A program made the position numbers and the translations under genes. Below the pieces are notes generated by a model. It was not told the DNA's origin, did not search any database, and saw only the letters and a program-made list of their open reading frames with translations. DNA of 64,000 bases from Lepus europaeus (taxonomy: Eukaryota; Chordata; Mammalia; Lagomorpha; Leporidae), in NCBI RefSeq assembly GCF_033115175.1, contig NC_084838.1, positions 91,291,968 through 91,355,967 on the forward strand, read 5' to 3'. Each line of letters begins with the position of its first letter. Within the stretch, counting starts at the first letter, position 1. Below are positions 1 through 64,000 of the stretch, in pieces.

Positions 1-113
1 CTGAGGCCCAGTTCCAGTCTTCCACACGTGGCCCTTGGGCTCCTCGGGAGCTCCCTGCAGCCCACAGAAGTCCGTCAGGGTCTGGGGGCTCTTGGGCTGG
101 CAGGTCCCCAGGG
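1..113 (+). repeat. Inverted near-identical duplicate of 17,057-17,168
   Basis: 113 bases match the reverse complement of 17,057-17,168 with three substitutions and one single-base indel (about 96%). The left copy starts at the window edge and may extend further. It is not a SINE or LINE family that I know. Confidence 0.9.
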
Positions 114-169
114 AGAAAGGTCCCCCTGGGAAGGGTCTGAAGCCCAGTGGCATCTAACAGTTTTGCTCT

Positions 170-445
170 GCTGTCTTGCAGACAGGCTCAGAGGCTACAG
201 CCACGGAGGAACATCATCAGCCAGGCTTCCGCCTGTGATGCTGCCATTGGGAATGAGCAGTTCTTGTTTACCTGTGCATCTCTACTTAGTGCCGCCATTG
301 CTCTTGTTGAAGTGTATGGCAGTATTGTAGCTGGGAGATAGTACTGTTCAAACACAGGTTGGCTACAAATAATTTTGTTGAATGCACTATTTCCACATCA
401 ATGGATCCTCTAGAATTCAATAAAGTATTGCTTTTACATTTAGGT
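170..445 (+). other. Possible terminal exon of an unknown transcript
   Basis: An acceptor-like CTCTGCTGTCTTGCAG at 165-180 is followed by about 50 open codons, including a hydrophobic stretch (FLFTCASLLSAAIALVEVYG), a TAG at 339-341 and AATAAA at 419-424. I do not recognise the protein. The arrangement fits a 3' exon or a piece of an old repeat equally well. Confidence 0.25.
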
Positions 446-865
446 AAACTTAAATCATCATCCATGTTTGACTTCCAAGTAAAATAGTAGAGAACATCCT
501 GTGTGCTATGAGCTGATAAAAGAAATCTGCACAGGTTCTTTACCTGAATAAATTTTCATGGGTTTTAAAACCAATGCAAAAAGAGAAAACCAAACAATAA
601 CATCACACCATCTAAAGCTCACATTATTATTATCAGTTTAGCAGTAATATTCATAGATTCATTTAGAGGTAACATTAAGTAGTCATTGCTCATTTTGGAA
701 TTTTAAAAAATTATTTTGTTTGGGATAGAAATAGTTGTTAAACATTTTTTAAATTAAATGTAGTAAAATAGTTTTTTTTTTCTTGATTGCAAACACAAAA
801 TCACACGCAGGCTGAAGTATTTCTATTATGTTAGTAACTGAGCAAAGCATAAAAACAATAGCTGC

Positions 866-1194
866 GGCCAGCGCCATGGCTCAACAGCCTAATCCTCCGC
901 CTTGTGGCGCTGGCACACTGGGTTCTAGTCCCGGTTGGGGAGCCGGATTCTATCCCGGTTGCCCCTCTTCCAGGCCAGCTCTCTGCTATGGCCCGGGAAG
1001 GCAGTGGAGGATGGCCCAAGTCCTTGGGCCCTGCACCCGCATGGGAGACCAGGAGAAGCACCTGGCTCCTGGCTTCAGATCAGCGCAATGCGCCGGCCAC
1101 AGCGGCCATTGGAGGGTGAACCAACGGCAAAAAGGAAGACCTTCCTCTCTGTCTCTCTCTCACTGTCCACTCTGCCTGTCAAAAAAAAAAAAAA
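866..1194 (+). repeat. CSINE, young subfamily
   Basis: Full-length lagomorph C-SINE: GGCTCAA...CTAATCCTCCGCC head, B-box-like GGTTCTAGTCCCGG, CTGCCTGTC end and poly(A). It is flanked by a target-site duplication AATAGCTGC (857-865 and about 1,193-1,201). Confidence 0.95.
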
Positions 1195-1204
1195 ATAGCT
1201 GCAA

Positions 1205-3100
1205 ATATTGAAATAGGATTTAAAATAAATAAAGACAAATACCACAATACTTAATTTCTATGTACCCCACAGGTTCCTGTATGTTTTGCACACAGGACAG
1301 AGGCCTCAGGGACTGGACAGGATGCCCTCTAGATCCCTCACCCCAGCTGGGACAGGCACCAGAACTGTGATGAGGGGCAGAGTCTGGCTGTGGGCGGGGC
1401 TGCGAGCCTGCACATGGATGATGAGGGTCCAGACCCAGCAATGGGGACAGCTGCCCCAACCCTAGGCCTGAGAGAAGAGAGGAGGAGGTGTCCTCTGACC
1501 CAGGGAGGGCCTGTCTCCAGGCCTGGGAAAGCCGCCCCACCCTCTCTCCTGCCGTCCCCCTGTCCCGCTGGGGCAACAGGCAGCCAGCACCAGAGGCCCA
1601 AGCAGAGCAGAAGGAGGAGGCAGCCTCTAGGACCAGCTCAGCCCAGACAAGGGCCCACCACGACCTCAGAGGCCCCCGGCTCACATGCTCTGTGAGGACG
1701 AGAGCATGGGTGTGGTCCTGTTATTCCCACCCAGAGAGTGAATGCATCTCCTCCAGCTGCTGTGAGGTTTCTGGCGCTGTCATGGAGGCCGTGGTGGAGA
1801 CACAGCCAGAAGAGGCCCGAGGCCTCCAGAGCTGCCACTGCAGGGAGGGATGTGTCAGACCAAAGGGCCCAAGAATCAGATGACAGGACTATGTGCTCTG
1901 CAAAGTCACAGTAGGTGATGGCTGGCAGGTGACTGGATGACCCTGGGGAGGTGACAGGTAGTTTGAGGGTGAGGAGGAGGCAGTCAGAAATGCTGGGGAG
2001 AACATTCCAAGCAGAGTAATCAGGTGGGATAAAGACCCTCAGAGTTCAGCTTCTTCATCCAGGGGAACTAGGGCAAGATGCCTGGAAGGGAGTTGGGGTG
2101 GGTGGGAAGGGCCAAGTGCAAAGGGCTATCCTTGTGCCCGTAGCAACCCTAGGGAAGGCAGGGGACATGCATGATGTCACCACAGGTCTTCTTTTCTGGA
2201 TACAGGATTTGGTGAGGATTCCCAGGAGTGAGTCCTCTATAGCTCACATTGAGCTGACACGATGCCACCAGGTGGCGATCGAGAATAGTGAGTTCAGCCC
2301 CAGAGCTCCAGCCCATAAAAGAACCAACCACTTGTGACCCTACGTGCCTGTGAGAATGGCATGAGCACTTGGTGGCACACCCACGCCTGCCTCTCACTGT
2401 CCCTGCTGTGACTATGGATGGGAAGAGTCAAGGAGGGCTCCCTCGAGGAGGTGGCCCCGCATTGCAGACTTACAGATGACAGGGGATCTCTGCAATGCTC
2501 TGCATGTTTCATGGTGCCTGGAAATCTCTTTCATCTCCTATGACGATGCAAAATCCCATGAGCATCCGAGGAACCCAGTTTTTCATGGAAACGTCTGTCT
2601 CTTTCTGAGAACCACTCACATCCACCTGTCACATCATCTCGCACCACAGCCCGATCTGACCCTTCAGCCAAAGACCTGGTGCATTAAGTACGGAGCCCAG
2701 TCTTGTCTGAGAGTGGTGCACAAGCAGCAGCCCTGCCCTTGACCCATCTCGGCTCTGGGTCATGATGGGCAATGATGGTCATGAACCAACGCTCCCTGTC
2801 CAGGCTGAGGCTTGATTTGATTCTGGCACATTGTTAAGATCTCTTTCTAACTCCTTCTAGCTCTAGTGGGTAACAAGGCACTCTAAGACATGAGGAGGGT
2901 GGGGAGGGCACATTCTAGTGGGAGCACAGGACATAGACAGTGACCCAGAAATAGGTCAGAGAAGGCTCCCTGAGGAAATGAAGCATGAGCAGGGACATAA
3001 AGACAAATGGGAACTAATCAGATAGAAGCAAAGGGACTGGCAGGAGCGAGCAGGGACCTAATGAATACACCAGGATGACTGTTAACTCCTGCACTGAGCA
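1205..3100. other. Intergenic, mostly unique sequence
   Basis: Moderately GC-rich DNA between two repeats. Short open frames occur on both strands, without conserved peptides or paired splice sites. Apart from the 2,256-2,420 duplicate I see nothing I can name. Confidence 0.5.
2256..2420 (+). repeat. Diverged duplicate of reverse-complemented 16,870-17,041
   Basis: Shared words such as GATGCCACCAGGT and CTCTCACTGTCCCTGCTGTG lie in the same order as on the minus strand of 16,870-17,041. Identity is roughly two thirds by eye. With the 1-113 pair this suggests an old inverted duplication whose left copy is interrupted by about 2.1 kb. Confidence 0.5.
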
Positions 3101-3540
3101 ATGAACAAAGTGATTGGCTGTGCAGCCTTCAGTTTTTCATTGCATAATGCAGTACCTGAGAAGCTACTTACAGGAAGAAGGTGTGGTACAGCTCATAGAC
3201 TTGGTGGCTCACAGTCCAGGACCCAGCAGGCCTGGTTACACCTATGTGAGATGGGAGGAAAGCAGGGGCAGAGCACATGAGGAGGAAAGATCATGTGTGG
3301 AGTCAGGAAAAAGAGAGCATGACTATGCCCCTCTCTCTTATAACCAGCTCTCTCTCAGAACCACACTGCAACAGGTGCCTATTGACCTAAGGACCTCCCA
3401 CAAGCCACCTCCTATAACATAATTGGATTATGGTACTTCTTGGAACCATAAACTGATGACTTTGGAGATTAATTATCTCATAAGTTCAGGCACATATCTT
3501 ATTCAAACCTCAGCAGGTACTTTGAGGTTTGTGAGATGAC
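3100..3540. repeat. Unclassified old interspersed repeat
   Basis: Sequence with TTCAGTTTTTCATTGCATAA, a clinically ordinary but repeat-like 'lost tail' structure and an AACCTCAGCAGG end resembles mammalian MER/LTR remnants. I cannot assign the family. 6,020-6,330 has a similar character. Confidence 0.3.
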
Positions 3541-3559
3541 ATTGAGTCAAAAATGCTGA

Positions 3560-3812
3560 GTCTGCAATGCTGGCATCCCATATGGTCGCAATGACCAGAG
3601 CTGGGCCAATCATAAGCCAAGAGCCAAAAGCTTCTTCCGGGTCTCCCATGTGGGTGCAGGGGCCCAAGGACTTGGGCCATCTTCTACTGCTTTCCCAGGC
3701 CACACCATAGAGCTAAATCAGAAGTGGAGCAGCTGGGTCTTGAACTGACGCCAATATGGAATGCTGGCACTTCAGGCAGTGGCTTTAACTGCTACTCCAC
3801 AGTGTCGTTCCC
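3560..3812 (-). repeat. CSINE, old subfamily
   Basis: Reverse-oriented copy without its A-tail; GTGTCGTTCCC marks the head at the right end. Confidence 0.85.
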
Positions 3813-3842
3813 GCTTTGTATTTTTTAAATATTTATTTATTT

Positions 3843-3962
3843 GGGGCTGGTGCTGTGGGGAAGCAGGTAAAGCCACCGCAGATAAAGCTCCTGGTTCCTA
3901 GCTTCAGATAGGCCCAGCACTGGCCATTGTGGCCATTTGGGGAATGAACCAGCAGATGGAAG
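3843..3962 (+). repeat. CSINE with internal deletion
   Basis: The head (GGGGCTGGTGCTGTGG) joins directly to the 3' half (AAGCTCCTGGTTCC); about 150 bases of the middle are missing. Confidence 0.85.
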
Positions 3963-4252
3963 ACTTATTTATTTATTTGAGAGGCAGAGTTACAGACAGA
4001 GAGGGAGAGACAGATCTTCCATCCACTGGTTCACTCCCCAGATGGCTGCAATGGCCACTGCTGCACTAGGCTGAAGCCAGAAGCCAGGAGCTCCATCTGG
4101 ATCTCCCACGTGGGTGGCAGGGACCCAAGTACTTGGGCCATCCTCCCCTGCTTTTCCTGGGCCATTAGCAGGGAGCTGGATCAGAAGTGGAGCAGGGATG
4201 CTGGTCTTGCAGGCGGTGGTTTTACTTGCTACATCACAATGCAGGCCCCTAC
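3963..4252 (-). repeat. CSINE, old subfamily
   Basis: TTTATTTATTTGAGAGGCAGAG tail complement at left, GCAGGCCCC head at right. It abuts the preceding plus-strand copy tail to tail. Confidence 0.9.
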
Positions 4253-4451
4253 ACACTGTTTTTCAGAGCAAAGAGAATGCTTCCTAAATCATTGTATGAA
4301 GTTAGTCTCAAACTGTTTCCCAAGCCAGAAAAAGGTAGTACAAGAAGCAAAACTACAAATTATTATGCCTTATAAATATGGATGCAAAAACCCTTCACAT
4401 CCTTAGTAGGACTAAGCTGAATTCAGCAGTGCATATAAAAAGAATTCTAGA

Positions 4452-4812
4452 GTCGGCGCCGTGGCTCAATAGGCTAATCCTCCGCCTTGCGGCGCTGGCA
4501 CACCGGGTTCTAGTCCCGGTTGGGGCACTGGATTCTGTCCCGGTTGCCCCTCTTCCAGGCCAGCTCTAGGCCAGCTCTCTGCTATGGCCCGGGAAGGCAG
4601 TGGAGGATGGCCCAAGTGCTTGGGCCCTGCACCCCATGGGAGACCAGGAGAAGCACCTGGCTCCTGGCTTCAGATCAGCGCGGTGCTCCGGCCGCGGAAG
4701 CCATTAGAGGGTGAACCAATGGCAAAGGAAGACCGTTCTCTCTGTCTCTCTTTCTCACTGTCCACTCTGCCTGTCAAAAAATAAATAAATAAATAAATAA
4801 AATAAAATAAAA
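4452..4812 (+). repeat. CSINE, young subfamily
   Basis: Full-length with an (AAAT)n tail. A target-site duplication AAAAGAATTCTA flanks it (from 4,438 and from 4,810). A 13-bp CCAGCTCTAGG duplication lies inside at about 4,558-4,575. Confidence 0.95.
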
Positions 4813-4869
4813 AGAATTCTACACCATGGGCAAGTGAAATTATTCTCTTGATATAAGACTTGTTTAACT

Positions 4870-6010
4870 ATCTCAAAATCAAGTAATCTACCACATCTAT
4901 AAGCTAAGGAAGACAAGCACATGATCCAATAATTTTATGCAGAAGAATTATTTGAGAAAAATCAACATCCATTTGGGAAAACACCCATAGAAAAGTGAGA
5001 ACAGAGTGTGACGTCCTCACCTTGATGAAGATCATGTGGAAAACAAACCCGAAGCTGACACACTTAACTGTGAACAGAAAGAGCGTGTCCCCCAGAAGAG
5101 GAAAAAGCAAGAGTACGTGTTCCCATGCTCTAATTCTACACAGCGTGGCATTTCCAGCCAATTCAATCACAGTAGAAGAGGAAGTAAAAGGCACATGATT
5201 TGGGAAGGAAGAAATAAAATTGTTATTTGCAGATATCAGGACTGCCCATGTGGAAAGTGCCAAGGTATTTTTATATTTAAAAAATCACTTCCTACAAGTA
5301 GGGAGTATGTTTACCAGGATTTCAGAATAAAAGATGAAAATAGAAACACAAAATCAATTGCATACCTGTATGCTAGTGCTGAACACATGGACCTAAAAAT
5401 TAAAATTCTAGTACCATTTACAATGGTTCACAAGGGAAATACTCTGATCTAAACCTCACATAATGATCATAATATTTATATACTGATACTGCAGCGCTAA
5501 GATGAATTAAACAAAGATTTAACTAAATGAGCAGATTGACCATGGTCATGGATTTGAAGACTCAACAAAGTAAAGATGCCAATTGCACTCAAACTGATAA
5601 ACAGGTTTAATGCAATTGCTTTAAGCATCTAGCTAGATATTTTTAATTCTAATTTGTGGTAATGCAAAGGATTTAGAATAGCAGTGATTTTTAAATAGAA
5701 GGATGAATTTGGAGGAAGGAATCCACCTCATTTCAATACTTACTACGTAGCTACAGTAACTATTAATGTCTATGAGGGAAAGACACAGAACTCAAACTGA
5801 TAGACTCACAATGAAAATAAGAACAGAATTCAGACTAAAGTACAAAAGCATTCCAAGGATCACTTTAATACCACTTATCACACGTTGTCTGCTTTAAGAA
5901 AACCATTTGTATAACCATCAGCAAAAACTTGAACCTTGGTCTAAATGTAACACGGTAAACAAAAATTAACTCCAAAGGCGATCATGGATAAATCTTCCTG
6001 TTCAGCTTTC
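4870..6010 (+). repeat. LINE-1 ORF2 fragment
   Basis: Nucleotide and decayed peptide similarity (AFxTKSIAYLY, IKILVPFTMVHKG) to the distal reverse-transcriptase part of LINE-1 ORF2. It has many stops and is inactive. Confidence 0.75.
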
Positions 6011-6569
6011 CATCGGTATAACTAAACACCTCAAGCAGGCTAACTTCATCAAGGAAAGAGGTCTATTAGATTCACAGTCTGGAATGTCACAGCTCAAGAT
6101 TGCAGGCCAGTGGATTGGCCTCTAGTGATGTCACTTTTCCCTGACAGTCCTGATGTGGCACAGAGCACAGAATGTCAAAGGGAACACTGTGCACGTGTCT
6201 GTGTCTGTCTCACATTTCCTGTAAAACCACCAGGATTCACCATGGGGGTTCCTACCATAACAACCTTCATTCATTCAAACTATTTTCCAAACATGCTTGC
6301 TACCTGTAAAGCCTGTAACTAGGTTGTCTCCAGCCTCTCAGTATCAACAGCATGACGATTTTGGGGATGAGTTCAGGAGCTAACTCCTAGTCAAACCACC
6401 TCAGTCTTTCAGACACCTTCATTTGAGACACGGACCAGAAGTTAAGACTACACCAACAACACTTCAAATTTCCCACAAAAAAGTTCATAAACACAAAAAC
6501 TGATGAAAAAGTTTGTTTTGAAAACAAACGCTTTTGTCCTTGGAATAACCATGTTAAGAAGAAAAGCAA

Positions 6570-6935
6570 CCTAAATACAAGAAGGAAATATTTTAAAGTA
6601 CATTCCAGATAAAGGACCAGTATCTAGCATATATGAGGAACTCAACATCACAACAGGAAGAAGAAAAAAAAAAAAAAACCTAACCCGTTAGAAAAGGGGT
6701 AAATGACAAAAACACACAGTGCGGTAGACACGGAGTAAATAAGATACTGACATCATTGAACATTAGGGAAATGAAAATGAACCCCCATGGTGAGATGATG
6801 GATCACCCTACAGCTACGAAAACGAGTACAAAGCGTTGCCAACATCAAGTGCAGGCAAGTTTGCAGAGAAACTGCTTCACAGCTTTGCTGGTAGTGGGAA
6901 TGCAAAAGGACCCAGAGGTCCTTAAAGAAATAAGT
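6570..6935 (+). repeat. LINE-1 3'-end fragment
   Basis: Typical LINE-1 3' sequence (ATTAGGGAAATGAAAATGAA, GTGGGAATGCAAAAGG). It ends at the left edge of the palindrome arm. Confidence 0.75.
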
Positions 6936-6939
6936 ATTC

Positions 6940-8050
6940 CTTCTGGGCAGGGAATGTAAGGGTGAGCCTGGAGCACCTTGTTGGCAGAAGGGACCCATCA
7001 AGGAGCAGACACTTCAGTAGGGCCCAGAGGCCAACGGAAAGCCACTCCCACCGGCCTCAGCCGGAATAACGGCAAAACTAACTCCAAAGGTCTGAATCAC
7101 GGTGGAGATGGTAAAATTCAAAACTGCAGAAGGCTGCTAAGAAAAACTCAGCCTTTGTTGGACGAGAGGGAACCGAACGAGGATTGTGACAACGGTAAAT
7201 GGATGGAAGGGGACGCGGGTAAATGGAAGGAAGGGGACCCGGCATCATCCCTGCTCTTTCCGCAGAAGACCCCAGGCACCAGGGCCGGGGTCTCCTTCCC
7301 GACCCCCTGCTTTGCCCTCGGCCCACTCTCAGCGCAGCGCACACGGGCGCCCCCGAAACACCCACCCGGGGCTCCTCCACTAAGACCCTGGCGGCTCCCA
7401 CGTCACTCACCGGGAGGAACGCGGCCTCACCACCGGCCCAGGGACCCCGCCTCCGCCCCCACGCCCTCGCCCCAGGCCGGGCAGGGCCTCCAGGCCGGGC
7501 AGGGCGGGAGGAGGGCGGCTCCTGTCTGGTCCCACCCGCACCGCACTCTCCAAAGGGGGCGACTCGGAGACCCAGAGAAACCAACCGGGGAGAACCCGCG
7601 ACGCCCTGGGCCACCACGCCCGTCCTCGCCACAGGAAAGACGCCGACTCCTGGGACACTGCTCAGAGACCCCAGTCCCCACGCGGGAGAGGGCAGGTGCA
7701 CGGCGGCAGCTCACCTGGAGCAGCAGCGGCCGGGCCGGCACCACGCGCGCTCCCGGGGCCAGCGGACTCCTGGCCCGGAGGCTGACGCGGGCTCGCCGAG
7801 ACCGCGGCCCCGGGGGCCGGTGTGCAGGGCCCACGCGTTCTGGATCCGGCCCCGGAGCCTCGCCTGGGTCTGCCGGTGAGGGTGAAGCGGCCGGGAGCCT
7901 CCGGAGCCCCCTGGGCCCGGCCGGGAGCGCAGTCGGGGTTTCTGAGGTCGGTGGCGTGGAGGACAAGGGTCTGCCCATGGCAGTTCAGTGACGCGAGCAT
8001 CTTGTGGGCCACGCTCCTGAAACCCCGGGTCAGAACCAACTGCGGGGAGA
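6940..8050 (+). repeat. Left arm of a ~3.2-kb GC-rich palindrome
   Basis: This arm matches the reverse complement of 9,060-10,190. The core at 7,180-7,870 is about 95% or more identical by eye to the reverse complement of 9,295-9,965, with only scattered substitutions and small indels. The outer 240 bases (from TTCTGGGCAGGGAATG on) and the inner 180 bases are homologous but more diverged. The arm is CpG-dense from about 7,260. Long open frames exist in every frame on both strands, as expected from base composition. On the minus strand a consensus donor (CTCCAG|GTGAGC) lies at 7,714. Confidence 0.9.
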
Positions 8051-9059
8051 CGCAGCCCGGTACGGCGCCACCAGGAGCCCGCCCACCTGTGTGCTTCTGC
8101 CCCAGCTCCGCCCAGCATCGCGGCCGCACCCCCTCCGTGCACACCGCGAGCCGGTCTCACCAGCACGGTCCTCCGCGGTGCTGACCGCCTGGGGCTGCGG
8201 GCTGCGGGCCTCCCCCCAGGCAGGGGCCGCGAGCTCTGAGCTGGGAAGGTGCAGGGTGCAGGGCTCCCGGAGCCCCGAGTCCGCTGGTAGCCGGCTGGTA
8301 GTCCGCTGTCTGCGGAGCGCTCGCCCTGCCCTCGGGCCTCGGGGCCGGAGACGGTGGGAGAGGCGCCGGCGTCCTCGGGGAGGGCAGGCAGGGAGGAACG
8401 CGGTCCTCTGTCCTCGGAGCCTGGGCTCCGGAACCCGGCTGCGTCCTCGCCCTGCCTCCTCCGTCGGACTCTCAGACACAGCAGAGACGCCGCCCTCAGC
8501 GCGGACGGGCTCACCCCGGCAGGGCGCGCTCGGATTCGCCAGGACGGGAGCCTGGGCGTCGCGCAGCACAGAAGCGCTCGCTCCCCGGGGCCTTCAAAAG
8601 CCTCAACAGTCATGGAGGAGCCCGACGACCTCCCGATTCGGAGGGCTGTGCCTGGGGACAGTCTCCACATCAGAAATTAAAACTGAGGAATCTGAAGTGT
8701 ATCAACTCATTTTAAGATAACCGTAACAACTAGAATATAGGGCAGCATAAATAACCTTTTAAAAAATATAACTGCATGTTTCTGAGGAAAACAAATACTG
8801 AGAAAAAAAGGAAACCATAGAAACCTAAAAATCCTGTGGGCCGGCTGGCGCGGTAGACGGCGGGCGGCGTGAGGCGGCTCGCGAGGGCGCGCGGCCGGCA
8901 GTGGTGGGCGGAGCGCGGCCGGCAGTGGTGGGCGGAGCGCGTACGTCAGTGATGGGTGGAGCGCAGCCGCGGGCGTAACGTGACCCCCAGGTGGGCGGGG
9001 CCACCGTGGACAGGGTCGCACGGGGAGGGCGGGGGCGGGGCGGGCGCACCGCTGTAGGC
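8051..9059. other. Palindrome spacer: two CpG-rich flanks and an AT-rich centre
   Basis: 8,051-8,660 and 8,825-9,059 are CpG-dense; 8,665-8,820 between them is AT-rich. The right flank has GC boxes (GGGCGG, GGGGCGGGGC), 24-bp repeats and a CRE-like TACGTCA. Together these suggest a bidirectional CpG-island promoter. I recognise no coding sequence. Confidence 0.6.
8891..8962 (+). repeat. 24-bp tandem repeat x3 in CpG island
   Basis: Three units run at 8,891-8,914, 8,915-8,938 and 8,939-8,962. The first two are identical and contain CAGTGGTGGGCGGAGC. The third has diverged and holds TACGTCAGTGATGGG. Each of the first two carries a GC box. Confidence 0.85.
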
Positions 9060-10190
9060 GGGGCTCCGGCTGTTGGTTCCGAACCGGTGTCGCATAGGGT
9101 CCCGGAGGATGCGCGCCTGGCTGAGCTGGCCTGGGCTGACCCGGGCCTCTACGCCATCCACGAACCCAGGAAGACGGGTTCGGCTGCCGCGACGGTGGTG
9201 GTCCCTTCAGAAGCTCCAACCGCCCTTCGGGCAGAGCCCAGTGCGTTCCGGAGGCTGGCGGCGGCTTCATCATCATCCGGAGACCCAGATGAGGCTCCGG
9301 GGCCGGATCCAGAACGCGTGGGCCCTGCACACCGGCCCCCGGGGCCGTGGTCTCGGCGAGCCCGCGTCAGCCTCCGGGCCAGGAGTCCGCTGGCCCCGGG
9401 AGCGCGCGTGGTGCCGGCCGGGCCGCTGCTGCTCCAGGTGAGCTGCCGCCGTGCACCTGCCCTCTCCCGCGTGGGGACTGGGGTCTCTGAGCAGTGTCCC
9501 AGGAGTCGGCGTCTTTCCTGTGGCGAGGACGGGCGTGGGGGCCCCCGAGTGCCCCAGGGCGTCGCGGGTTCTCCCCGGTTGGTTTCTCTGGGTCTCCGAG
9601 TCGCCCCCTCTGGGGAGTGCGGTGCGGGTGGGACCAGACAGGAGCCGCCCTCCTCCCGCCCTGCCCGGCCTGGAGGCCCTGCCCGGCCTGGGGCGAGGGC
9701 GTGGGGGCGGAGGCGGGGTCCCTGGGCCGGTGGTGAGGCCGTGTTCCTCTCGGTGAGTGACGTGGGAGCCGCCAGGGTCTTAGTGGAGGAGTCCCGGGTG
9801 GGTGTTTCGGGGGCGCCTGTGTGCGCTGCACTGAGAGTGGGCCGAGGGCAAAGCAGGGGGTCGGGAAGGAGACCCCAGGCACCAGGGCCGTTCTGCGGAA
9901 CGAGCAGGGATGATGCCGCGTCCCCTTCCTTCCATTTACCGTTGTCACAATCCTCGTTTGGTTCTGTAGCATTCTCCAAAGGCTAAAAATGTTGTGTGTG
10001 TGTTTTTTTAATAACCTTATGCAGTGTGATTCAAGCCATTGCAGTTGTTTTACTCAAATTATTCTGGCTGAGGCCGGTGGGAGAGGCTTTCCGTTGGCCT
10101 CTGGGCCCTGCTGACAGTGCCTGCTCCTTGATGGGTCCCTTCTGTCTACAAGGTGCTCCAGGCTCACCCTGTACATTTCCTGCCCAGACA
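9060..10190 (-). repeat. Right arm of the GC-rich palindrome
   Basis: This is the inverted partner of 6,940-8,050. It carries the same CTCCAG|GTGAGC donor at 9,437/9,438, here on the plus strand, so the arms resemble two divergent first exons. A second donor-like TCTCG|GTGAGTG follows near 9,752. From 9,970 to 10,050 this arm has AT-rich sequence with a TG run that differs from the left arm. A degraded minus-strand CSINE abuts the end. Confidence 0.9.
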
Positions 10191-10194
10191 TAGA

Positions 10195-10472
10195 CTGGGG
10201 GGGGGGGGGCAGAGACACAGAGAGAGGTCTTCCATCCACTGGTTCACTCTCCAGGTGGCCACAAGGGCCAGAGGTGGTTGGATCAGAAGCCAGGAGCCAG
10301 GAGCTTCCTCCGGGTCTACCCCGTGGGTGCAGGGACCCAAGCACTGCTGCTTTCCCAGGCACATTTGCCGGGAGCTGGCTCAGAAGTGGAGCAGCCAGGA
10401 CTAGAACCGGTTCCCCTGTGGTGTGCCGGCACTGCATGCAGAGGCTTCACCTATGCCACAGCACTGGCCCCC
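10195..10472 (-). repeat. CSINE, old subfamily, G-run at tail
   Basis: Reverse-oriented; the tail side is a run of about 13 G. It adjoins the outer edge of the right palindrome arm. Confidence 0.85.
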
Positions 10473-10575
10473 AAATTTCTCTAAGGACCCCAGGGTCATT
10501 TTACATTCCCAGTATCAGTAAAGTGTGAAATAGTTTCTCCGTAACTTGACAGCATTTGATGATGACAATTAAAAA

Positions 10576-10899
10576 AAAATTTTTTTTTGACAGGCAGAGT
10601 GGACAGTGAGAGAGAGACAGAGAGAAAGGTCTTCCTTTGCCGTTGGTTCACCCTCCAATGGCCGCCGCGGTTGGCGCACCGCACTGATCCGAAGGCAGGA
10701 GCCAGGTGCTTCTCCTGGTCTCCCATGGGGTGCAGGGCCCAAGCACTTGGGCCATCCTCCACTGCACTCCCTGGCCACAGCAGAGAGCTGTCCTGGAAGA
10801 GGGGCAACCGGGACAGAATCCGGTGCCCCGACTGGGACTAGAACCCAGTGTGCTGGCGCCGCAAGGCGGAGGATTAGCCTAGTGAGCCATGGCGCCGGC
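10576..10899 (-). repeat. CSINE, young subfamily
   Basis: Full-length reverse copy with a target-site duplication TGATGATGACAATT (from 10,556 and from 10,902). Confidence 0.95.
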
Positions 10900-10949
10900 T
10901 TGATGATGACAATTTTAAAAATTTTACTCATTCTTGGAGACTGTGACAT

Positions 10950-11222
10950 AGTAAGCTAAGCGTCTGCCTGTGGCTCTGGCATCTCATATAGGCACCGGTT
11001 CGTATCCTGGCTGCTCCTCTTCTGATCTGGCTCTCTGCTTATGGCCTGGAAAAGCAACAGAGGATAGCCCGGATGCTTGGGCCCCGGCACCCATGTGTGA
11101 GACCTGGAAGAAGCTCCTGACTCCTGGCTCCAGCCCAGGCCATTGTGGTGAATTGGGGAGTGAACTAGCAGATGGAAGACCTTTCCTTCTGTCTCTCTAA
11201 CTCTCCCTCTCCAAGAAATAAA
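10950..11222 (+). repeat. CSINE, old subfamily
   Basis: Diverged copy ending CTCCAAGAAATAAAATC. Confidence 0.85.
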
Positions 11223-11639
11223 ATCTTTTAAAAAATTTTATTCCTATGAATGGCAGCGTAGCGATACAGTATCTCCCCATGAGGTGAATTTTCATTTCCC
11301 TGATGTCTAATGATGGTGAGTAACTTTTCTTCTATTTATTTTACAGCTGTATATGCCTATTGGTGAAATGTCGATTCATGTCATTTTCCCCTTGTCAAAC
11401 TGGTTGGATTGTTTTTCTGTTGGGAAATATTTAAAACATTTTCTCCTACTCTTTATATTGTTTTTTTTCCTCAACATAATTATTCCCAGAACAAAAGAGG
11501 TTTCTTTCCATCTTCAAAAATTCTACTTTATTAGTTTTTGCCTTTATGGATGGTGCCTTTGGTCTAAAGCCTAGAGTATTATTGGTGTAGCCTTAAATCC
11601 TGGTATATTTCTCATATGTAAGTGTCTGAAAATTACTCT

Positions 11640-12010
11640 TGTTTTACCATGATTTGGCCCTGAATCATACAGGTGGTTAGTAGCCCAAACTAATGACATT
11701 GAGAGAGTAGAAAATCCAGTTACAGTGCTTTCAGGCAGTGAGCTGGGAAATGTTTTGATTGGATTAAAGTCATTATGACAGATACCGCAATATGGTTGTG
11801 GTGGCTTTGCAAGGAGAAATTAGAGATGTAGACCTGTGGGAATCCTTTCTCTTGACATATGATGCTCTTTTGCCTGCCAGGAATCTGTCAGCAAGAATGC
11901 TCTCACAGGAGAGCCAAACCAGATCACAGAGCTAACAAACCTCATTCCTTTATGACATTTGTGTGTCTCAGGTTATTTTGTTATAGCAATGAAAAGCTGA
12001 ATAATACAAA
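11640..12010 (+). repeat. MaLR-type solo LTR
   Basis: The end sequence TCAGGTTATTTTGTTATAGC ... CTGAATAATAC is typical of MaLR LTRs. It sits inside antisense LINE-1. Confidence 0.65.
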
Positions 12011-12051
12011 AAATTTTTACTTCTGCATTTAAGTCCATGATCAATTTTGAA

Positions 12052-12377
12052 TTATTTTTATTTATTTGAAAGGTAGAGTTACAGAGAGGGAGGAAAGGAT
12101 AGAGACAGAGGGAATGAATCTGCCTTCCACTGGTTCATCCTTCCTAGATGGCCACTTCAGCTAGAGCTGAACCAGGCTGAAGCCAGGAGCCAGGAGCTTC
12201 ATCAGGGTCTCCCATATGGGTGGGCAGGGGCCACAACACTTGGGCCATCTTCTGCTGCTTTTCCCGGGCCATTAGGGAGCTGGATTGGAAGTGGAACAGC
12301 CAGGACTCGAACCAGCACCCACATGGGATGCCAGTGTCTCAGGTGGTGGTTTTATCTGCTATGCCACAATGTTGGAC
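12052..12377 (-). repeat. CSINE, old subfamily
   Basis: Full-length reverse copy inside antisense LINE-1. Confidence 0.9.
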
Positions 12378-13234
12378 CCTTAATTTTTGTTTACTGTGTT
12401 ACATGTAGATCAAAGTTCAATTTTTTGCTGATGGCTATACAAATGCTCTAGCACCATTTGTCAGATAGCGAACAGCTATATGATAGATGATAGAAAACTA
12501 GTCTTCCTCCACTGAATTGGTTTTATATTTTTGTCTAAACTCTGCTCATCATTCTAGTGTGGGTCTGAGTTTATCTGCTTAGTTGATCTTTGTGTCTCTC
12601 ACCCCACAAACATTGACAATCAATTACTGTAACTACCTAGTGAGTCTTGGAATGAGGTACATTCATTCTTCCAAGTTCATCCTTCTGTTTCAAAATTCTT
12701 GTTAGTTTTCTAGATCCTTTGCATTTCCATGGCTATATTAGAATAATTTTGTTTATTTCTACAAAAATATCTGGCTGGACATTTAAAGAAATTGCATTAA
12801 ATCTGTGTATCAATTTGAGGAAAATTAAAATCTTTACTGTGTTGTCTTCCAACCCGTGCACAAAATACATCTGCTCACTCATTTAAATTTCTGTCTTCAC
12901 TCAGCAGAACTCCACAGTATCATTTTAAAATTTATGAACACTTTGTTCGGCTTAGGTCAAAATATTTCCCTCTTCAAACTGTTGTAAACAATGCTGTGTT
13001 TTTACCTTTTATGCCCCTGTGGTTATCACTATTATACAGATGTGCAGCTGGTTTTGTATTTGTTTTTATCATGTATCCGAGACCTTGCTGAACTCACTGA
13101 TATTTGTAGGAACTGTTTTCTTGTTTGTTTGTTTTTATAGATAGATACCTTGGGATTTTCCACATTGGCAGCCCTAGTATCTGCAACTGAAGTTTTCATT
13201 CTTCCCAAATCATGTGCCTTTTTTTTTTTTAAAG

Positions 13235-13547
13235 AAAAAAAATTATTTTGAAAGTCAGAGTTACAGAGAGAAAGGGAAAGAGAGAAAGAGAGAGAAAGAT
13301 CTTTCACCTGCTGGTTTACTCCCTAGATGTCTGTAACAGCCAGGTAAGCCAGGAGCCAGGAGCTTTTTCTGGGTCTTCTACTTGGGTGGCAGGGGCCCAG
13401 GTACTTAGGCCATCCTCCACTGCTTTTCCCAGGCCATTAGCAGGTAGCTGATTTGCAGGTGAAGCAGCTGGGACACGAACAAGCACCCATATGGGATGCC
13501 AGCACTGCAGGTGGCAGCTATACCTGCTATTCCATAGTGCCAGCCCC
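13235..13547 (-). repeat. CSINE, old subfamily
   Basis: Full-length reverse copy (AGTCAGAGTTACAGAGAG ... GTGCCAGCCCC) inside antisense LINE-1. Confidence 0.9.
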
Positions 13548-13944
13548 AATTGTATACCTTTTGTTTGCTCTTCTGCTTTGACTGAATTGGCTAGAAATGC
13601 CAGTGCTATGTAGAATTAGAGCATGAGCACGGATATTCTTGCATTATTCCTCTTCTAGGGGGAAAAGTGTCCTTTCTGTCCACAGCGTGTCAGCTTTGGG
13701 TTTGTTTTGCAGATGCTCTTCATCAAGGTGAGGAAAGTTCTTCCTGTTCCCAATTTTCTGGGTGTGTTTTCCCAAACAGGTATGGAAATTTTCTGTATTA
13801 TTGATAGGAGCATGTGCTTTTCTTCCATAGCCTGTTAATGTGGTGGGTTACTTGATTTCCCGATAATGAACAAGCTTGCGTTGAAAGGATAACCGCACTG
13901 GGTCAGGGTGTTAATTCCTTTTATTGCATCACTGAATTCTTTCT

Positions 13945-14259
13945 TAATTATGTATTTAAGAGGTAGTTACAGACACAGAGAGGGAGAGAGTAATAAAGAT
14001 ATTCCATCTGCTGGTTCACTCCCCAAATGGCCGCGAGGGCTGGAGCTGTGCTGAACCAAAGCCAGGAGCCAGAAGCTACTTCCAGGTCTCCTGCGAGGGT
14101 GCAAGGGTCTCAAGCACTTGGGCCATCTTCTACTGCTTTCTCAGGCCATCAGCAGAGAGCTGGATGCAAAGAGGAGCAGCTGGGACATGAACCTGCGCCC
14201 ATGTGGGATGCCAGTGCTGCAGGCAGAGGCCTAGCCTACTATGCCACAATGTCAGTTCC
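13945..14259 (-). repeat. CSINE, old subfamily
   Basis: Full-length reverse copy inside antisense LINE-1. Confidence 0.9.
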
Positions 14260-14444
14260 TATATCACTTAATTCTGCTTACTCACTATGTGAAGGATTTT
14301 TATGTCCATATTTATAAGGCATACTGATTCATAGTTTTGCTTTTTGTACTGTCTTTTCCTGGGTTGGGAATCAGTGTAGTATTAGCTTCATTCAATGAGT
14401 TAGGAAGCACTCGGTTTTCTTTGCTCTGAAAGACGATGTGTAGG

Positions 14445-14758
14445 GGCCGGTGCTGTGGCATAGCAGGTAAAGCCGCAGCCTGCAGTGCCTGCATTCCATA
14501 TGGGTGCCAGCTCAAGTCCTGGCTGCTCCATTTCCGACCCAGATCTCTGCTTCGGCCTGGAAAAGCAGTGGAAGATGGCCCAGGTACTTGGGCCCCTGCA
14601 CCTGCATGGGAGACCCAGAGGAAGTTCCTGGCTCCTGACTTCAGATCAGTCCAGCTCTGGCCATTGCAGCCACTTGGGGAGTGAACCAGCAGTTGGAAGA
14701 CCTCTCTCTCTCTCTGCATCTGCCTCTGCCTTTCAAATAAATAAATAAATAAATCTTT
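14445..14758 (+). repeat. CSINE, old subfamily
   Basis: Full-length, (AAAT)n tail, near-consensus head GGGGCCGGTGCTGTGG. Confidence 0.93.
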
Positions 14759-15346
14759 TTTTTAAAAAAAGTGTGTAAAACTGAAGAACTGAAGTTACTT
14801 CTTGGCTTCACTCTGCTCGTATCACTGCTGAGATGATTCTCTCCAATGCAGAAGCCTTGTCATGCTGTTTAATCCACTCTGCCAGTCTCTGTCCTTTACT
14901 GGTACATTTAGATGGTTTAGATGTAATGGAATCAATGACATAATAGAGTCTTGGTCAGGTTTTTACGTCCTGTTTCTTCTTTGTTTCTGTTTTCTATATT
15001 TGGTCTTCCTATGGCTTGCTTGAATATATTTTTACAATTAGATTTGTAATTCTCTGTAGTGTTGTTGAGCACATCTTTTTGCCTGCCTTGTTCAGTGGGT
15101 GGTCTCGGTATTACATCACATACACATCATTATACCATTCTGCTAGCATAGACAATTTACTGCTGCATGTGAAACACAGGCACCTTCCCACCTTTGCGTT
15201 TCAAACCTCTCCCACTCATCTCCTGCTTCTGTTATTTAAGACAACAGAGTTATCTGAAATAATTCCTGTGTTCATATTTAGAACCACCACAAACAGTGTC
15301 ATAGCTTTCGCTTAAACCAACTAAGTTAGAAAACTCAAGAGGGCAG

Positions 15347-15622
15347 GGGCCAGTGCTGTGGTTCAGTGGGTTAAGCAGCAGCCTTTAGTGGTCGCATTCC
15401 ATGTGGGTGCTGGTTCATGTCCTGGCTGCTCCACTTCCCATGCAGCTCCCTGCAAATGCACTAGGAAAGCAGTGGAAGATGACCCAAGTGCTTGGGCTCC
15501 TGCACCCATGTGGGAGACTTGGAATAAGCTCTGGGCTCCTGGCTTTGGCTTGGCCTATTCCTGGACCTTGAGGTCATTTAGGGAGTGAACCAGTGGATGG
15601 AAGCTTGCTCGCTCGCTCTCTG
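15347..15622 (+). repeat. CSINE, old subfamily
   Basis: Full-length head, tail lost. Confidence 0.88.
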
Positions 15623-16021
15623 TAACCAAAGAAAAACTAAGACAGCAAAGAAAGTCTATACCATATTAATCTATATTTTGCCTGTGGCGTTCTTTCTTCC
15701 TTTAAAAAAGAAATGTGTATATATCCTCTTGTAGGGGCTTGCTCCTTTCTGTATTTTTTCATTTACAAATATACCTAATTTTAATATCAGTTTGTTTTAT
15801 ACCTGATAGAAATAAGCACTTCTGGGTTAGGACCCTGCCCAGCAAATTAAATACCGCAGCATGTTTTTCAGTGTATCACTCTAAATGCAATAGGATATAC
15901 TGGAAAAGTTAAAAGTGAAATCACATTTATTTTAGTTGACGCCTGACTCATCATGCAATCCATTAAGATACATATTTTTCATTTTATTGTGATTTAGTAT
16001 TCTAAAGTATTTTATGTACTT

Positions 16022-16326
16022 TAAAATATTTATTTATTTTGAAAAGCAGACAGACAGAAACAGAGATCTTCCATATGCTGGTTCATTCCCTCAGCGCACC
16101 CAAGATCCAGGGCTGCTCCAGGCTGAAGACAGAAGCCCAGAACTCAATCTGGGTCTCCCATGTGGGCGGCAGGGAGCCAGCTACTTGAGCCACCAGCTGC
16201 TGCCTCTCAGGGTGCTCATTAGCAGGGAGCTGGATTGGAAGCAGAGGTTGGGCTCGTACCCATCCACTCCAGTATGGGATGTAGGTATACCAAGCAGTGT
16301 CTCAACTGCTGTGCCAAACCCCACTC
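16022..16326 (-). repeat. CSINE, old subfamily
   Basis: Reverse copy between LINE-1 fragments. Confidence 0.87.
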
Positions 16327-16449
16327 CCAGGATTAGTTTCTTACTCTGCAGTGACTTTAGATTCACATGAGTTGTGAGGAATAAAACAGTGGGGGTCTTA
16401 TGCCCTCGCCATCCAATCCCCCCCATGCTTTCTTCAGATACACAACTGG

Positions 16450-16860
16450 CTGGTGAGCATGTGCAAAGCTGCTCCAGTCTGCAGTCATTAGGGAAATGCT
16501 GTCAGTCGGAACCACGTAAATCACAACCACAATGAGATGCCACCTCACAGCATTAGGACAGCTGTTAAGTACAATTATGTGTTGGTGAGCATGTGGGGGA
16601 ATGGTACCCTCACATGTAACTGGTACAAATGCTAAATGGTGCAGTTGCTATACAATGTGTGGACGTTCTTCAAAAAGCTTTGCATGGAATTATTACTGTA
16701 TGGCCCAGCAGTTCCTCCCCTAGATGTTTACCCCCAAAGAACTGAAAGCAGGGACTCATGCAGATACTTGCCACACAGGCATGTCCCTTAGCAGCACTAT
16801 TAAAATTAACCAAAAGTAGAAACAATGCATGTCCACCAACAGATGGGATAACAAAAATGC
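16450..16860 (+). repeat. LINE-1 3'-end fragment
   Basis: Contains CACAATGAGATGCCACCTCA, TGTGGACGTTCTTCAAAAAG and GCAGCACTATTAAAATTAAC, all hallmark LINE-1 3' words. Confidence 0.8.
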
Positions 16861-18580
16861 GCCCCTCCCCCCGCAGCCGCAGCAGGGGCAGTGAGTGGCA
16901 GGTGTGGCAGGAGCACCGTGTGCAGGTGCCAACGGCACAGGCACCTGACGCTCATGAGGGCTTCTGTCCCAAGGACTGGGGCTCCAAGGGCTGGATTCCT
17001 TCTGCTTTGTCCCTACCTGGTGGCATCTTGTCAGCTCCACAGTACAGAGGCCTCAGCCCTGGGGACCTGCCAGCCCAGAGCCCCCAGACCCTGACGGACT
17101 TCTATAGGCTGCGGGGAGCTCCCGAGGAGCCCAAGGGCCACGTGTGGAAGACTGGAACTGGGCCTCAGCCTCCACCAGCCTCTGCCGGCCTGCCCATGCG
17201 CTGCCCGGGCTCCCAGAGCCCCTCTTGGCACACACAGCAGCCACCCTGCTCCTTTCGTGGGTGAGGATCTCATGCTGACGGGAGCAGTGGGGTGTCTGCA
17301 GCGCCTTTGTCATATCCTGGGCCATCAGCTCATAGATGCCATTGTCTGCAGGTGAGCTTCACCTTCTCTCCCACGAGGGCAGCTCCTGCTCCCAGCTGAA
17401 GCCCCAGCCCCGCACCCCTGCTGTCTTCGGGCAGCTCCTGCAGCTCCCTGCGCCACCTGCTCCACTGTCAGCCGTTCCCCGTGTGCCCTGAGCCCTTCCA
17501 GCCTCTGGCTTTCTTCTGCAGCTGTCGGCCAGTTCTCCCCTGCGCCCCTTGGGGCCTCCGTGGGCACAGTCCGTCACCATCCTCACTGCCACTCTCCAGG
17601 TGGACACATGGCTGGGTCGCTGGGCCCTGGCCCCTCTCTTCTTCCTCGTTGGCTCCATGTCCCTGTCCCTCTGTCCTCCCTGTGGTCACTCAGGGATGAG
17701 GAGATGTAGGACCCTGAGCATGGTGAGGCCCAGAGGTCTCAGCAGCCTCACTCTCACGGCTGTTTCCTGCTGCCTTCCAGGGCCCCGGCCTTTCTCTCCC
17801 CTCCATCTCCTCCTGCAGTCCCTGCTCCCGTCTCACGGTTTCCTGGCCTGGCAGCTGTGCACTGGGCTGAGGGTCAGTGTGGTCGTGCACACAGCCGCTG
17901 TCTTCCTCGGGTCCTCTTCTCCCTCACTGCGAGGAGCAGCTGCCTCGAGTTTGGTGTCAGGCACTCGGGTAGGGTCAGGAGTCTGGCTGTTCCCTGCTCT
18001 TTTAAGAAAGTGGCCGAGGACCCCAAGGGGAGACCAACCTTGGTTTCTGTTCAGAGCCACCAGGAGAGGGTCTGCCATGATGGAGAAGTGGCCCACACCT
18101 CGGGGACATCAGACCGCTGCAGCAGTGTACACCCAGATCACCCAGGGCATCCCAAGGGCCACCGGCACTTGTCTCAGGCTGTTGCACATCACCAGCTGAT
18201 GAGACATTTTGGGAACGGCAGCCAGCCCTCAGGCTGCAAAGGCTCTGCCACTCTGATGGCTGACCAGAGTCTGGTGGCCCCAGTGACTCCTCAGAACCCT
18301 GAGGCATGTGCCGTGTGTGAGGGAAACAAGGGCCCGGCTTCCTGGGTGGACCATCAGTTATGCCCAGGGAGGCTGGGTGGCCCGCTGGGCTCTAGATACC
18401 GTGTCCCCGGCTCTGCACCTCCAGCTGATGTTGGGATGAATAGTTGCTGCTTCCTTGTAGCTGCCCACAGCATTTGCTCTTTCTCATCTTACTCTGGTTT
18501 TAGTGTTTCCCTTCTTAGCATATCAATTACATACCTTTTTACAATTTTTGAATAGTAAAATTGACTTTTAAAAACAAACC
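16860..18580. other. Unique GC-rich block, no gene recognised
   Basis: On the minus strand, short frames rich in Glu/Gln/Leu (for example SQRLEGLRAHGERLTVEQV and LQEEMEGRE) appear in different registers with stops between. This could be a decayed coiled-coil-encoding pseudogene or chance. There are no introns or poly(A) I can define. It contains the inverted duplicate at 17,057-17,168. Confidence 0.35.
17057..17168 (-). repeat. Inverted partner of window start (1-113)
   Basis: See the entry at 1-113. On this side the homology continues more weakly: 16,870-17,041 reverse-complemented resembles 2,256-2,420, sharing GAGCTGACA-GATGCCACCAGG and a CTCACTG-CCCTGCTG stretch. Confidence 0.85.
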
Positions 18581-18590
18581 CAAGTTTACT

Positions 18591-18919
18591 TTTTTTTATT
18601 TTTGACAGGCAGAGTGGATAGTGAGAGAGAGAGACAGAGAGAAAGGTCTTCTTTTGCCGTTGGTTCACCCTCCAATGGCCGCTGCGGCTGGCGCATTGCG
18701 CTGATCCGAAGCCAGGAGCCAGGTGCTTCTCCTGGTCTCCCATGCGGGTGCAGGGCCCAAGCACTTGGGCCATCCTCCACTGCACTCCCGGGCCATAGCA
18801 GAGAGCTGGCCTGGAAGAGGGGCAACCGGGATAGAATCTGGCGCCCCAACCGGGACTAGAACCCGGTGTGCTGGCGCCGCAAGGCGGAGGATTAGCCTGT
18901 TAAGCCATGGCGCCGGCCC
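18591..18919 (-). repeat. CSINE, young subfamily
   Basis: Full-length reverse copy with a target-site duplication CCAAGTTTACTT on both sides (from 18,579 and from 18,918). Confidence 0.95.
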
Positions 18920-19079
18920 CAAGTTTACTTTCAAGCAACACTATACTTCCTGGGCAGTACAAATACCTCATAACAGAGTATTTCCAATTTTTCCTTATAA
19001 GATGCTGTTGTCTCTCATGAGTTTATCTAAGCTAGTTACCCAATACATTATTGCTATTCTGATTTAAATACATGTGTTA

Positions 19080-19920
19080 GATCGGTTAATAATGAAATAT
19101 TTTACCTTCTTTTGTGCCTTCTCCAACGTTGTTGCATTATGGAGACCCGAATCATTTCCCAGAATACTTACTGCACAGCAGATCTGCTGAGAAGCAAGGC
19201 ACCTGCCCCCTTTTTTTGGTCTTAAAAATTTTCCATTTTGGCTTCATTTTCTAGATATAGAATTCTAAGTTGGTATTTTTCCATTCAACACTTTAAATAT
19301 TTCATCCCACTTTCTCTTTGCTTGCAGTTTCTGAAAAATGACATTTCATTCTTATCCTTGTTTCTCTGTAGGTGATGGTTTCCCTCCTGGACTCTCAAGA
19401 TTTTGTCCACATCTCTAGTTTTTTGCAGTTTGAAAAATACAGGCCCAGGTGGAGATGTTGTTTGGTATTCATCCTCAAGCTTGGTATTAGTCTCAAGCCT
19501 CCTGAACGTTTGGTTTGCTTGATGTCTGTCATTACTTCTGAACAATTCTCAGCTGTTATTTCTTCTAATATTTCTTGTCTTCCTCCCTGTCTTCCCGTGT
19601 TATTCCCACTATGCAAGAGTTACACCTTTTGTAACTGACTCATGCTTCCCTGGGCTTCTGTTCTGTTTTGCTTCTTGTTCGTCTTCTCAGTGTGGGAAGT
19701 TCCTGGTGACCTAGCTGCAGGCTCACCGAGCCTTGCCTCGGCTGTGTCCAGTCCGTGTGAGCCCAGCTAAGGCTACATTTCTGATGGTGTTTGTACTTTA
19801 CAGCCTCTTCAACCATTTCTGAGCATTTCTCTCTCTCTCTGCTTGAATTACCAGTCTGTTCCTGCAAGATACCTGTTTTATCCTTTAGAGCCCTAAGCAT
19901 ATGAATCAGATGGCTCATAA
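19080..19920 (-). repeat. Old LINE-1-like sequence
   Basis: Words such as TTCTTCTAATATTTCTTGTC and TTATTCCCACTATGCAAGAG resemble antisense 5' regions of ancient LINE-1 families. The call is tentative. Confidence 0.4.
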
Positions 19921-19921
19921 A

Positions 19922-20195
19922 TATCTATTATTTATTTGAAAGACACAGTGACTTCCATCTACTGGTTCACTCCCCAAATGCCCACAACAGCCAGTGATGG
20001 GCCAGGCCCAAGCCAGGAGCCAAAAACTCTACCCATCTCCCATATGGGTGGCAGGGACCCAAGTACTTGAGCCATGATGGGCTGCCTCCCAGGAAGCTGA
20101 ATCAGAGGCGCAGAAACCAGGACTTGAGCCAGACGCTCTGATACGGGATGCGAGCCTCCCATGCAGCATCTTCACCACTGTCCCAAACTCCTTGC
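19922..20195 (-). repeat. CSINE, old subfamily
   Basis: Diverged reverse copy. Confidence 0.8.
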
Positions 20196-20199
20196 CCAG

Positions 20200-20930
20200 A
20201 TCTGAAGTGATTAGATCAGTGACCATCACCGAGCGTGGCCATGTATAGTTAGGGTAACGTCTGTCAGCACACAATCTGACTGTGAGTCCCTTCTTTGTTC
20301 TCCTTTCTCTTTTTCCTGTGTCCCCGCATGCTGGAGTTCTAGACCACGGGCTCTGCACCCAGACTGCTGTGCCCACTGCTGGCCCACACCCCCACAGCCC
20401 GATCTGAAGCTTCAGAGCTGGGCCAGACCGTACAGGCTCATCTCATCATCAGCCTCTGTGGGGCCCTGGGAAGGAAGCAGGTTTTCTTCTAAGTTTTCTT
20501 CCATGAATATGTCTTGATTCCTTCCTCCTTCATCTCCCAGTCTGTACATACACTTTGTTTGTTCCAAAGTAGTTGCTCCTCGACTTCCAGTGGGTCTCCA
20601 CAACCCCACTGGATGTTGAAAACACCGGTAAGTGGACAATGCATTGACTGTCCCTCATCTTCTGCACAGCCGTGGGTGTTCCCCTCACGAACGTGGGGCT
20701 GACCTGGAGCCGCACTTGCTGCTGCGAGAGAGCACTGTGGGAGAGGGCCAGGTGGCACAGCGGTAACTGAATACAGCCTTCCAAGGACAGTGTCTGTCAC
20801 TGGACCTGCATGGTTCACACCATCGTACCTCGGGTCATTGTAAGTTGGGGGCTGTCTGTATGTACGTGTAAGTAGAGACCAGGATAGCTTCCACCTTACG
20901 GGTGGATTGTGGGCCAGAAGTATTTCATAG
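20200..20930. other. Mixed sequence with a Tigger-like tail
   Basis: Around 20,820-20,880 the words CGTACCTCGGGTCATTGTAAG and TTGGGGGCTGTCTGTA resemble the terminal part of Tigger-type DNA transposons. The rest is unassigned and non-coding. Confidence 0.35.
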
Positions 20931-21640
20931 GCCTTGCGTCCTGGACTGAATGTTTGTATATACCCCCCAAATTCCTACATGGAAGGTGAATATGGGTGCG
21001 GATAAGGGGCCTTTACAAAAGTAATTAAGGAGGCCGGCGCCGTGGCTCAATAGGCTAATCCTCCGTCTTGCGGCGCCGGCACACCGGGTTCTAGTCCCGG
21101 TCGGGGCACCGGATTCTGTCCCGGTTGCTCCTCTTCCAGGCCAGCTCTCTGCTATGGCCCAGGAAGGCAGTGGAAGATAGCCCAAGTCCTTGGGCCCTGC
21201 ACCCCATGGGAGACCAGGAGAAGCACCTGGCTCCTGCCATCGGATCAGCGCGGTGCGCCGGGGGCAGCGCGCCTACCGCGGCGGCCATTGGAGGGTGAAC
21301 CAACGGCAACAGGAAGACCTTTCTCTCTGTCTCTATCACTGCCCACTCTGCCTGTCAAAAAAAAAAAAAAAAAGTAATTAAGGTTAATGTGGTCGTAGGA
21401 GTGGGGCCCTGGTCTGACAATATCTGTGCCCTGTAAGGAGAGGCACAGCAGTCACGGCCCACCTGCCCCAGAGCTCACAGTGAGACGGCGCCACCTAGGG
21501 CCCGGCAGAGAAGCCTCAGGATGCAGCTTACCCTGATCTTGGGCACCTCAGAACCCTGGGAAACACATTTCTGTCATTTAAGCTGCCCAGTCTGGGATAG
21601 CTTATGTGGCAGCCTAAGCCAACTAAGACACCATGGTTTT
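20930..21640 (+). repeat. MaLR-type LTR split by a CSINE
   Basis: The start TGAATGTTTGTATATACCCC and the end ATTTAAGCTGCCCAGTCTGG followed by AACTAAGACA match mammalian ERVL-MaLR solo LTRs. No internal viral sequence is present. Confidence 0.7.
21032..21373 (+). repeat. CSINE, young subfamily, inside an LTR
   Basis: Full-length copy with poly(A) and a target-site duplication AAAAGTAATTAAGG, splitting a MaLR-like LTR into 20,930-21,031 and 21,374-21,640. Confidence 0.95.
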
Positions 21641-22299
21641 GTTTCCCAAAGAAACAACATAGTAAGTTAAGGCTGGGCTCCCAGGCTAAGCCACCAAGAC
21701 ACTAATGACCAGGAAGCGTAGAGGTCGTGTAGCATAACCTCAGCCAAGTGGAACTGTTGGGGATACTTAACTCGTTTCGCCAAGTGTCCCCAGGTCGCAG
21801 AGCACTGACCAGCTCTTATTAAGGTGCACTTGTCAGAAAAGTGAAGCTCCTTACCCTGAAGATGACGTGCGTCCGTGAGGCAGACACGAAGAGGACAACG
21901 GACTGTCTGGAGCAACTCTCCACAGGCAACCTGAGAACAGGGCGGAATCCATGGCTCGGCCATCTGGGCCCTGCGGGAGGAGCCGAGGGGTGCCTGGCAG
22001 CAACTGTGGGGACACTACCAAAGGCACTCATGCCTGGGTCAGGGTCTTCTCACCCGAAATCCTTAAATGGAGCCAACAAGCACCACTGCAGGCTCCCTCT
22101 GTCCAAAGGGAGAGCGTGACCTCATCGCCATGCTCCACCGTGCCCTGGCCAGGCTCACTGAAGGTGCCAGGACATCAAGGACACTTTGCCTGTCTGTGGG
22201 AAGCTTAAAATCAAGTGTAACAAGTAAGTCACACATTCGTGATCTCTCCACGAGGGCTGGGCGTGCTACCCTGAGTGGGCAACAGAAGGCAGAGGATGG

Positions 22300-22455
22300 G
22301 AGGCCCAAGTTCTGGGGGGGCCAGTGGAAGGTACTCCAGGGGCTGAGCTGAGCCCCAAAGGCCCTGGAGTCCAAGAAGTGCTTGATGCTAATCCTGGGAA
22401 CCCAGGGGTGGGGACCTGCTGGGCCCTTCTGAGCAGCAGCAGCAGCAGCAGGTAT
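22300..22455 (-). repeat. Inverted pair, left member
   Basis: Its reverse complement aligns with 23,040-23,195 (GCTCAGAAG-GCCCAGCAGG, CCCAGGAT-AGC, CCAGGCTTTTGGGG-type words in order). Identity is about 70-75% by eye. It is probably two copies of one old interspersed repeat. Confidence 0.65.
22434..22451 (+). repeat. (AGC)n microsatellite
   Basis: Six GCA/AGC units in a row. Short and imperfect at the edges. Confidence 0.8.
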
Positions 22456-23039
22456 ATGTGCAGGGCCCCAGAGGAGCAGGAACATCTCCAAGACCACTCC
22501 CAGAGGAAGGCGGTTTGGTCATTGCCTCCGCCTGTATTGATCAGCATGGCCGTTGGGAGCCGCTTCCAGAGGGCCTTGCTCACGTGGAAGGGGTGGGCAG
22601 GGTTCTGAGACTCAGTCCTAGGCGGAGACGGCAGAGGAGGAGCTGCAGGAAGTGGGAGGCCCCTAGCTGTGTTGCAGGGTACATATCTGTCCAGTCGGAT
22701 CCACTTGAACTTCTCCCTCTTAGGTCCTGGCTTCTAAGGGCCCCTAAAGCCACCTAGGAGCATTTTCACTGCTGTGCACGGACTACTTTATCATCTGCAG
22801 GTCTATTCTACCCCTTCCCCGCCAAGTCTTCTCGTCAGCACCTGTACTGTTCACCTGCTAGAAGAGAACACTCTAAATGTATGTGGGGCATGCAGAGGCA
22901 GCCAGCATGCCAGCAGAAAACCTGCAACGGGAGCCACCACAGGCGACAAAGTCAACAGTGACAGCGTTACTAAGCTCCTGCTGCACACGCAGGGGAGGGC
23001 AGTGGTCCGAGGCCCACCCACCCCCTCCCCACCCAGGCA

Positions 23040-23195
23040 TGCCTGCCGTTCTCTGCTGCTCAGAAGTGCCCAGCAGGCCCCTGCCCCCAGGGTCCCCAGG
23101 ATAAGCTCCAGCCCCTGCCTTGGAATCCAGGCTTTTGGGGTCAGTGTCACCCCCTTGCAGAGAACATTACACCATCCCCTCCAGGGCTCCTCCCC
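23040..23195 (+). repeat. Inverted pair, right member
   Basis: Partner of 22,300-22,455 in opposite orientation, about 0.6 kb away. Family not identified. Confidence 0.65.
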
Positions 23196-23939
23196 AACCC
23201 TTCAGAGCCTGGGCTCGCAGGCTCCCAGGATGCACTGATGCAGCCTCAAGACTTGTGTCCAGGGCAGAAGCCTGCAGGGCAGGAGTTAAACCTCAGGCTT
23301 AGGTATTTTGTCCTGATGGGTCCAGATTACATTCTGGGACACTGGCTACCACCGTTAATGTCACAGCACCATCTGAGGGCTCCGGCAGAGATGAAACCCC
23401 GGCGCTGCTAAGCCTACCTCACATCCATCGCTGGAGGAGATGCCCAATTGCGTCAGAGAACCATGAAAATAAAGGCACAGGTCTTCCCCGTCACGGTGCC
23501 GGAGACCTCTGGACCCTCGCCTGGGGTCCTTGCTCCTGCTGGCCCGGCCAGGCCGTGGAGCTCTTCCTACTGCATGTATCCCTGGCGGAGCCGAGGACAG
23601 CTTCCCTGTTCTTCACACTGTGCTTTAGACCTCTCCTGCCGTGGGGCGCAGCCTCCATGGAGCCAGTGGGCCTATCTGCCACCTGCTATGGCCAGGGACC
23701 TCAGAGTGCTTTCCCTGCTGAAGGGGCTGGAAATGGCCACCTCCGGTCTCCACAGCCCACGGGGAGGCTGAGCAGCGCGCACCTGAGTGGGGGACGGGGA
23801 ACCTGTATCTGTGACAGCCGGAGAAGGGGCTGCCTTGGGCACGCCAGAGCCTGCCAGTGTCCCCACCCTACCCTCCACACCACTGAGCCATCTGTATACC
23901 CAAGGCCAGCAAAAGGAGAGAGTGGACAGCCAACATCCC

Positions 23940-24114
23940 CTCTCCCCCAAAATATGTTTTATTCTTGCATTACGTTTGTGTTTCCAATCGTGAATACAAA
24001 ATGGTTAGAAAGTGGTTACAAAACAGTGTGAACTGGACACGAGAGCGGTGGGCTCTGAAGGTCGGTCACCTCTCCGCTCAGACGACGTGACTTGGGCCTG
24101 GCATCCGGACCGAC
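23940..24114 (-). other. WNK2: WNK2 proximal 3' UTR
   Basis: About 175 bases follow the TGA and end about 20 bases after an AATAAA, with G/T-rich sequence beyond. No repeat is present. This is a short but complete-looking 3' UTR; longer forms using further signals are possible. Confidence 0.7.
23958..23963 (-). promoter_or_regulatory. WNK2: Poly(A) signal AATAAA of WNK2 main 3' end
   Basis: A canonical hexamer lies on the minus strand about 150 bases past the WNK2 stop. The downstream sequence contains GATGTTGGCTG-type G/U-rich bases. Confidence 0.7.
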
Positions 24115-24140
24115 TCAGTCGGGCTTCTCACTCTCAGGAC
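24115..24140 (-). CDS. WNK2: WNK2 last coding exon (ends PESEKPD-stop)
   Basis: After the acceptor TTGTTTTCTAG, 26 bases encode a split glycine codon, PESEKPD and TGA at 24,115-24,117. The human C-terminus ends DPESEKPD, so one Asp-to-Gly change is seen at the split codon. The exon is too short to be found by ORF length and was located from the conserved terminal peptide and the phase. Confidence 0.93.
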
Positions 24141-25134
24141 CTAGAAAACAAGACCGCCACAGTTCATTAGCTGGCCACTGGGCACCGGCCTCTCCTGGGG
24201 GCCGGGCCTTGACCAGTCATGTGTGGCTGGCTCTCCCAGGTGATGCCTAAGCCAGGCCAGCCTATGTCCACACCCTATGCAGACAGGTCCTGTCCTTAGC
24301 ACAGGCCCCAGCAGCCTGTGGTCGGGTCATTTCCCTCACTGAGATGACTGCCCAAACCCAGACAGGGCAGCCTTGCTCCTCCATGGCCAGATCACCCAAG
24401 AGCCAGCAGCCCCTGGTACCCTGGGGCACGGTGAGTGAACGGTCGGTCCTCAACTTCCTTGCCTCTGCCCAGGGGTAGCACTGGGACAGGGGCTGCAGTG
24501 AAGTTGCAAGGTGCACTGGCTCTGGGACACAGTGCCCCTTCTCCTGAGCAGAGGTGTCCACTGCTACTGGACAGGGCAGGACACACCGGGCCGTCGGCTG
24601 AGTCAGTGTCAGCCCCGTGATGCAGGAGAGAAAGGTGCCCTGCACGAGCTGTTGGGGGAGGGCCAGCCAGTAATGCATAGAGAGGGGCCTCTCCCCAAAT
24701 CACCACCTGCCTTAAGGCTACGCCCCTGCTGGAAGGCCAGCACCCCTCAGGTGACCTGTGGTAATCCAGCCCCCAAGTCCTCGACAGAGGTGTCCCAACC
24801 TCCCAGGTGTTCCACCCACCAGGAAGAAAAGGATGCTGGGTACCATCCTGGGTCCTGCAGCTGGGCATTCTGGGAGGCAGCCCCAGCGTGGATGGGTCAG
24901 AGATGCCATTCAGCTGACCATGAGACTCTCCTCTCGTCTGTGCTTCTGAGCACAGCTCAGGTGCAGGGCAGACACCAGCATCCTTAGGGCCTCGCTCGCC
25001 ATGCCCTGGCTGGGTCCAACCTGGCGCCTTACTTGGCCTCCTCCATCCCCCAGCTCCCTGCTCAGTAATGTCCCCGTCCTCCCTACAGTCTGGTTTTATG
25101 TGGACAGAGGGTAAGAAAAAGATGTTGTTCCACA

Positions 25135-26525
25135 GTGTTTTCAAGCACAAGTGTTTATTTTCTCCTTCATATACACAGTCTCACGGGGGTCCCGCCATCG
25201 TGTGTGAGGAATGGACTCACAGGCAGAGGGAAGGAGCGGGCAGCCTCCATCACTGAGGGCTAGGGCTGAGAGCGCCCACTACAGAAGAGAGAAGTCTCAT
25301 CACAGCGTCTCCCCTGGCAAAAGGCTGCACAATGACCTGGAAAATCCAACTCTAACTGAATGGGTGGAATGATGTATTTAAACCAAAATAATCCTGCAGG
25401 TTCTTGTAAGCACAGCGGAACCAAACAGTTGCAGCAGGCTGCCAGACAGGCGGCCTTCCGCGGGAGGAGGCGGGGCCTTCGTCCCTGCCCAGGGCTAGCA
25501 GGTGCCTGTCTGAGACAGAGCCTGTCAGGGTCTCCAGGAGAGGGTCCTGCCATCAGCAGCCCCCATGCAAATCACGGAAGGGGCAGGCCAGTGGGCAGGA
25601 GGGGCTGTGCTAGGTGCTGCTGGGTATAGGGGCAGGTGTGAGTGCTGAGGCTCTGCACCTGTGTGCTCACAGCAGCCATGGGCTCTGGTGAGCTTTGCTC
25701 ACGGAGCATTTTCTGGTACGCTCCTCACAGCCCAGCTTCATTGCTGATATTCCTTACTGAGCAACTTGGCCACTGAGTAAGTCAAGGGCACCCCTCACCC
25801 CCCACCCTGCCCCGCCAGCCCCGCTCCAAGGGCCAAGTCCAGCCGGCCTAGCATTTGCAGCTGTTCCAATATATTCAAGACTGCCAATTCAGTTCTTTTG
25901 CTTTTTTTTAAAACAAAATATTTACAACAAAAAAACCAAAGATCAGGTTGGGAGACCATTCACACATCCGCAACTTAACACGGTAAATAAAGATACCAAT
26001 GCACAGGCCGGTTGTCAACAAAATACACCTTTTCTCATAAGTGATTTTTTTTAAAACGTCTCTTTCCATCAGGAAAAGCTGAAGTCAAGACCCTGCACTT
26101 GTGCGAGGTGATGGCATGGAGCTAACCGTTAACTCAAGGACAGGCGGTGGGTGTGAGCCACGTGCGGACCTAAGAGCGAAGCAGCCTGCAGCAACATCAA
26201 AAGCCAGTCTGGTTACTGCATGCTGCACCCCCGTGGCTGGGCCCTGTGCCCATGGTGGGAGGGAGGGGCACAGAGGCCAAAGCACAACCCACTTCCCCCG
26301 CACAGTTCAGCATGTTCCCTCCAGCCAGCGGCAGGGCAGAAGGCTATGTGATGTGGAGCCGGGAGGCAGGTGCGCTGACCACGGGTGGCCACAGGAACGC
26401 TGGCAACATGGGTGGGCCCCTCTGGGCTGCCCAGGGCCCCCATGACACAGGCACTGGAATCAGGCCTCCATACTGACCCAGAGGCAGTGCACAGGGCAAG
26501 GTGGGGACGCCGGAGCAGGCAGTAC
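25135..26525 (-). other. WNK2: Candidate WNK2 composite alternative terminal exon (after PTP)
   Basis: Read-through of the donor at 26,525 adds about 60 residues (GTACSGVPTLPCALPLGQYG...) to a stop at 26,344-26,346. The sequence below holds a repeat-free AT-rich block at 25,855-26,075 that includes TTGTAAATATTTTG-type UTR elements, and an AATAAA at 25,154-25,159. The whole 2.4-kb intron is free of SINE and LINE copies, in contrast to its neighbours. That fits a retained, transcribed 3' UTR. Confidence 0.5.
25154..25159 (-). promoter_or_regulatory. WNK2: Intronic poly(A) signal AATAAA
   Basis: The minus-strand context is GAGAATAAACACTTGTGC, followed by a G/T-containing ACTGTGG. It would end the composite exon described at 25,135-26,525. 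Confidence 0.45.
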
Positions 26526-26637
26526 CTGGTGTGGGCACGGGGAGGGCTGGGGTGGCTCCAGGAATGGCTGCGGTGCACAGAGGGCCGGGCACTGGGGCCA
26601 GACATGGCATCCCCATTCCTGCTCGAGCTGTTGGCAT
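26526..26637 (-). CDS. WNK2: WNK2 penultimate coding exon (MPTARAGMGMP...)
   Basis: This 112-bp exon lies after TCTGTCCCACAG and ends CCAG|GTACTG, phase 0 in and phase 1 out. It encodes MPTARAGMGMPCLAPVPGPL, then CTAAIPGATPALPVPTP. It corresponds to the human segment with PRAGVGMPRLPPAPGPL. The frame continues open past the donor to a stop at 26,344-26,346, which gives an alternative C-terminus. Confidence 0.94.
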
Positions 26638-27029
26638 CTGTGGGACAGAGACAGAGAGGAAGGTACACAAGGCTGCAATCAGCTGGCCTCTCCTCATGGC
26701 TCTGGGGTCCCTGCGGTGTCCCTTAGGATAGAGTGGTCCCCGCCCTGCTGCAGACAAGCATCCCCAGGGCTGGCACCAGGGAGATGGTATAGCCAGGCCA
26801 ACTTTGGGCTGTGTACCCAGGCCGTCCACAGGCCAGAACAGGCCTCAGAGCTGGACCCTTCCACTCCGCTGATACCCAGGCCTCTTGCTTGACTTGTGCT
26901 ATGGCTGGGATGTGACTGGGGAAGGATTTGTGCAGTGAGGCCTGGTCCTCAGTGTAGTGGTATGGCACAGTGGAACCTTCAAAAGCTGGGGCCCAGTGGG
27001 AGGTCTGCTGGCCACTGGGGACTGCCCTT

Positions 27030-27235
27030 AAAAGAAACTGTGGGAGCCCAGCCTCTCTCTGGCTGCCTGTTTACAACATGCTCACTCCTTCCCTCTGCTG
27101 TTAAGCCCTCACTAGAGCTCTACCAGTGGGACCACCCAAGCTTGGGCTCTTGGCCTCCAGAACTGTGCACTGAATAAACTCCTTTTCTTTATAAAGTCAG
27201 CCTGACTCAGGTATTTCATTACAAAGAATAAAAAG
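27030..27235 (+). repeat. MaLR-type LTR fragment in WNK2 intron
   Basis: Contains CTCCAGAACTGTG, AATAAACTCC and CAGGTATTTCATTAC in the order of MaLR LTR 3' ends. Confidence 0.65.
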
Positions 27236-27829
27236 GCAGACCAGTGCCTGGGCATAGCAACTGTGCTGGGCGGGATGGCAAGGCAGTCCCTCCCTTGTGC
27301 TGTCAGTCAATGGAAAAGCCACGAAGGAGAGGGAAAGGGGCAGCCAGTGGCTCCTGGAGCCAGCGTGGCATGAGACAGAAACCTTCTGAGGCTATCCCAA
27401 GAAAAGAGGTCACAGACCACAGCCTTCAACACTCAAAAAGCAAATGTTGGCAAATAGAGTCCAGGGACTACAGAAAAGACAAAACATCCCCACCTGTCAG
27501 GGTTGCCCCAGGAATGCCAGGTTGCTGTCCCGCCGGGAACCACTATGCCTCACTCCAGTAAGGACCCTGTAGATGCAGGGCGAGCTCTCCACAGCCCCAC
27601 ACCCTCATACAAAGCACCCTCAGAGGCAGGCTGAGAGGGAGCCTTCCCTTAGAGCAAGGCCTCCTCAAAGCTGACAGCCAAGCCCTTCTGGTGGTGAAAC
27701 ACCAAATGCTTCCCAAAGCTCCGTAACACTTCCTGTCAACACTCCAGGGAAGGTCCAGCCTAGGCTAGAAGAGGAATAAGGTACAGCCTGCAAAGGCAAA
27801 AGGGAAACTATGTGCAGATGACAAGACTG

Positions 27830-28160
27830 TGTATGGAGACAAGCCCCATGAATGGACAAGCCAGTTTCTAGAACTAAGAAGCCAATCAAGGCTGACCTGC
27901 AACCACATTTCCATATACTGGCAACATACAACTGGAAAAGCAAACTGAAAGAACAGATCCCAAGACATCAACCATCTAGAGATAAACTGAAAGATGTGGA
28001 ACTACTATTCACCAAAGATAAAGAGCAGAGACACCATCTTTGTAGGAACGCTCAATAATGGTGATCTATCACATCACATTCAGCTGATCAACAGGTGTAA
28101 TGTGCTCTCAGTTGAAATCCTAGCAGGTCATCTTGTACAGAGTAACAAGCTGTTCCTGAA
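27830..28160 (+). repeat. LINE-1 ORF2 fragment
   Basis: Decayed ORF2 sequence just before the Tigger-like element. Confidence 0.6.
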
Positions 28161-28164
28161 AGCT

Positions 28165-28468
28165 ATAGTGTCCCCTTCATTTATCTGCACTGACACTCTC
28201 CACGGCTTCCGTTAGCTGTAGTCAACCACAGTCTGAAAATAGTAAATGCACAGTGCCAGAAATAAACAATTCATGTTTTAAACTCTGTGCTGTGCTGAGT
28301 AGTGTGACAAAATCTGGGACCATGTGTCTCCGTCCTGCCTGGACCATGACTGGATCCAGCATAATCATGTTGTATGCTTGCATGGGCAGGGTAGAAATAA
28401 TATATATAGAGTCTGATGCCACCTGCGGTTTCGGGCATCCACTGCAGGCAAAGGGGCACTTCTCTCTG
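28165..28468 (+). repeat. Tigger/MER2-like DNA transposon, internally deleted
   Basis: The 5' part with AGTCAACCACAGTCTGAAAA, CCAGAAATAAACAATTCATG and AGTAGTGTGACAAAATCT runs directly into the 3' part TGCGGTTTCGGGCATCCACT. The transposase region is missing, as in MER2-type non-autonomous elements. Confidence 0.7.
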
Positions 28469-28469
28469 C

Positions 28470-28812
28470 AAACATTTATTTATTTATTTATTTTTGACAG
28501 GCAGAGTTAGACAGTGAGATAGAGAAGAGACAGAGAGAAAGGTCTTCCTTCCATTGGTTCACCCCCAAATGGCTGCTACGGCCGGTGCACTGCGCCGATC
28601 CGAAGCCAGGAGCCAGGTGCTTCCTCCTGGTCTCCCATGCGGGTTCAGGGCCCAAGCATTTGGGCCATCCTCCACTGCCCTCCTGGGCCACAGCAGAGAG
28701 CTGGACTGGAAAAGGAACAACGGGGACAGAATCTGGCACCCCAACCGGGACTAGAACCCGGGGTGCCAGTGCTGCAGGTGGAGGATTAGCCTAGTGAGCT
28801 GCGGCACCGGCC
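28470..28812 (-). repeat. CSINE, young subfamily
   Basis: Full-length reverse copy with a target-site duplication TCTCTGCAAACATT; it cuts off the end of the Tigger-like element. Confidence 0.95.
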
Positions 28813-29199
28813 TCTCTGCAAACATTAAAACAGAAAAATCAAGACATTCTTAGAGATTAGCATTACAGGTCTTACCTCCATTAAAACTCACAGCACAGCT
28901 ACAGTAATTGAGAGTGTGGTATTGCCAATAAAGATAAAAGAATGGCTAACGGAAACAAAACTGCAAGTTCAGAAACACATTTACATATACATGGCCCCCC
29001 TGACAAATGTCTGCAATCAGTGCCATCCATGTGCAAAGAATGCTGGAACCATCAGCAATGCACACAGAAAAATCACCAAATCGTACACAGGTTAACCTGA
29101 GATGACTCACAGGCCTGAATACAATAGCCAAAATCACAAACCTAGAAAAAAAAAAATTAAAGCCTCTGCCATTTCACCATTCAGTAATGCAAAACGACA

Positions 29200-29810
29200 T
29201 AGGACAGGTGTTTGGTGTAGTGGATAAGACATCACTTGGGACACCTGCATCCCCACATCAGAATTCCTAGTTTGAGTTCTCGCTCTCCTTTTTTCTTTTT
29301 GTTTAAAATTCATTTATTTATTATTTGAAAGGCAGAGAGAGGTCTTTCATCTGCTGGTTCACCCCCAAATAGCCACAACAGCAGGAACTGGGCTGATCTG
29401 AAGCCAGGAGCTTCTTCCAGGTCTCCCATGTGGGTGCAGGGGCCCAAGGACTTGAGCCATCCTCTACTGCTTTCCTAGGCCATAGCAGAGGGCTGGATTG
29501 GACGTGGAGCAGCCGGGACTCAACCCGGCACCGATATGGGATGCTGGCCCTGTAGGCGGTGGCTTTACCCGCTACGCCACAGCACTGCCCTTCCCCTTGC
29601 CTCGCTCTCCTTCTAATCCAGCTTCCAGCTAACGTGCACCTTGAGAGGCAGCAGATGATGGCTCAAGTCGTTGACTTCCTGGTACCCAGTGGGAGGCATA
29701 GACTGAGCTCCTGGTTCTGGTTTTGGCCTGCCCTAGCCCTGGTTATTGCAAGCATCCGGGGAAGGAACCAATGGATGGAAGAGCTCACTGTCTTTCAAAT
29801 ACAAATGAAA
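29200..29810 (+). repeat. CSINE (older type) split by a nested CSINE
   Basis: The head half is at 29,200-29,291 and the tail half at 29,600-29,800, in the same orientation, interrupted by a reverse copy. Confidence 0.9.
29292..29599 (-). repeat. CSINE nested in another CSINE
   Basis: Reverse copy with a target-site duplication CTCGCTCTCCTT (29,280-29,291 and 29,601-29,612) inside the older plus-strand copy. Confidence 0.92.
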
Positions 29811-30196
29811 ATTAAAAGTGAAAAAAGTCACAGATTGGTAGAAGACATCCATGCAATATATGACAAAAGATATAGGACAAAATCCCTCAAATCAGTAAAA
29901 AGATAAGCAAGTTAACTTTTAATGGTCAATATCCTTGACCAGCACTTTATAAAAGATGGCAGATAAGAATATGAAAAGATGATCACAGGCAAACTGAAAA
30001 CAATAATAAGAAGCCTACTACCCTTCAAATTCTTATCACAAATTTTCAAATATCCTACACAAAATCTATTTAAAAAAACTCATAAGACAAGGCAATACAG
30101 AGAAAATGCAGCTGACAGAGAAAACAGAAACAAATACTATGTGAAGATACAAAACTGAGAATTTTGATTGAGTTGGAAGCTATTTATTTACTTATT

Positions 30197-30520
30197 AAAG
30201 ATTTATTTATTTATTTAAAAGAGTTACATAAAATCAGAGTGACAGAGAGAGACAGAGAGATCTTTCATCTGCTGGTTCACTCCCCAGATGGCAACACTGA
30301 CTGGGGTTGGGCCAGGCCAAAGCCAGGATCCAGGAGCTTTTCCCCAGTCTCCTACATGGGTGCAGGGGCCCAAGGACTTGGATCATCTTCTGCTGCTCTT
30401 CCAGGTGCAGTTGCAGGGAGCTGGATCAGAAGTGGAGCAGCCAGGACTTGAACCAGTGCCCATTTGGGATGCTGGCATTGCAGGCTGTGACTTAACCCAC
30501 CATGCCACAGTGCCAGCCCC
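30197..30520 (-). repeat. CSINE, old subfamily
   Basis: Full-length reverse copy. Confidence 0.9.
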
Positions 30521-30550
30521 AGAAGCTATTTAAAAAAAGGATATAGCCTG

Positions 30551-30820
30551 GGACCAGCATTGTGGCATAGCAGGTAAAGCCGCCACCTATGGCGCCAGCA
30601 TCCCATATGAGCACCAGTTTGAGACCTGGCTACTCCATTTCCCTGCTATGGCCTGGGAAAGCAGTAGAAGATGGCCCAAGTCCTTGGGCCCCTGCACCGT
30701 GTGGGAGACCAGGAAGAAGCTCCTGGCTCCTGGCTTTGGATAGGCCAGTTCCGGCTGTTGCGGCCATTTGAGGAGTGAACCAGCAGATCAAAGACCTCTC
30801 TTTCTCTGCCTCTGCCTCTC
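30551..30820 (+). repeat. CSINE, old subfamily
   Basis: Plus-strand copy with near-complete head and body. Confidence 0.9.
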
Positions 30821-30821
30821 T

Positions 30822-30945
30822 GAGGTCCCTGCCACCCACATGGAAGGCACAGATTAAGTTCTGGCCTCCTGGTTCCAGCCTGGCCTGGACCTAGATGTTG
30901 CAGGCAATTGGGGATGAAATAAATGGGTAATAGACATTAACTCAA
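30822..30945 (+). repeat. CSINE 3' fragment
   Basis: Only the second half (GGTCCCTGCCACCCACATGG onwards) is present, joined directly to the preceding copy. Confidence 0.8.
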
Positions 30946-30955
30946 AGAAACAGCT

Positions 30956-31240
30956 GGGGCTGGCATTGTGGCACAGTGGGTTAAGCCTCCGCCTACAATG
31001 CTAGCATTCCATATGAATGTTGGCTCAAGTCCCTGCTGCTCCACTTCTGATCCAGCTCCCTGCCAACACACCTGGGAAAGCAGTGGAACACAGCCCAAGT
31101 ACCAGCCCCAGCTGTTGCACGCATTTTTTGGGGGGTGGGGTTGGGGGAGTGAACCAACAGATAGATGATATCTCTCGCTTTTTCTCTCCCTGTAACTCTG
31201 CCTTTCAAATAATTAAATAAAACCTAAAAAAAAAAAAAAA
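30956..31240 (+). repeat. CSINE, old subfamily
   Basis: Body partly deleted; poly(A) tail of about 18 A. Confidence 0.9.
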
Positions 31241-31253
31241 AAAGAAGTATTTG

Positions 31254-31495
31254 GGGCCAGCACTGTGGTGTCGTGTGTTAGGCTACTGCCTATATGGATG
31301 ACTGTGAATCACGGCTACTCCAATTCTGATCCAGCTCCCTGCTAATGCGCCTGGGAAAGCAGTGGAGAATGGCCCAGGTGCTTGGGCCTTGCACCTACAC
31401 GGGAGACTCAGAGGAGGCTCCTGGCTCTTGGCTCCAGCCTGGCCTAACCCCAGCAGTGGCAGCCATTTGAGGAATGAACCAACAAATGCAATCTT
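31254..31495 (+). repeat. CSINE, old subfamily
   Basis: Third plus-strand copy in a row; tail truncated. Confidence 0.87.
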
Positions 31496-31623
31496 AACCA
31501 GTTTTAAAAAACTAAAATAATACAAAGTATCTTTCCAACAGTGAATGAAATTAGAAATCAATAACAAAAGAATAACAGAAAACTCACACATGTATAGAAA
31601 TTAACATACTCTTAACACTCAAG

Positions 31624-31945
31624 GGGCTGGCGCTGTGGTATAGCAGGTAAAGCCACCACCTGAAGTGCCAGCATCCCATCAAGTCCAAGCTGCTCCACTT
31701 CCAATCCAGCTCCCTACTGATGGCGTGGGAGAAGCAGCGGAGGATGGTCCAAATGCTTGGGCCCCTGCACCCATGTAGGGAGACTGAGAAGAAGCTCCTG
31801 GCTCCTGGCTTCGGATTGGCCCAGTTCCAGCTGTTGTGACCATTTGGTGAGTACGCCAGTGGATGGAAGACCTCTCTCTCTCTCTCTCTCTCTCTGCTCT
31901 TTGTAACTCTGCCTTTCAAATAAATAAATAAATCTTTAAAAAAAT
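31624..31945 (+). repeat. CSINE, old subfamily
   Basis: Full-length with a (TC)n run and an (AAAT)n tail. Confidence 0.92.
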
Positions 31946-33006
31946 ACTCAAAAGAGTCAAAGAAATAATCAGAAAGAAAATATATCCAAAAAGAAGAAAG
32001 ATATCAAATTGCTAACCTAACTGTATACCCTGAGGAACTAGAAAAAAGAAGAGCAAAGTAACCCAAACCTAGCAGAAGGAAGGAAATAATAAAGATTACA
32101 GCAGAGATAAACAAAACTGAAGAACCAATTACAACCCAAAAGTTGTTTCCCAGAAAATATAAACAAAACTGACAGTTTTACCTACTAAATTAGATATATT
32201 TATGAAATGGACAAACTCCTAGAAACACAGAAACTACCAATATAACCCAGGAAGGAACAGACTTGTAACACACAGTGAGACTGTCACTAATGGAAAACCT
32301 TTCAACAAAGAAAAATCTAGGACCAGATGGCTCCACTGGTGAATTATACCATTTAAGGAATTAATGCCAATCATCCTTAAGCTCCCAAAACCTTGAGCAA
32401 GGAGGGAATGCTTTCTAATCCATTCTACAGGGCCAGCATCATTTTGATACCATAGCCACATAAAGACTTCTCAAGAAAATTATAGACCGATAACTCTGAT
32501 GTATTCTGATACAAAAATCCTGAATACAACTCTAGCAAATTTAATTCAGTAGCCTGAATTAGAAGGATTATGCATCACAACCAGGTAGGGTGTGTCCCAG
32601 GAAGGCAAAGGTGGCTCAATAAATGAGAACCATCCAATGCGACACACAACAATAAGAGCATCAAGAATAAAAAACATCATCTCAATTAATGCAGAAAAAA
32701 CTTGTAACAAAATTCAGCACCTCCTCTGTTTGATAAAAAGCATTTACTAAATGAAGAAAACACAGAAACTTCTTCAACGTGATAAAGGTGATCTATGACA
32801 AACCTGCAGTGAATATGGGATCAGTAGTCAAAGACTGACAGCTTTTCCTTTAAGACCAGGAACAAGAAAAGGATGTCCTTTTGAGCCTCTTCTATGTAAC
32901 ACAGTACTGGAAGTTCTTGTCATAGAAATTACACAAGAAAAAGAAAGAAAATGTATCTGAATCGGAATCCAAGGAGTTAAGTGATTCCTGTTAAAAAATA
33001 ACACGA

Positions 33007-33305
33007 GGGCAGGCATTTGGCCTAGTTGTTAAGACACCTGCCTCCCCGTCAGAGCTCCTGGGGTGAATCCTGGCTCTGCCCAACTGCAGCTTCTTGCCAA
33101 TGTGCACTGTGGGAGGTGCATGGGGATGGTTCAAATCGCTGGGTTCTGTCCATCCACATGGGGACTCCAGATTGCATTCTGGGCTCCTGGCTTCAGTCTG
33201 GTCCAGTCCTGGCTGTTGTGGGCATCTGGGGAGTGAACCAGTGGATGGGAGAGATCTGTCTCTCTGTGTGTTTGCCTTTCAAATCAATGAATGAATTTTT
33301 AAAGA
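33007..33305 (+). repeat. CSINE, older type
   Basis: GCAGGCATTTGGCCTAGT head variant inside plus-strand LINE-1. Confidence 0.9.
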
Positions 33306-34220
33306 TAATGAGATCTCATATGTAGATAAATCTAAAGAATGCACAAAACAACAATTAAAAATAGTGAATTCAGCAGAGTTGCAGGATACAAAATCAATAT
33401 GCAAAAATCAGTTGTATTCCTATACTTTAGCCTTGAACAGTCCAAAAAGGAAATTAAGAAAATAATTCTATTTACAACAGCATCAAAAGGAACAAAATAT
33501 TTAGGAATAAATTCAACAAATGAGTTGAACAACTTATATATGAAAACTATAGAATATTGCCAAACAAAATTAAAGACATAAATAAACGAAGAGACATTCC
33601 ATGTTCATGGATTGCTGACTTGATGCTATAAAATGTCCATATGACCCAAAGAAATATGCAGCTAATGCAATCCCTATCGAAATTTCAAAGGCATATTTTT
33701 AAGAAACAGCAAAATTCATCCTTAAATTCATGTTAATTCTCAAGGATTAATTCTCAACAGAATTAAATTGGAGGGCTCTTACCTCCTAACTTCAAAATTC
33801 ATCACAAGAATAACAGTAATAGGATAGATATATAGACTAGAATTGAATAGAGAATGCAGAAATAAACTATGCCTATGGTCAACTGATTTGACAAGAGTAT
33901 CAAGACCATTCTGTAAGGAAAAAGGACAGTTGTTTCAACAAATTCTGCTGAGAAAATGGAACATGCCCATACAAGAGAACAAAGTTGGAGCCTGGCTTTA
34001 AAACATACACAAAAATTAAATGAAAGACTACACATACGAGATAATACTATAAACTCTTAGAAGACAGGGGAAAATCATCATGACACTGCATTTGGTAATG
34101 ATTTCATGGATATGACACAAAAAGCATAGGCAAAAATAGAAAAAAAAAAAAAAACCACCAAACTACACATCACAGAAATTCAAAACTTCTGGGTATGGAA
34201 GGACACTATCAAGAAAGTGA

Positions 34221-34565
34221 GGCCGGCGCCGCGGCTCAATAGGCTAATCCTCCGCCTCGCGGCGCCGGCACACCGGGTTCTAGTCCCGGTTGGGGCACCG
34301 GATTCTGTCCTGGTTGCCCCTCTTCCAGTCCAGCTCTCTGCTGTGGCCCGGGAAGGCAGAGGAGGATGGCCCAAGTGCTTGGGCCCTGCACCCCATGGGA
34401 GACCAGGATGAGCACCTGGCTCCTGGCTTTGGATCAGTGCGGTGCGCCGGCCGCAGAGCACCGGCCGCGGCGGCCATTGGAGGGTGAACCAACGGCAAAA
34501 GGAAGACCTTTCTCTCTGTCTCTCTCTCTCTCACTGTCCACTCTGCCTGTAAAAAAAAAAAAAAA
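34221..34565 (+). repeat. CSINE, young subfamily
   Basis: Near-consensus young copy with a short target-site duplication AAAGTGA, inserted in LINE-1. Confidence 0.95.
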
Positions 34566-34830
34566 GTGAAAGAGCCTAGTGAATGAAAGAAAGTATTTGC
34601 AAATCACATAGCTGATAAGGAATTGGTCACCAGTATATAGAAAGAATTTCTACAACTTTATAACAAACCTCAAAACCTAAATAAAAAAAGGGCAAGAAGC
34701 ACACATTTTTCCAAAGAAGATATATAAACAGCCAGTAGCCACATGAGAAGATGCTCAATGTCACTAGTCCTTAGGGACATAAAAATCAGAACCATAACAA
34801 GACACGACTCCATACCCATCAGGATAACTT

Positions 34831-34886
34831 GTTTTTTTTTGTTTTTTTTTTTTTGTTTGTTTGTTTTTTTTTGTTTTTTTTTTTTA
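34831..34886 (+). repeat. T-rich (TTTTG)n low-complexity run
   Basis: About 55 bases of T with regular G, inside the LINE-1 3' end. Confidence 0.9.
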
Positions 34887-36403
34887 AGGATAAGGGAGAC
34901 AAAAAGTATTGGCAAGGATGTGAAGATATGGGAGCCCTTGTTCACTGCCTGTGGTAATGTCAAACAGCGCAACTTCTGTGGAAAACAGTAGGATGGTTTC
35001 TCAAAAAGTTACCATTGAATTGCCACAGGTCCCACACCTACTACATACCACAAGAACTGAAAGCAGGGGCTCAAACTTAACACCAGTACTCACAGCAGCA
35101 TTATTCACAGTAGCCAAAAGGTGGACACAACCTAAGTGTTGCCCAGTTAATGAACAAATGAACACGATGTGGCACCCCCACACAATAGAACACTAGTCCA
35201 AAAAATGGAATTAAATTCAAGAGGCCATAAATGGAAAGAGCCCATGTTCATGAATTAGAAGACTTAATATTGTTAAAATTGGCTAAAAACATTACCCAAC
35301 ATGATCTACAGATTCAATGCAAAATGCAATGTCTATCAAAATCCCCATGACCTTTTTTTTTCCTCCCAGAAATATAAAAATCATCTTCAAAATTCAGCCA
35401 ACTCTGAAGGGACTCCAGATTTTAAACAATCTTAAAAAGGAAAAAAAATTGGAGACTCATCTGTCCTAATTTCAAAATTTACCACAAATCTACGATAATT
35501 AAAACACTGTGGCACTGGCATCTATGGACATAGAGACCCAAGGAATAGATCAGAAAGTCCAGAAATAAACTCATATATTTGGAGAAATTATTGTCAACAA
35601 GGGTGCCAAGACCATTCAGCATTCAATGGGGGAAAGCACAAATTCTGGTGGGAAAATTGGACTTCGCCTTATATCATATACAAAAACTAACTCAAAGTGG
35701 ACTGAACATCTAAATGTAAAAGCTAAAACTACTAAACTTTAGGAAGAAAACACAGGGGAAACATTTTGTAGCATTATATTTGGTAATGATTGCTTGGATC
35801 TGACACCAAACAACAAAAGAAAAAAAAAGACACATTGTAAGACTTTTGTGTATTAAAAAACACTATCTACAGAGTAAAAAGGAAACTGAAAGAATTAGGA
35901 GCAAATACTAGCAAATCATGTGTGTGAGGAGGGATTAATATCGATAACATAGAGAATTCCTACAATTCAACAATAAAAAACACAAATAGCTTGAGCAAAG
36001 GCTAAAAAACGTAAGAAAAAATGTTCAATATTTCCAATTATCTGGGAGATATAAATTAAAACCACAAGATAACACCAAGCTACACCGAATGCTACCACTA
36101 CACCAAGTGCCCAGCCATGGAGAAGGGATCTGGGGAGTCCGCCTGAGGGAGGTTTGCAGACATTCTGAACAGACAGAAGGCTGGGTTGGCCTGCAGGAGC
36201 AGACACGAAACGGAAAAGGAATAGATCCAGTTGAGTTACCTGCAGAGGAGCAAGACTGAGAATGTGATCAAAAGCAGGTCCCAGCACATTTCACAGAGAA
36301 CAAAGTCAGCTCTCTCATCACGGGAACTGAACGAGGAAACACTAAAAATGCCCATTGGACAGTTGCTAACTAGGGGGCCAGCAGACCGAGAAGAGGCTTC
36401 TTT

Positions 36404-36798
36404 TTATTTATTTATTTATTTATTTTTAAGATGACACTCCAGTATGGGCTGTGGACATCTTTTTTTTTCCCCCCCACAGGCAGAGTGGATAGTGAGAGAG
36501 AGAGAGAGAGAGAGAAAGGTCTCCCTTTTTGCCAGTGGTTCACCCTCCAAAGGCTGCTGCGGCCAGCACATCTCGCTGATCTGAAGCCAGGAGCCAGGTG
36601 CTTCTCCTGGTCTCCCATGCGGGTAGGGTGCAGGGCCCAAGGACCTGGGCCATCCTCCACTGCACTCCCGGGCCATAGTAGAGAGCTGGCCTGGAAGAGG
36701 GGCAACCCGGATAGAATCCGGCACCCCAACCGGGATTAGAACCTGGTGTGCTGGCGCCGCAAGGCGGAGGATTAGCCTGTTAAGCCACGGCGCCGGCC
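36404..36798 (-). repeat. CSINE, young subfamily, with transduced 3' sequence
   Basis: Read on the minus strand, the SINE body ends in an A-run at about 36,460. Then follow 29 bases from elsewhere and a second (AAAT)n tail. The whole unit is flanked by GAGAAGAGGCTTCT (36,390-36,403 and 36,801-36,814). The 29 bases resemble part of an antisense older CSINE. Confidence 0.85.
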
Positions 36799-36799
36799 A

Positions 36800-36975
36800 A
36801 GAGAAGAGGCTTCTGATTCTTGGCTTTAGCCTGGCCCAGTCCTGGTTGTTGAGGCCATCTGGGGAGTGAACCAGTGGATGGAAAATCTCTTTCCCTCTCT
36901 ATGTCTCTCTCTGGAACTCTGCCTTTCTTCTTTTTATTTTTTATTTATTAATACTATCTTTCAAATAAATCTTTA
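36800..36975 (+). repeat. CSINE 3' fragment
   Basis: The second half of an older plus-strand CSINE is interrupted at its left by the 36,404-36,798 insertion. Confidence 0.8.
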
Positions 36976-37621
36976 AAAGACTGCTAACTACATGCAATGA
37001 AAATTACAAATGATTTTGAAATGAAGTGAAAGTGAATAAAAATGTTATATCTCAAATATATCTGGAGTGCAACTGAAACCCTTAGAGAAATTTTTATAGC
37101 CTTGAATGCTTACATTAGAAAAGAAACCTAGAACTGTACATCTTAAACTTCTGGAACCACTAAATTAACTCAAAGACAGAAGAAAATAAAAATGCAAGAG
37201 ATTAACGAAACACATGATAAAGATCAGCAAAGACAAACGGAGTTCTTAGAAAGGGCTAATAAAATGTACAAACCTCTAAGATTGCAAAAGCAAACAGACA
37301 AGCAGAAAGGCACGGGAGAGAGACAGAAAGCAGAGGTCATCAATACCAGGAATGAAAAAGAGAATGTCACAACAAACCCCATGAACTGTAAAAATCAAGG
37401 TATGGACAATTTCATGGCAATTAATTTGAAAATGCAAGCCAAATTTGGAGGAGAATCATCAATGGCCAGAAAAGCAGAATAAATCTGTTGCAAAAAGAAA
37501 CCAAAAATATCCAAATGGTGTTAAAGCTGTAGAAGAAACTGCATCCATAATGAAAAGCCCACGCTCCAGGGATGGGGAGTGTGTGACACATACAGCAAAA
37601 TGTCAGCATGTGCTGCACCCC

Positions 37622-38063
37622 AGGAGGCTTCAAAAAAGTCCATGGAAAATATACAAGTGTGCATTTCAACTTTCTTTGTACCACAGTAAGCTTAACTTTT
37701 AATCCTATTTTCTCCATCAATTTTTCTTTTCTTTTCTTTTTTAAATTATCTATTCCAAAGACAAAGTTACAGAGAGAGGGAGGAGACACACAGAGAGATC
37801 TTCCATATGCTGGTTCACTCGCCAAACGGCCACATGGGCCTGAGCTGGGCCAGGCTGAAGCCAGGAGCTTTATCTGGGTCTCCCACATGGGTGCAAATTG
37901 GGCCCTCTTTTGCTGCCTTCCCAGGTACATTAGCAGGGAGCTGGATTAGAAGTGGAGCAGCAGGGAACAAACCAGCACCCATAGGATGCTGGTGCTGCAG
38001 GCAGCAGCTTAACCAGCTGTGCCACAGCGCCGGCCCCCTCCATCAACTTTTCCAAGAGCCCTC
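37622..38063 (+). repeat. Mariner-like MITE split by a CSINE
   Basis: The left end (GAGGCTTCAAAAAAGTCCATGG) and the right end (ACTTTTCCAAGAGCCCTC) are imperfect inverted repeats of each other. They match the intact copy at 61,282-61,402. Confidence 0.65.
37738..38037 (-). repeat. CSINE, old subfamily, inside a DNA transposon
   Basis: Reverse copy flanked by a CTCCATCAA duplication, inside the mariner-like element at 37,622-38,063. Confidence 0.9.
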
Positions 38064-38695
38064 GTATATAATTGTATACAGCATTTTCAACTCTTCGTTT
38101 TTTAAAACATTTTCAAAGTAACAAGTCATTCAAGAAAATTTCCCACACTAAAACCCAAAACAACTCCAGCCCAGGGGGCTTCACTAATAATGTACTAAAC
38201 ATTTGGAGTAGAAATAATGCTTATCTTTCACAAACTCCTCCAGAAAACTGAGAAAGAGGGGTTCCCCCTCCAACTAATCCTGACACGAGAACACCTTATG
38301 TACCAAAACCTACAGGAATCGGCCCTCACCTTGCCCTGCGTTGGTCCCAGTGCGCTTGAGCTACAGCCCGAGGATGGCTGTCACCAAGGAGAACACATCC
38401 CTGCCCCCTGCTCCAGCCTGAGGACACCAGTGCAGGCAGATGTGGCCAAGGTGAGCTGCCCCTGCCAGCGCGGGGCTGCTGGTACAGCTGGACTCAAGTC
38501 ACAGCTCCAGCCCCCCCATCCCTTCCTTCTGCTGGCCACGGGGTTGTGGGTGTCACTTACCTCCCAACTTGTGAAGGGGGAGGCCTAATCCTTGAGACCA
38601 CAAACTCAGACCATGAGAGCCAAGTGCCTAACCTGCTGCTCTGCCTAGAGGCCACCACCCCGACCCCAGCCCAGGAGCCCCCAGCCAGCACTCAC

Positions 38696-38955
38696 AGCTC
38701 TCGCCTCGCTGGGGGCGGACCCCCAGCTGGCCTGGGCCTCCATGTCCTGCAGCTTCTGCGTCTGCTTCAGCTGGTTGAGCGTGGGCTTCAGCTGCGTGGC
38801 CCCCGCCGTCTTGCTCGTCCACTCGTCCACCAGCTTGTGCAGGTCATCTGTGAAGGTCCCTTTCTTGTTGTTGCTGTTGTTCACCTGCGCCTGGACGTGC
38901 AGGGTGGGCTGGGTGCCTGGCTCGGGGCCTGGGGCCAGGCTGCTGGTGGAGGACC
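38696..38955 (-). CDS. WNK2: WNK2 exon: [18 protein letters not shown] block
   Basis: This 260-bp exon starts after CTCCCCAG and ends GCT|GTGAGT, a perfect donor, phase 1 in and phase 0 out. It encodes [40 protein letters not shown] and [20 protein letters not shown], then [20 protein letters not shown]. This is the most conserved region of the WNK1/WNK2 C-terminus. It predicts as helical, with leucine and glutamine spacing suggestive of a second short coiled coil. Confidence 0.96.
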
Positions 38956-39659
38956 CTGGGGAGTCACATACAGGCCAGGATTGGTGACGCCACACACTCG
39001 CCCAGCGCCCCCAGTGGGCTGGCTGCAGTCATTCTCACGGGATGGCCAAGACCATGGCCCCACTTGGCCAGCAACACCTTGCTTCAAGAGGCGGTCTGCA
39101 GCAGGGGGCCTAGCAGCCTGGTTTGAGACACGGAAGGGCATTCCTCAGGCTGCCGGTGACTGGGCTGTGCCAGGTGGCCAGGCCAGAGGACAGGAGCCCC
39201 AAGCTGGGCTCTGCCCACTGCCACCCATCCCCCCAAACACACGTGGGGAGACATGGGAAACTCCTGGCACTGCCGGACACACATGAGTGTCAGCATCCTA
39301 GGGACTAGGGACAGATTCGTCTGGCTCTCTCTGGCCTCTGCAGCCTGGGTGTAAGGAGGGTGCTGAGAGGAGGAGGAGACACTCTTTGGGAGGGTGCTCC
39401 AGCTGGCCAGCCCCCCCCCCCAAAGCCTGCCAGTGACCCCTGTCGGTGGGAGGGAGGCAGCGCAGGACGTGGGCCGAGTTATTCGCAAGCCCATCAGCTT
39501 GAATGGCTTGATGTTTTGGAATTGAAGACACAGAAATAGCACCTTTCCTTACCGGTGGCTCTGTGGAAGATGTTAACAAAGCGGCAGGCACCTAGAGCCC
39601 ACTGCCAAGGGGCCCAAGGGCTGACCAGAGCCACCTCTGCTTCACTAAAAGCTAGTGAC

Positions 39660-40363
39660 CAACACGGGATTTAAATTTTTTTAAAGTGAGGTCCCCTTTG
39701 CCCCCACCCCACACATATCTTCTGGGTGGTGATTTTGAATAAGCCAATTAAAAAGTTCCCTGTGTTTGCAAAAAAAAAAAAATCACCTAATGACCATCTC
39801 TTCAAACAAGCTGTTCCGAAATGTAGTGTACTTTAGTGGCTAGCAATGGAAAAGCACAGACACAAACAATTAAAAATTAGTGATGAGATTTTACACACAT
39901 GGAGCTATTTCTACATGAACTTTCAGCCAGAAAAAAATCAAAAGAAAGAAAGAAAACTAAAGAGCGCGCGCGAGAGATGAGTGGCCCAGGCAAACCAATA
40001 CCCATTCAGTGCTGGTATCGCTCCTCGTGGGGAGGGGCTCATCCGCACACCTCAAGGAAATACTCATTCCTACGGTTTTGGAAAAGGAGCCAATTAATGA
40101 TTGGGAATCTGGGGGCGTTCCGGAGAAGGGTCAGCCTGTTAGATGTGAACTGGCGAGACCGCACACACTCTAGGAGCCACGGCGACACAACGAGGGCCGG
40201 AGGGCGCCGTCCTGCCAGGCGGAAGCAAAGCTGCCCAGCGAGGGGCACAGAGCGGGCAGGGGGTAGGCCCAGGCCGCCGGCCACAGGCCCCTGGCACGCA
40301 CTAGCCACAGGGAAGCCCATGCGATGAGACGGGACAGAAGGGGAAAGAAACCCAGATAATTAC
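39660..40363 (-). other. WNK2: Read-through region after the 45-bp WNK2 exon
   Basis: The frame runs on from KEHSS as SNYLGFFPLLSRLIAWASLW to a stop at 40,170. Further down, 39,660-39,960 is repeat-free AT-rich DNA that looks like a UTR, but I find no AATAAA. It could be a conserved intronic element or a third alternative end. The evidence is weak. Confidence 0.25.
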
Positions 40364-40408
40364 TACTGCTGTGTTCTTTGCCTAGGCAGAGACGCTTCAG
40401 GGCTGACC
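40364..40408 (-). CDS. WNK2: WNK2 45-bp micro-exon (SALKRLCLGKEHSS)
   Basis: This 45-bp exon runs from CCCTTGCAG|GG to AGTA|GTAATT, phase 1 in and phase 1 out. It encodes SALKRLCLGKEHSS between split tryptophan and arginine codons. It is identical to human WNK2 as remembered. The frame stays open into the downstream intron for about 65 codons, so read-through is possible. Confidence 0.93.
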
Positions 40409-40549
40409 CTGCAAGGGAAAAAGAAACGACACAAGACCACGGGGTTAGGCAGAACGGCACACACTGGACATGAACCACACCAAGCCAGAGCTGTCAGTGT
40501 GCAGGGTGGGGAAGACACGGGCAGCGGTTCAGAGAGGAGGGCCGACCCG

Positions 40550-41065
40550 GCGGGGGGGGGTAACGGGCAGCACCCCCAGTTAGTGTGCAGGCTCCTGCGG
40601 GCATTGCCGAGGGGCAGAGGGGCCAGGGCCAGCCCCCAAGCCTCAGGGAGAAGTGTGTGTCTCTAGAAGCATATTCCAGAAAAAGAGCAAGAAAAAAGGG
40701 AAGGGGGAGGAAAAAAAAAAAAAAAAAAGCAAAGCACACCACACCGTGTGGCCTTCCAACACCAGGCTGTGGGGAGCCCCATGGTTGAGGCGGGAAAACC
40801 CACCCAAAGCCAGGCGCCGGAGCTCAGCTCTCGGACACAGCTGGGCTGGGCCTGGGCCAGCGGCATGGCCGCTAGAGGTTTTCCAAGTGCAAAAAGATAC
40901 ATTGTTTTGCAGGTTTCAGGCCCATACTAGATCGCAGATGGCTGGCGTGGGTGAGGTCAGTGAGGAGGTATCAGGTTGGGATACTAAGGGCTGTCCCAAG
41001 ATGCACGCCTTTCCTTGACCTGGGCGAGACCTCCGTGTGAACATCCAGCCCCCCCCCCCCCCCCT
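40550..41065. repeat. Homopolymer tracts in WNK2 intron
   Basis: G10 at about 40,551-40,560, A18 at about 40,712-40,730 and C18 at about 41,048-41,065. These are likely length-variable and error-prone in assembly. Confidence 0.8.
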
Positions 41066-41399
41066 TACCGGACCACCTCTACACAGAGCGGCCCACACGC
41101 CCCGCGGCTCTCTGGCACTGGGTGGATGGGCCATCAGCTCACTGCACTGTCCAGCAGGGCCTGGAGGGCCGGAGGTGCTGCCACGCCAGCTTGTCCTCTG
41201 GCCACCCGGGGAGCCGGACAGGCAGAGCTGGCACAGAGACAGGCTCAGGCTTTCCAAGGTCACTCAGCAAGGCCATCCTGGTGCAGAGGGTCCTTCTGTC
41301 CCCTCACCAGGAGCACACCCTGTCCTCTGGGACACACTCCTCAGAACAGGGCGCCCAGGCTTAGCCCTGTCCCTGGGAGAAGGCAAAACTCTGACCTTC

Positions 41400-43025
41400 C
41401 AGCGACCTGGACAACCCGGCCATGATGGCCTTCCTTCTCTCACCTGAGCCCACCCAGGCTATGAACACAGGACTGGGAAACCCAGCTCAAATCAACGATC
41501 TTTAGCTCATTCTGGATATTCTCTGAGGCCACCGTGGGGAAAGATGAGCTGAGATTGTTGGCTTTTAGTGTTCAAACACAAAGGAAGGAGGTGGACAGGA
41601 GGGACCCGGACAGAGCCGCTCTGGGACCAAGTCCTAGCTGGTTGCCATTCCAGGAGGACACTGCACAGAAATGCAGGGCTGATGTGCCCTGGGGATCCCT
41701 CTGGCATGCAGGGGGTATGGACTGTTTGCTACAGTGAAGCAGGGACCCCCAAGCTCTGTGACTATGCCCACCCACATAGCTCAGATCCAGCGTGCACCAC
41801 CATGGGAAGGTATCACCCCCCTCCCCAGACTGCAGTGGTCCCACGGCAACGGGCCCTAAGATGGAGGGACTGTGGTCACACTGGGTCCCCTGGCCCAGGC
41901 GCCAAAGGAGTGCCAGGAAAGGCTGCCTCTGCCCGCCTGGAGCTCTTGATGGGGCTGGAAGGGCTGGTACTCCCACTAGTTCCTGGCCATCCTCACACCG
42001 GGAAGAACACCAGGTAGGCCAGGGGCTGCCCAGGAGCCACCAGACGGAGCTGGGCCTATGGACCAGAGCTGTCTCACCTCCCTAGGATCCCAGAGCACAC
42101 TCTCAGAGCCAAGGACAACACTGCCCCATCTGGCCCCCATAGCCTTGCTGGACATGGCCCCGGGTGACCAAAGCACAGACAGCTCCTACCCTCCTCGGCC
42201 TTTCCTACTCACAGCCCCAGATGACCAGCAAATGGGTGGCTCCCACCCCCACAGCCCTCCTGGACAGGAGCCCAGGTGAACACAGCACGAACGACCCCTT
42301 CCTGCCATGGTCTTCCTGGACACAGCCCAGGCGTCCAGAGAAGATGGTACCCACCCACCATGGACTTCCCAGGTAACCACAGCACAGACATCTCTCAGCC
42401 TCTGGACAAACAGATCAGGAACCTCGCCATATAGGCCTTGGTCTCAGGGGAACAGCCATCTCTAGGCTGGGGAGACCCCTGGCCCCACTCTGACCAGTGC
42501 TGCCTGTCTTAGCAGGTGCCACCTCCCCCTCCCTCACTGCCTTTGCCCTGGCCCTAGCCTTCAGCTACACAGCACACAGAGGGCACCTGATGGACAAGCC
42601 CTGCCTGGCCAGTCTAGGTCAGGATAAGCACCCTGGGCTTCTGCCCTGCTGGGAGGCAGCCATGGAGGGAAGAGATAACCAGCAGGAGGCAGAAGGGCCC
42701 AGATTCTGGGGGCTGCTAGGGGTGGGGGCCACGCAGACTCCACCCAGCTGTTGGAAAATACAGTTTCCTCCCAGAATGTACCAAAGGCAGCAAACATCTG
42801 GACAAGCCTGGGGCAGGGGCTCATTGTGCCTGTAGGCCTGTGCAGTGAGCTAAGGCCCTGCTCTGTCCCCGCTCCCTCTGTCACAAGGAAAGAAAAGCAG
42901 AGGCTACCTGGGGGTTGCTAGTCCGCGCAGGGCCTGAGCACCCCTCCCCGCACTGCCCAGAAGGCCTCAGGCATGGAGGATTGAAGGATTCAAACCGAGA
43001 CTAAGACCGATGCTGAAAAACTGGG
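41400..43025. other. WNK2 intron, unique GC-rich sequence
   Basis: No repeat family and no exon recognised. Around 42,150-42,370 several GACAGCTCCTACC / AGCACAGAC / CCTGGACA-type words recur every 60-70 bases, suggesting a degenerate tandem repeat. Confidence 0.45.
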
Positions 43026-43027
43026 TC

Positions 43028-43310
43028 GGGGCTAAGTATTTGGTGAAATGGTTATGGCACCTCTCGGGACATGCAAATCCCATGTTCAAAGTCCTGGCTC
43101 TGCTTCGGATCCGGCTTCCTGCTACGCACACCCTAGGAGGTAGCAGGTAATGCCTGCCCAGTGAGTTCCTGCCACTCACATGGGAGACGTGGATTGAGTT
43201 CTGGGCACCTAAGCTTTGGCCAGGCCCCCAGTCACCTGTGGAGTGAACCAGCAGAAGGAAGATCTCTGTCTCTCTCTCTTGCCTTTCAAATAAAGACTTT
43301 TTTAAAAAGT
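43028..43310 (+). repeat. CSINE, older type
   Basis: Plus-strand copy in a WNK2 intron, ending CTTTCAAATAAAGAC. Confidence 0.88.
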
Positions 43311-44068
43311 AGGTCAGGCCCAGGAGCAATTCCTCATGTCACGGTGCGGCAGCCCCAGCCCCCAGCGCCATGCCACTTGGCATCACTACCTCGAGGGGGT
43401 CAGTTCTGCTGGACAGCGCCATCAGTCCCAGAAACCCTTCGTGATGTCTCCACATGGAGTAACCATGTCTCTGTGCTGAGACGGGGACACTCACTTCCGC
43501 CTGCGCTGCATGATCCCGAGCCCCACAGGGTCCCTGACAGCCCATGGGGGAGCCACACTGACCCCCGCCAGGACACAGAATCACTCTCCTCTGGGCATCT
43601 CTGTCCACGGAACCTGGCTGAGCACTGGCTCTCCTATCTGAGGGTCCTCGAGTCAAACATGCTATAGCTGACAGGTGAGAAAAAACACAGAGACCCACCG
43701 AGAAAGGCCCATCTGACAAGGTAGGGGGATCCGAGGGAGGTCAGCAAGCAGTGTCAACATGGCCTCTGACTCACCACCCCTCAGGACACGCTCCCCCAGC
43801 TGCCCGCTGACTGCCAGGATGCATCCAGTGGACGCAAGAGTCTGTGCTGAGGGCCTGTGACACAGGACCCCACTGCTGTGACCTGGACCCAGTTCCTGCC
43901 CTCCACACAAGGTCACTCGCTCTGGCTTCTGGGGCCACCTGTGCTTGGCCCTGCTCTACCCTGGGACAGTCCCCACCCCACTGCCCAGTTCCAACTCACC
44001 CTGCCAGGGACCTGTCATCTTCCTGGAGCTTCCTGGATGCTGAGACTGTACTTCAGAATTTAGCGTGA

Positions 44069-44404
44069 GGCCAGTGCTGAGGCATAGCGGGTAAAGCCAC
44101 TGCCTGCAGTGCCAGCATCCCATATGGACACCAGTTCGAGACCCAGCTGCTCCACTTCCAATCCAACTCTCTGCTATGGCCTAGGAAAGCAGTAGAAGAT
44201 GGCCCAAGTCCTTGGGCCCCTCACCCACGTGGGAGACCTGGAAGAAGCTCCTGGCTCCTGGCTTCGGATTGGCACAGCTCCAGCCATTGTGGCCAATTGG
44301 GGAGTGAACCAGCTGATGGAAGACTCTTTCTCTCCCTCTGCCTCTCCTTCTCTCTCTGTGTAACTCTAACTTTCAAATAAACAAATAAATCTTTGGGGAA
44401 AAAA
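44069..44404 (+). repeat. CSINE, old subfamily
   Basis: Full-length plus-strand copy with an (AAAC/AAAT) tail. Confidence 0.93.
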
Positions 44405-45484
44405 AGAATTTAATGCATTTTGCTTTCCTGCAGTCTCCTCTATCCCAGGAAAAGGAGAGGCAGGGTCACAAACCAAGGCAGTGTATTGGGCTTCCTCTAG
44501 CCTTTATCAGGGGAGCACTCAGCTGCGCTTGGCTGGCCCCTCCCCAGCTGCACTGTGACCCCAGGCCCCACAGGTCCCCGGCACACAAAGCTCAGTGTGC
44601 TGCTCCCATGCCCTGTGCTGTCAATCACCAGCCCCCGCTGGCACCAGTGGACTTGCCTGCCCAGCCAACCCTGGGCCCCACCCACAGCCCTGAGCTGCTC
44701 AGCACTGCCAACGCCTGACCGCCCTCCAGTCGTCTCCTGGGTGGCGGCTTGGTCCCTCGCAGGGCTTACGGCTCCCTGTTCTCTTAGACCGCTGCGGGGT
44801 TTACCCAGGAAGCAGCAGAGGGGACGCACAGGCACCCCGGCAGTCCAGCTCCCTGATCCTCCACTTGGCAGTGTGTGGGGACACTCGATGCACAGAGAGA
44901 CTGACTCAGCCAAGGCTGGCCTGTGGAACCAGCAATAGCACCGAACTCTCCCGGCAGGAGAAGGGGCCAGGCCCCACACTGAGAAGCTGCGTGCTAAGCC
45001 TGCCTCACACATCTCTGTCTCAGGGCCACACCGACACAGCCAAAATCCAAATCCTTCGTCCATACTGGCCAGTAACAGTAAAACCAAGGGAAACCCTTTA
45101 AACACACAACCTGGGAGAGAGGCCATGAGATCACCCTCTGCCACGGCCATTGCTGCTGTCTGCTCTGCTGGGCCCCCAAGTCGGGCCGTCCGGGGATGCG
45201 AGACGCCAGGGACCCCGTGTCCTCAACCTGGCGACCACCCCAGGGCAAGCTGCACACGCACGGGAGACGAACAGCAAGTGAATGTAAAGCAGGCGGGGAC
45301 CAGGGGGCGCAGCGAGGGGGCCTCCAGCCCCGCCCTGTCCTCAAGGCAGCAACTGACCGGACCCACGCGCCAACTGCCATATGACACTGCAGCCGAAGCC
45401 CTCGACCCAACCCTGCCTCGAGCGGCCTCTGATGGGGCGCTAGTGGCCATGGCACCCACCGGGGGGCGTGGCCTTGGCTTCCAC

Positions 45485-46633
45485 AAGCACAATGTATCTT
45501 TATTGTACCAGCAAAAAGTCAGGTGCCCCACACCAGCATATCCAATCCAATTGTCAAAAAGCTTAATTTTTTCTAGCAAAAAGGCAAAAGCCTAAAACCT
45601 TCAAAGATTTTGATGCACTTGCCAATCGTTCGGAGAATTTAAAACAAATCGCCCTGCTTTGGGTGGCCCGACGCAGGTGTGCGTTCCTGGGCAGGGGGAA
45701 TCTGGGGCCCCAGGAGCCTGGCCCAGGGATTCTGAGGGAGCCTGAACTGGGTTTTGGTTTGGTAGATTTGAGGAGCTGTGACAGTGACTTTATCCCTGAG
45801 GTCACATTGGGGGAGTGGGTCGCAGGTTTAATACAGCCAGCAAAGTGCTCCAGCTAGACGGATAAGGAGAGGGGGCGAGGTGGGGCGCAGGCTCGCCTAG
45901 GGGAGCCGCAGGGGAGGGTCTCAACCTCATCTTTTGGGGTTGAGAAGTGCAGAGGATGAGGAGAGATTGTGGGGGGGGCTCCAGAGCTCCCGGTCCGGGC
46001 ACGGAGGGGACTCAGGACGCCCTCAGCAGAACCCACGCTCGTCAGCACGTCCACAGGTGGGAGTGGGGCGGTGGGAGTCTGCAGGCTGGGGGCTGGACTT
46101 GGACCCCTGCACAGAGGTCACACGCTCCAGGGACCCGGCGGACGGCATCGGCCTGCCACACGCACGTCTTCCGAGTCCAGACGCGTGGGCAACACCCACG
46201 TCTGGAGGAGGTTGGGGCTGATCTTTCTGCTGTCACTGGAACTGGGGACAGCGGACATGGATATCTGCCACAATCGCAACAGAACAAAAACAAAAACAGA
46301 AAAAACAAAACCACGTCCAACACAAAATAAATAAATAAATGAGGTGACGGAAATAATGCAAGGCACCCTGACAGGTGTGGAGCACAGGTGCTTGGGGCGG
46401 AGGTGGCGAGCCGCTGCGCATGCTTTTGGTGCCAGGGCGCAGCCAAGAGCATGCACGCGAACCGACCGGGGCGTTCCAGGGAAGGGCTCATGGGGTCCCC
46501 CTGTGACACTGCGGAGGTGGCGTCAAGGGGTGGGGAGGCATCCTCTGAAATGCATGAGAGGTGATGAAGACAGGGGGCTGGGGGAGAAACCAAGGGCTGG
46601 GAGGTGGTAAAATACAAAAGAACAAATACAGAC
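45485..46633 (-). other. WNK2: Candidate WNK2 composite alternative terminal exon (after SVSI)
   Basis: If the weak donor at 46,633 is not used, the frame continues CLYLFFCILPPPSPWFLPQP plus 28 further residues to a stop at 46,488-46,490. Then come about 1 kb of non-repetitive sequence and an AATAAAG at 45,499-45,504. The last 150 bases are AT-rich and UTR-like, although the intron around them is GC-rich. This would give a WNK2 lacking the SALKRL and NNKKGTF segments. It is inferred from sequence only. Confidence 0.5.
45499..45504 (-). promoter_or_regulatory. WNK2: Intronic poly(A) signal AATAAA
   Basis: The context on the minus strand is GGTACAATAAAGATACATTG, with a T/G-rich downstream element (GTGCTTGTGG). 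It follows about 150 bases of AT-rich UTR-like sequence. Confidence 0.55.
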
Positions 46634-46732
46634 AGATGGACACAGATACGGGTCCAGTGAGGAATCGAGCGCGAGGCTTGCTACTAGACTTATAGGCCCC
46701 TCTCTCAGACGTTGGGTGGTAAACCGTCCAGC
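46634..46732 (-). CDS. WNK2: WNK2 exon (GWTVYHPTSER...GPVSVSI)
   Basis: This 99-bp exon follows ACTTGCAG and encodes WTVYHPTSERGAYKSSSKPR and ARFLTGPVSVSI. For the main isoform the frame requires splicing after ATCT, giving ATCT|GTCTGT. The joined codon T+GG is tryptophan, reproducing the human junction SIWSALKRL. GTCTGT is a poor donor. The frame also stays open into the intron for 48 more codons (see the alternative terminal exon), so this splice is probably regulated. Confidence 0.92.
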
Positions 46733-46923
46733 CTGCAAGTGAATATAGAGGGAAGAAAACAAAGAGACACTCATCAAGTACAGTTGCTGCGACCACTCCT
46801 CCGCACCAACAGCCACACCAGCCTCGTAACTAACAACCACGGCTGCACCTAGCCCAGCCCAGCACCACAGCCACTGACCCGGCGTGGGGAGGAGGCCACG
46901 CGAGCAGCAGAGAGGAGCGGCCC

Positions 46924-46970
46924 GGGGGTGGGGGGAAGGGTGGGCGGGGCAGGTGGGCGGGCGGGCGGGC
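46924..46970 (+). repeat. G-quadruplex-forming (GGGC)n tract
   Basis: More than eight runs of three or more G within 47 bases on the plus strand, which is the template strand for WNK2. Confidence 0.8.
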
Positions 46971-47503
46971 ACCTGCAGCAGTCGCCATGGTTCTCTGGTG
47001 AGGCCAGGAGAGCACCTTATCCAGCCACGGCGGCGTTGACGAGAGCACGTCCTCCTCGGGCCACGCTCCCAGCTCAAGAGCTGAGCCCTCGACCCCCAGC
47101 TGGCCCTTGGACTTTGGAAGGGCCTGGAGTATAGCCCCATCCAGCTCTGCTACGGGGAGCAGGCAGGAGTGGGACAGCCGGTGCCTGGGAACACAGCGTA
47201 ATGCCTGGCCCCTTCCCCTCCCGTCATCGGGCCGAGTGCCCTGCTCCTGGCCACGTTCGAGAGGCCGGCTCTAGCAAACGCATCACCTGCCTCGGGCTGC
47301 TTACAGCAAGATCTGGCGATGCGGGGGGGAGGGGGCAATTCCATCCTTTCCTCCAAAGACTACATCTTTGCCTCCTCTTCTACGAAGCCGCCTCAGCAGC
47401 CTTTGCCGCAGCGCGTGTCCCCTCTGCACATACAGGCGTGCTCCTGGACGCCACTGAGCCCTACGTGGCTGGCACATGCTGGACACAGGCAAGCTGGAAT
47501 CAC

Positions 47504-47674
47504 CTTGGCCACGCGCTCCGCCTCCGTCATTGGCTAAGCCGGAGCAGATGTCCGTGGACAGGGAGGCGCGAACAGAGCAGGGCTGCTGGGTCTGAACTGC
47601 CTTGGCGCACAGGGGCGTGCTGGTGTGGGCAGGGTCCTTAGCGGGAGGGCCTCTGCTGGAGTCAGACAAGTGAC
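47504..47674 (-). CDS. WNK2: WNK2 exon (HLSDSSRGPPAKDP...)
   Basis: This 171-bp exon runs from CCGCCCAG|GT to CAAG|GTGATT, phase 1 in and phase 1 out. It encodes HLSDSSRGPPAKDPAHTSTP and then AVQTQQPCSVRASLSTDICS plus GLANDGGGARGQ. Compared with the human segment as I remember it, the stretch after KDPA is shorter by several residues (HTSTPLCAK). This is either a small rabbit deletion or an isoform difference. Confidence 0.94.
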
Positions 47675-48587
47675 CTGGGCGGGGGGAGAAGAGGCGACAG
47701 GCACCATGAGGCGCCACCGGGCAGGGGAGGGCACGGGCTGGGTCTGGTCCCTGCTCTTTGCCGGGTGGCCTTCAGGAAGCTCAGAGCGTCCTGCGGACAA
47801 CGATGGGTGGCTGGATGTCCCCCGTGGGACTGTGGGGACGATGAAGGGACGTGTCCAGCCTCCCCAGGCCTCAGTGCCTTGGGGGATTTTGTGCTGTGAA
47901 ATATGGTAAAGGGTGGCACAACCCAGGCTTAAGGTGGTCTGTGCACCCTTCACAGCAGTGAGTCTCCCTTTAGCTGGGGCACTGGCACCGAATTTGGGGA
48001 ACTTGAGCGACTCACGAATTGGTTATTAGCTGATGGTTAGCTTCCTGTCTGGCACTCTTGGGGAGCTCGGGTCCCAGCATCTCTGGTCTCAGAGCACCTT
48101 GCAGCATTGCCCAGAAGGCCTCACGGGACCTCCTGGCATGCGCATACATGGGCTCCTGGCTGCCTGGAGCCAGGCCAGTGCCATCCCAGTGACCACATGT
48201 CCTATTAACAAGGCCAGGAAGCTGTGTCCATGCTCCCCTGCCCCACTTCTAAGGGCAGTTGCTGCATCCCTACTGAGCAGACCTGGTGGCATGGGCCTGA
48301 GAACTGGGGTGGAAGGAGGCATCCCCCGCTGGGGGCGGGGCAGGGGGAGGCAGGCAGGGAGGGCCTGGAGCTTCTGAGGCACACCGGCCGCCCCTGCCCA
48401 GGCCTCGTCTCTGCACCCAGGACAGGCAGGCTTCCCTCAGCCTGCAGTGATTTCCCTACCCCAGGGAAAGGAGGTCCAGAAACTCAACCCCGAGCCCTTG
48501 CCCAGGTCTGGGGAAGCTGTCCCTGCAGCCCTCCCATCCCCCTCTTGTCCCTGCCGGCGCAGCCCTCCATGCGGCAGGTGCGCCAAC

Positions 48588-48802
48588 CTGTGCTGGAGGC
48601 CACGACCTTGAGCTGCTGCACCAGGGGGTTCAGGAGCCTGCCCGCCTTCAGCTTGCTCTTGCTGGGTTTCCTCCGGCGGCCGGTGGGGGGCGCTGTGTGG
48701 AAGAAGCCCACGCTGGGTGGCAGGGGTTTGCCCAAGCGGCGGTACAGGGCCTCGATCTCCTGCTTCTGCTGGCTCTGCAGCTCCGAGATCTCCTTGAGGT
48801 GC
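48588..48802 (-). CDS. WNK2: WNK2 exon: coiled coil and basic GRRRKPSKSKLKAG segment
   Basis: This 215-bp exon begins after CTTCTCAG. Its first base completes the lysine codon started in the previous exon. It encodes HLKEISELQSQQKQEIEALY and RRLGKPLPPSVGFFHTAPP, then the basic stretch TGRRRKPSKSKLKAGRLLNP and LVQQLKVVASST. The heptad-like first part continues the coiled coil. The donor is ACAG|GTTGGC, a weak match to consensus. It is supported by phase and by the known human junction ASST-G-HL. Confidence 0.95.
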
Positions 48803-49305
48803 CTGAGAAGGGGAGACAGGGGGCAGGCAGGTGGGCTACGCTCAGAAGGGCCACAGCGGGGCTTTAAGTGGCACGGTCTGTTTCTGTCTGAGCCATGTGC
48901 CAGGCTGGGGGCCTGCAGCATCAAAGTGCCCAACAACACAGGTAAACCTACAGACTGTCACCTTTCCAAATATGCTTACAACCAAACCCTACACATCAAT
49001 ATATGGGTGAGGAGAGGGACAGCGTGCATCTGATTAACAGGCAAATCTGTCACTCCGCCACACACAGGCGGTGAACGGGGTGCTTTGTAGGACCACCGGA
49101 GGGAGGCAGGCAGGGGTCCCTGCTAGGCTCACTTGGGGATGAGTTGGCTGCACCCCTGCCTGCCTCCCTTACACCCTCCTACACCTGGGTGTGGTTGGTT
49201 CCCATGGGGCCTGCAGTCCCTTCTCTCCCCCAGCCCATCCCCCACTCTGTCTTGTCTTGCTGGGAAAATAGGCGATTTATATGGTTGGGAAAGAAGAACA
49301 AGTTC

Positions 49306-49660
49306 TGGCCGGTGCCACGGCTCACTTGGCTAATCCTCCACCTGCAGCTCCGGTACCCTGGGTTCTAGTCCTGGTTGGGGCGCCGGTTCTTTCCCGGTTG
49401 CTCCTCTTCCAGTCCAGCTCTCTGCTGTGGCCCGGGAAGGCAGTGGAAGATGGCCCAAGTGCTTGGGCCCTGCACCCTCGTAGGAGACCAGGAGGAAGCA
49501 CCTGGCTCTTGGCTTCGGATCGGTGCAGCGCACTGGCCGTAGCAGCCATTTGGGGGGGTAAACCAACAGAAAGGAGGACCTTTCTGTCTCTAACTCTGCC
49601 TGTCAAAAAAAAAAAAAAAATCTCCTCTCTAATTAAAAAAAAAAAAAAAAAAAAAAAAAA
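49306..49660 (+). repeat. CSINE, young-type, double A-tail
   Basis: Near-complete copy with two A-runs separated by TCTCCTCTCTAATT, and a target-site duplication GAACAAGTTCT on both sides. Confidence 0.93.
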
Positions 49661-50994
49661 GGAACAAGTTCTGATTCTACCTCGTGTATCCTCCACAATG
49701 GTCAAGTCTGCTTTAGAAAGATAACTTCCATTAAAAACAACCAAATAAAAAATAACACAACCCTGAGGGTTTTCTTCCCTACAAACACCGGGGAGAAATG
49801 GAAAACTGCTGTTTGCATCCGACTGGCGTTCAAAAGGAGTAACATGTCAGATGGGATGCTGGGCAGAGGGACTTCAGGCAGAGCTGTGGTTCCCGAAACC
49901 CTGCTGCAACACGACCCCCACACCGGAGCCCGCCTGCCCACTGAGCTGCCCAGCCTGCTCCCCGCAGGTGCCCTGGGTTTCCAGCTCTGGAAAGCAAGGG
50001 TGGGTCAAGCACGGGGCTCCTGAGAAACCCTGGTGGTGAGGAGGAGGGGTCCAGTCTCCTGTGTCCTAACGGGGAGTCCATGGGATCCCTATGCAACACT
50101 TGGGATCCGTGGGCCACTGTGTAGCTGATGCCACCAAGTGCCCTCAATTCTCAACTGAGGCTTAGGAGCTCCCTTTTGAGCAGACTACTGGTTTCCTGGG
50201 AACCATCCCCAAGAGGCTGTGCCCAGGGACCCCTGCCCCTCAGGTCCAGGTGCTGCCCACCCACCCTCAACTAAAGCCACGCTGGGAACGGCTGCTGGGC
50301 CTGCCTATTGAGTGCCCCAAACCAGTAGCCTATGGTGCTCCCCATTCTCCGGCAGAGAGACAAGCCATCCTCCACGCGCTGCACCAACCTCCTCCCAGGC
50401 CTAGCCAGCACGTCCTGCCCTCTCCGCGCCTGGGCCCCAAAGAGACGGCCCTCTCAGGAGGTCCACCACTTGAGCCCGCTCCCACGGAACGAGCTTGATG
50501 GCTCTGCCGTCCCTGGGGAACTCAGCTTTAGTCACCCCTTCAGAACCACAGTGCTGCCTCCCACGCCCACCCTGAGGACAGCTCAGCTCTGCATCTCCGA
50601 GAATGGGATGAATACGGGCCGTGTGACACAGACATATATACACATACAGCGAGAAAGTGTGCATGTGTGTGCTGGAGAGAAGGCACAGGTCCCATGATTC
50701 CCTAAGACATCTCTCTGAGGGCCACCGCAGCAACAGCTCAGCTACAGGCTGAGGGCAACTGTGCAGCAGGGAGACGCAGCCCCCAGAGCGGCAGGGGCCA
50801 GGCAGAGCACAGGGCAGCACCAGTCCAGGCCTGAGGACACCCTGAGGGTGGGACTCTGCTCTCAAGGCCACAGGAAGAGCCCAAGCCAGGCTCACCACCA
50901 CCCAGGCCCCTAGCTCACCACTCTGAGCCCACTTAATGCTGCCCAGTGGCTTCCCCCGCCCCTGGAGCCCGCGCCTCTGCTCCCACCCACGTAC

Positions 50995-51665
50995 TTCTCC
51001 CGCAGGCTCCGCAGCTCCCTCTTGATGTCGGCGTCCTCGAACTCGGAGTCATTGTCGCTGCTTATGTAGGATGACTGGGAGTGGAAGGAGGTGACGCTGA
51101 TGGTGGGGACCTTCACGCCCGCCCTGCTGGGCGTTTCAGGCCCCAGGGAGCCGGCCCTTGAGGACCTGTGCAGGAAGGCCGTGGCCTTCTTCACCAAGTC
51201 ACTGGCTGTGCCGCTGCCGGGCAGGGAGGCCTGCTTCTGCACTGGGGGTCTCCCTTGCACACACTCGTCCCCAGAGTCACTGGACGCGGGCTCGCCAACG
51301 CCCACCTCGATGGAGGAGGCCGTCTGCGCCCGTCGCACCGCCAGCTTCACGTCTGGGCTGGAGGGAGCCTCGTCCAGGTAGACGTCGGGTGGGGCCGAGT
51401 ACCGCAGGTTGTGTGGGGAGGCCAGTGTCCACTCATCCTGCGTGCTGACCACCGAGAAGCGGCCCACAGTTCTGGCAGGTGAGTCCCTGTCTGGCTGTCC
51501 GAGCCACTTCGGAGGGGAGCCTGAGAGGCGGGCGCCATGTGCCAGGTGGTGGCCGGGCTGGCTGCTGTCTGTGACTGCCCCCGGGCAGCTCTGGGCCAGC
51601 TCTGCCAAGGCTTCCCTGGGGACCCCGCTCTTCCGGTCTGGGGGCTCCATGCGTGCAGGGGCGTC
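50995..51665 (-). CDS. WNK2: WNK2 exon with RFxV motif and start of C-terminal coiled coil
   Basis: This 671-bp exon starts after TTTCCTAAG (phase 0) and ends GAGAA|GTACGT (phase 2). It begins DAPARMEPPD, then carries a well conserved core: TVGRFSVVSTQDEWTLASPH, SAPPDVYLDEAPSSPDVKLA and VRRAQTASSIEVGVGEP. The RFSV tetrapeptide at 51,450-51,461 fits the RFxV consensus that binds the CCT domain of SPAK/OSR1. A Ser/Asp-rich stretch (SYISSDNDSEFEDADIK) precedes the start of the C-terminal coiled coil (RELRSLREK). In this family that coiled coil supports oligomerisation; this role is known from the family and not shown here. Confidence 0.96.
51450..51461 (-). other. WNK2: RFxV (RFSV) SPAK/OSR1-binding motif in WNK2
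   Basis: The codons CGC TTC TCG GTG encode Arg-Phe-Ser-Val within TVGRFSVVSTQDEW. The family consensus is [R/K]-F-x-[V/I]. Flanking residues are conserved across WNK2 orthologues. Confidence 0.8.
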
Positions 51666-51761
51666 CTTAGGAAACAAGCAGAAATGAGGACAGTCCAGGG
51701 GAGCCCCAGCAGAGAGCAGACCCACCCCCCACCCCCAGCGGCCGAGCTGAATCACCCTTAC

Positions 51762-51850
51762 CTGGGTGGCCCCGGGCGCCACGGGGGAGTCTGAGGCCAC
51801 CTGCCCTCCATCACTGTCGCAGCCCAGCGTGTTGCTGGAGGTTGACTCTG
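51762..51850 (-). CDS. WNK2: WNK2 small exon (...SDGGQVASDSPVAPGATQ)
   Basis: This 89-bp exon follows a GTCCCCACAG acceptor and ends CAG|GTAAGG, phase 1 in and phase 0 out. The peptide begins AESTSSNTLGCDSDGGQ and continues VASDSPVAPGATQ. It matches the human segment containing DGRQVASDS. It is serine-rich linker sequence with no recognised domain. Confidence 0.9.
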
Positions 51851-52169
51851 CTGTGGGGACAGGACAACATCACAGGGGCTGGGGGCGGCGGGAATGGGAA
51901 TGGCCCACAGACAGGCTGCCCGTGGTGAGTGCCCTGGAGCTTTCTTTGGGTCACACTTGTGACATCCTAGCCTGTGGCACTGGTACATGTGACCTCACGG
52001 AAGATACCTACACACTCAGGGAAGGTAAGCAGCTTCAACCCCAAGGGCCCTCGTGCAGCCAGGCTCTCTGCACACCTCATGGCCAGCAGCTGTCTTGCCC
52101 ATGTCTTCCTTGTTTAGGAGGGCTGATCTCCAACCCCGCTCCTGCTTACAGAGTGGGGTGCAGTCTGCT

Positions 52170-52508
52170 ATTTCCTTTTTTCATATTTACTTATTTATTT
52201 TCACGTCATTTGAAAGAGAAAGAGAGAGACAGACAGAGAGTGGGGGTGGGGGTGGGGGTGAGGGTCCTCCATCTACTGATTTACTCCTTAAATGCCCCAA
52301 CACCCAGGGCTGGGCCAGGCTGAGCCAGGAGTCTGGAACTCTTTCTGGGTCTCCCATGTGGGTGGCAGGGACCCAGGTACTTGAACCATCATTAACATTA
52401 ACGTAACATTAACATTAACAAGAAGCCAGATGGGAAGCAGAGGAGCTGAGAGTCGAACCAGGCACTCTGATGTGGGATGCGGGCATCGCAACCACTCTGC
52501 CAGCCCGC
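52170..52508 (-). repeat. CSINE, old subfamily, with internal satellites
   Basis: Reverse copy containing a (GGGGGT)n run at 52,241-52,262 and an ATTAAC-type tandem repeat at 52,389-52,420. Confidence 0.87.
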
Positions 52509-52509
52509 T

Positions 52510-53770
52510 TTTTCTGAATAGGCTGTCCCAGGCTTGCTGGGAAGAGGCAACAAGGCAAACTGTATGAGCTGATATGTGGAGACCCCACCCGACTGAGCTT
52601 CTCACCCCCCATCACCCCACTGACAGCAGCCAGGGCCAAGCTGGACCAACATGCTAAAGGGGGAGGCAGCAGGAGCTGACAGAGCTTCCAGGGAGGCTGG
52701 GGGGCTGCCCCACAAACATCTGTGGGTCTCCTTTGCATATCCCATGGGAAAACTCTAGAGGGAACATCAGCCCCAAACCGGTTTCCTAGGGAAACCTGGT
52801 CCATCTGTATCTTGTGTCCCCCAAGCCACGGGCAACCCCTGACTTCCGCATCACATCCCTGTAGCGGGGGATGGGCCAGCCTCTTGTGCACACCTCCAGG
52901 CTGGGGGCCACTCCCAACAGCCAGAAAAGCTCACCCTTCCCAAACTTGGCTCTCTTAGGGCTTCCTCCCAGCTCTGCACTAGAGGAAGGATGGGTTTTGG
53001 GAGCGCCAGTGACACTACTTGCAAGCTACAGAAACTCGTTTTGCTCATCTGTGCAGGGGCCTGTGGGTAAGCCTGGTGCCTGGTGAGGCGAAGGCACCAG
53101 CACCTGACACACCCCCTCTTCCTCATCCTTTCCTGCCCCCACGCCTGTCCCTCACCTGCCCCCGGCTAACGCTCGCCAGCCCCTCCTGCGCACAGCCCCG
53201 ACCCAGGCCTCTCTTCCCAACTCTAAAAGGGTGGCATCCTGGAAATCGATGCAGTTGTCCCCAGCGGGCCACTGCTCTGGGAACACAGCCGGGGGCTGCG
53301 CGGCCCTGCCTGATCATCTGCTCCCATCTCATCTTGCCCACCCCCCAAGAAGTTCCAGGCTGAGGAGGGCCCTCCCACCTTAGACGCTCCCTGGGATGGA
53401 GGCTCAGGCATCAGACAGCGAGATGAACACTAGCAGAAGGTTCCACAGCAAGGCATGCAGGGGGAGGGGACAGCTTCCAGAGGCTGCAGGGCCTCCAGCC
53501 AAAATAACCATGGGCATATGGGGGGAGGGGAGACATCAACCCAAACAGGTATGGACACTCGGTTACTGGGGGTCCTGAGGCCTGCACAGGCCCCGTGAGC
53601 TCCCTGCACCCCTGCCAAGGCGCTCATCCATTTCTAGTGTGGTTCCTTCTAGAACTCTGGGTTTTGTGACATGACGACGGGCTCTGCCCCGGCCTGAGAC
53701 GCTGAAGGGTGAGGATGCAGACCCAGGTTTCAGGCCCAAAGAAGGCTGGCGGTACCCGGCGAACTTGAGC
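52510..53770. other. WNK2 intron, unique sequence
   Basis: Between the 89-bp and 82-bp exons. No repeats or extra exons seen. Confidence 0.5.
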
Positions 53771-53776
53771 TGTTAC

Positions 53777-53858
53777 CTGTGGTTGGCGAAGATGCACCCT
53801 GCTCTCGTTCCTGCTCCGTCTCGCCCCCTGGCACAGGGGCTGTCTCTGACTTCTCCAA
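53777..53858 (-). CDS. WNK2: WNK2 small exon (LEKSETAPV...)
   Basis: This 82-bp exon has acceptor TTCTGCCACCAG and donor ACAG|GTAAC, phase 0 in and phase 1 out. It encodes LEKSETAPVPGGETEQEREQ and then GASSPTT, a Glu/Gln-rich linker. It corresponds to the human segment beginning VEKSELAP but is poorly conserved after that. The call rests on good splice sites, matching phases on both sides and its position between two certain exons. Confidence 0.88.
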
Positions 53859-54124
53859 CTGGTGGCAGAAATGCAAACAGGAAAGGGCGTGAGCCTGGCC
53901 TGTCCATACCCTATTAGCTAATAAAGCGGGTCTTCTCCCTTCCTGCTCCAGAGCTACCCTCAGCCACCCAGCTCCTCTCTGCAGCCCACCTGACGCTGCG
54001 TACCAGGACCCCAGTGGGGCCATTTGTTGCAAAAACATGTGTGGTCTAGCCAGCTCTGTGCAGAGCACCTCTGCACAGCCAGGATGCCCATTCCACAGCT
54101 GGGACATCCAGGTTGGCTCCTTAC

Positions 54125-54993
54125 CGAGGGCTGGGGCACCTGGGTGGGCCCCAGGGCCGCAATGCTGGGTGCTGGGGTCAGGGCTGCATCCCCTCCACAG
54201 GCCTCGGCATGGTGCTGGTCTCCTCTCAAAGACTCTAGCATGAAGTCTCTGTCGCTCGCCTCCCCAGGGGTCCCGGCTGAGGCCGAGGAGGTAGGCACGT
54301 GCTCCTGGTAGAGCAGGGTCCGCAGCTTCTCATCCAGACTCTTGATGGTACTGTCCACAAAGCCCACCCTGGGGGGCGGCCCTTCCCCATCTGACTCCAG
54401 GGCTGAGGGCGGTGGTGGAGGGGCAGCGGGCCCCAGTGGAGGACTAGGGAGCTGGGAGGGGGCCAAGCTGATGGCCCCTACCGTGGAGGGGAGCGGGGGT
54501 GGTGGGTGGGCTAGGGCAGGCTGCAGGGCCCTGCCAGGTGGGCTGGGCTCGGGAGCCAGGGCCAGCAAGGACTCCGCTGGGGTACTGGCCTCCCTGGCTG
54601 GGGTGGTTTCCACCAGACCTGTGGGGTAGCGGGGGGCCTCCGGGGCTGGGGCACCAGGTCCCTGGCCCACGCCAAGGGGCTGCACAGTCAGCTGGACGTC
54701 GTGAGCCTCTGAGAGCACTTGGGGGACTTCACACTCCCTAGCTGGCCCCTGAGGGGTCCCGGGGCCTCCTGCCTGGATGGCAGGCCCTGGCACTAATGCT
54801 GGCTCTGGCACGGCGCTGGCGGCTGATGCTGCTGCGTCTTGGGGGGCAGCAGTCCCAGGAGGGTAGGATGGCGCCAAGGGGGCTGCAGTCCCACCCAGAG
54901 AGTCACTGAGGCCTGCCTGGCTCGGGAGCTGCTGACCAGCTAGGAAGCTGGGTGCTTCCTTCAAGGGTAGCTGGTCGGCACAAGGTGCTGGAT
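54125..54993 (-). CDS. WNK2: WNK2 large exon: Pro/Ala-rich linker plus CCT-like segment
   Basis: This 869-bp exon opens after a TTCTTCTAG acceptor with two bases of a split codon (phase 1) and ends in phase 0 at TCG|GTAAG. The first two thirds are low-complexity sequence rich in proline, alanine, glycine and serine, with runs such as PPPPLPS and APPPPPPSA, as in the disordered tail of WNK kinases. Near 54,290-54,370 it encodes GFVDSTIKSLDEKLRTLL followed by YQEHVP. This is a strongly conserved block in the family, corresponding to the second CCT/PF2-like region. The final part (GPTQVPQPS) leads into the next exon. The Pro/Ala-rich part is clearly less conserved than the CCT-like block. Confidence 0.93.
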
Positions 54994-56090
54994 CTAGAAG
55001 AAACGGGAAACACGTCTTAGTCATGGCTGGCGCTGGGGCTGTGTGTGTGACGCTGACACACAGCCTGGTTTGCCGGACACACCAAATCCCTGCTGCCTGC
55101 AGGCGGCCTCGGCGTGGAGCGCAGCCTTCCCAAAACCCCTCCAGGAGCTCCGACTCTCACCTCGGGGTCTCAGTTCCAGCCACATCTTCTCTCGGCTGAA
55201 GCAGCACTACCTGCCCTCCCTGCCGGCTTCGACCTTGGCCCAGCTGCCTGCGACCTGGGGGTAGCCCTCACCAGCACTGTGGTGCCTGCCCATCGGGGAC
55301 GGTCTCCCCAGCCCGCTCAGAGTGCCCATCCGCTGCACCCTCACGGCACCATGGCACCTGACTCTCGGGCATCCCCTCACCAGCCCAGGAGTGGACAAGA
55401 ACCTGGGACTCCCAGTCCATCAGATGCCCAGTCCTTGGCAAGGTGGAGCACAGGACATCTGTCCTGCAGGAGCTGGTGAAGATCCCAGGCAGAGGCACCT
55501 GGAGACCAGGCCATGGAGCAGCGCCCAGCGGCATTGTACCCAGAGCACACGGGGCTGCCGTGCCCGGGGGAGGATGCAGGAGGCAGCGTTACCTGGACTT
55601 ACTTAAACCTCTGAGCTCTTTCTCCTTACCTTAAAAAACCCAAACCTTTGTCTATTTTTTAAAAAACATCACCAAAATGCACAAAAATGAAAACTGAATT
55701 TTAAAAAAAGTGGAGGCGGGAGATCACTTGTCCCTAAAGACCCCTCACGTCCCCAGACTTACTTTGCAACTCTCCTCGCTGCCCACAAAGGTCATTCATG
55801 GCGATGGGCAGTCCCTCCTCTGCTTTCGTTTCCAGCCCTCCCATGTGTGTCTCCAAACAGCACGCTCCAGTGCCGGGGGGGGGGGGTGGTTGCAGCAGCC
55901 CCCGCGGGCCAGCACTGCCCTTGTCCCTGGCCCCTCTCTGCCTCTCTAAAGAGGCACCGACTCGGTCACACGGAGTTTGGTTGTATTCAATGCAGGTGCC
56001 CGTCTGGCACTGGTGTGTGCTGGGTTGCACCAGAGCAGAGTGAGATCCACCCTCTTAACGAGTAAGTGTGCAGTGCTGCCCTGTTCCCCA
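54994..56090. other. WNK2 intron upstream of the large exon
   Basis: Unique GC-rich DNA to about 55,620, then AT-rich. A G10 run lies at about 55,876-55,885. No further coding exon with a fitting phase was found. Confidence 0.5.
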
Positions 56091-56620
56091 TGCTGTATCA
56101 CCATGCTGTACAGCAGCAGGTGTCTAGATGCCCCCAGCCTGCAGCCATAAAACTTCAGCCCACCAAACGGCACGTCTGCTTCTCTCCTACAGGCCAGGCA
56201 ACCCCTGTCTTCCCTCTGCTTCCATGGGCTTGACTGTTTGTATAGCAGAATAGTACTCCATCATGTCTAGGCAACATATCTTATTGATCCAGCAGCTGTC
56301 CAAGTCTCTAGCCTGTTTTCCAATGAGTCCTCCTCTTTTCTTTTCGATCCTTAGAGGTCCTTATGTGTACTGGACAAGAACTGGCCACACATTCATGCAG
56401 ACATCTCGCACTCCGAGCTGGAAGGATGGTGTCATATTTATGCCCGCCTTTCCCCCAGCATCTTAATTAGCGCTTTAATATGACTCTCTACAGTGGGGCC
56501 ATAAAAACGTTCTCCCCTGTTACTTCTGGGAATTGCACTGCTTTACCTTTTACACCGAGATTCACAAGCCGTGGGTTACTGAGTTTTGTAGATGGCGTGT
56601 GACACAAGCCCTGGCCGCTG
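56090..56620 (-). repeat. Antisense LINE-1-like 3' region
   Basis: Contains GCAGAATAGTACTCCATCATG and related words. Old and diverged. Confidence 0.5.
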
Positions 56621-56829
56621 ACCCTGTGCGGACAGCCTGCGTCACATCCTTTTCTTGCAAAGACAAATCCTGTCCCTGGTGCTGAGCAGTCTGAGCTTTC
56701 TTGTCAATCGTGGGTCCATAGCTGACTGGGTCTGGGCTCAGCTTTCCCACCCTTGTTCCCAGACTGCAGATTTATGTGTTGGGTCACGGCGTTCGGCAGA
56801 GCAATGTCCTTCCCCAGAGATGGTCTCTG

Positions 56830-57015
56830 TTTCCAATCCAGCTTCCTGTGTCGTGCATCCCAGGAGGCAGCAGATAAGGGCTCATGCACTTAGGTCCTCA
56901 CTACCCACTTGGGGGACAAGGATGGAGTTCCCGCTCCTGGCTTCAGCCCGGCACAGCCTTGCTTGTTGCAGGCATTTGGGGAATGAACTGGTGGATGGAA
57001 GATCCCCCCTACCAC
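56830..57015 (+). repeat. CSINE 3' fragment
   Basis: The second half of an older copy; it abuts a reverse-oriented copy. Confidence 0.8.
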
Positions 57016-57021
57016 CAGCTA

Positions 57022-57330
57022 TTTTTTTTTTAGTTTGAGAGGTACAGTTACAGAGAGAGGGAGAAACAGAAAAAGCCCTTCCACCTGCTGGTTCACTCCC
57101 CAATTGACCACAATGGCCAGAGCTGAGCTGATCCGAAGCCAGGAGTTTCTTCTGGGTCTCCCACGTGGGTGCAGGGGCCCAAGGACTTGGACCATCTTCT
57201 ACTGCTTTCCCAGGCCATAGCAGAGAGCTGGATCAGAAGAGAAGCAGCCAGGACATGAACTGGAGCCCATATGAGATGCCAGTGCCACAGGCGGAGGCTT
57301 AGGCTACTATACCATGGCACCAGATCCCTA
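57022..57330 (-). repeat. CSINE, old subfamily
   Basis: Full-length reverse copy. Confidence 0.9.
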
Positions 57331-57939
57331 CTTTTCAATAAACTTTAAAAAGATTGCTATCTTCTTCTGTCTACATTTTGGATACAAAGTGGTAATATTG
57401 GAAGGAACATCACCTCTTCCATAGCCTAACATGCAGTTACACATCACATGGCATGTACTGTGTATTTATTCCCACTTGCAGAGAAGCTGATGTTGGAACG
57501 GAGAGAAAAAGCCTGCCTCGAGTTGGCAACAACTCAAAGAAGCAAACATTTGCTTTGGAAAACCATTTTCCCAGACGAACAGCACTTCCTTTAAATGAAA
57601 AGTGCTGTTGATGGGCACCATATGACACTTCCTTCTATATGTACAAAAATTGGCCAGGGCACTGGCTTTTAAGCATGGCTGCAGATTGGCCTTGCCTAGA
57701 GGGTTTGACAGGGAAATGCTGGGTTCCAGCCCCCAAAATCCAGATCTGACTGCACTCAGCAGGGCCTGGGCCTCTTCAATCCTACGGCTTTTCTTTCTTC
57801 TTTCTTTCTCCCTTCCTCTTCCCCTCCTATACCACGCCACCACGACACTGGACACTGAATATAAGTGGGGGGAATGGGTATCTTTGTTCCCCATGTCCAA
57901 GAAAAAGAATTCAACATTTCACCATCAAGAATATTTGTT

Positions 57940-58264
57940 GGGGCCAGCTTTGTGGTACACTGAGTTAAGCTGCAGTGTGCAATGTTGGCATCCCATGTGG
58001 GCGTTATTCAAGTCCCGGCTGCTGTACTTCTGATCCAGCTCCCTGCTAATGCAACGGGGAGAGCAGCAGCAGAGGATGGTCCAAATCCTTGGGGCCCTGC
58101 TCCCACGTGGGAGACCCGAATGAAGCTCCTGGCTTCTAGATCCTGGCCCTGGCCTGGCCCAACCTGGCCACTGCAGCCATTTGGGGGAGTGAACCGGCAG
58201 ATGGAAGATCTCTCTCCCTCCGTCTCTGTAACTCTACCTTTCAAATAAATAAATCTTTAAATAA
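57940..58264 (+). repeat. CSINE, old subfamily
   Basis: Full-length plus copy with an AAATAAATAAATC tail. It is followed at 58,266-58,362 by a reverse-oriented head fragment (GTGTGCACGTCCC...GCCTGCCCC). Confidence 0.9.
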
Positions 58265-58364
58265 AAAGCAGCAGCAGAGGCGGAACCTCACCACAAGCAG
58301 TCTGATATGGGGTGTGCACGTCCCACGCAGCGGCTTAACCGCTGCACCGCAACGCCTGCCCCAC

Positions 58365-59560
58365 AATGTATGTTCTTGACGACGCTCTCTTCCCAGATAA
58401 GAAACAAACCCCAATCATTAAAGCGCCCTTCCTTCTCTTTGATACACATGCTCCTGTTTGCACACTTTACTATGCCTCCTGTGCTTTAAACCTCAAAGGA
58501 CACCATCTTACATGACAACATTCACGGAGATCCTGACAGTTACTCCCCCGCACGAGTCCTGACCTGTCTCGGCCCATGGTTCTGTCCACACGGGCTCCTG
58601 GCAGCCTGTGTTCAGCTGAGATGTGCAGGCAACGGGGCCTTCATCTTTCTCCCACGCTCCTGACCACATCCTGTGGTCAGGATGTGCGGCTACTGGCTCA
58701 CTGCAGGCAGCCCCGGCCCTGCTCTGCCCGGGAACGTGGCTCATTCTGCGAGCAGCTGCACAAAACCTTTCTTCCCTCAGCGGCATCCTCTGATTTTTTG
58801 CCCTGGTTTTCAGCACTTTAACTACAAGCTATTTAAGTGTGGATTTTTCTTAACTTTGGGAGTTCAGAGGCTTCTGGAATTTGCTAACACCTTCCACGTG
58901 TCTGCTTCCTCTCCTCAGACGTGTTCTGGTCTCATCCGGTCGCTGAGTGTCCACGTTGCGTGTCTGACCATCTCGCAGTAACCTCTTAGCTCCCCTCTTC
59001 TACTTCCCACTGTTTTCCTCACCCTTGTCTTTTCTCTTGAGCTGCATTGTCGTTTGCAAACCGCCTCTGCACAGCAAACAAACCACCCACCCACGTCTCA
59101 CTTTCACCATCGTGTTTTTCAGCTCCACTATCTCCACTTAGCTTGATTTTTGGAATAGTTTCCAATTCTTTGACCAAAAATGTCCATCTCATCATCGGTT
59201 TCTTTGCCACAGTCAGTAAGGGCCGCGGCCTGTCCACGGATCCCCACCGTCTGGACCTCAGGGAACCGGCTCTCTTTGTTCCCGTTGCTTGACTTTAATA
59301 ACTTTAATGATAGAATTGTTGCGGCCATCTTCCTGTACTTAAAGAACAGTTCTGTAAGTTGTGACACAGGTACGGAAGCAAAACTGCCACCAAAACTGAT
59401 ACGACGACCAATGCCCGTTGTTCTCCCAGAAGCTTCCTGGAGAGCCTTTGCCATCATTCCACCTGCCGCCCGCACCTCACCGTCGGTCCCAGACAGCTGC
59501 TGATCCGTTTTCCGTCCCTGTGGGTTTGCATTTTCTGCTACCTTACGCAAGTGCAGTCCC
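58365..59560. other. Unassigned intronic sequence
   Basis: Parts (59,100-59,250) resemble antisense ancient LINE-1 5' sequence. No coding exon is evident. Confidence 0.35.
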
Positions 59561-60665
59561 ATGCATTCTTTGTCTTACATGTGGCGTCATCATTTGGAGA
59601 ACCACTCCTGTTGCCTGGAGCACCAACAGCCGGGGCCTTTTTGTTGTACGGTGGTGTCACGTTCTAGGGACACACCAGCGCGTGTTTATCTACTCGGTGA
59701 TGGTCCCAGGGTTTGGTTATCATCAATAAAACTGCTGTGAACATTTCCTGTACAAGTGCTTATATGGGCAATGCTTTCATTTCCTTTGGGTGAGGATTAC
59801 TGACCCTCTGCATCCATGGACTCTTCACCGCAGGCTCAACTGATCACGAATGGAAAATAAATACATATTTTTAAAAAACTGTATCTGTACTGGGCACGTA
59901 CAGATACTCTATTTTACTTCACTGATGTGGTCGTTCGTCTTTGGGCCAACATCATACTGTCTTGATTACTGCAGTTTTACACTAACTACTGAAATCACGT
60001 ATCATTAGCACTTCAGTTTAAGTTGTTTTGTTTTTTTTTTTTCCCCAAGTTCGAATGTCCTTTGTGTTTTCCTATGAAGTTCAGAGATGGGTGATCAATT
60101 TCTACAAAAAGAATGCTAGCACTCTGACTGCAGTTCCCTGAGTCTACTCAGCTGAGGGAGAATCTATATTGTAGCAATACTGTGTCTTCCAACCACCACA
60201 GCTCTTCTCTCATTTCCAACAGCACTGTTTTGTAGTTTTCACTACACAGGTAGGTTTTGCACATCACTCCGTTTAAATGACTCGTGCATTGTAAAGAATT
60301 CTTTTTTAAGAATTTCAATTGTCGATATACAGAAATATAATAGGATCATGTAAGCAAAACCCTGCTCAGTTACTGGATCTAATCATTTTTCGGGAGGTCT
60401 TTTTGTCTAATGTTTTTGCTGGTTTTCTCTCACACTACCTTATTTCATTATTTGCCTGGTTATTTGCTTTCTCAACCTATGTAGACTTTTGAAAAGATCA
60501 TACAGTGCAATGAACTTGTTCTTTAGGTGTAGAGTCCTTTGAGTCTTAATACATGTCTATTCGAGTAATTATCACCACAATCGGGATAAGAAACAAGGCC
60601 ATCACACACACACACACACACACCCCAACTTCTTTGCACCAACCTTTTACAGTTACAATCTTGGA
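59560..60665 (-). repeat. Antisense LINE-1 3' region with a Tigger-like insert
   Basis: CATCAATAAAACTGCTGTGAAC is a LINE-1 word. 59,790-59,870 (CCCTCTGCATCCATGG ... AACTGATCACGAATGGAAAA) resembles a Tigger-family end. A (CA)10 run lies at 60,603-60,623. Confidence 0.6.
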
Positions 60666-60667
60666 AC

Positions 60668-60945
60668 AAGTGCTTGGTGCAGCAGTTAGGATGCCACGTG
60701 GGAAGCCAGCATCCTCTACTGGAGTATCTGAGTTCAAGTCCTGTCTCCGCTCCCAATTCTAGCTTCCTGCTTATATGCACCCTGGGAGGCAGCAGAGGAT
60801 GGCTCAAGTATTTGGGTTCCTGACACCATATGGAAGAGCCAGATTGAGTTCTGGGATGCTGGCTTCAGCCTGGCCTAGTCTTGGCTGTTGTATTTGGGGA
60901 ATGAGTCGGCAGATGGAAGATGTCTCTCTAGCTCTCTCTACGGAT
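60668..60945 (+). repeat. CSINE, older type
   Basis: Plus-strand copy inside antisense LINE-1, following a (CA)n run. Confidence 0.88.
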
Positions 60946-61281
60946 CACCTCTGACAAGTACTCATCCTGTTCTCTACCGCTGTAATTTAGTTTTTGACAC
61001 AGTCATTATAAATGAAACTATACAATATATGGCCTTTTGAGGGTGGCTTCTTCCACTCAGTACAATGCCTCTTAGGTTCACCCATGCTGACTCATTTATC
61101 AATAGTTTGTTTCTTTTTCAAAGTAGCAGAGTTTGTTTATTCATTCCCCCACCTGCAGGATATTTGGATGGTTTCCAATTTGGGAATTACGATTAGAGCT
61201 GATATAACCAGTCATTATACAGGTACATGAATTTTCATTTTTCTAGGATAAATATTAAGGAATGAAATTTCTATGACACAC

Positions 61282-61402
61282 GAGGGGTCTTCAAAAAGGT
61301 CATGGAAAATGTATATTATGGGAATGTATGGATTTCAAAAAGAAATTTACACCACAATAAACATAATTTCCTTTTCTATGAACTTTTTTTTGAAGTACCC
61401 TC
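61282..61402 (+). repeat. Mariner-like MITE, intact
   Basis: A 121-bp element with about 25-bp terminal inverted repeats (GAGGGGTCTTCAAAAAGGTC and its complement at the right end). There is no coding capacity. Confidence 0.7.
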
Positions 61403-62016
61403 ATATAGTAAGTGCATCTTTTCTAATAAATTCTAATAAATTTCTACTAAATTGCCTGTTTTCTTGACTACTTGTACCACTGGACATTCCCTGCAGAAAT
61501 TCCTGAGTTGTAGTTGCTCTATTTTCACACCAAGACTCGATACAATCATCTCGCACTGTGGTCTTCACGTGCATTTCCCTTATAATCAATGACACTGAAC
61601 AACTGCATGTGTTTGACTGCCATCCTTATGTCCTCTCTGAAGTTCCTGTTTGAGTCAACTGCCCATTTGTTAACTGAATTCCATTTAACGCTAAGTTTTG
61701 AGGCCCCTTTACATATTCTGGATACAAATACTGCGCAGGCTATGATTCGCAGTTATCTTCTCCCAGTCTATAGTTTGTCTTTTTATTTTCTTAACAGTTG
61801 TTTTCACAGAGCAAAAGATTTCCATTTTGATAATGTCCGATTTATCCATTCTTCTTTTACAGACAGTATTTTTGATGTCAGGACTAAGAACTCCCAGCAT
61901 AGATCACAAAGATCTTCTCTGTGATGCTTTGCATTTTACATTTGATCCATTTTGAATTAATTTTTATGTAAGATGTGAAGCTTAGGGTCAAGGGCCATTT
62001 TTTCTTTTTTCTTTTT

Positions 62017-62325
62017 TTAAGATCTATTTATTTATTTGAAAATCAGGGTTACATAGAGAGAAAAGGCAGAGAGAGAGAGAGGTCTTCCATCCGCTGATTC
62101 ACTACCCAGTTGGCCACAATGGCCGGAGTTGTGCAGACCCAAAGCCAAGAGCTTCTTCCTGGTCTCCCACGCGGGTGCAGGGGCCCAAGGACTTGGACCA
62201 TCTTCTACTGCTTTCCCAGGCCATAGCAGAGAGCTGTATCAGAAGAGGAGCAGCTGGGTCTCGAACCAGTGACCATATAGGAAGCCAGCGCTTCAGGCCA
62301 GGGTCCACCATAGTGCTGGCCCCCA
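62017..62325 (-). repeat. CSINE, old subfamily
   Basis: Reverse copy inside antisense LINE-1. Confidence 0.9.
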
Positions 62326-64000
62326 TTTTTTTTTTCTTGCAGAGAGATGAGCAACTATTCCAATAACATTTATTGAAAAGATTATCCTTTATCCATTGAA
62401 TTGCTTTTGCATCTTTGTTAAAAAAAATCAAATGGCCTTATTTGTGTGGGTCTATTTCTGGCCTCCCTGTTCTGTTCCAGGGGTCTATGTGCATTTTTCT
62501 TTGCTGATACTTACCACTTGGATTACTATGACTTTACAGTAAGTCTTAATATTGGGCAATGTGATCCTTCTAACTTGATTCTCCAATGGAACATTTTAGC
62601 TACTTCTGCTTCCTTTGTGCTCCCGTATAAACTACAGGGTCAGCCTGTTTACAGCCACAAAATATCCTGCTTTAATTTTCACTTGCATTGCATTGCATTA
62701 AATCTAGAGATCAATTTGAAGAGAACTGTCTTTTTTATTCCGTTGAGTCTTTAAATGAACATGGTATATTTTTCCATTTATTTAGGTCATCTTTGATTTA
62801 TTTCATTGGTTCTTTCTAGTTTCCAGCATATAGATTCTGTGTATGTTTTGCTAGGCTTAATATATATATGCTACTATGGATTTTTGGTTTTTAGTTGCTA
62901 ATTGCTAGTATACAGAAATAGAATTGTTTTGTGTGTTGACTATGTGTCTGTGATCTTGCTGAACTCACTACTGGTTCTAGGAACTGTTTGTTGTGATTGC
63001 TGTAGAACTTTTGGGATGGTCTATGTACATAAAACATTATTTTGCAAATACTAAGAGTTTTGCTTCTTCCTTTTGAATTCTCATGCTTTTATTTCTGCTT
63101 CTTGTATTTCTGGAGTCTGGTTAAGACTTCCAGTTCAATACTGAACAATAATGGTGATCATGAACATTCTTGCTAAGTTCTCAATCTTAGGGAGAGTATA
63201 TTTGGCCTTTCATCACCAATTATGACATTAGCTATAGGTTTTTTCCATTGTTTTTTTTTCATTTTCTGATTACCTTTACCAGGTTGAGACAGTCCCTTCC
63301 TTTCCCAGTTTAAGAATTTTTATCATGAATGAATTTTTTAATTGTTCAAATGTTTTTGCTTATGATCAGGGTTTTTTTTTTTTTTTCCTTTCTTCTGTTA
63401 GACTATCAATATGGTGAATTAGTTGACTCTTGAATATTGCCTTGCCACTTTGTCTTGGTATATTGTTCTTGTTATAAATTCACTTGTGAATATGTAATTG
63501 AGCATTTTTTCCTTCTGTGTTCATGAGACTTGATAACTGTCTACCATTCTCATATTTTTCAGTACTACTTTTGCCTGTTTCTTAATCAGGACAATGCTGG
63601 CTTTGTAAAATGATTTAGAAGGTGCTCTTTTGTCTTATTTTCTTGAAGAGATTGTATAGAATTGGCATTATGCTTTTAAAATGTTAGATGGAGTTAATCA
63701 GTGAAACTATCTGGCCCTAGATGATTCTTTTTGAGAAGACTTTTTAAACTGCAAAATCAGTCTATTAAATAGGTATAGGAATACCCAGATTATCCATTTC
63801 CATCTTGGGTAAATTTTAGTAGTTTACAGATTATGGGGAATTAGGCTCATCTAAGTTGTCTAATTTATATCTGTAGGCTTGTCCACAGTAGTGGTACACT
63901 AGTGGTATTTTATGTCTGTGCTTCTTGTCAGTCTTGCTGGTTTATCATTTTGTGCTTGCTTGCTTGCTTTATTTATTTATTACAAAGAACCACTGTTTTA

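What the first reader, a model, noticed from the sequence alone, without database searches (positions are those of the whole stretch)
6940..10190. Imperfect 3.2-kb palindromic CpG island with outward splice donors
Two arms of about 1.1 kb in opposite orientation surround a spacer of about 1 kb. The arm cores (7,180-7,870 and 9,295-9,965) are about 95% or more identical, while their inner and outer ends are clearly more diverged. That pattern suggests arm-to-arm gene conversion in the core, or one recent duplication joined to an old one. Both arms carry the same CTCCAG|GTGAGC donor pointing outward, so it looks like a duplicated first exon and promoter arranged head to head. The window contains no recognised gene on either side that would use it.
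Basis: partly seen in the sequence, partly recalled or inferred. Interest (0 to 1): 0.8.

Follow-up and report, generated by a model that had tools for sequence, protein, structure and literature searches.

The report
Old inverted duplication, recently homogenised core
A lagomorph genome, probably rabbit or a close relative, carries an old mirror-image duplication of part of an uncharacterised gene beside WNK2, and one GC-rich stretch of the two copies has apparently been copied from one arm to the other more recently, a known process that is unusually easy to see here.

Summary
The palindrome is real and larger than reported. In-register homology continues outward to 2217 and 17067 at about 57-82% identity, and one C repeat (a SINE) sits at the same site in both arms, so the duplication is old but later than that insertion.

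Inside it, 7287-7861 and 9291-9876 match at 565 of 575 aligned bases, with sharp edges; exon and intron parts are equally alike. A predicted rabbit protein, LOC103348436, gives a three-way test. Upstream of the core the left arm sides with it (28 sites to 1); inside the core the left arm sides with the right arm (3 to 0). Arm-to-arm gene conversion is the best explanation.

The "duplicated first exon and promoter" idea fails in part: the shared exon corresponds to the third exon inferred for LOC103348436, the promoter-side sequence is not shared, and no match to the upstream exons was found on the right. A known kind of structure; modest interest.

The parts
2217..8046 (-). Left arm of the inverted duplication
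   Evidence: Collinear inverted matches to 9066-17067 after masking C-repeat-like segments; 2465-3560 itself shows no match above shuffles
9066..17067 (+). Right arm of the inverted duplication; longer, with C-repeat insertions
8047..9065 (.). Spacer, 1019 bases, not shared between arms; holds the left copy's exon 1-2 homologues and, on its right side, a cluster of GC boxes
   Evidence: No homology above shuffles between 8051-8336 and 8833-9059; tblastn of P0001; seven GGGCGG on + in 8862-9043
7287..7861 (-). Left high-identity (converted) core
   Evidence: 565 of 575 columns identical to 9291-9876
9291..9876 (+). Right high-identity (converted) core
7715..8016 (-). Exon homologous to residues 99-199 of LOC103348436 (third exon inferred for it), left copy, ending in CTCCAG|GTGAGC
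   Evidence: tblastn; sequence read; donor
9112..9437 (+). Right copy of that exon; 5' half diverged with a length difference that shifts frame, donor kept at 9437|9438; the start given is only an ATG seen by eye, the real exon start is unknown
8161..8286 (-). Probable exon 2 of the left copy (homologous to P0001 residues about 54-98), donor CTG|GTGAGACC
   Evidence: tblastn; sequence; aligns only with gaps to P0001
8515..8602 (-). Probable exon 1 of the left copy (homologous to P0001 residues about 5-33); has an in-frame stop where P0001 has residue 7
   Evidence: tblastn, sequence
6942..7070 (-). Second, smaller high-identity patch, left
   Evidence: 121 of 128 identical to 10059-10188, next to a stretch at 54 of 94
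10059..10188 (+). Second, smaller high-identity patch, right
3972..4252 (-). C repeat present at the same site in both arms, left copy
   Evidence: 220 of 276 identical, shared junction with the neighbouring unique block
14440..14748 (+). The same C repeat, right copy
7270..7287 (-). 18-base stretch inverted relative to 9873-9890 at the outer core edge
   Evidence: coordinates read
48586..51848 (-). Two recognised exons of WNK2 (48586-48804 and 50988-51848); context only
   Evidence: and tblastn

Best explanation
In a lagomorph ancestor, after a C repeat had inserted, a stretch holding one exon, the following intron start and several kilobases downstream of an uncharacterised gene (relative of rabbit LOC103348436) was duplicated in inverted orientation next to itself, without its upstream exons and promoter. 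The arms drifted apart and took up different C repeats. Much later, intrachromosomal arm-to-arm gene conversion copied a tract of about 0.57 kb (exon end, 5' splice site and intron start), and probably a 0.13-kb tract, from one arm to the other. The CpG island probably starts the left-copy transcript. The right copy keeps the donor and has its own GC-box cluster upstream, so it may start a short divergent transcript. Shown: the inverted duplication, its extent, the core and its edges, the three-way incongruence. Inferred: conversion as the mechanism, lagomorph age, promoter activity. Unknown: whether either copy is transcribed or coding.
For: Collinear inverted homology 2217-8046 / 9066-17067. 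Core 565 of 575, 0 of 10,000 permutations. Flanks drop to 131 of 181 on the inner side and 66 of 86, then 54 of 94, on the outer side. Exon part 145 of 147 and intron part 418 of 426, so coding selection does not explain the identity. Three-way test with P0001: upstream of the core L=P 28, L=R 1, R=P 1; in the core L=P 0, L=R 3, R=P 0 (hypergeometric 4/4960 = 0.0008, computed by hand from those counts). One C repeat at the same site in both arms; five more in the right arm face only 0-29 bases of the left arm.
Against: Only one relative was found, as a predicted protein, without DNA or map position. The 28 upstream sites rest on a gapped alignment of the right arm; the core signal is 3 sites. 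No outgroup or population DNA could be searched. The direct-orientation control was not empty: four matches of 55-58%, E 1e-9 to 0.012, three of them in the GC-rich part, so weak GC-rich similarity alone means little. The arm divergence is itself uneven (57-82%). The core coincides with a CpG island, where mutation can be slower, although the adjoining GC-rich homologous stretch (131 of 181) argues against that.
Confidence: 0.8

Rival explanations
1. The core identity is kept by selection on a shared functional element (exon, splice site, intronic regulator), not by conversion.
For: The core spans an exon end and a strong-looking donor inside a CpG island.
Against: The intron part is as identical as the exon part (418 of 426 and 145 of 147); identity falls off abruptly at both ends; the neighbouring half of the exon is 131 of 181; L and R share changes against the relative in the core.
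Confidence: 0.1
2. Two events: an old inverted duplication of the surroundings and a separate recent inverted duplication of the core alone.
For: The core and its flanks fall in clearly different identity classes.
Against: The core sits in register with homologous sequence on both sides in both arms; replacement in register is what conversion does.
Confidence: 0.06
3. Assembly artefact (fold-back read or false duplication).
For: Palindromes are a known artefact class (recalled); no reads could be examined.
Against: Arms differ by 18-43% outside the high-identity patches, five C repeats are in the right arm only, and the core has ten substitutions and an 11-base indel, with a microinversion at its edge.
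Confidence: 0.02
4. The inverted structure itself is selected, for example to co-regulate the two divergent copies or through a cruciform, as proposed for nematode paralogue pairs.
For: Layout like the divergent pairs of PMC1803023: inverted arms, short spacer, high identity near the axis; its Discussion proposes such selection.
Against: Here the outer arms have decayed and the promoter sides are not shared.
Confidence: 0.08

Closest known systems
Divergent inverted-repeat paralogue pairs of Caenorhabditis (PMC1803023; abstract, part 1 of Results and Discussion read)
   Same: Head-to-head paralogous copies, short unique spacer, high identity near the axis; in one C. briggsae case the far ends of the genes have diverged; conversion is discussed as a cause.
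   Different: There the matching arms include intergenic sequence up to the genes; here the matching core is an exon end plus an intron start and the promoter side is not shared.
Mammalian sex-chromosome palindromes with arm-to-arm conversion (PMC8981503, abstract and Introduction read; PMC3723533, start of abstract in a search listing only)
   Same: Inverted arms, conversion, GC-rich arms.
   Different: Those palindromes are large (arms can exceed 1 Mb), more than 99% identical, on X or Y; this one is small, mostly decayed, and beside WNK2, which is autosomal in human (recalled).
Patchy interlocus gene conversion between adjacent duplicates (review PMC3966223, abstract and part 1 of its section 4 read)
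   Same: Tract length within the reported range (12-2,958 bases in C. elegans pairs), tracts that include introns, adjacent inverted paralogues.
   Different: Nothing essential; other lineage.

Membership tests
Interlocus (arm-to-arm) gene conversion in an inverted duplication | Two paralogous copies in inverted orientation | tested here: met
Interlocus (arm-to-arm) gene conversion in an inverted duplication | Tract of high identity with sharp ends inside older divergence | tested here: met
   0 of 10,000 permutations; flank identities
Interlocus (arm-to-arm) gene conversion in an inverted duplication | Phylogenetic incongruence between tract and flanks | tested here: met
   28:1 against 0:3 with P0001; one relative, protein letters only
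Interlocus (arm-to-arm) gene conversion in an inverted duplication | Arms more alike within a species than between species | not testable with these tools
   no lagomorph genome could be searched
Mammalian palindrome of the X/Y type | Arms above 99% identical along their length | tested here: not met
   arms about 57-82% apart from the high-identity patches
Bidirectional CpG-island promoter | CpG island between divergent first exons | tested here: inconclusive
   Island and outward donors present; no transcription data; the shared exon is not the first one inferred for the relative
Protein-coding gene like LOC103348436 | Open, shared reading frame in both copies | tested here: inconclusive
   Left copy matches P0001 in exon 3 with few changes, but has an in-frame stop in the exon-1 match and a gapped exon 2; the right copy shows no match to exons 1-2 and a 44-base length difference in exon 3

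The most novel reading that the evidence does not exclude
The tract sits in the CpG-island part of the palindrome because promoter-associated chromatin directs germline breaks there, so an ordinary promoter-proximal exon and its 5' splice site evolve in concert in two divergent copies while everything around them decays; the two copies would then be functional divergent transcripts with a shared splice donor.
Probability: 0.12. Interest if true: 0.5.

Novelty: new member of a known kind. Interest (0 to 1): 0.3.

Why it matters
It is a compact, readable record of a conversion tract in a small, probably autosomal palindrome: old arms ordered in time against C repeats, a tract with both edges visible, and a third sequence to compare with. 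That makes it a convenient locus for asking whether conversion in lagomorphs targets CpG islands. It does not change any concept.

Tried and rejected
Rfam, gathering thresholds, whole window: 0 matches. Pfam on 10 ORFs, three of them from the palindrome (7711-8676 -, 9058-9441 +, 8979-9986 +): 0 families. PDB search with the 50910-51869 ORF: 0. Protein search with an exon-like peptide near the left window edge: no homologue. LOC103348436 in papers: 0. C9orf129 and FAM120AOS, which I recalled as human neighbours of WNK2: listings only, nothing in them bears on this locus; I do not claim orthology. Considered and dropped: that 8051-8336 and 8833-9059 are homologous (one blastn alignment joined them, but shuffles do not support it); that the palindrome continues through 114-865 or 1198-2216 (no signal); that exon 4 of P0001 is in the window (no convincing tblastn match). 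Within the arms, 2465-3560 against 14760-16820 gave no signal (37 of 60 shuffles reach it). In one search the row 8051-8832 against 8337-9059 compares overlapping stretches and is ignored; the row 114-2216 against 17057-19000 is driven by a C repeat, as one search shows. The repeats at 4454-4811 and 13943-14255 lie in the same gap of the two arms; the left one has its own flanking repeat of about 15 bases, so I read them as separate insertions, not proven. My note gave slightly wrong coordinates for the 18-base inversion; the parts list has them as read.

Full report
What is there. Shuffle-controlled local alignments carry the homology inward to 8046 and 9066 (z 12.7, 0 of 300) and no further (z 0.7, 73 of 300). 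BLASTN of the left side against the right side, with high-copy segments masked (found), gives further collinear inverted blocks outward: 6836-6931/10475-10568, about 5999-6831/11236-12003, 5182-5969/12380-13226, 4812-5199/13549-13920, 4253-4426/14267-14439 and 2217-2464/16823-17067. The same search in direct orientation was not empty: four matches of 55-58% identity, E 1e-9 to 0.012, three of them in the GC-rich part. The stretch 2465-3560 against 14760-16820 shows no signal. The palindrome is thus about 14.9 kb, 2217-17067, with a gap in the outer part.

Identity along the arms: inner exon half 131 of 181; core exon part 145 of 147; core intron part 418 of 426; outer core edge 66 of 86; then 54 of 94; a second patch 121 of 128; then 77 of 94, 465 of 731, 577 of 775, 272 of 367, 137 of 168, 220 of 276 (the shared C repeat) and 145 of 244. 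The best-scoring segment is 565 of 575 columns; its score is 163, and the highest of 10,000 column permutations is 32. The core carries ten substitutions and one 11-base indel. Of the ten, four read CpG in the left arm and TpG or CpA in the right; the number is small and I draw nothing from it. At the outer edge an 18-base stretch is inverted between arms.

Age. One C repeat sits at the same junction in both arms (3972-4252 and 14440-14748), so the duplication came after that insertion. Five other C-repeat-like elements of the right arm (10208-10471, 10580-10899, 10941-11223, 12052-12372, 13240-13548) face only 0-29 bases of the left arm, so they came later. A further pair, 4454-4811 and 13943-14255, lies in the same gap of both arms; the left one has its own flanking repeat, and I read them as separate insertions, not proven. 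C repeats are the commonest rabbit SINE (PMC5568218, passages), and a reviewer's remark printed in PMC3183009 (passages) says CSINE2 was active before the pika-rabbit split. That I call these elements C repeats rests on recall of their sequence. The duplication is therefore most likely of lagomorph age; I give no date.

Gene content. The exon ending in CTCCAG|GTGAGC matches a predicted protein of European rabbit, 'uncharacterized protein LOC103348436' (P0001, 262 residues; the only protein at E <= 0.001 among 4661 candidates; 88% identity over 26% of a two-frame query). tblastn of P0001 on the window places residues 99-199 on 8016-7714 of the left arm, earlier residues on two stretches of the spacer (about 8602-8515 and 8286-8161), and only the later part of the same exon on the right arm. 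The exon borders are my inference from that match and from the GT and AG letters; I saw no gene record. After residue 199 the protein leaves the genomic sequence exactly at the donor, so the donor is used in that model. The left copy has an in-frame stop in the exon-1 match and a gapped exon 2, which speaks against an intact protein. The rest of P0001 was not found in the window. P0001 differs from the left arm too much in exon 2 to be the same locus of the same species; it is a paralogue, or an orthologue if the window is from another leporid. The source is thus a lagomorph, probably a leporid, not proven to be Oryctolagus.

Conversion test. Aligning P0001, left and right over this exon: upstream of the core, 51 ungapped columns give L=P 28, L=R 1, R=P 1, all alike 21; in the core, 49 columns give L=P 0, L=R 3, R=P 0, all alike 46. 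The left arm thus changes partner at the core edge. By hand from these counts (leaving out the one R=P site), three core sites all L=R, when 4 of 32 sites are L=R, has probability 4/4960, about 0.0008. Limits: one relative, protein letters only, gaps in the right arm upstream.

Promoter question. The CpG island spans 7121-8730 and 8741-10010. There is no TATAAA or CCAAT on either strand in 7000-10200; GGGCGG occurs 17 times, seven of them on + between 8862 and 9043. The promoter-side sequences are not shared between arms, so a promoter was not duplicated. If the left copy starts like P0001, its start lies in the spacer. The right copy, without matches to the upstream exons, could use the GC-box cluster. 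None of this is shown by expression data.

Surroundings. The ORF 50910-51869 (-) has 165 relatives at E <= 0.001 among 6658 candidates; among the 120 listed are entries named WNK2 from gorilla and other vertebrates. tblastn of the gorilla entry P0007 finds two exons at 51848-50988 and 48804-48586. The palindrome lies downstream of these WNK2 exons. WNK2 is autosomal in human (recalled), so this is probably an autosomal palindrome.

Comparison. The layout resembles nematode divergent paralogue pairs (PMC1803023: abstract, part 1 of Results and Discussion read). The mechanism is that of mammalian palindromes (PMC8981503: abstract and Introduction read), but the arms here fail the above-99% criterion outside the core. 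The tract size is ordinary by the review PMC3966223 (abstract and part 1 of its section 4 read). No paper in the held library names LOC103348436; I made no other search that could establish whether this palindrome has been published.

Verdict. A new member of a known kind, interest 0.3.

Noticed in passing
1-113 and 17057-17168: Inverted block at 96.5% identity by BLAST (a forced end-to-end fit of 1-105 gave 93 of 105); the left one is cut by the window edge, the right one starts where the old arm homology ends. Possibly another converted patch or a recent duplication running off the window.
   Followed up: partly
about 181-424, +: Exon-like stretch after TCTTGCAG with an open frame to a stop near 341 and AATAAA at 419, seen by eye; a protein search found no homologue.
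   Followed up: partly
7270-7287 and 9873-9890: 18-base microinversion between the arms, flanked in the left arm by AGACCCC/GGGGTCT.
   Followed up: partly
8889-8969: 24-base tandem repeat, 3.4 copies, on the right side of the spacer.
   Followed up: no
21037-21110: ARAGORN tRNA-Arg lies at the head of a repeat copy at 21035-21381; probably the tRNA-like head of a SINE, not a tRNA gene.
   Followed up: no
26344-51869, -: Several open frames that look like further 3' exons of WNK2 (recognised by recall except the two).
   Followed up: partly
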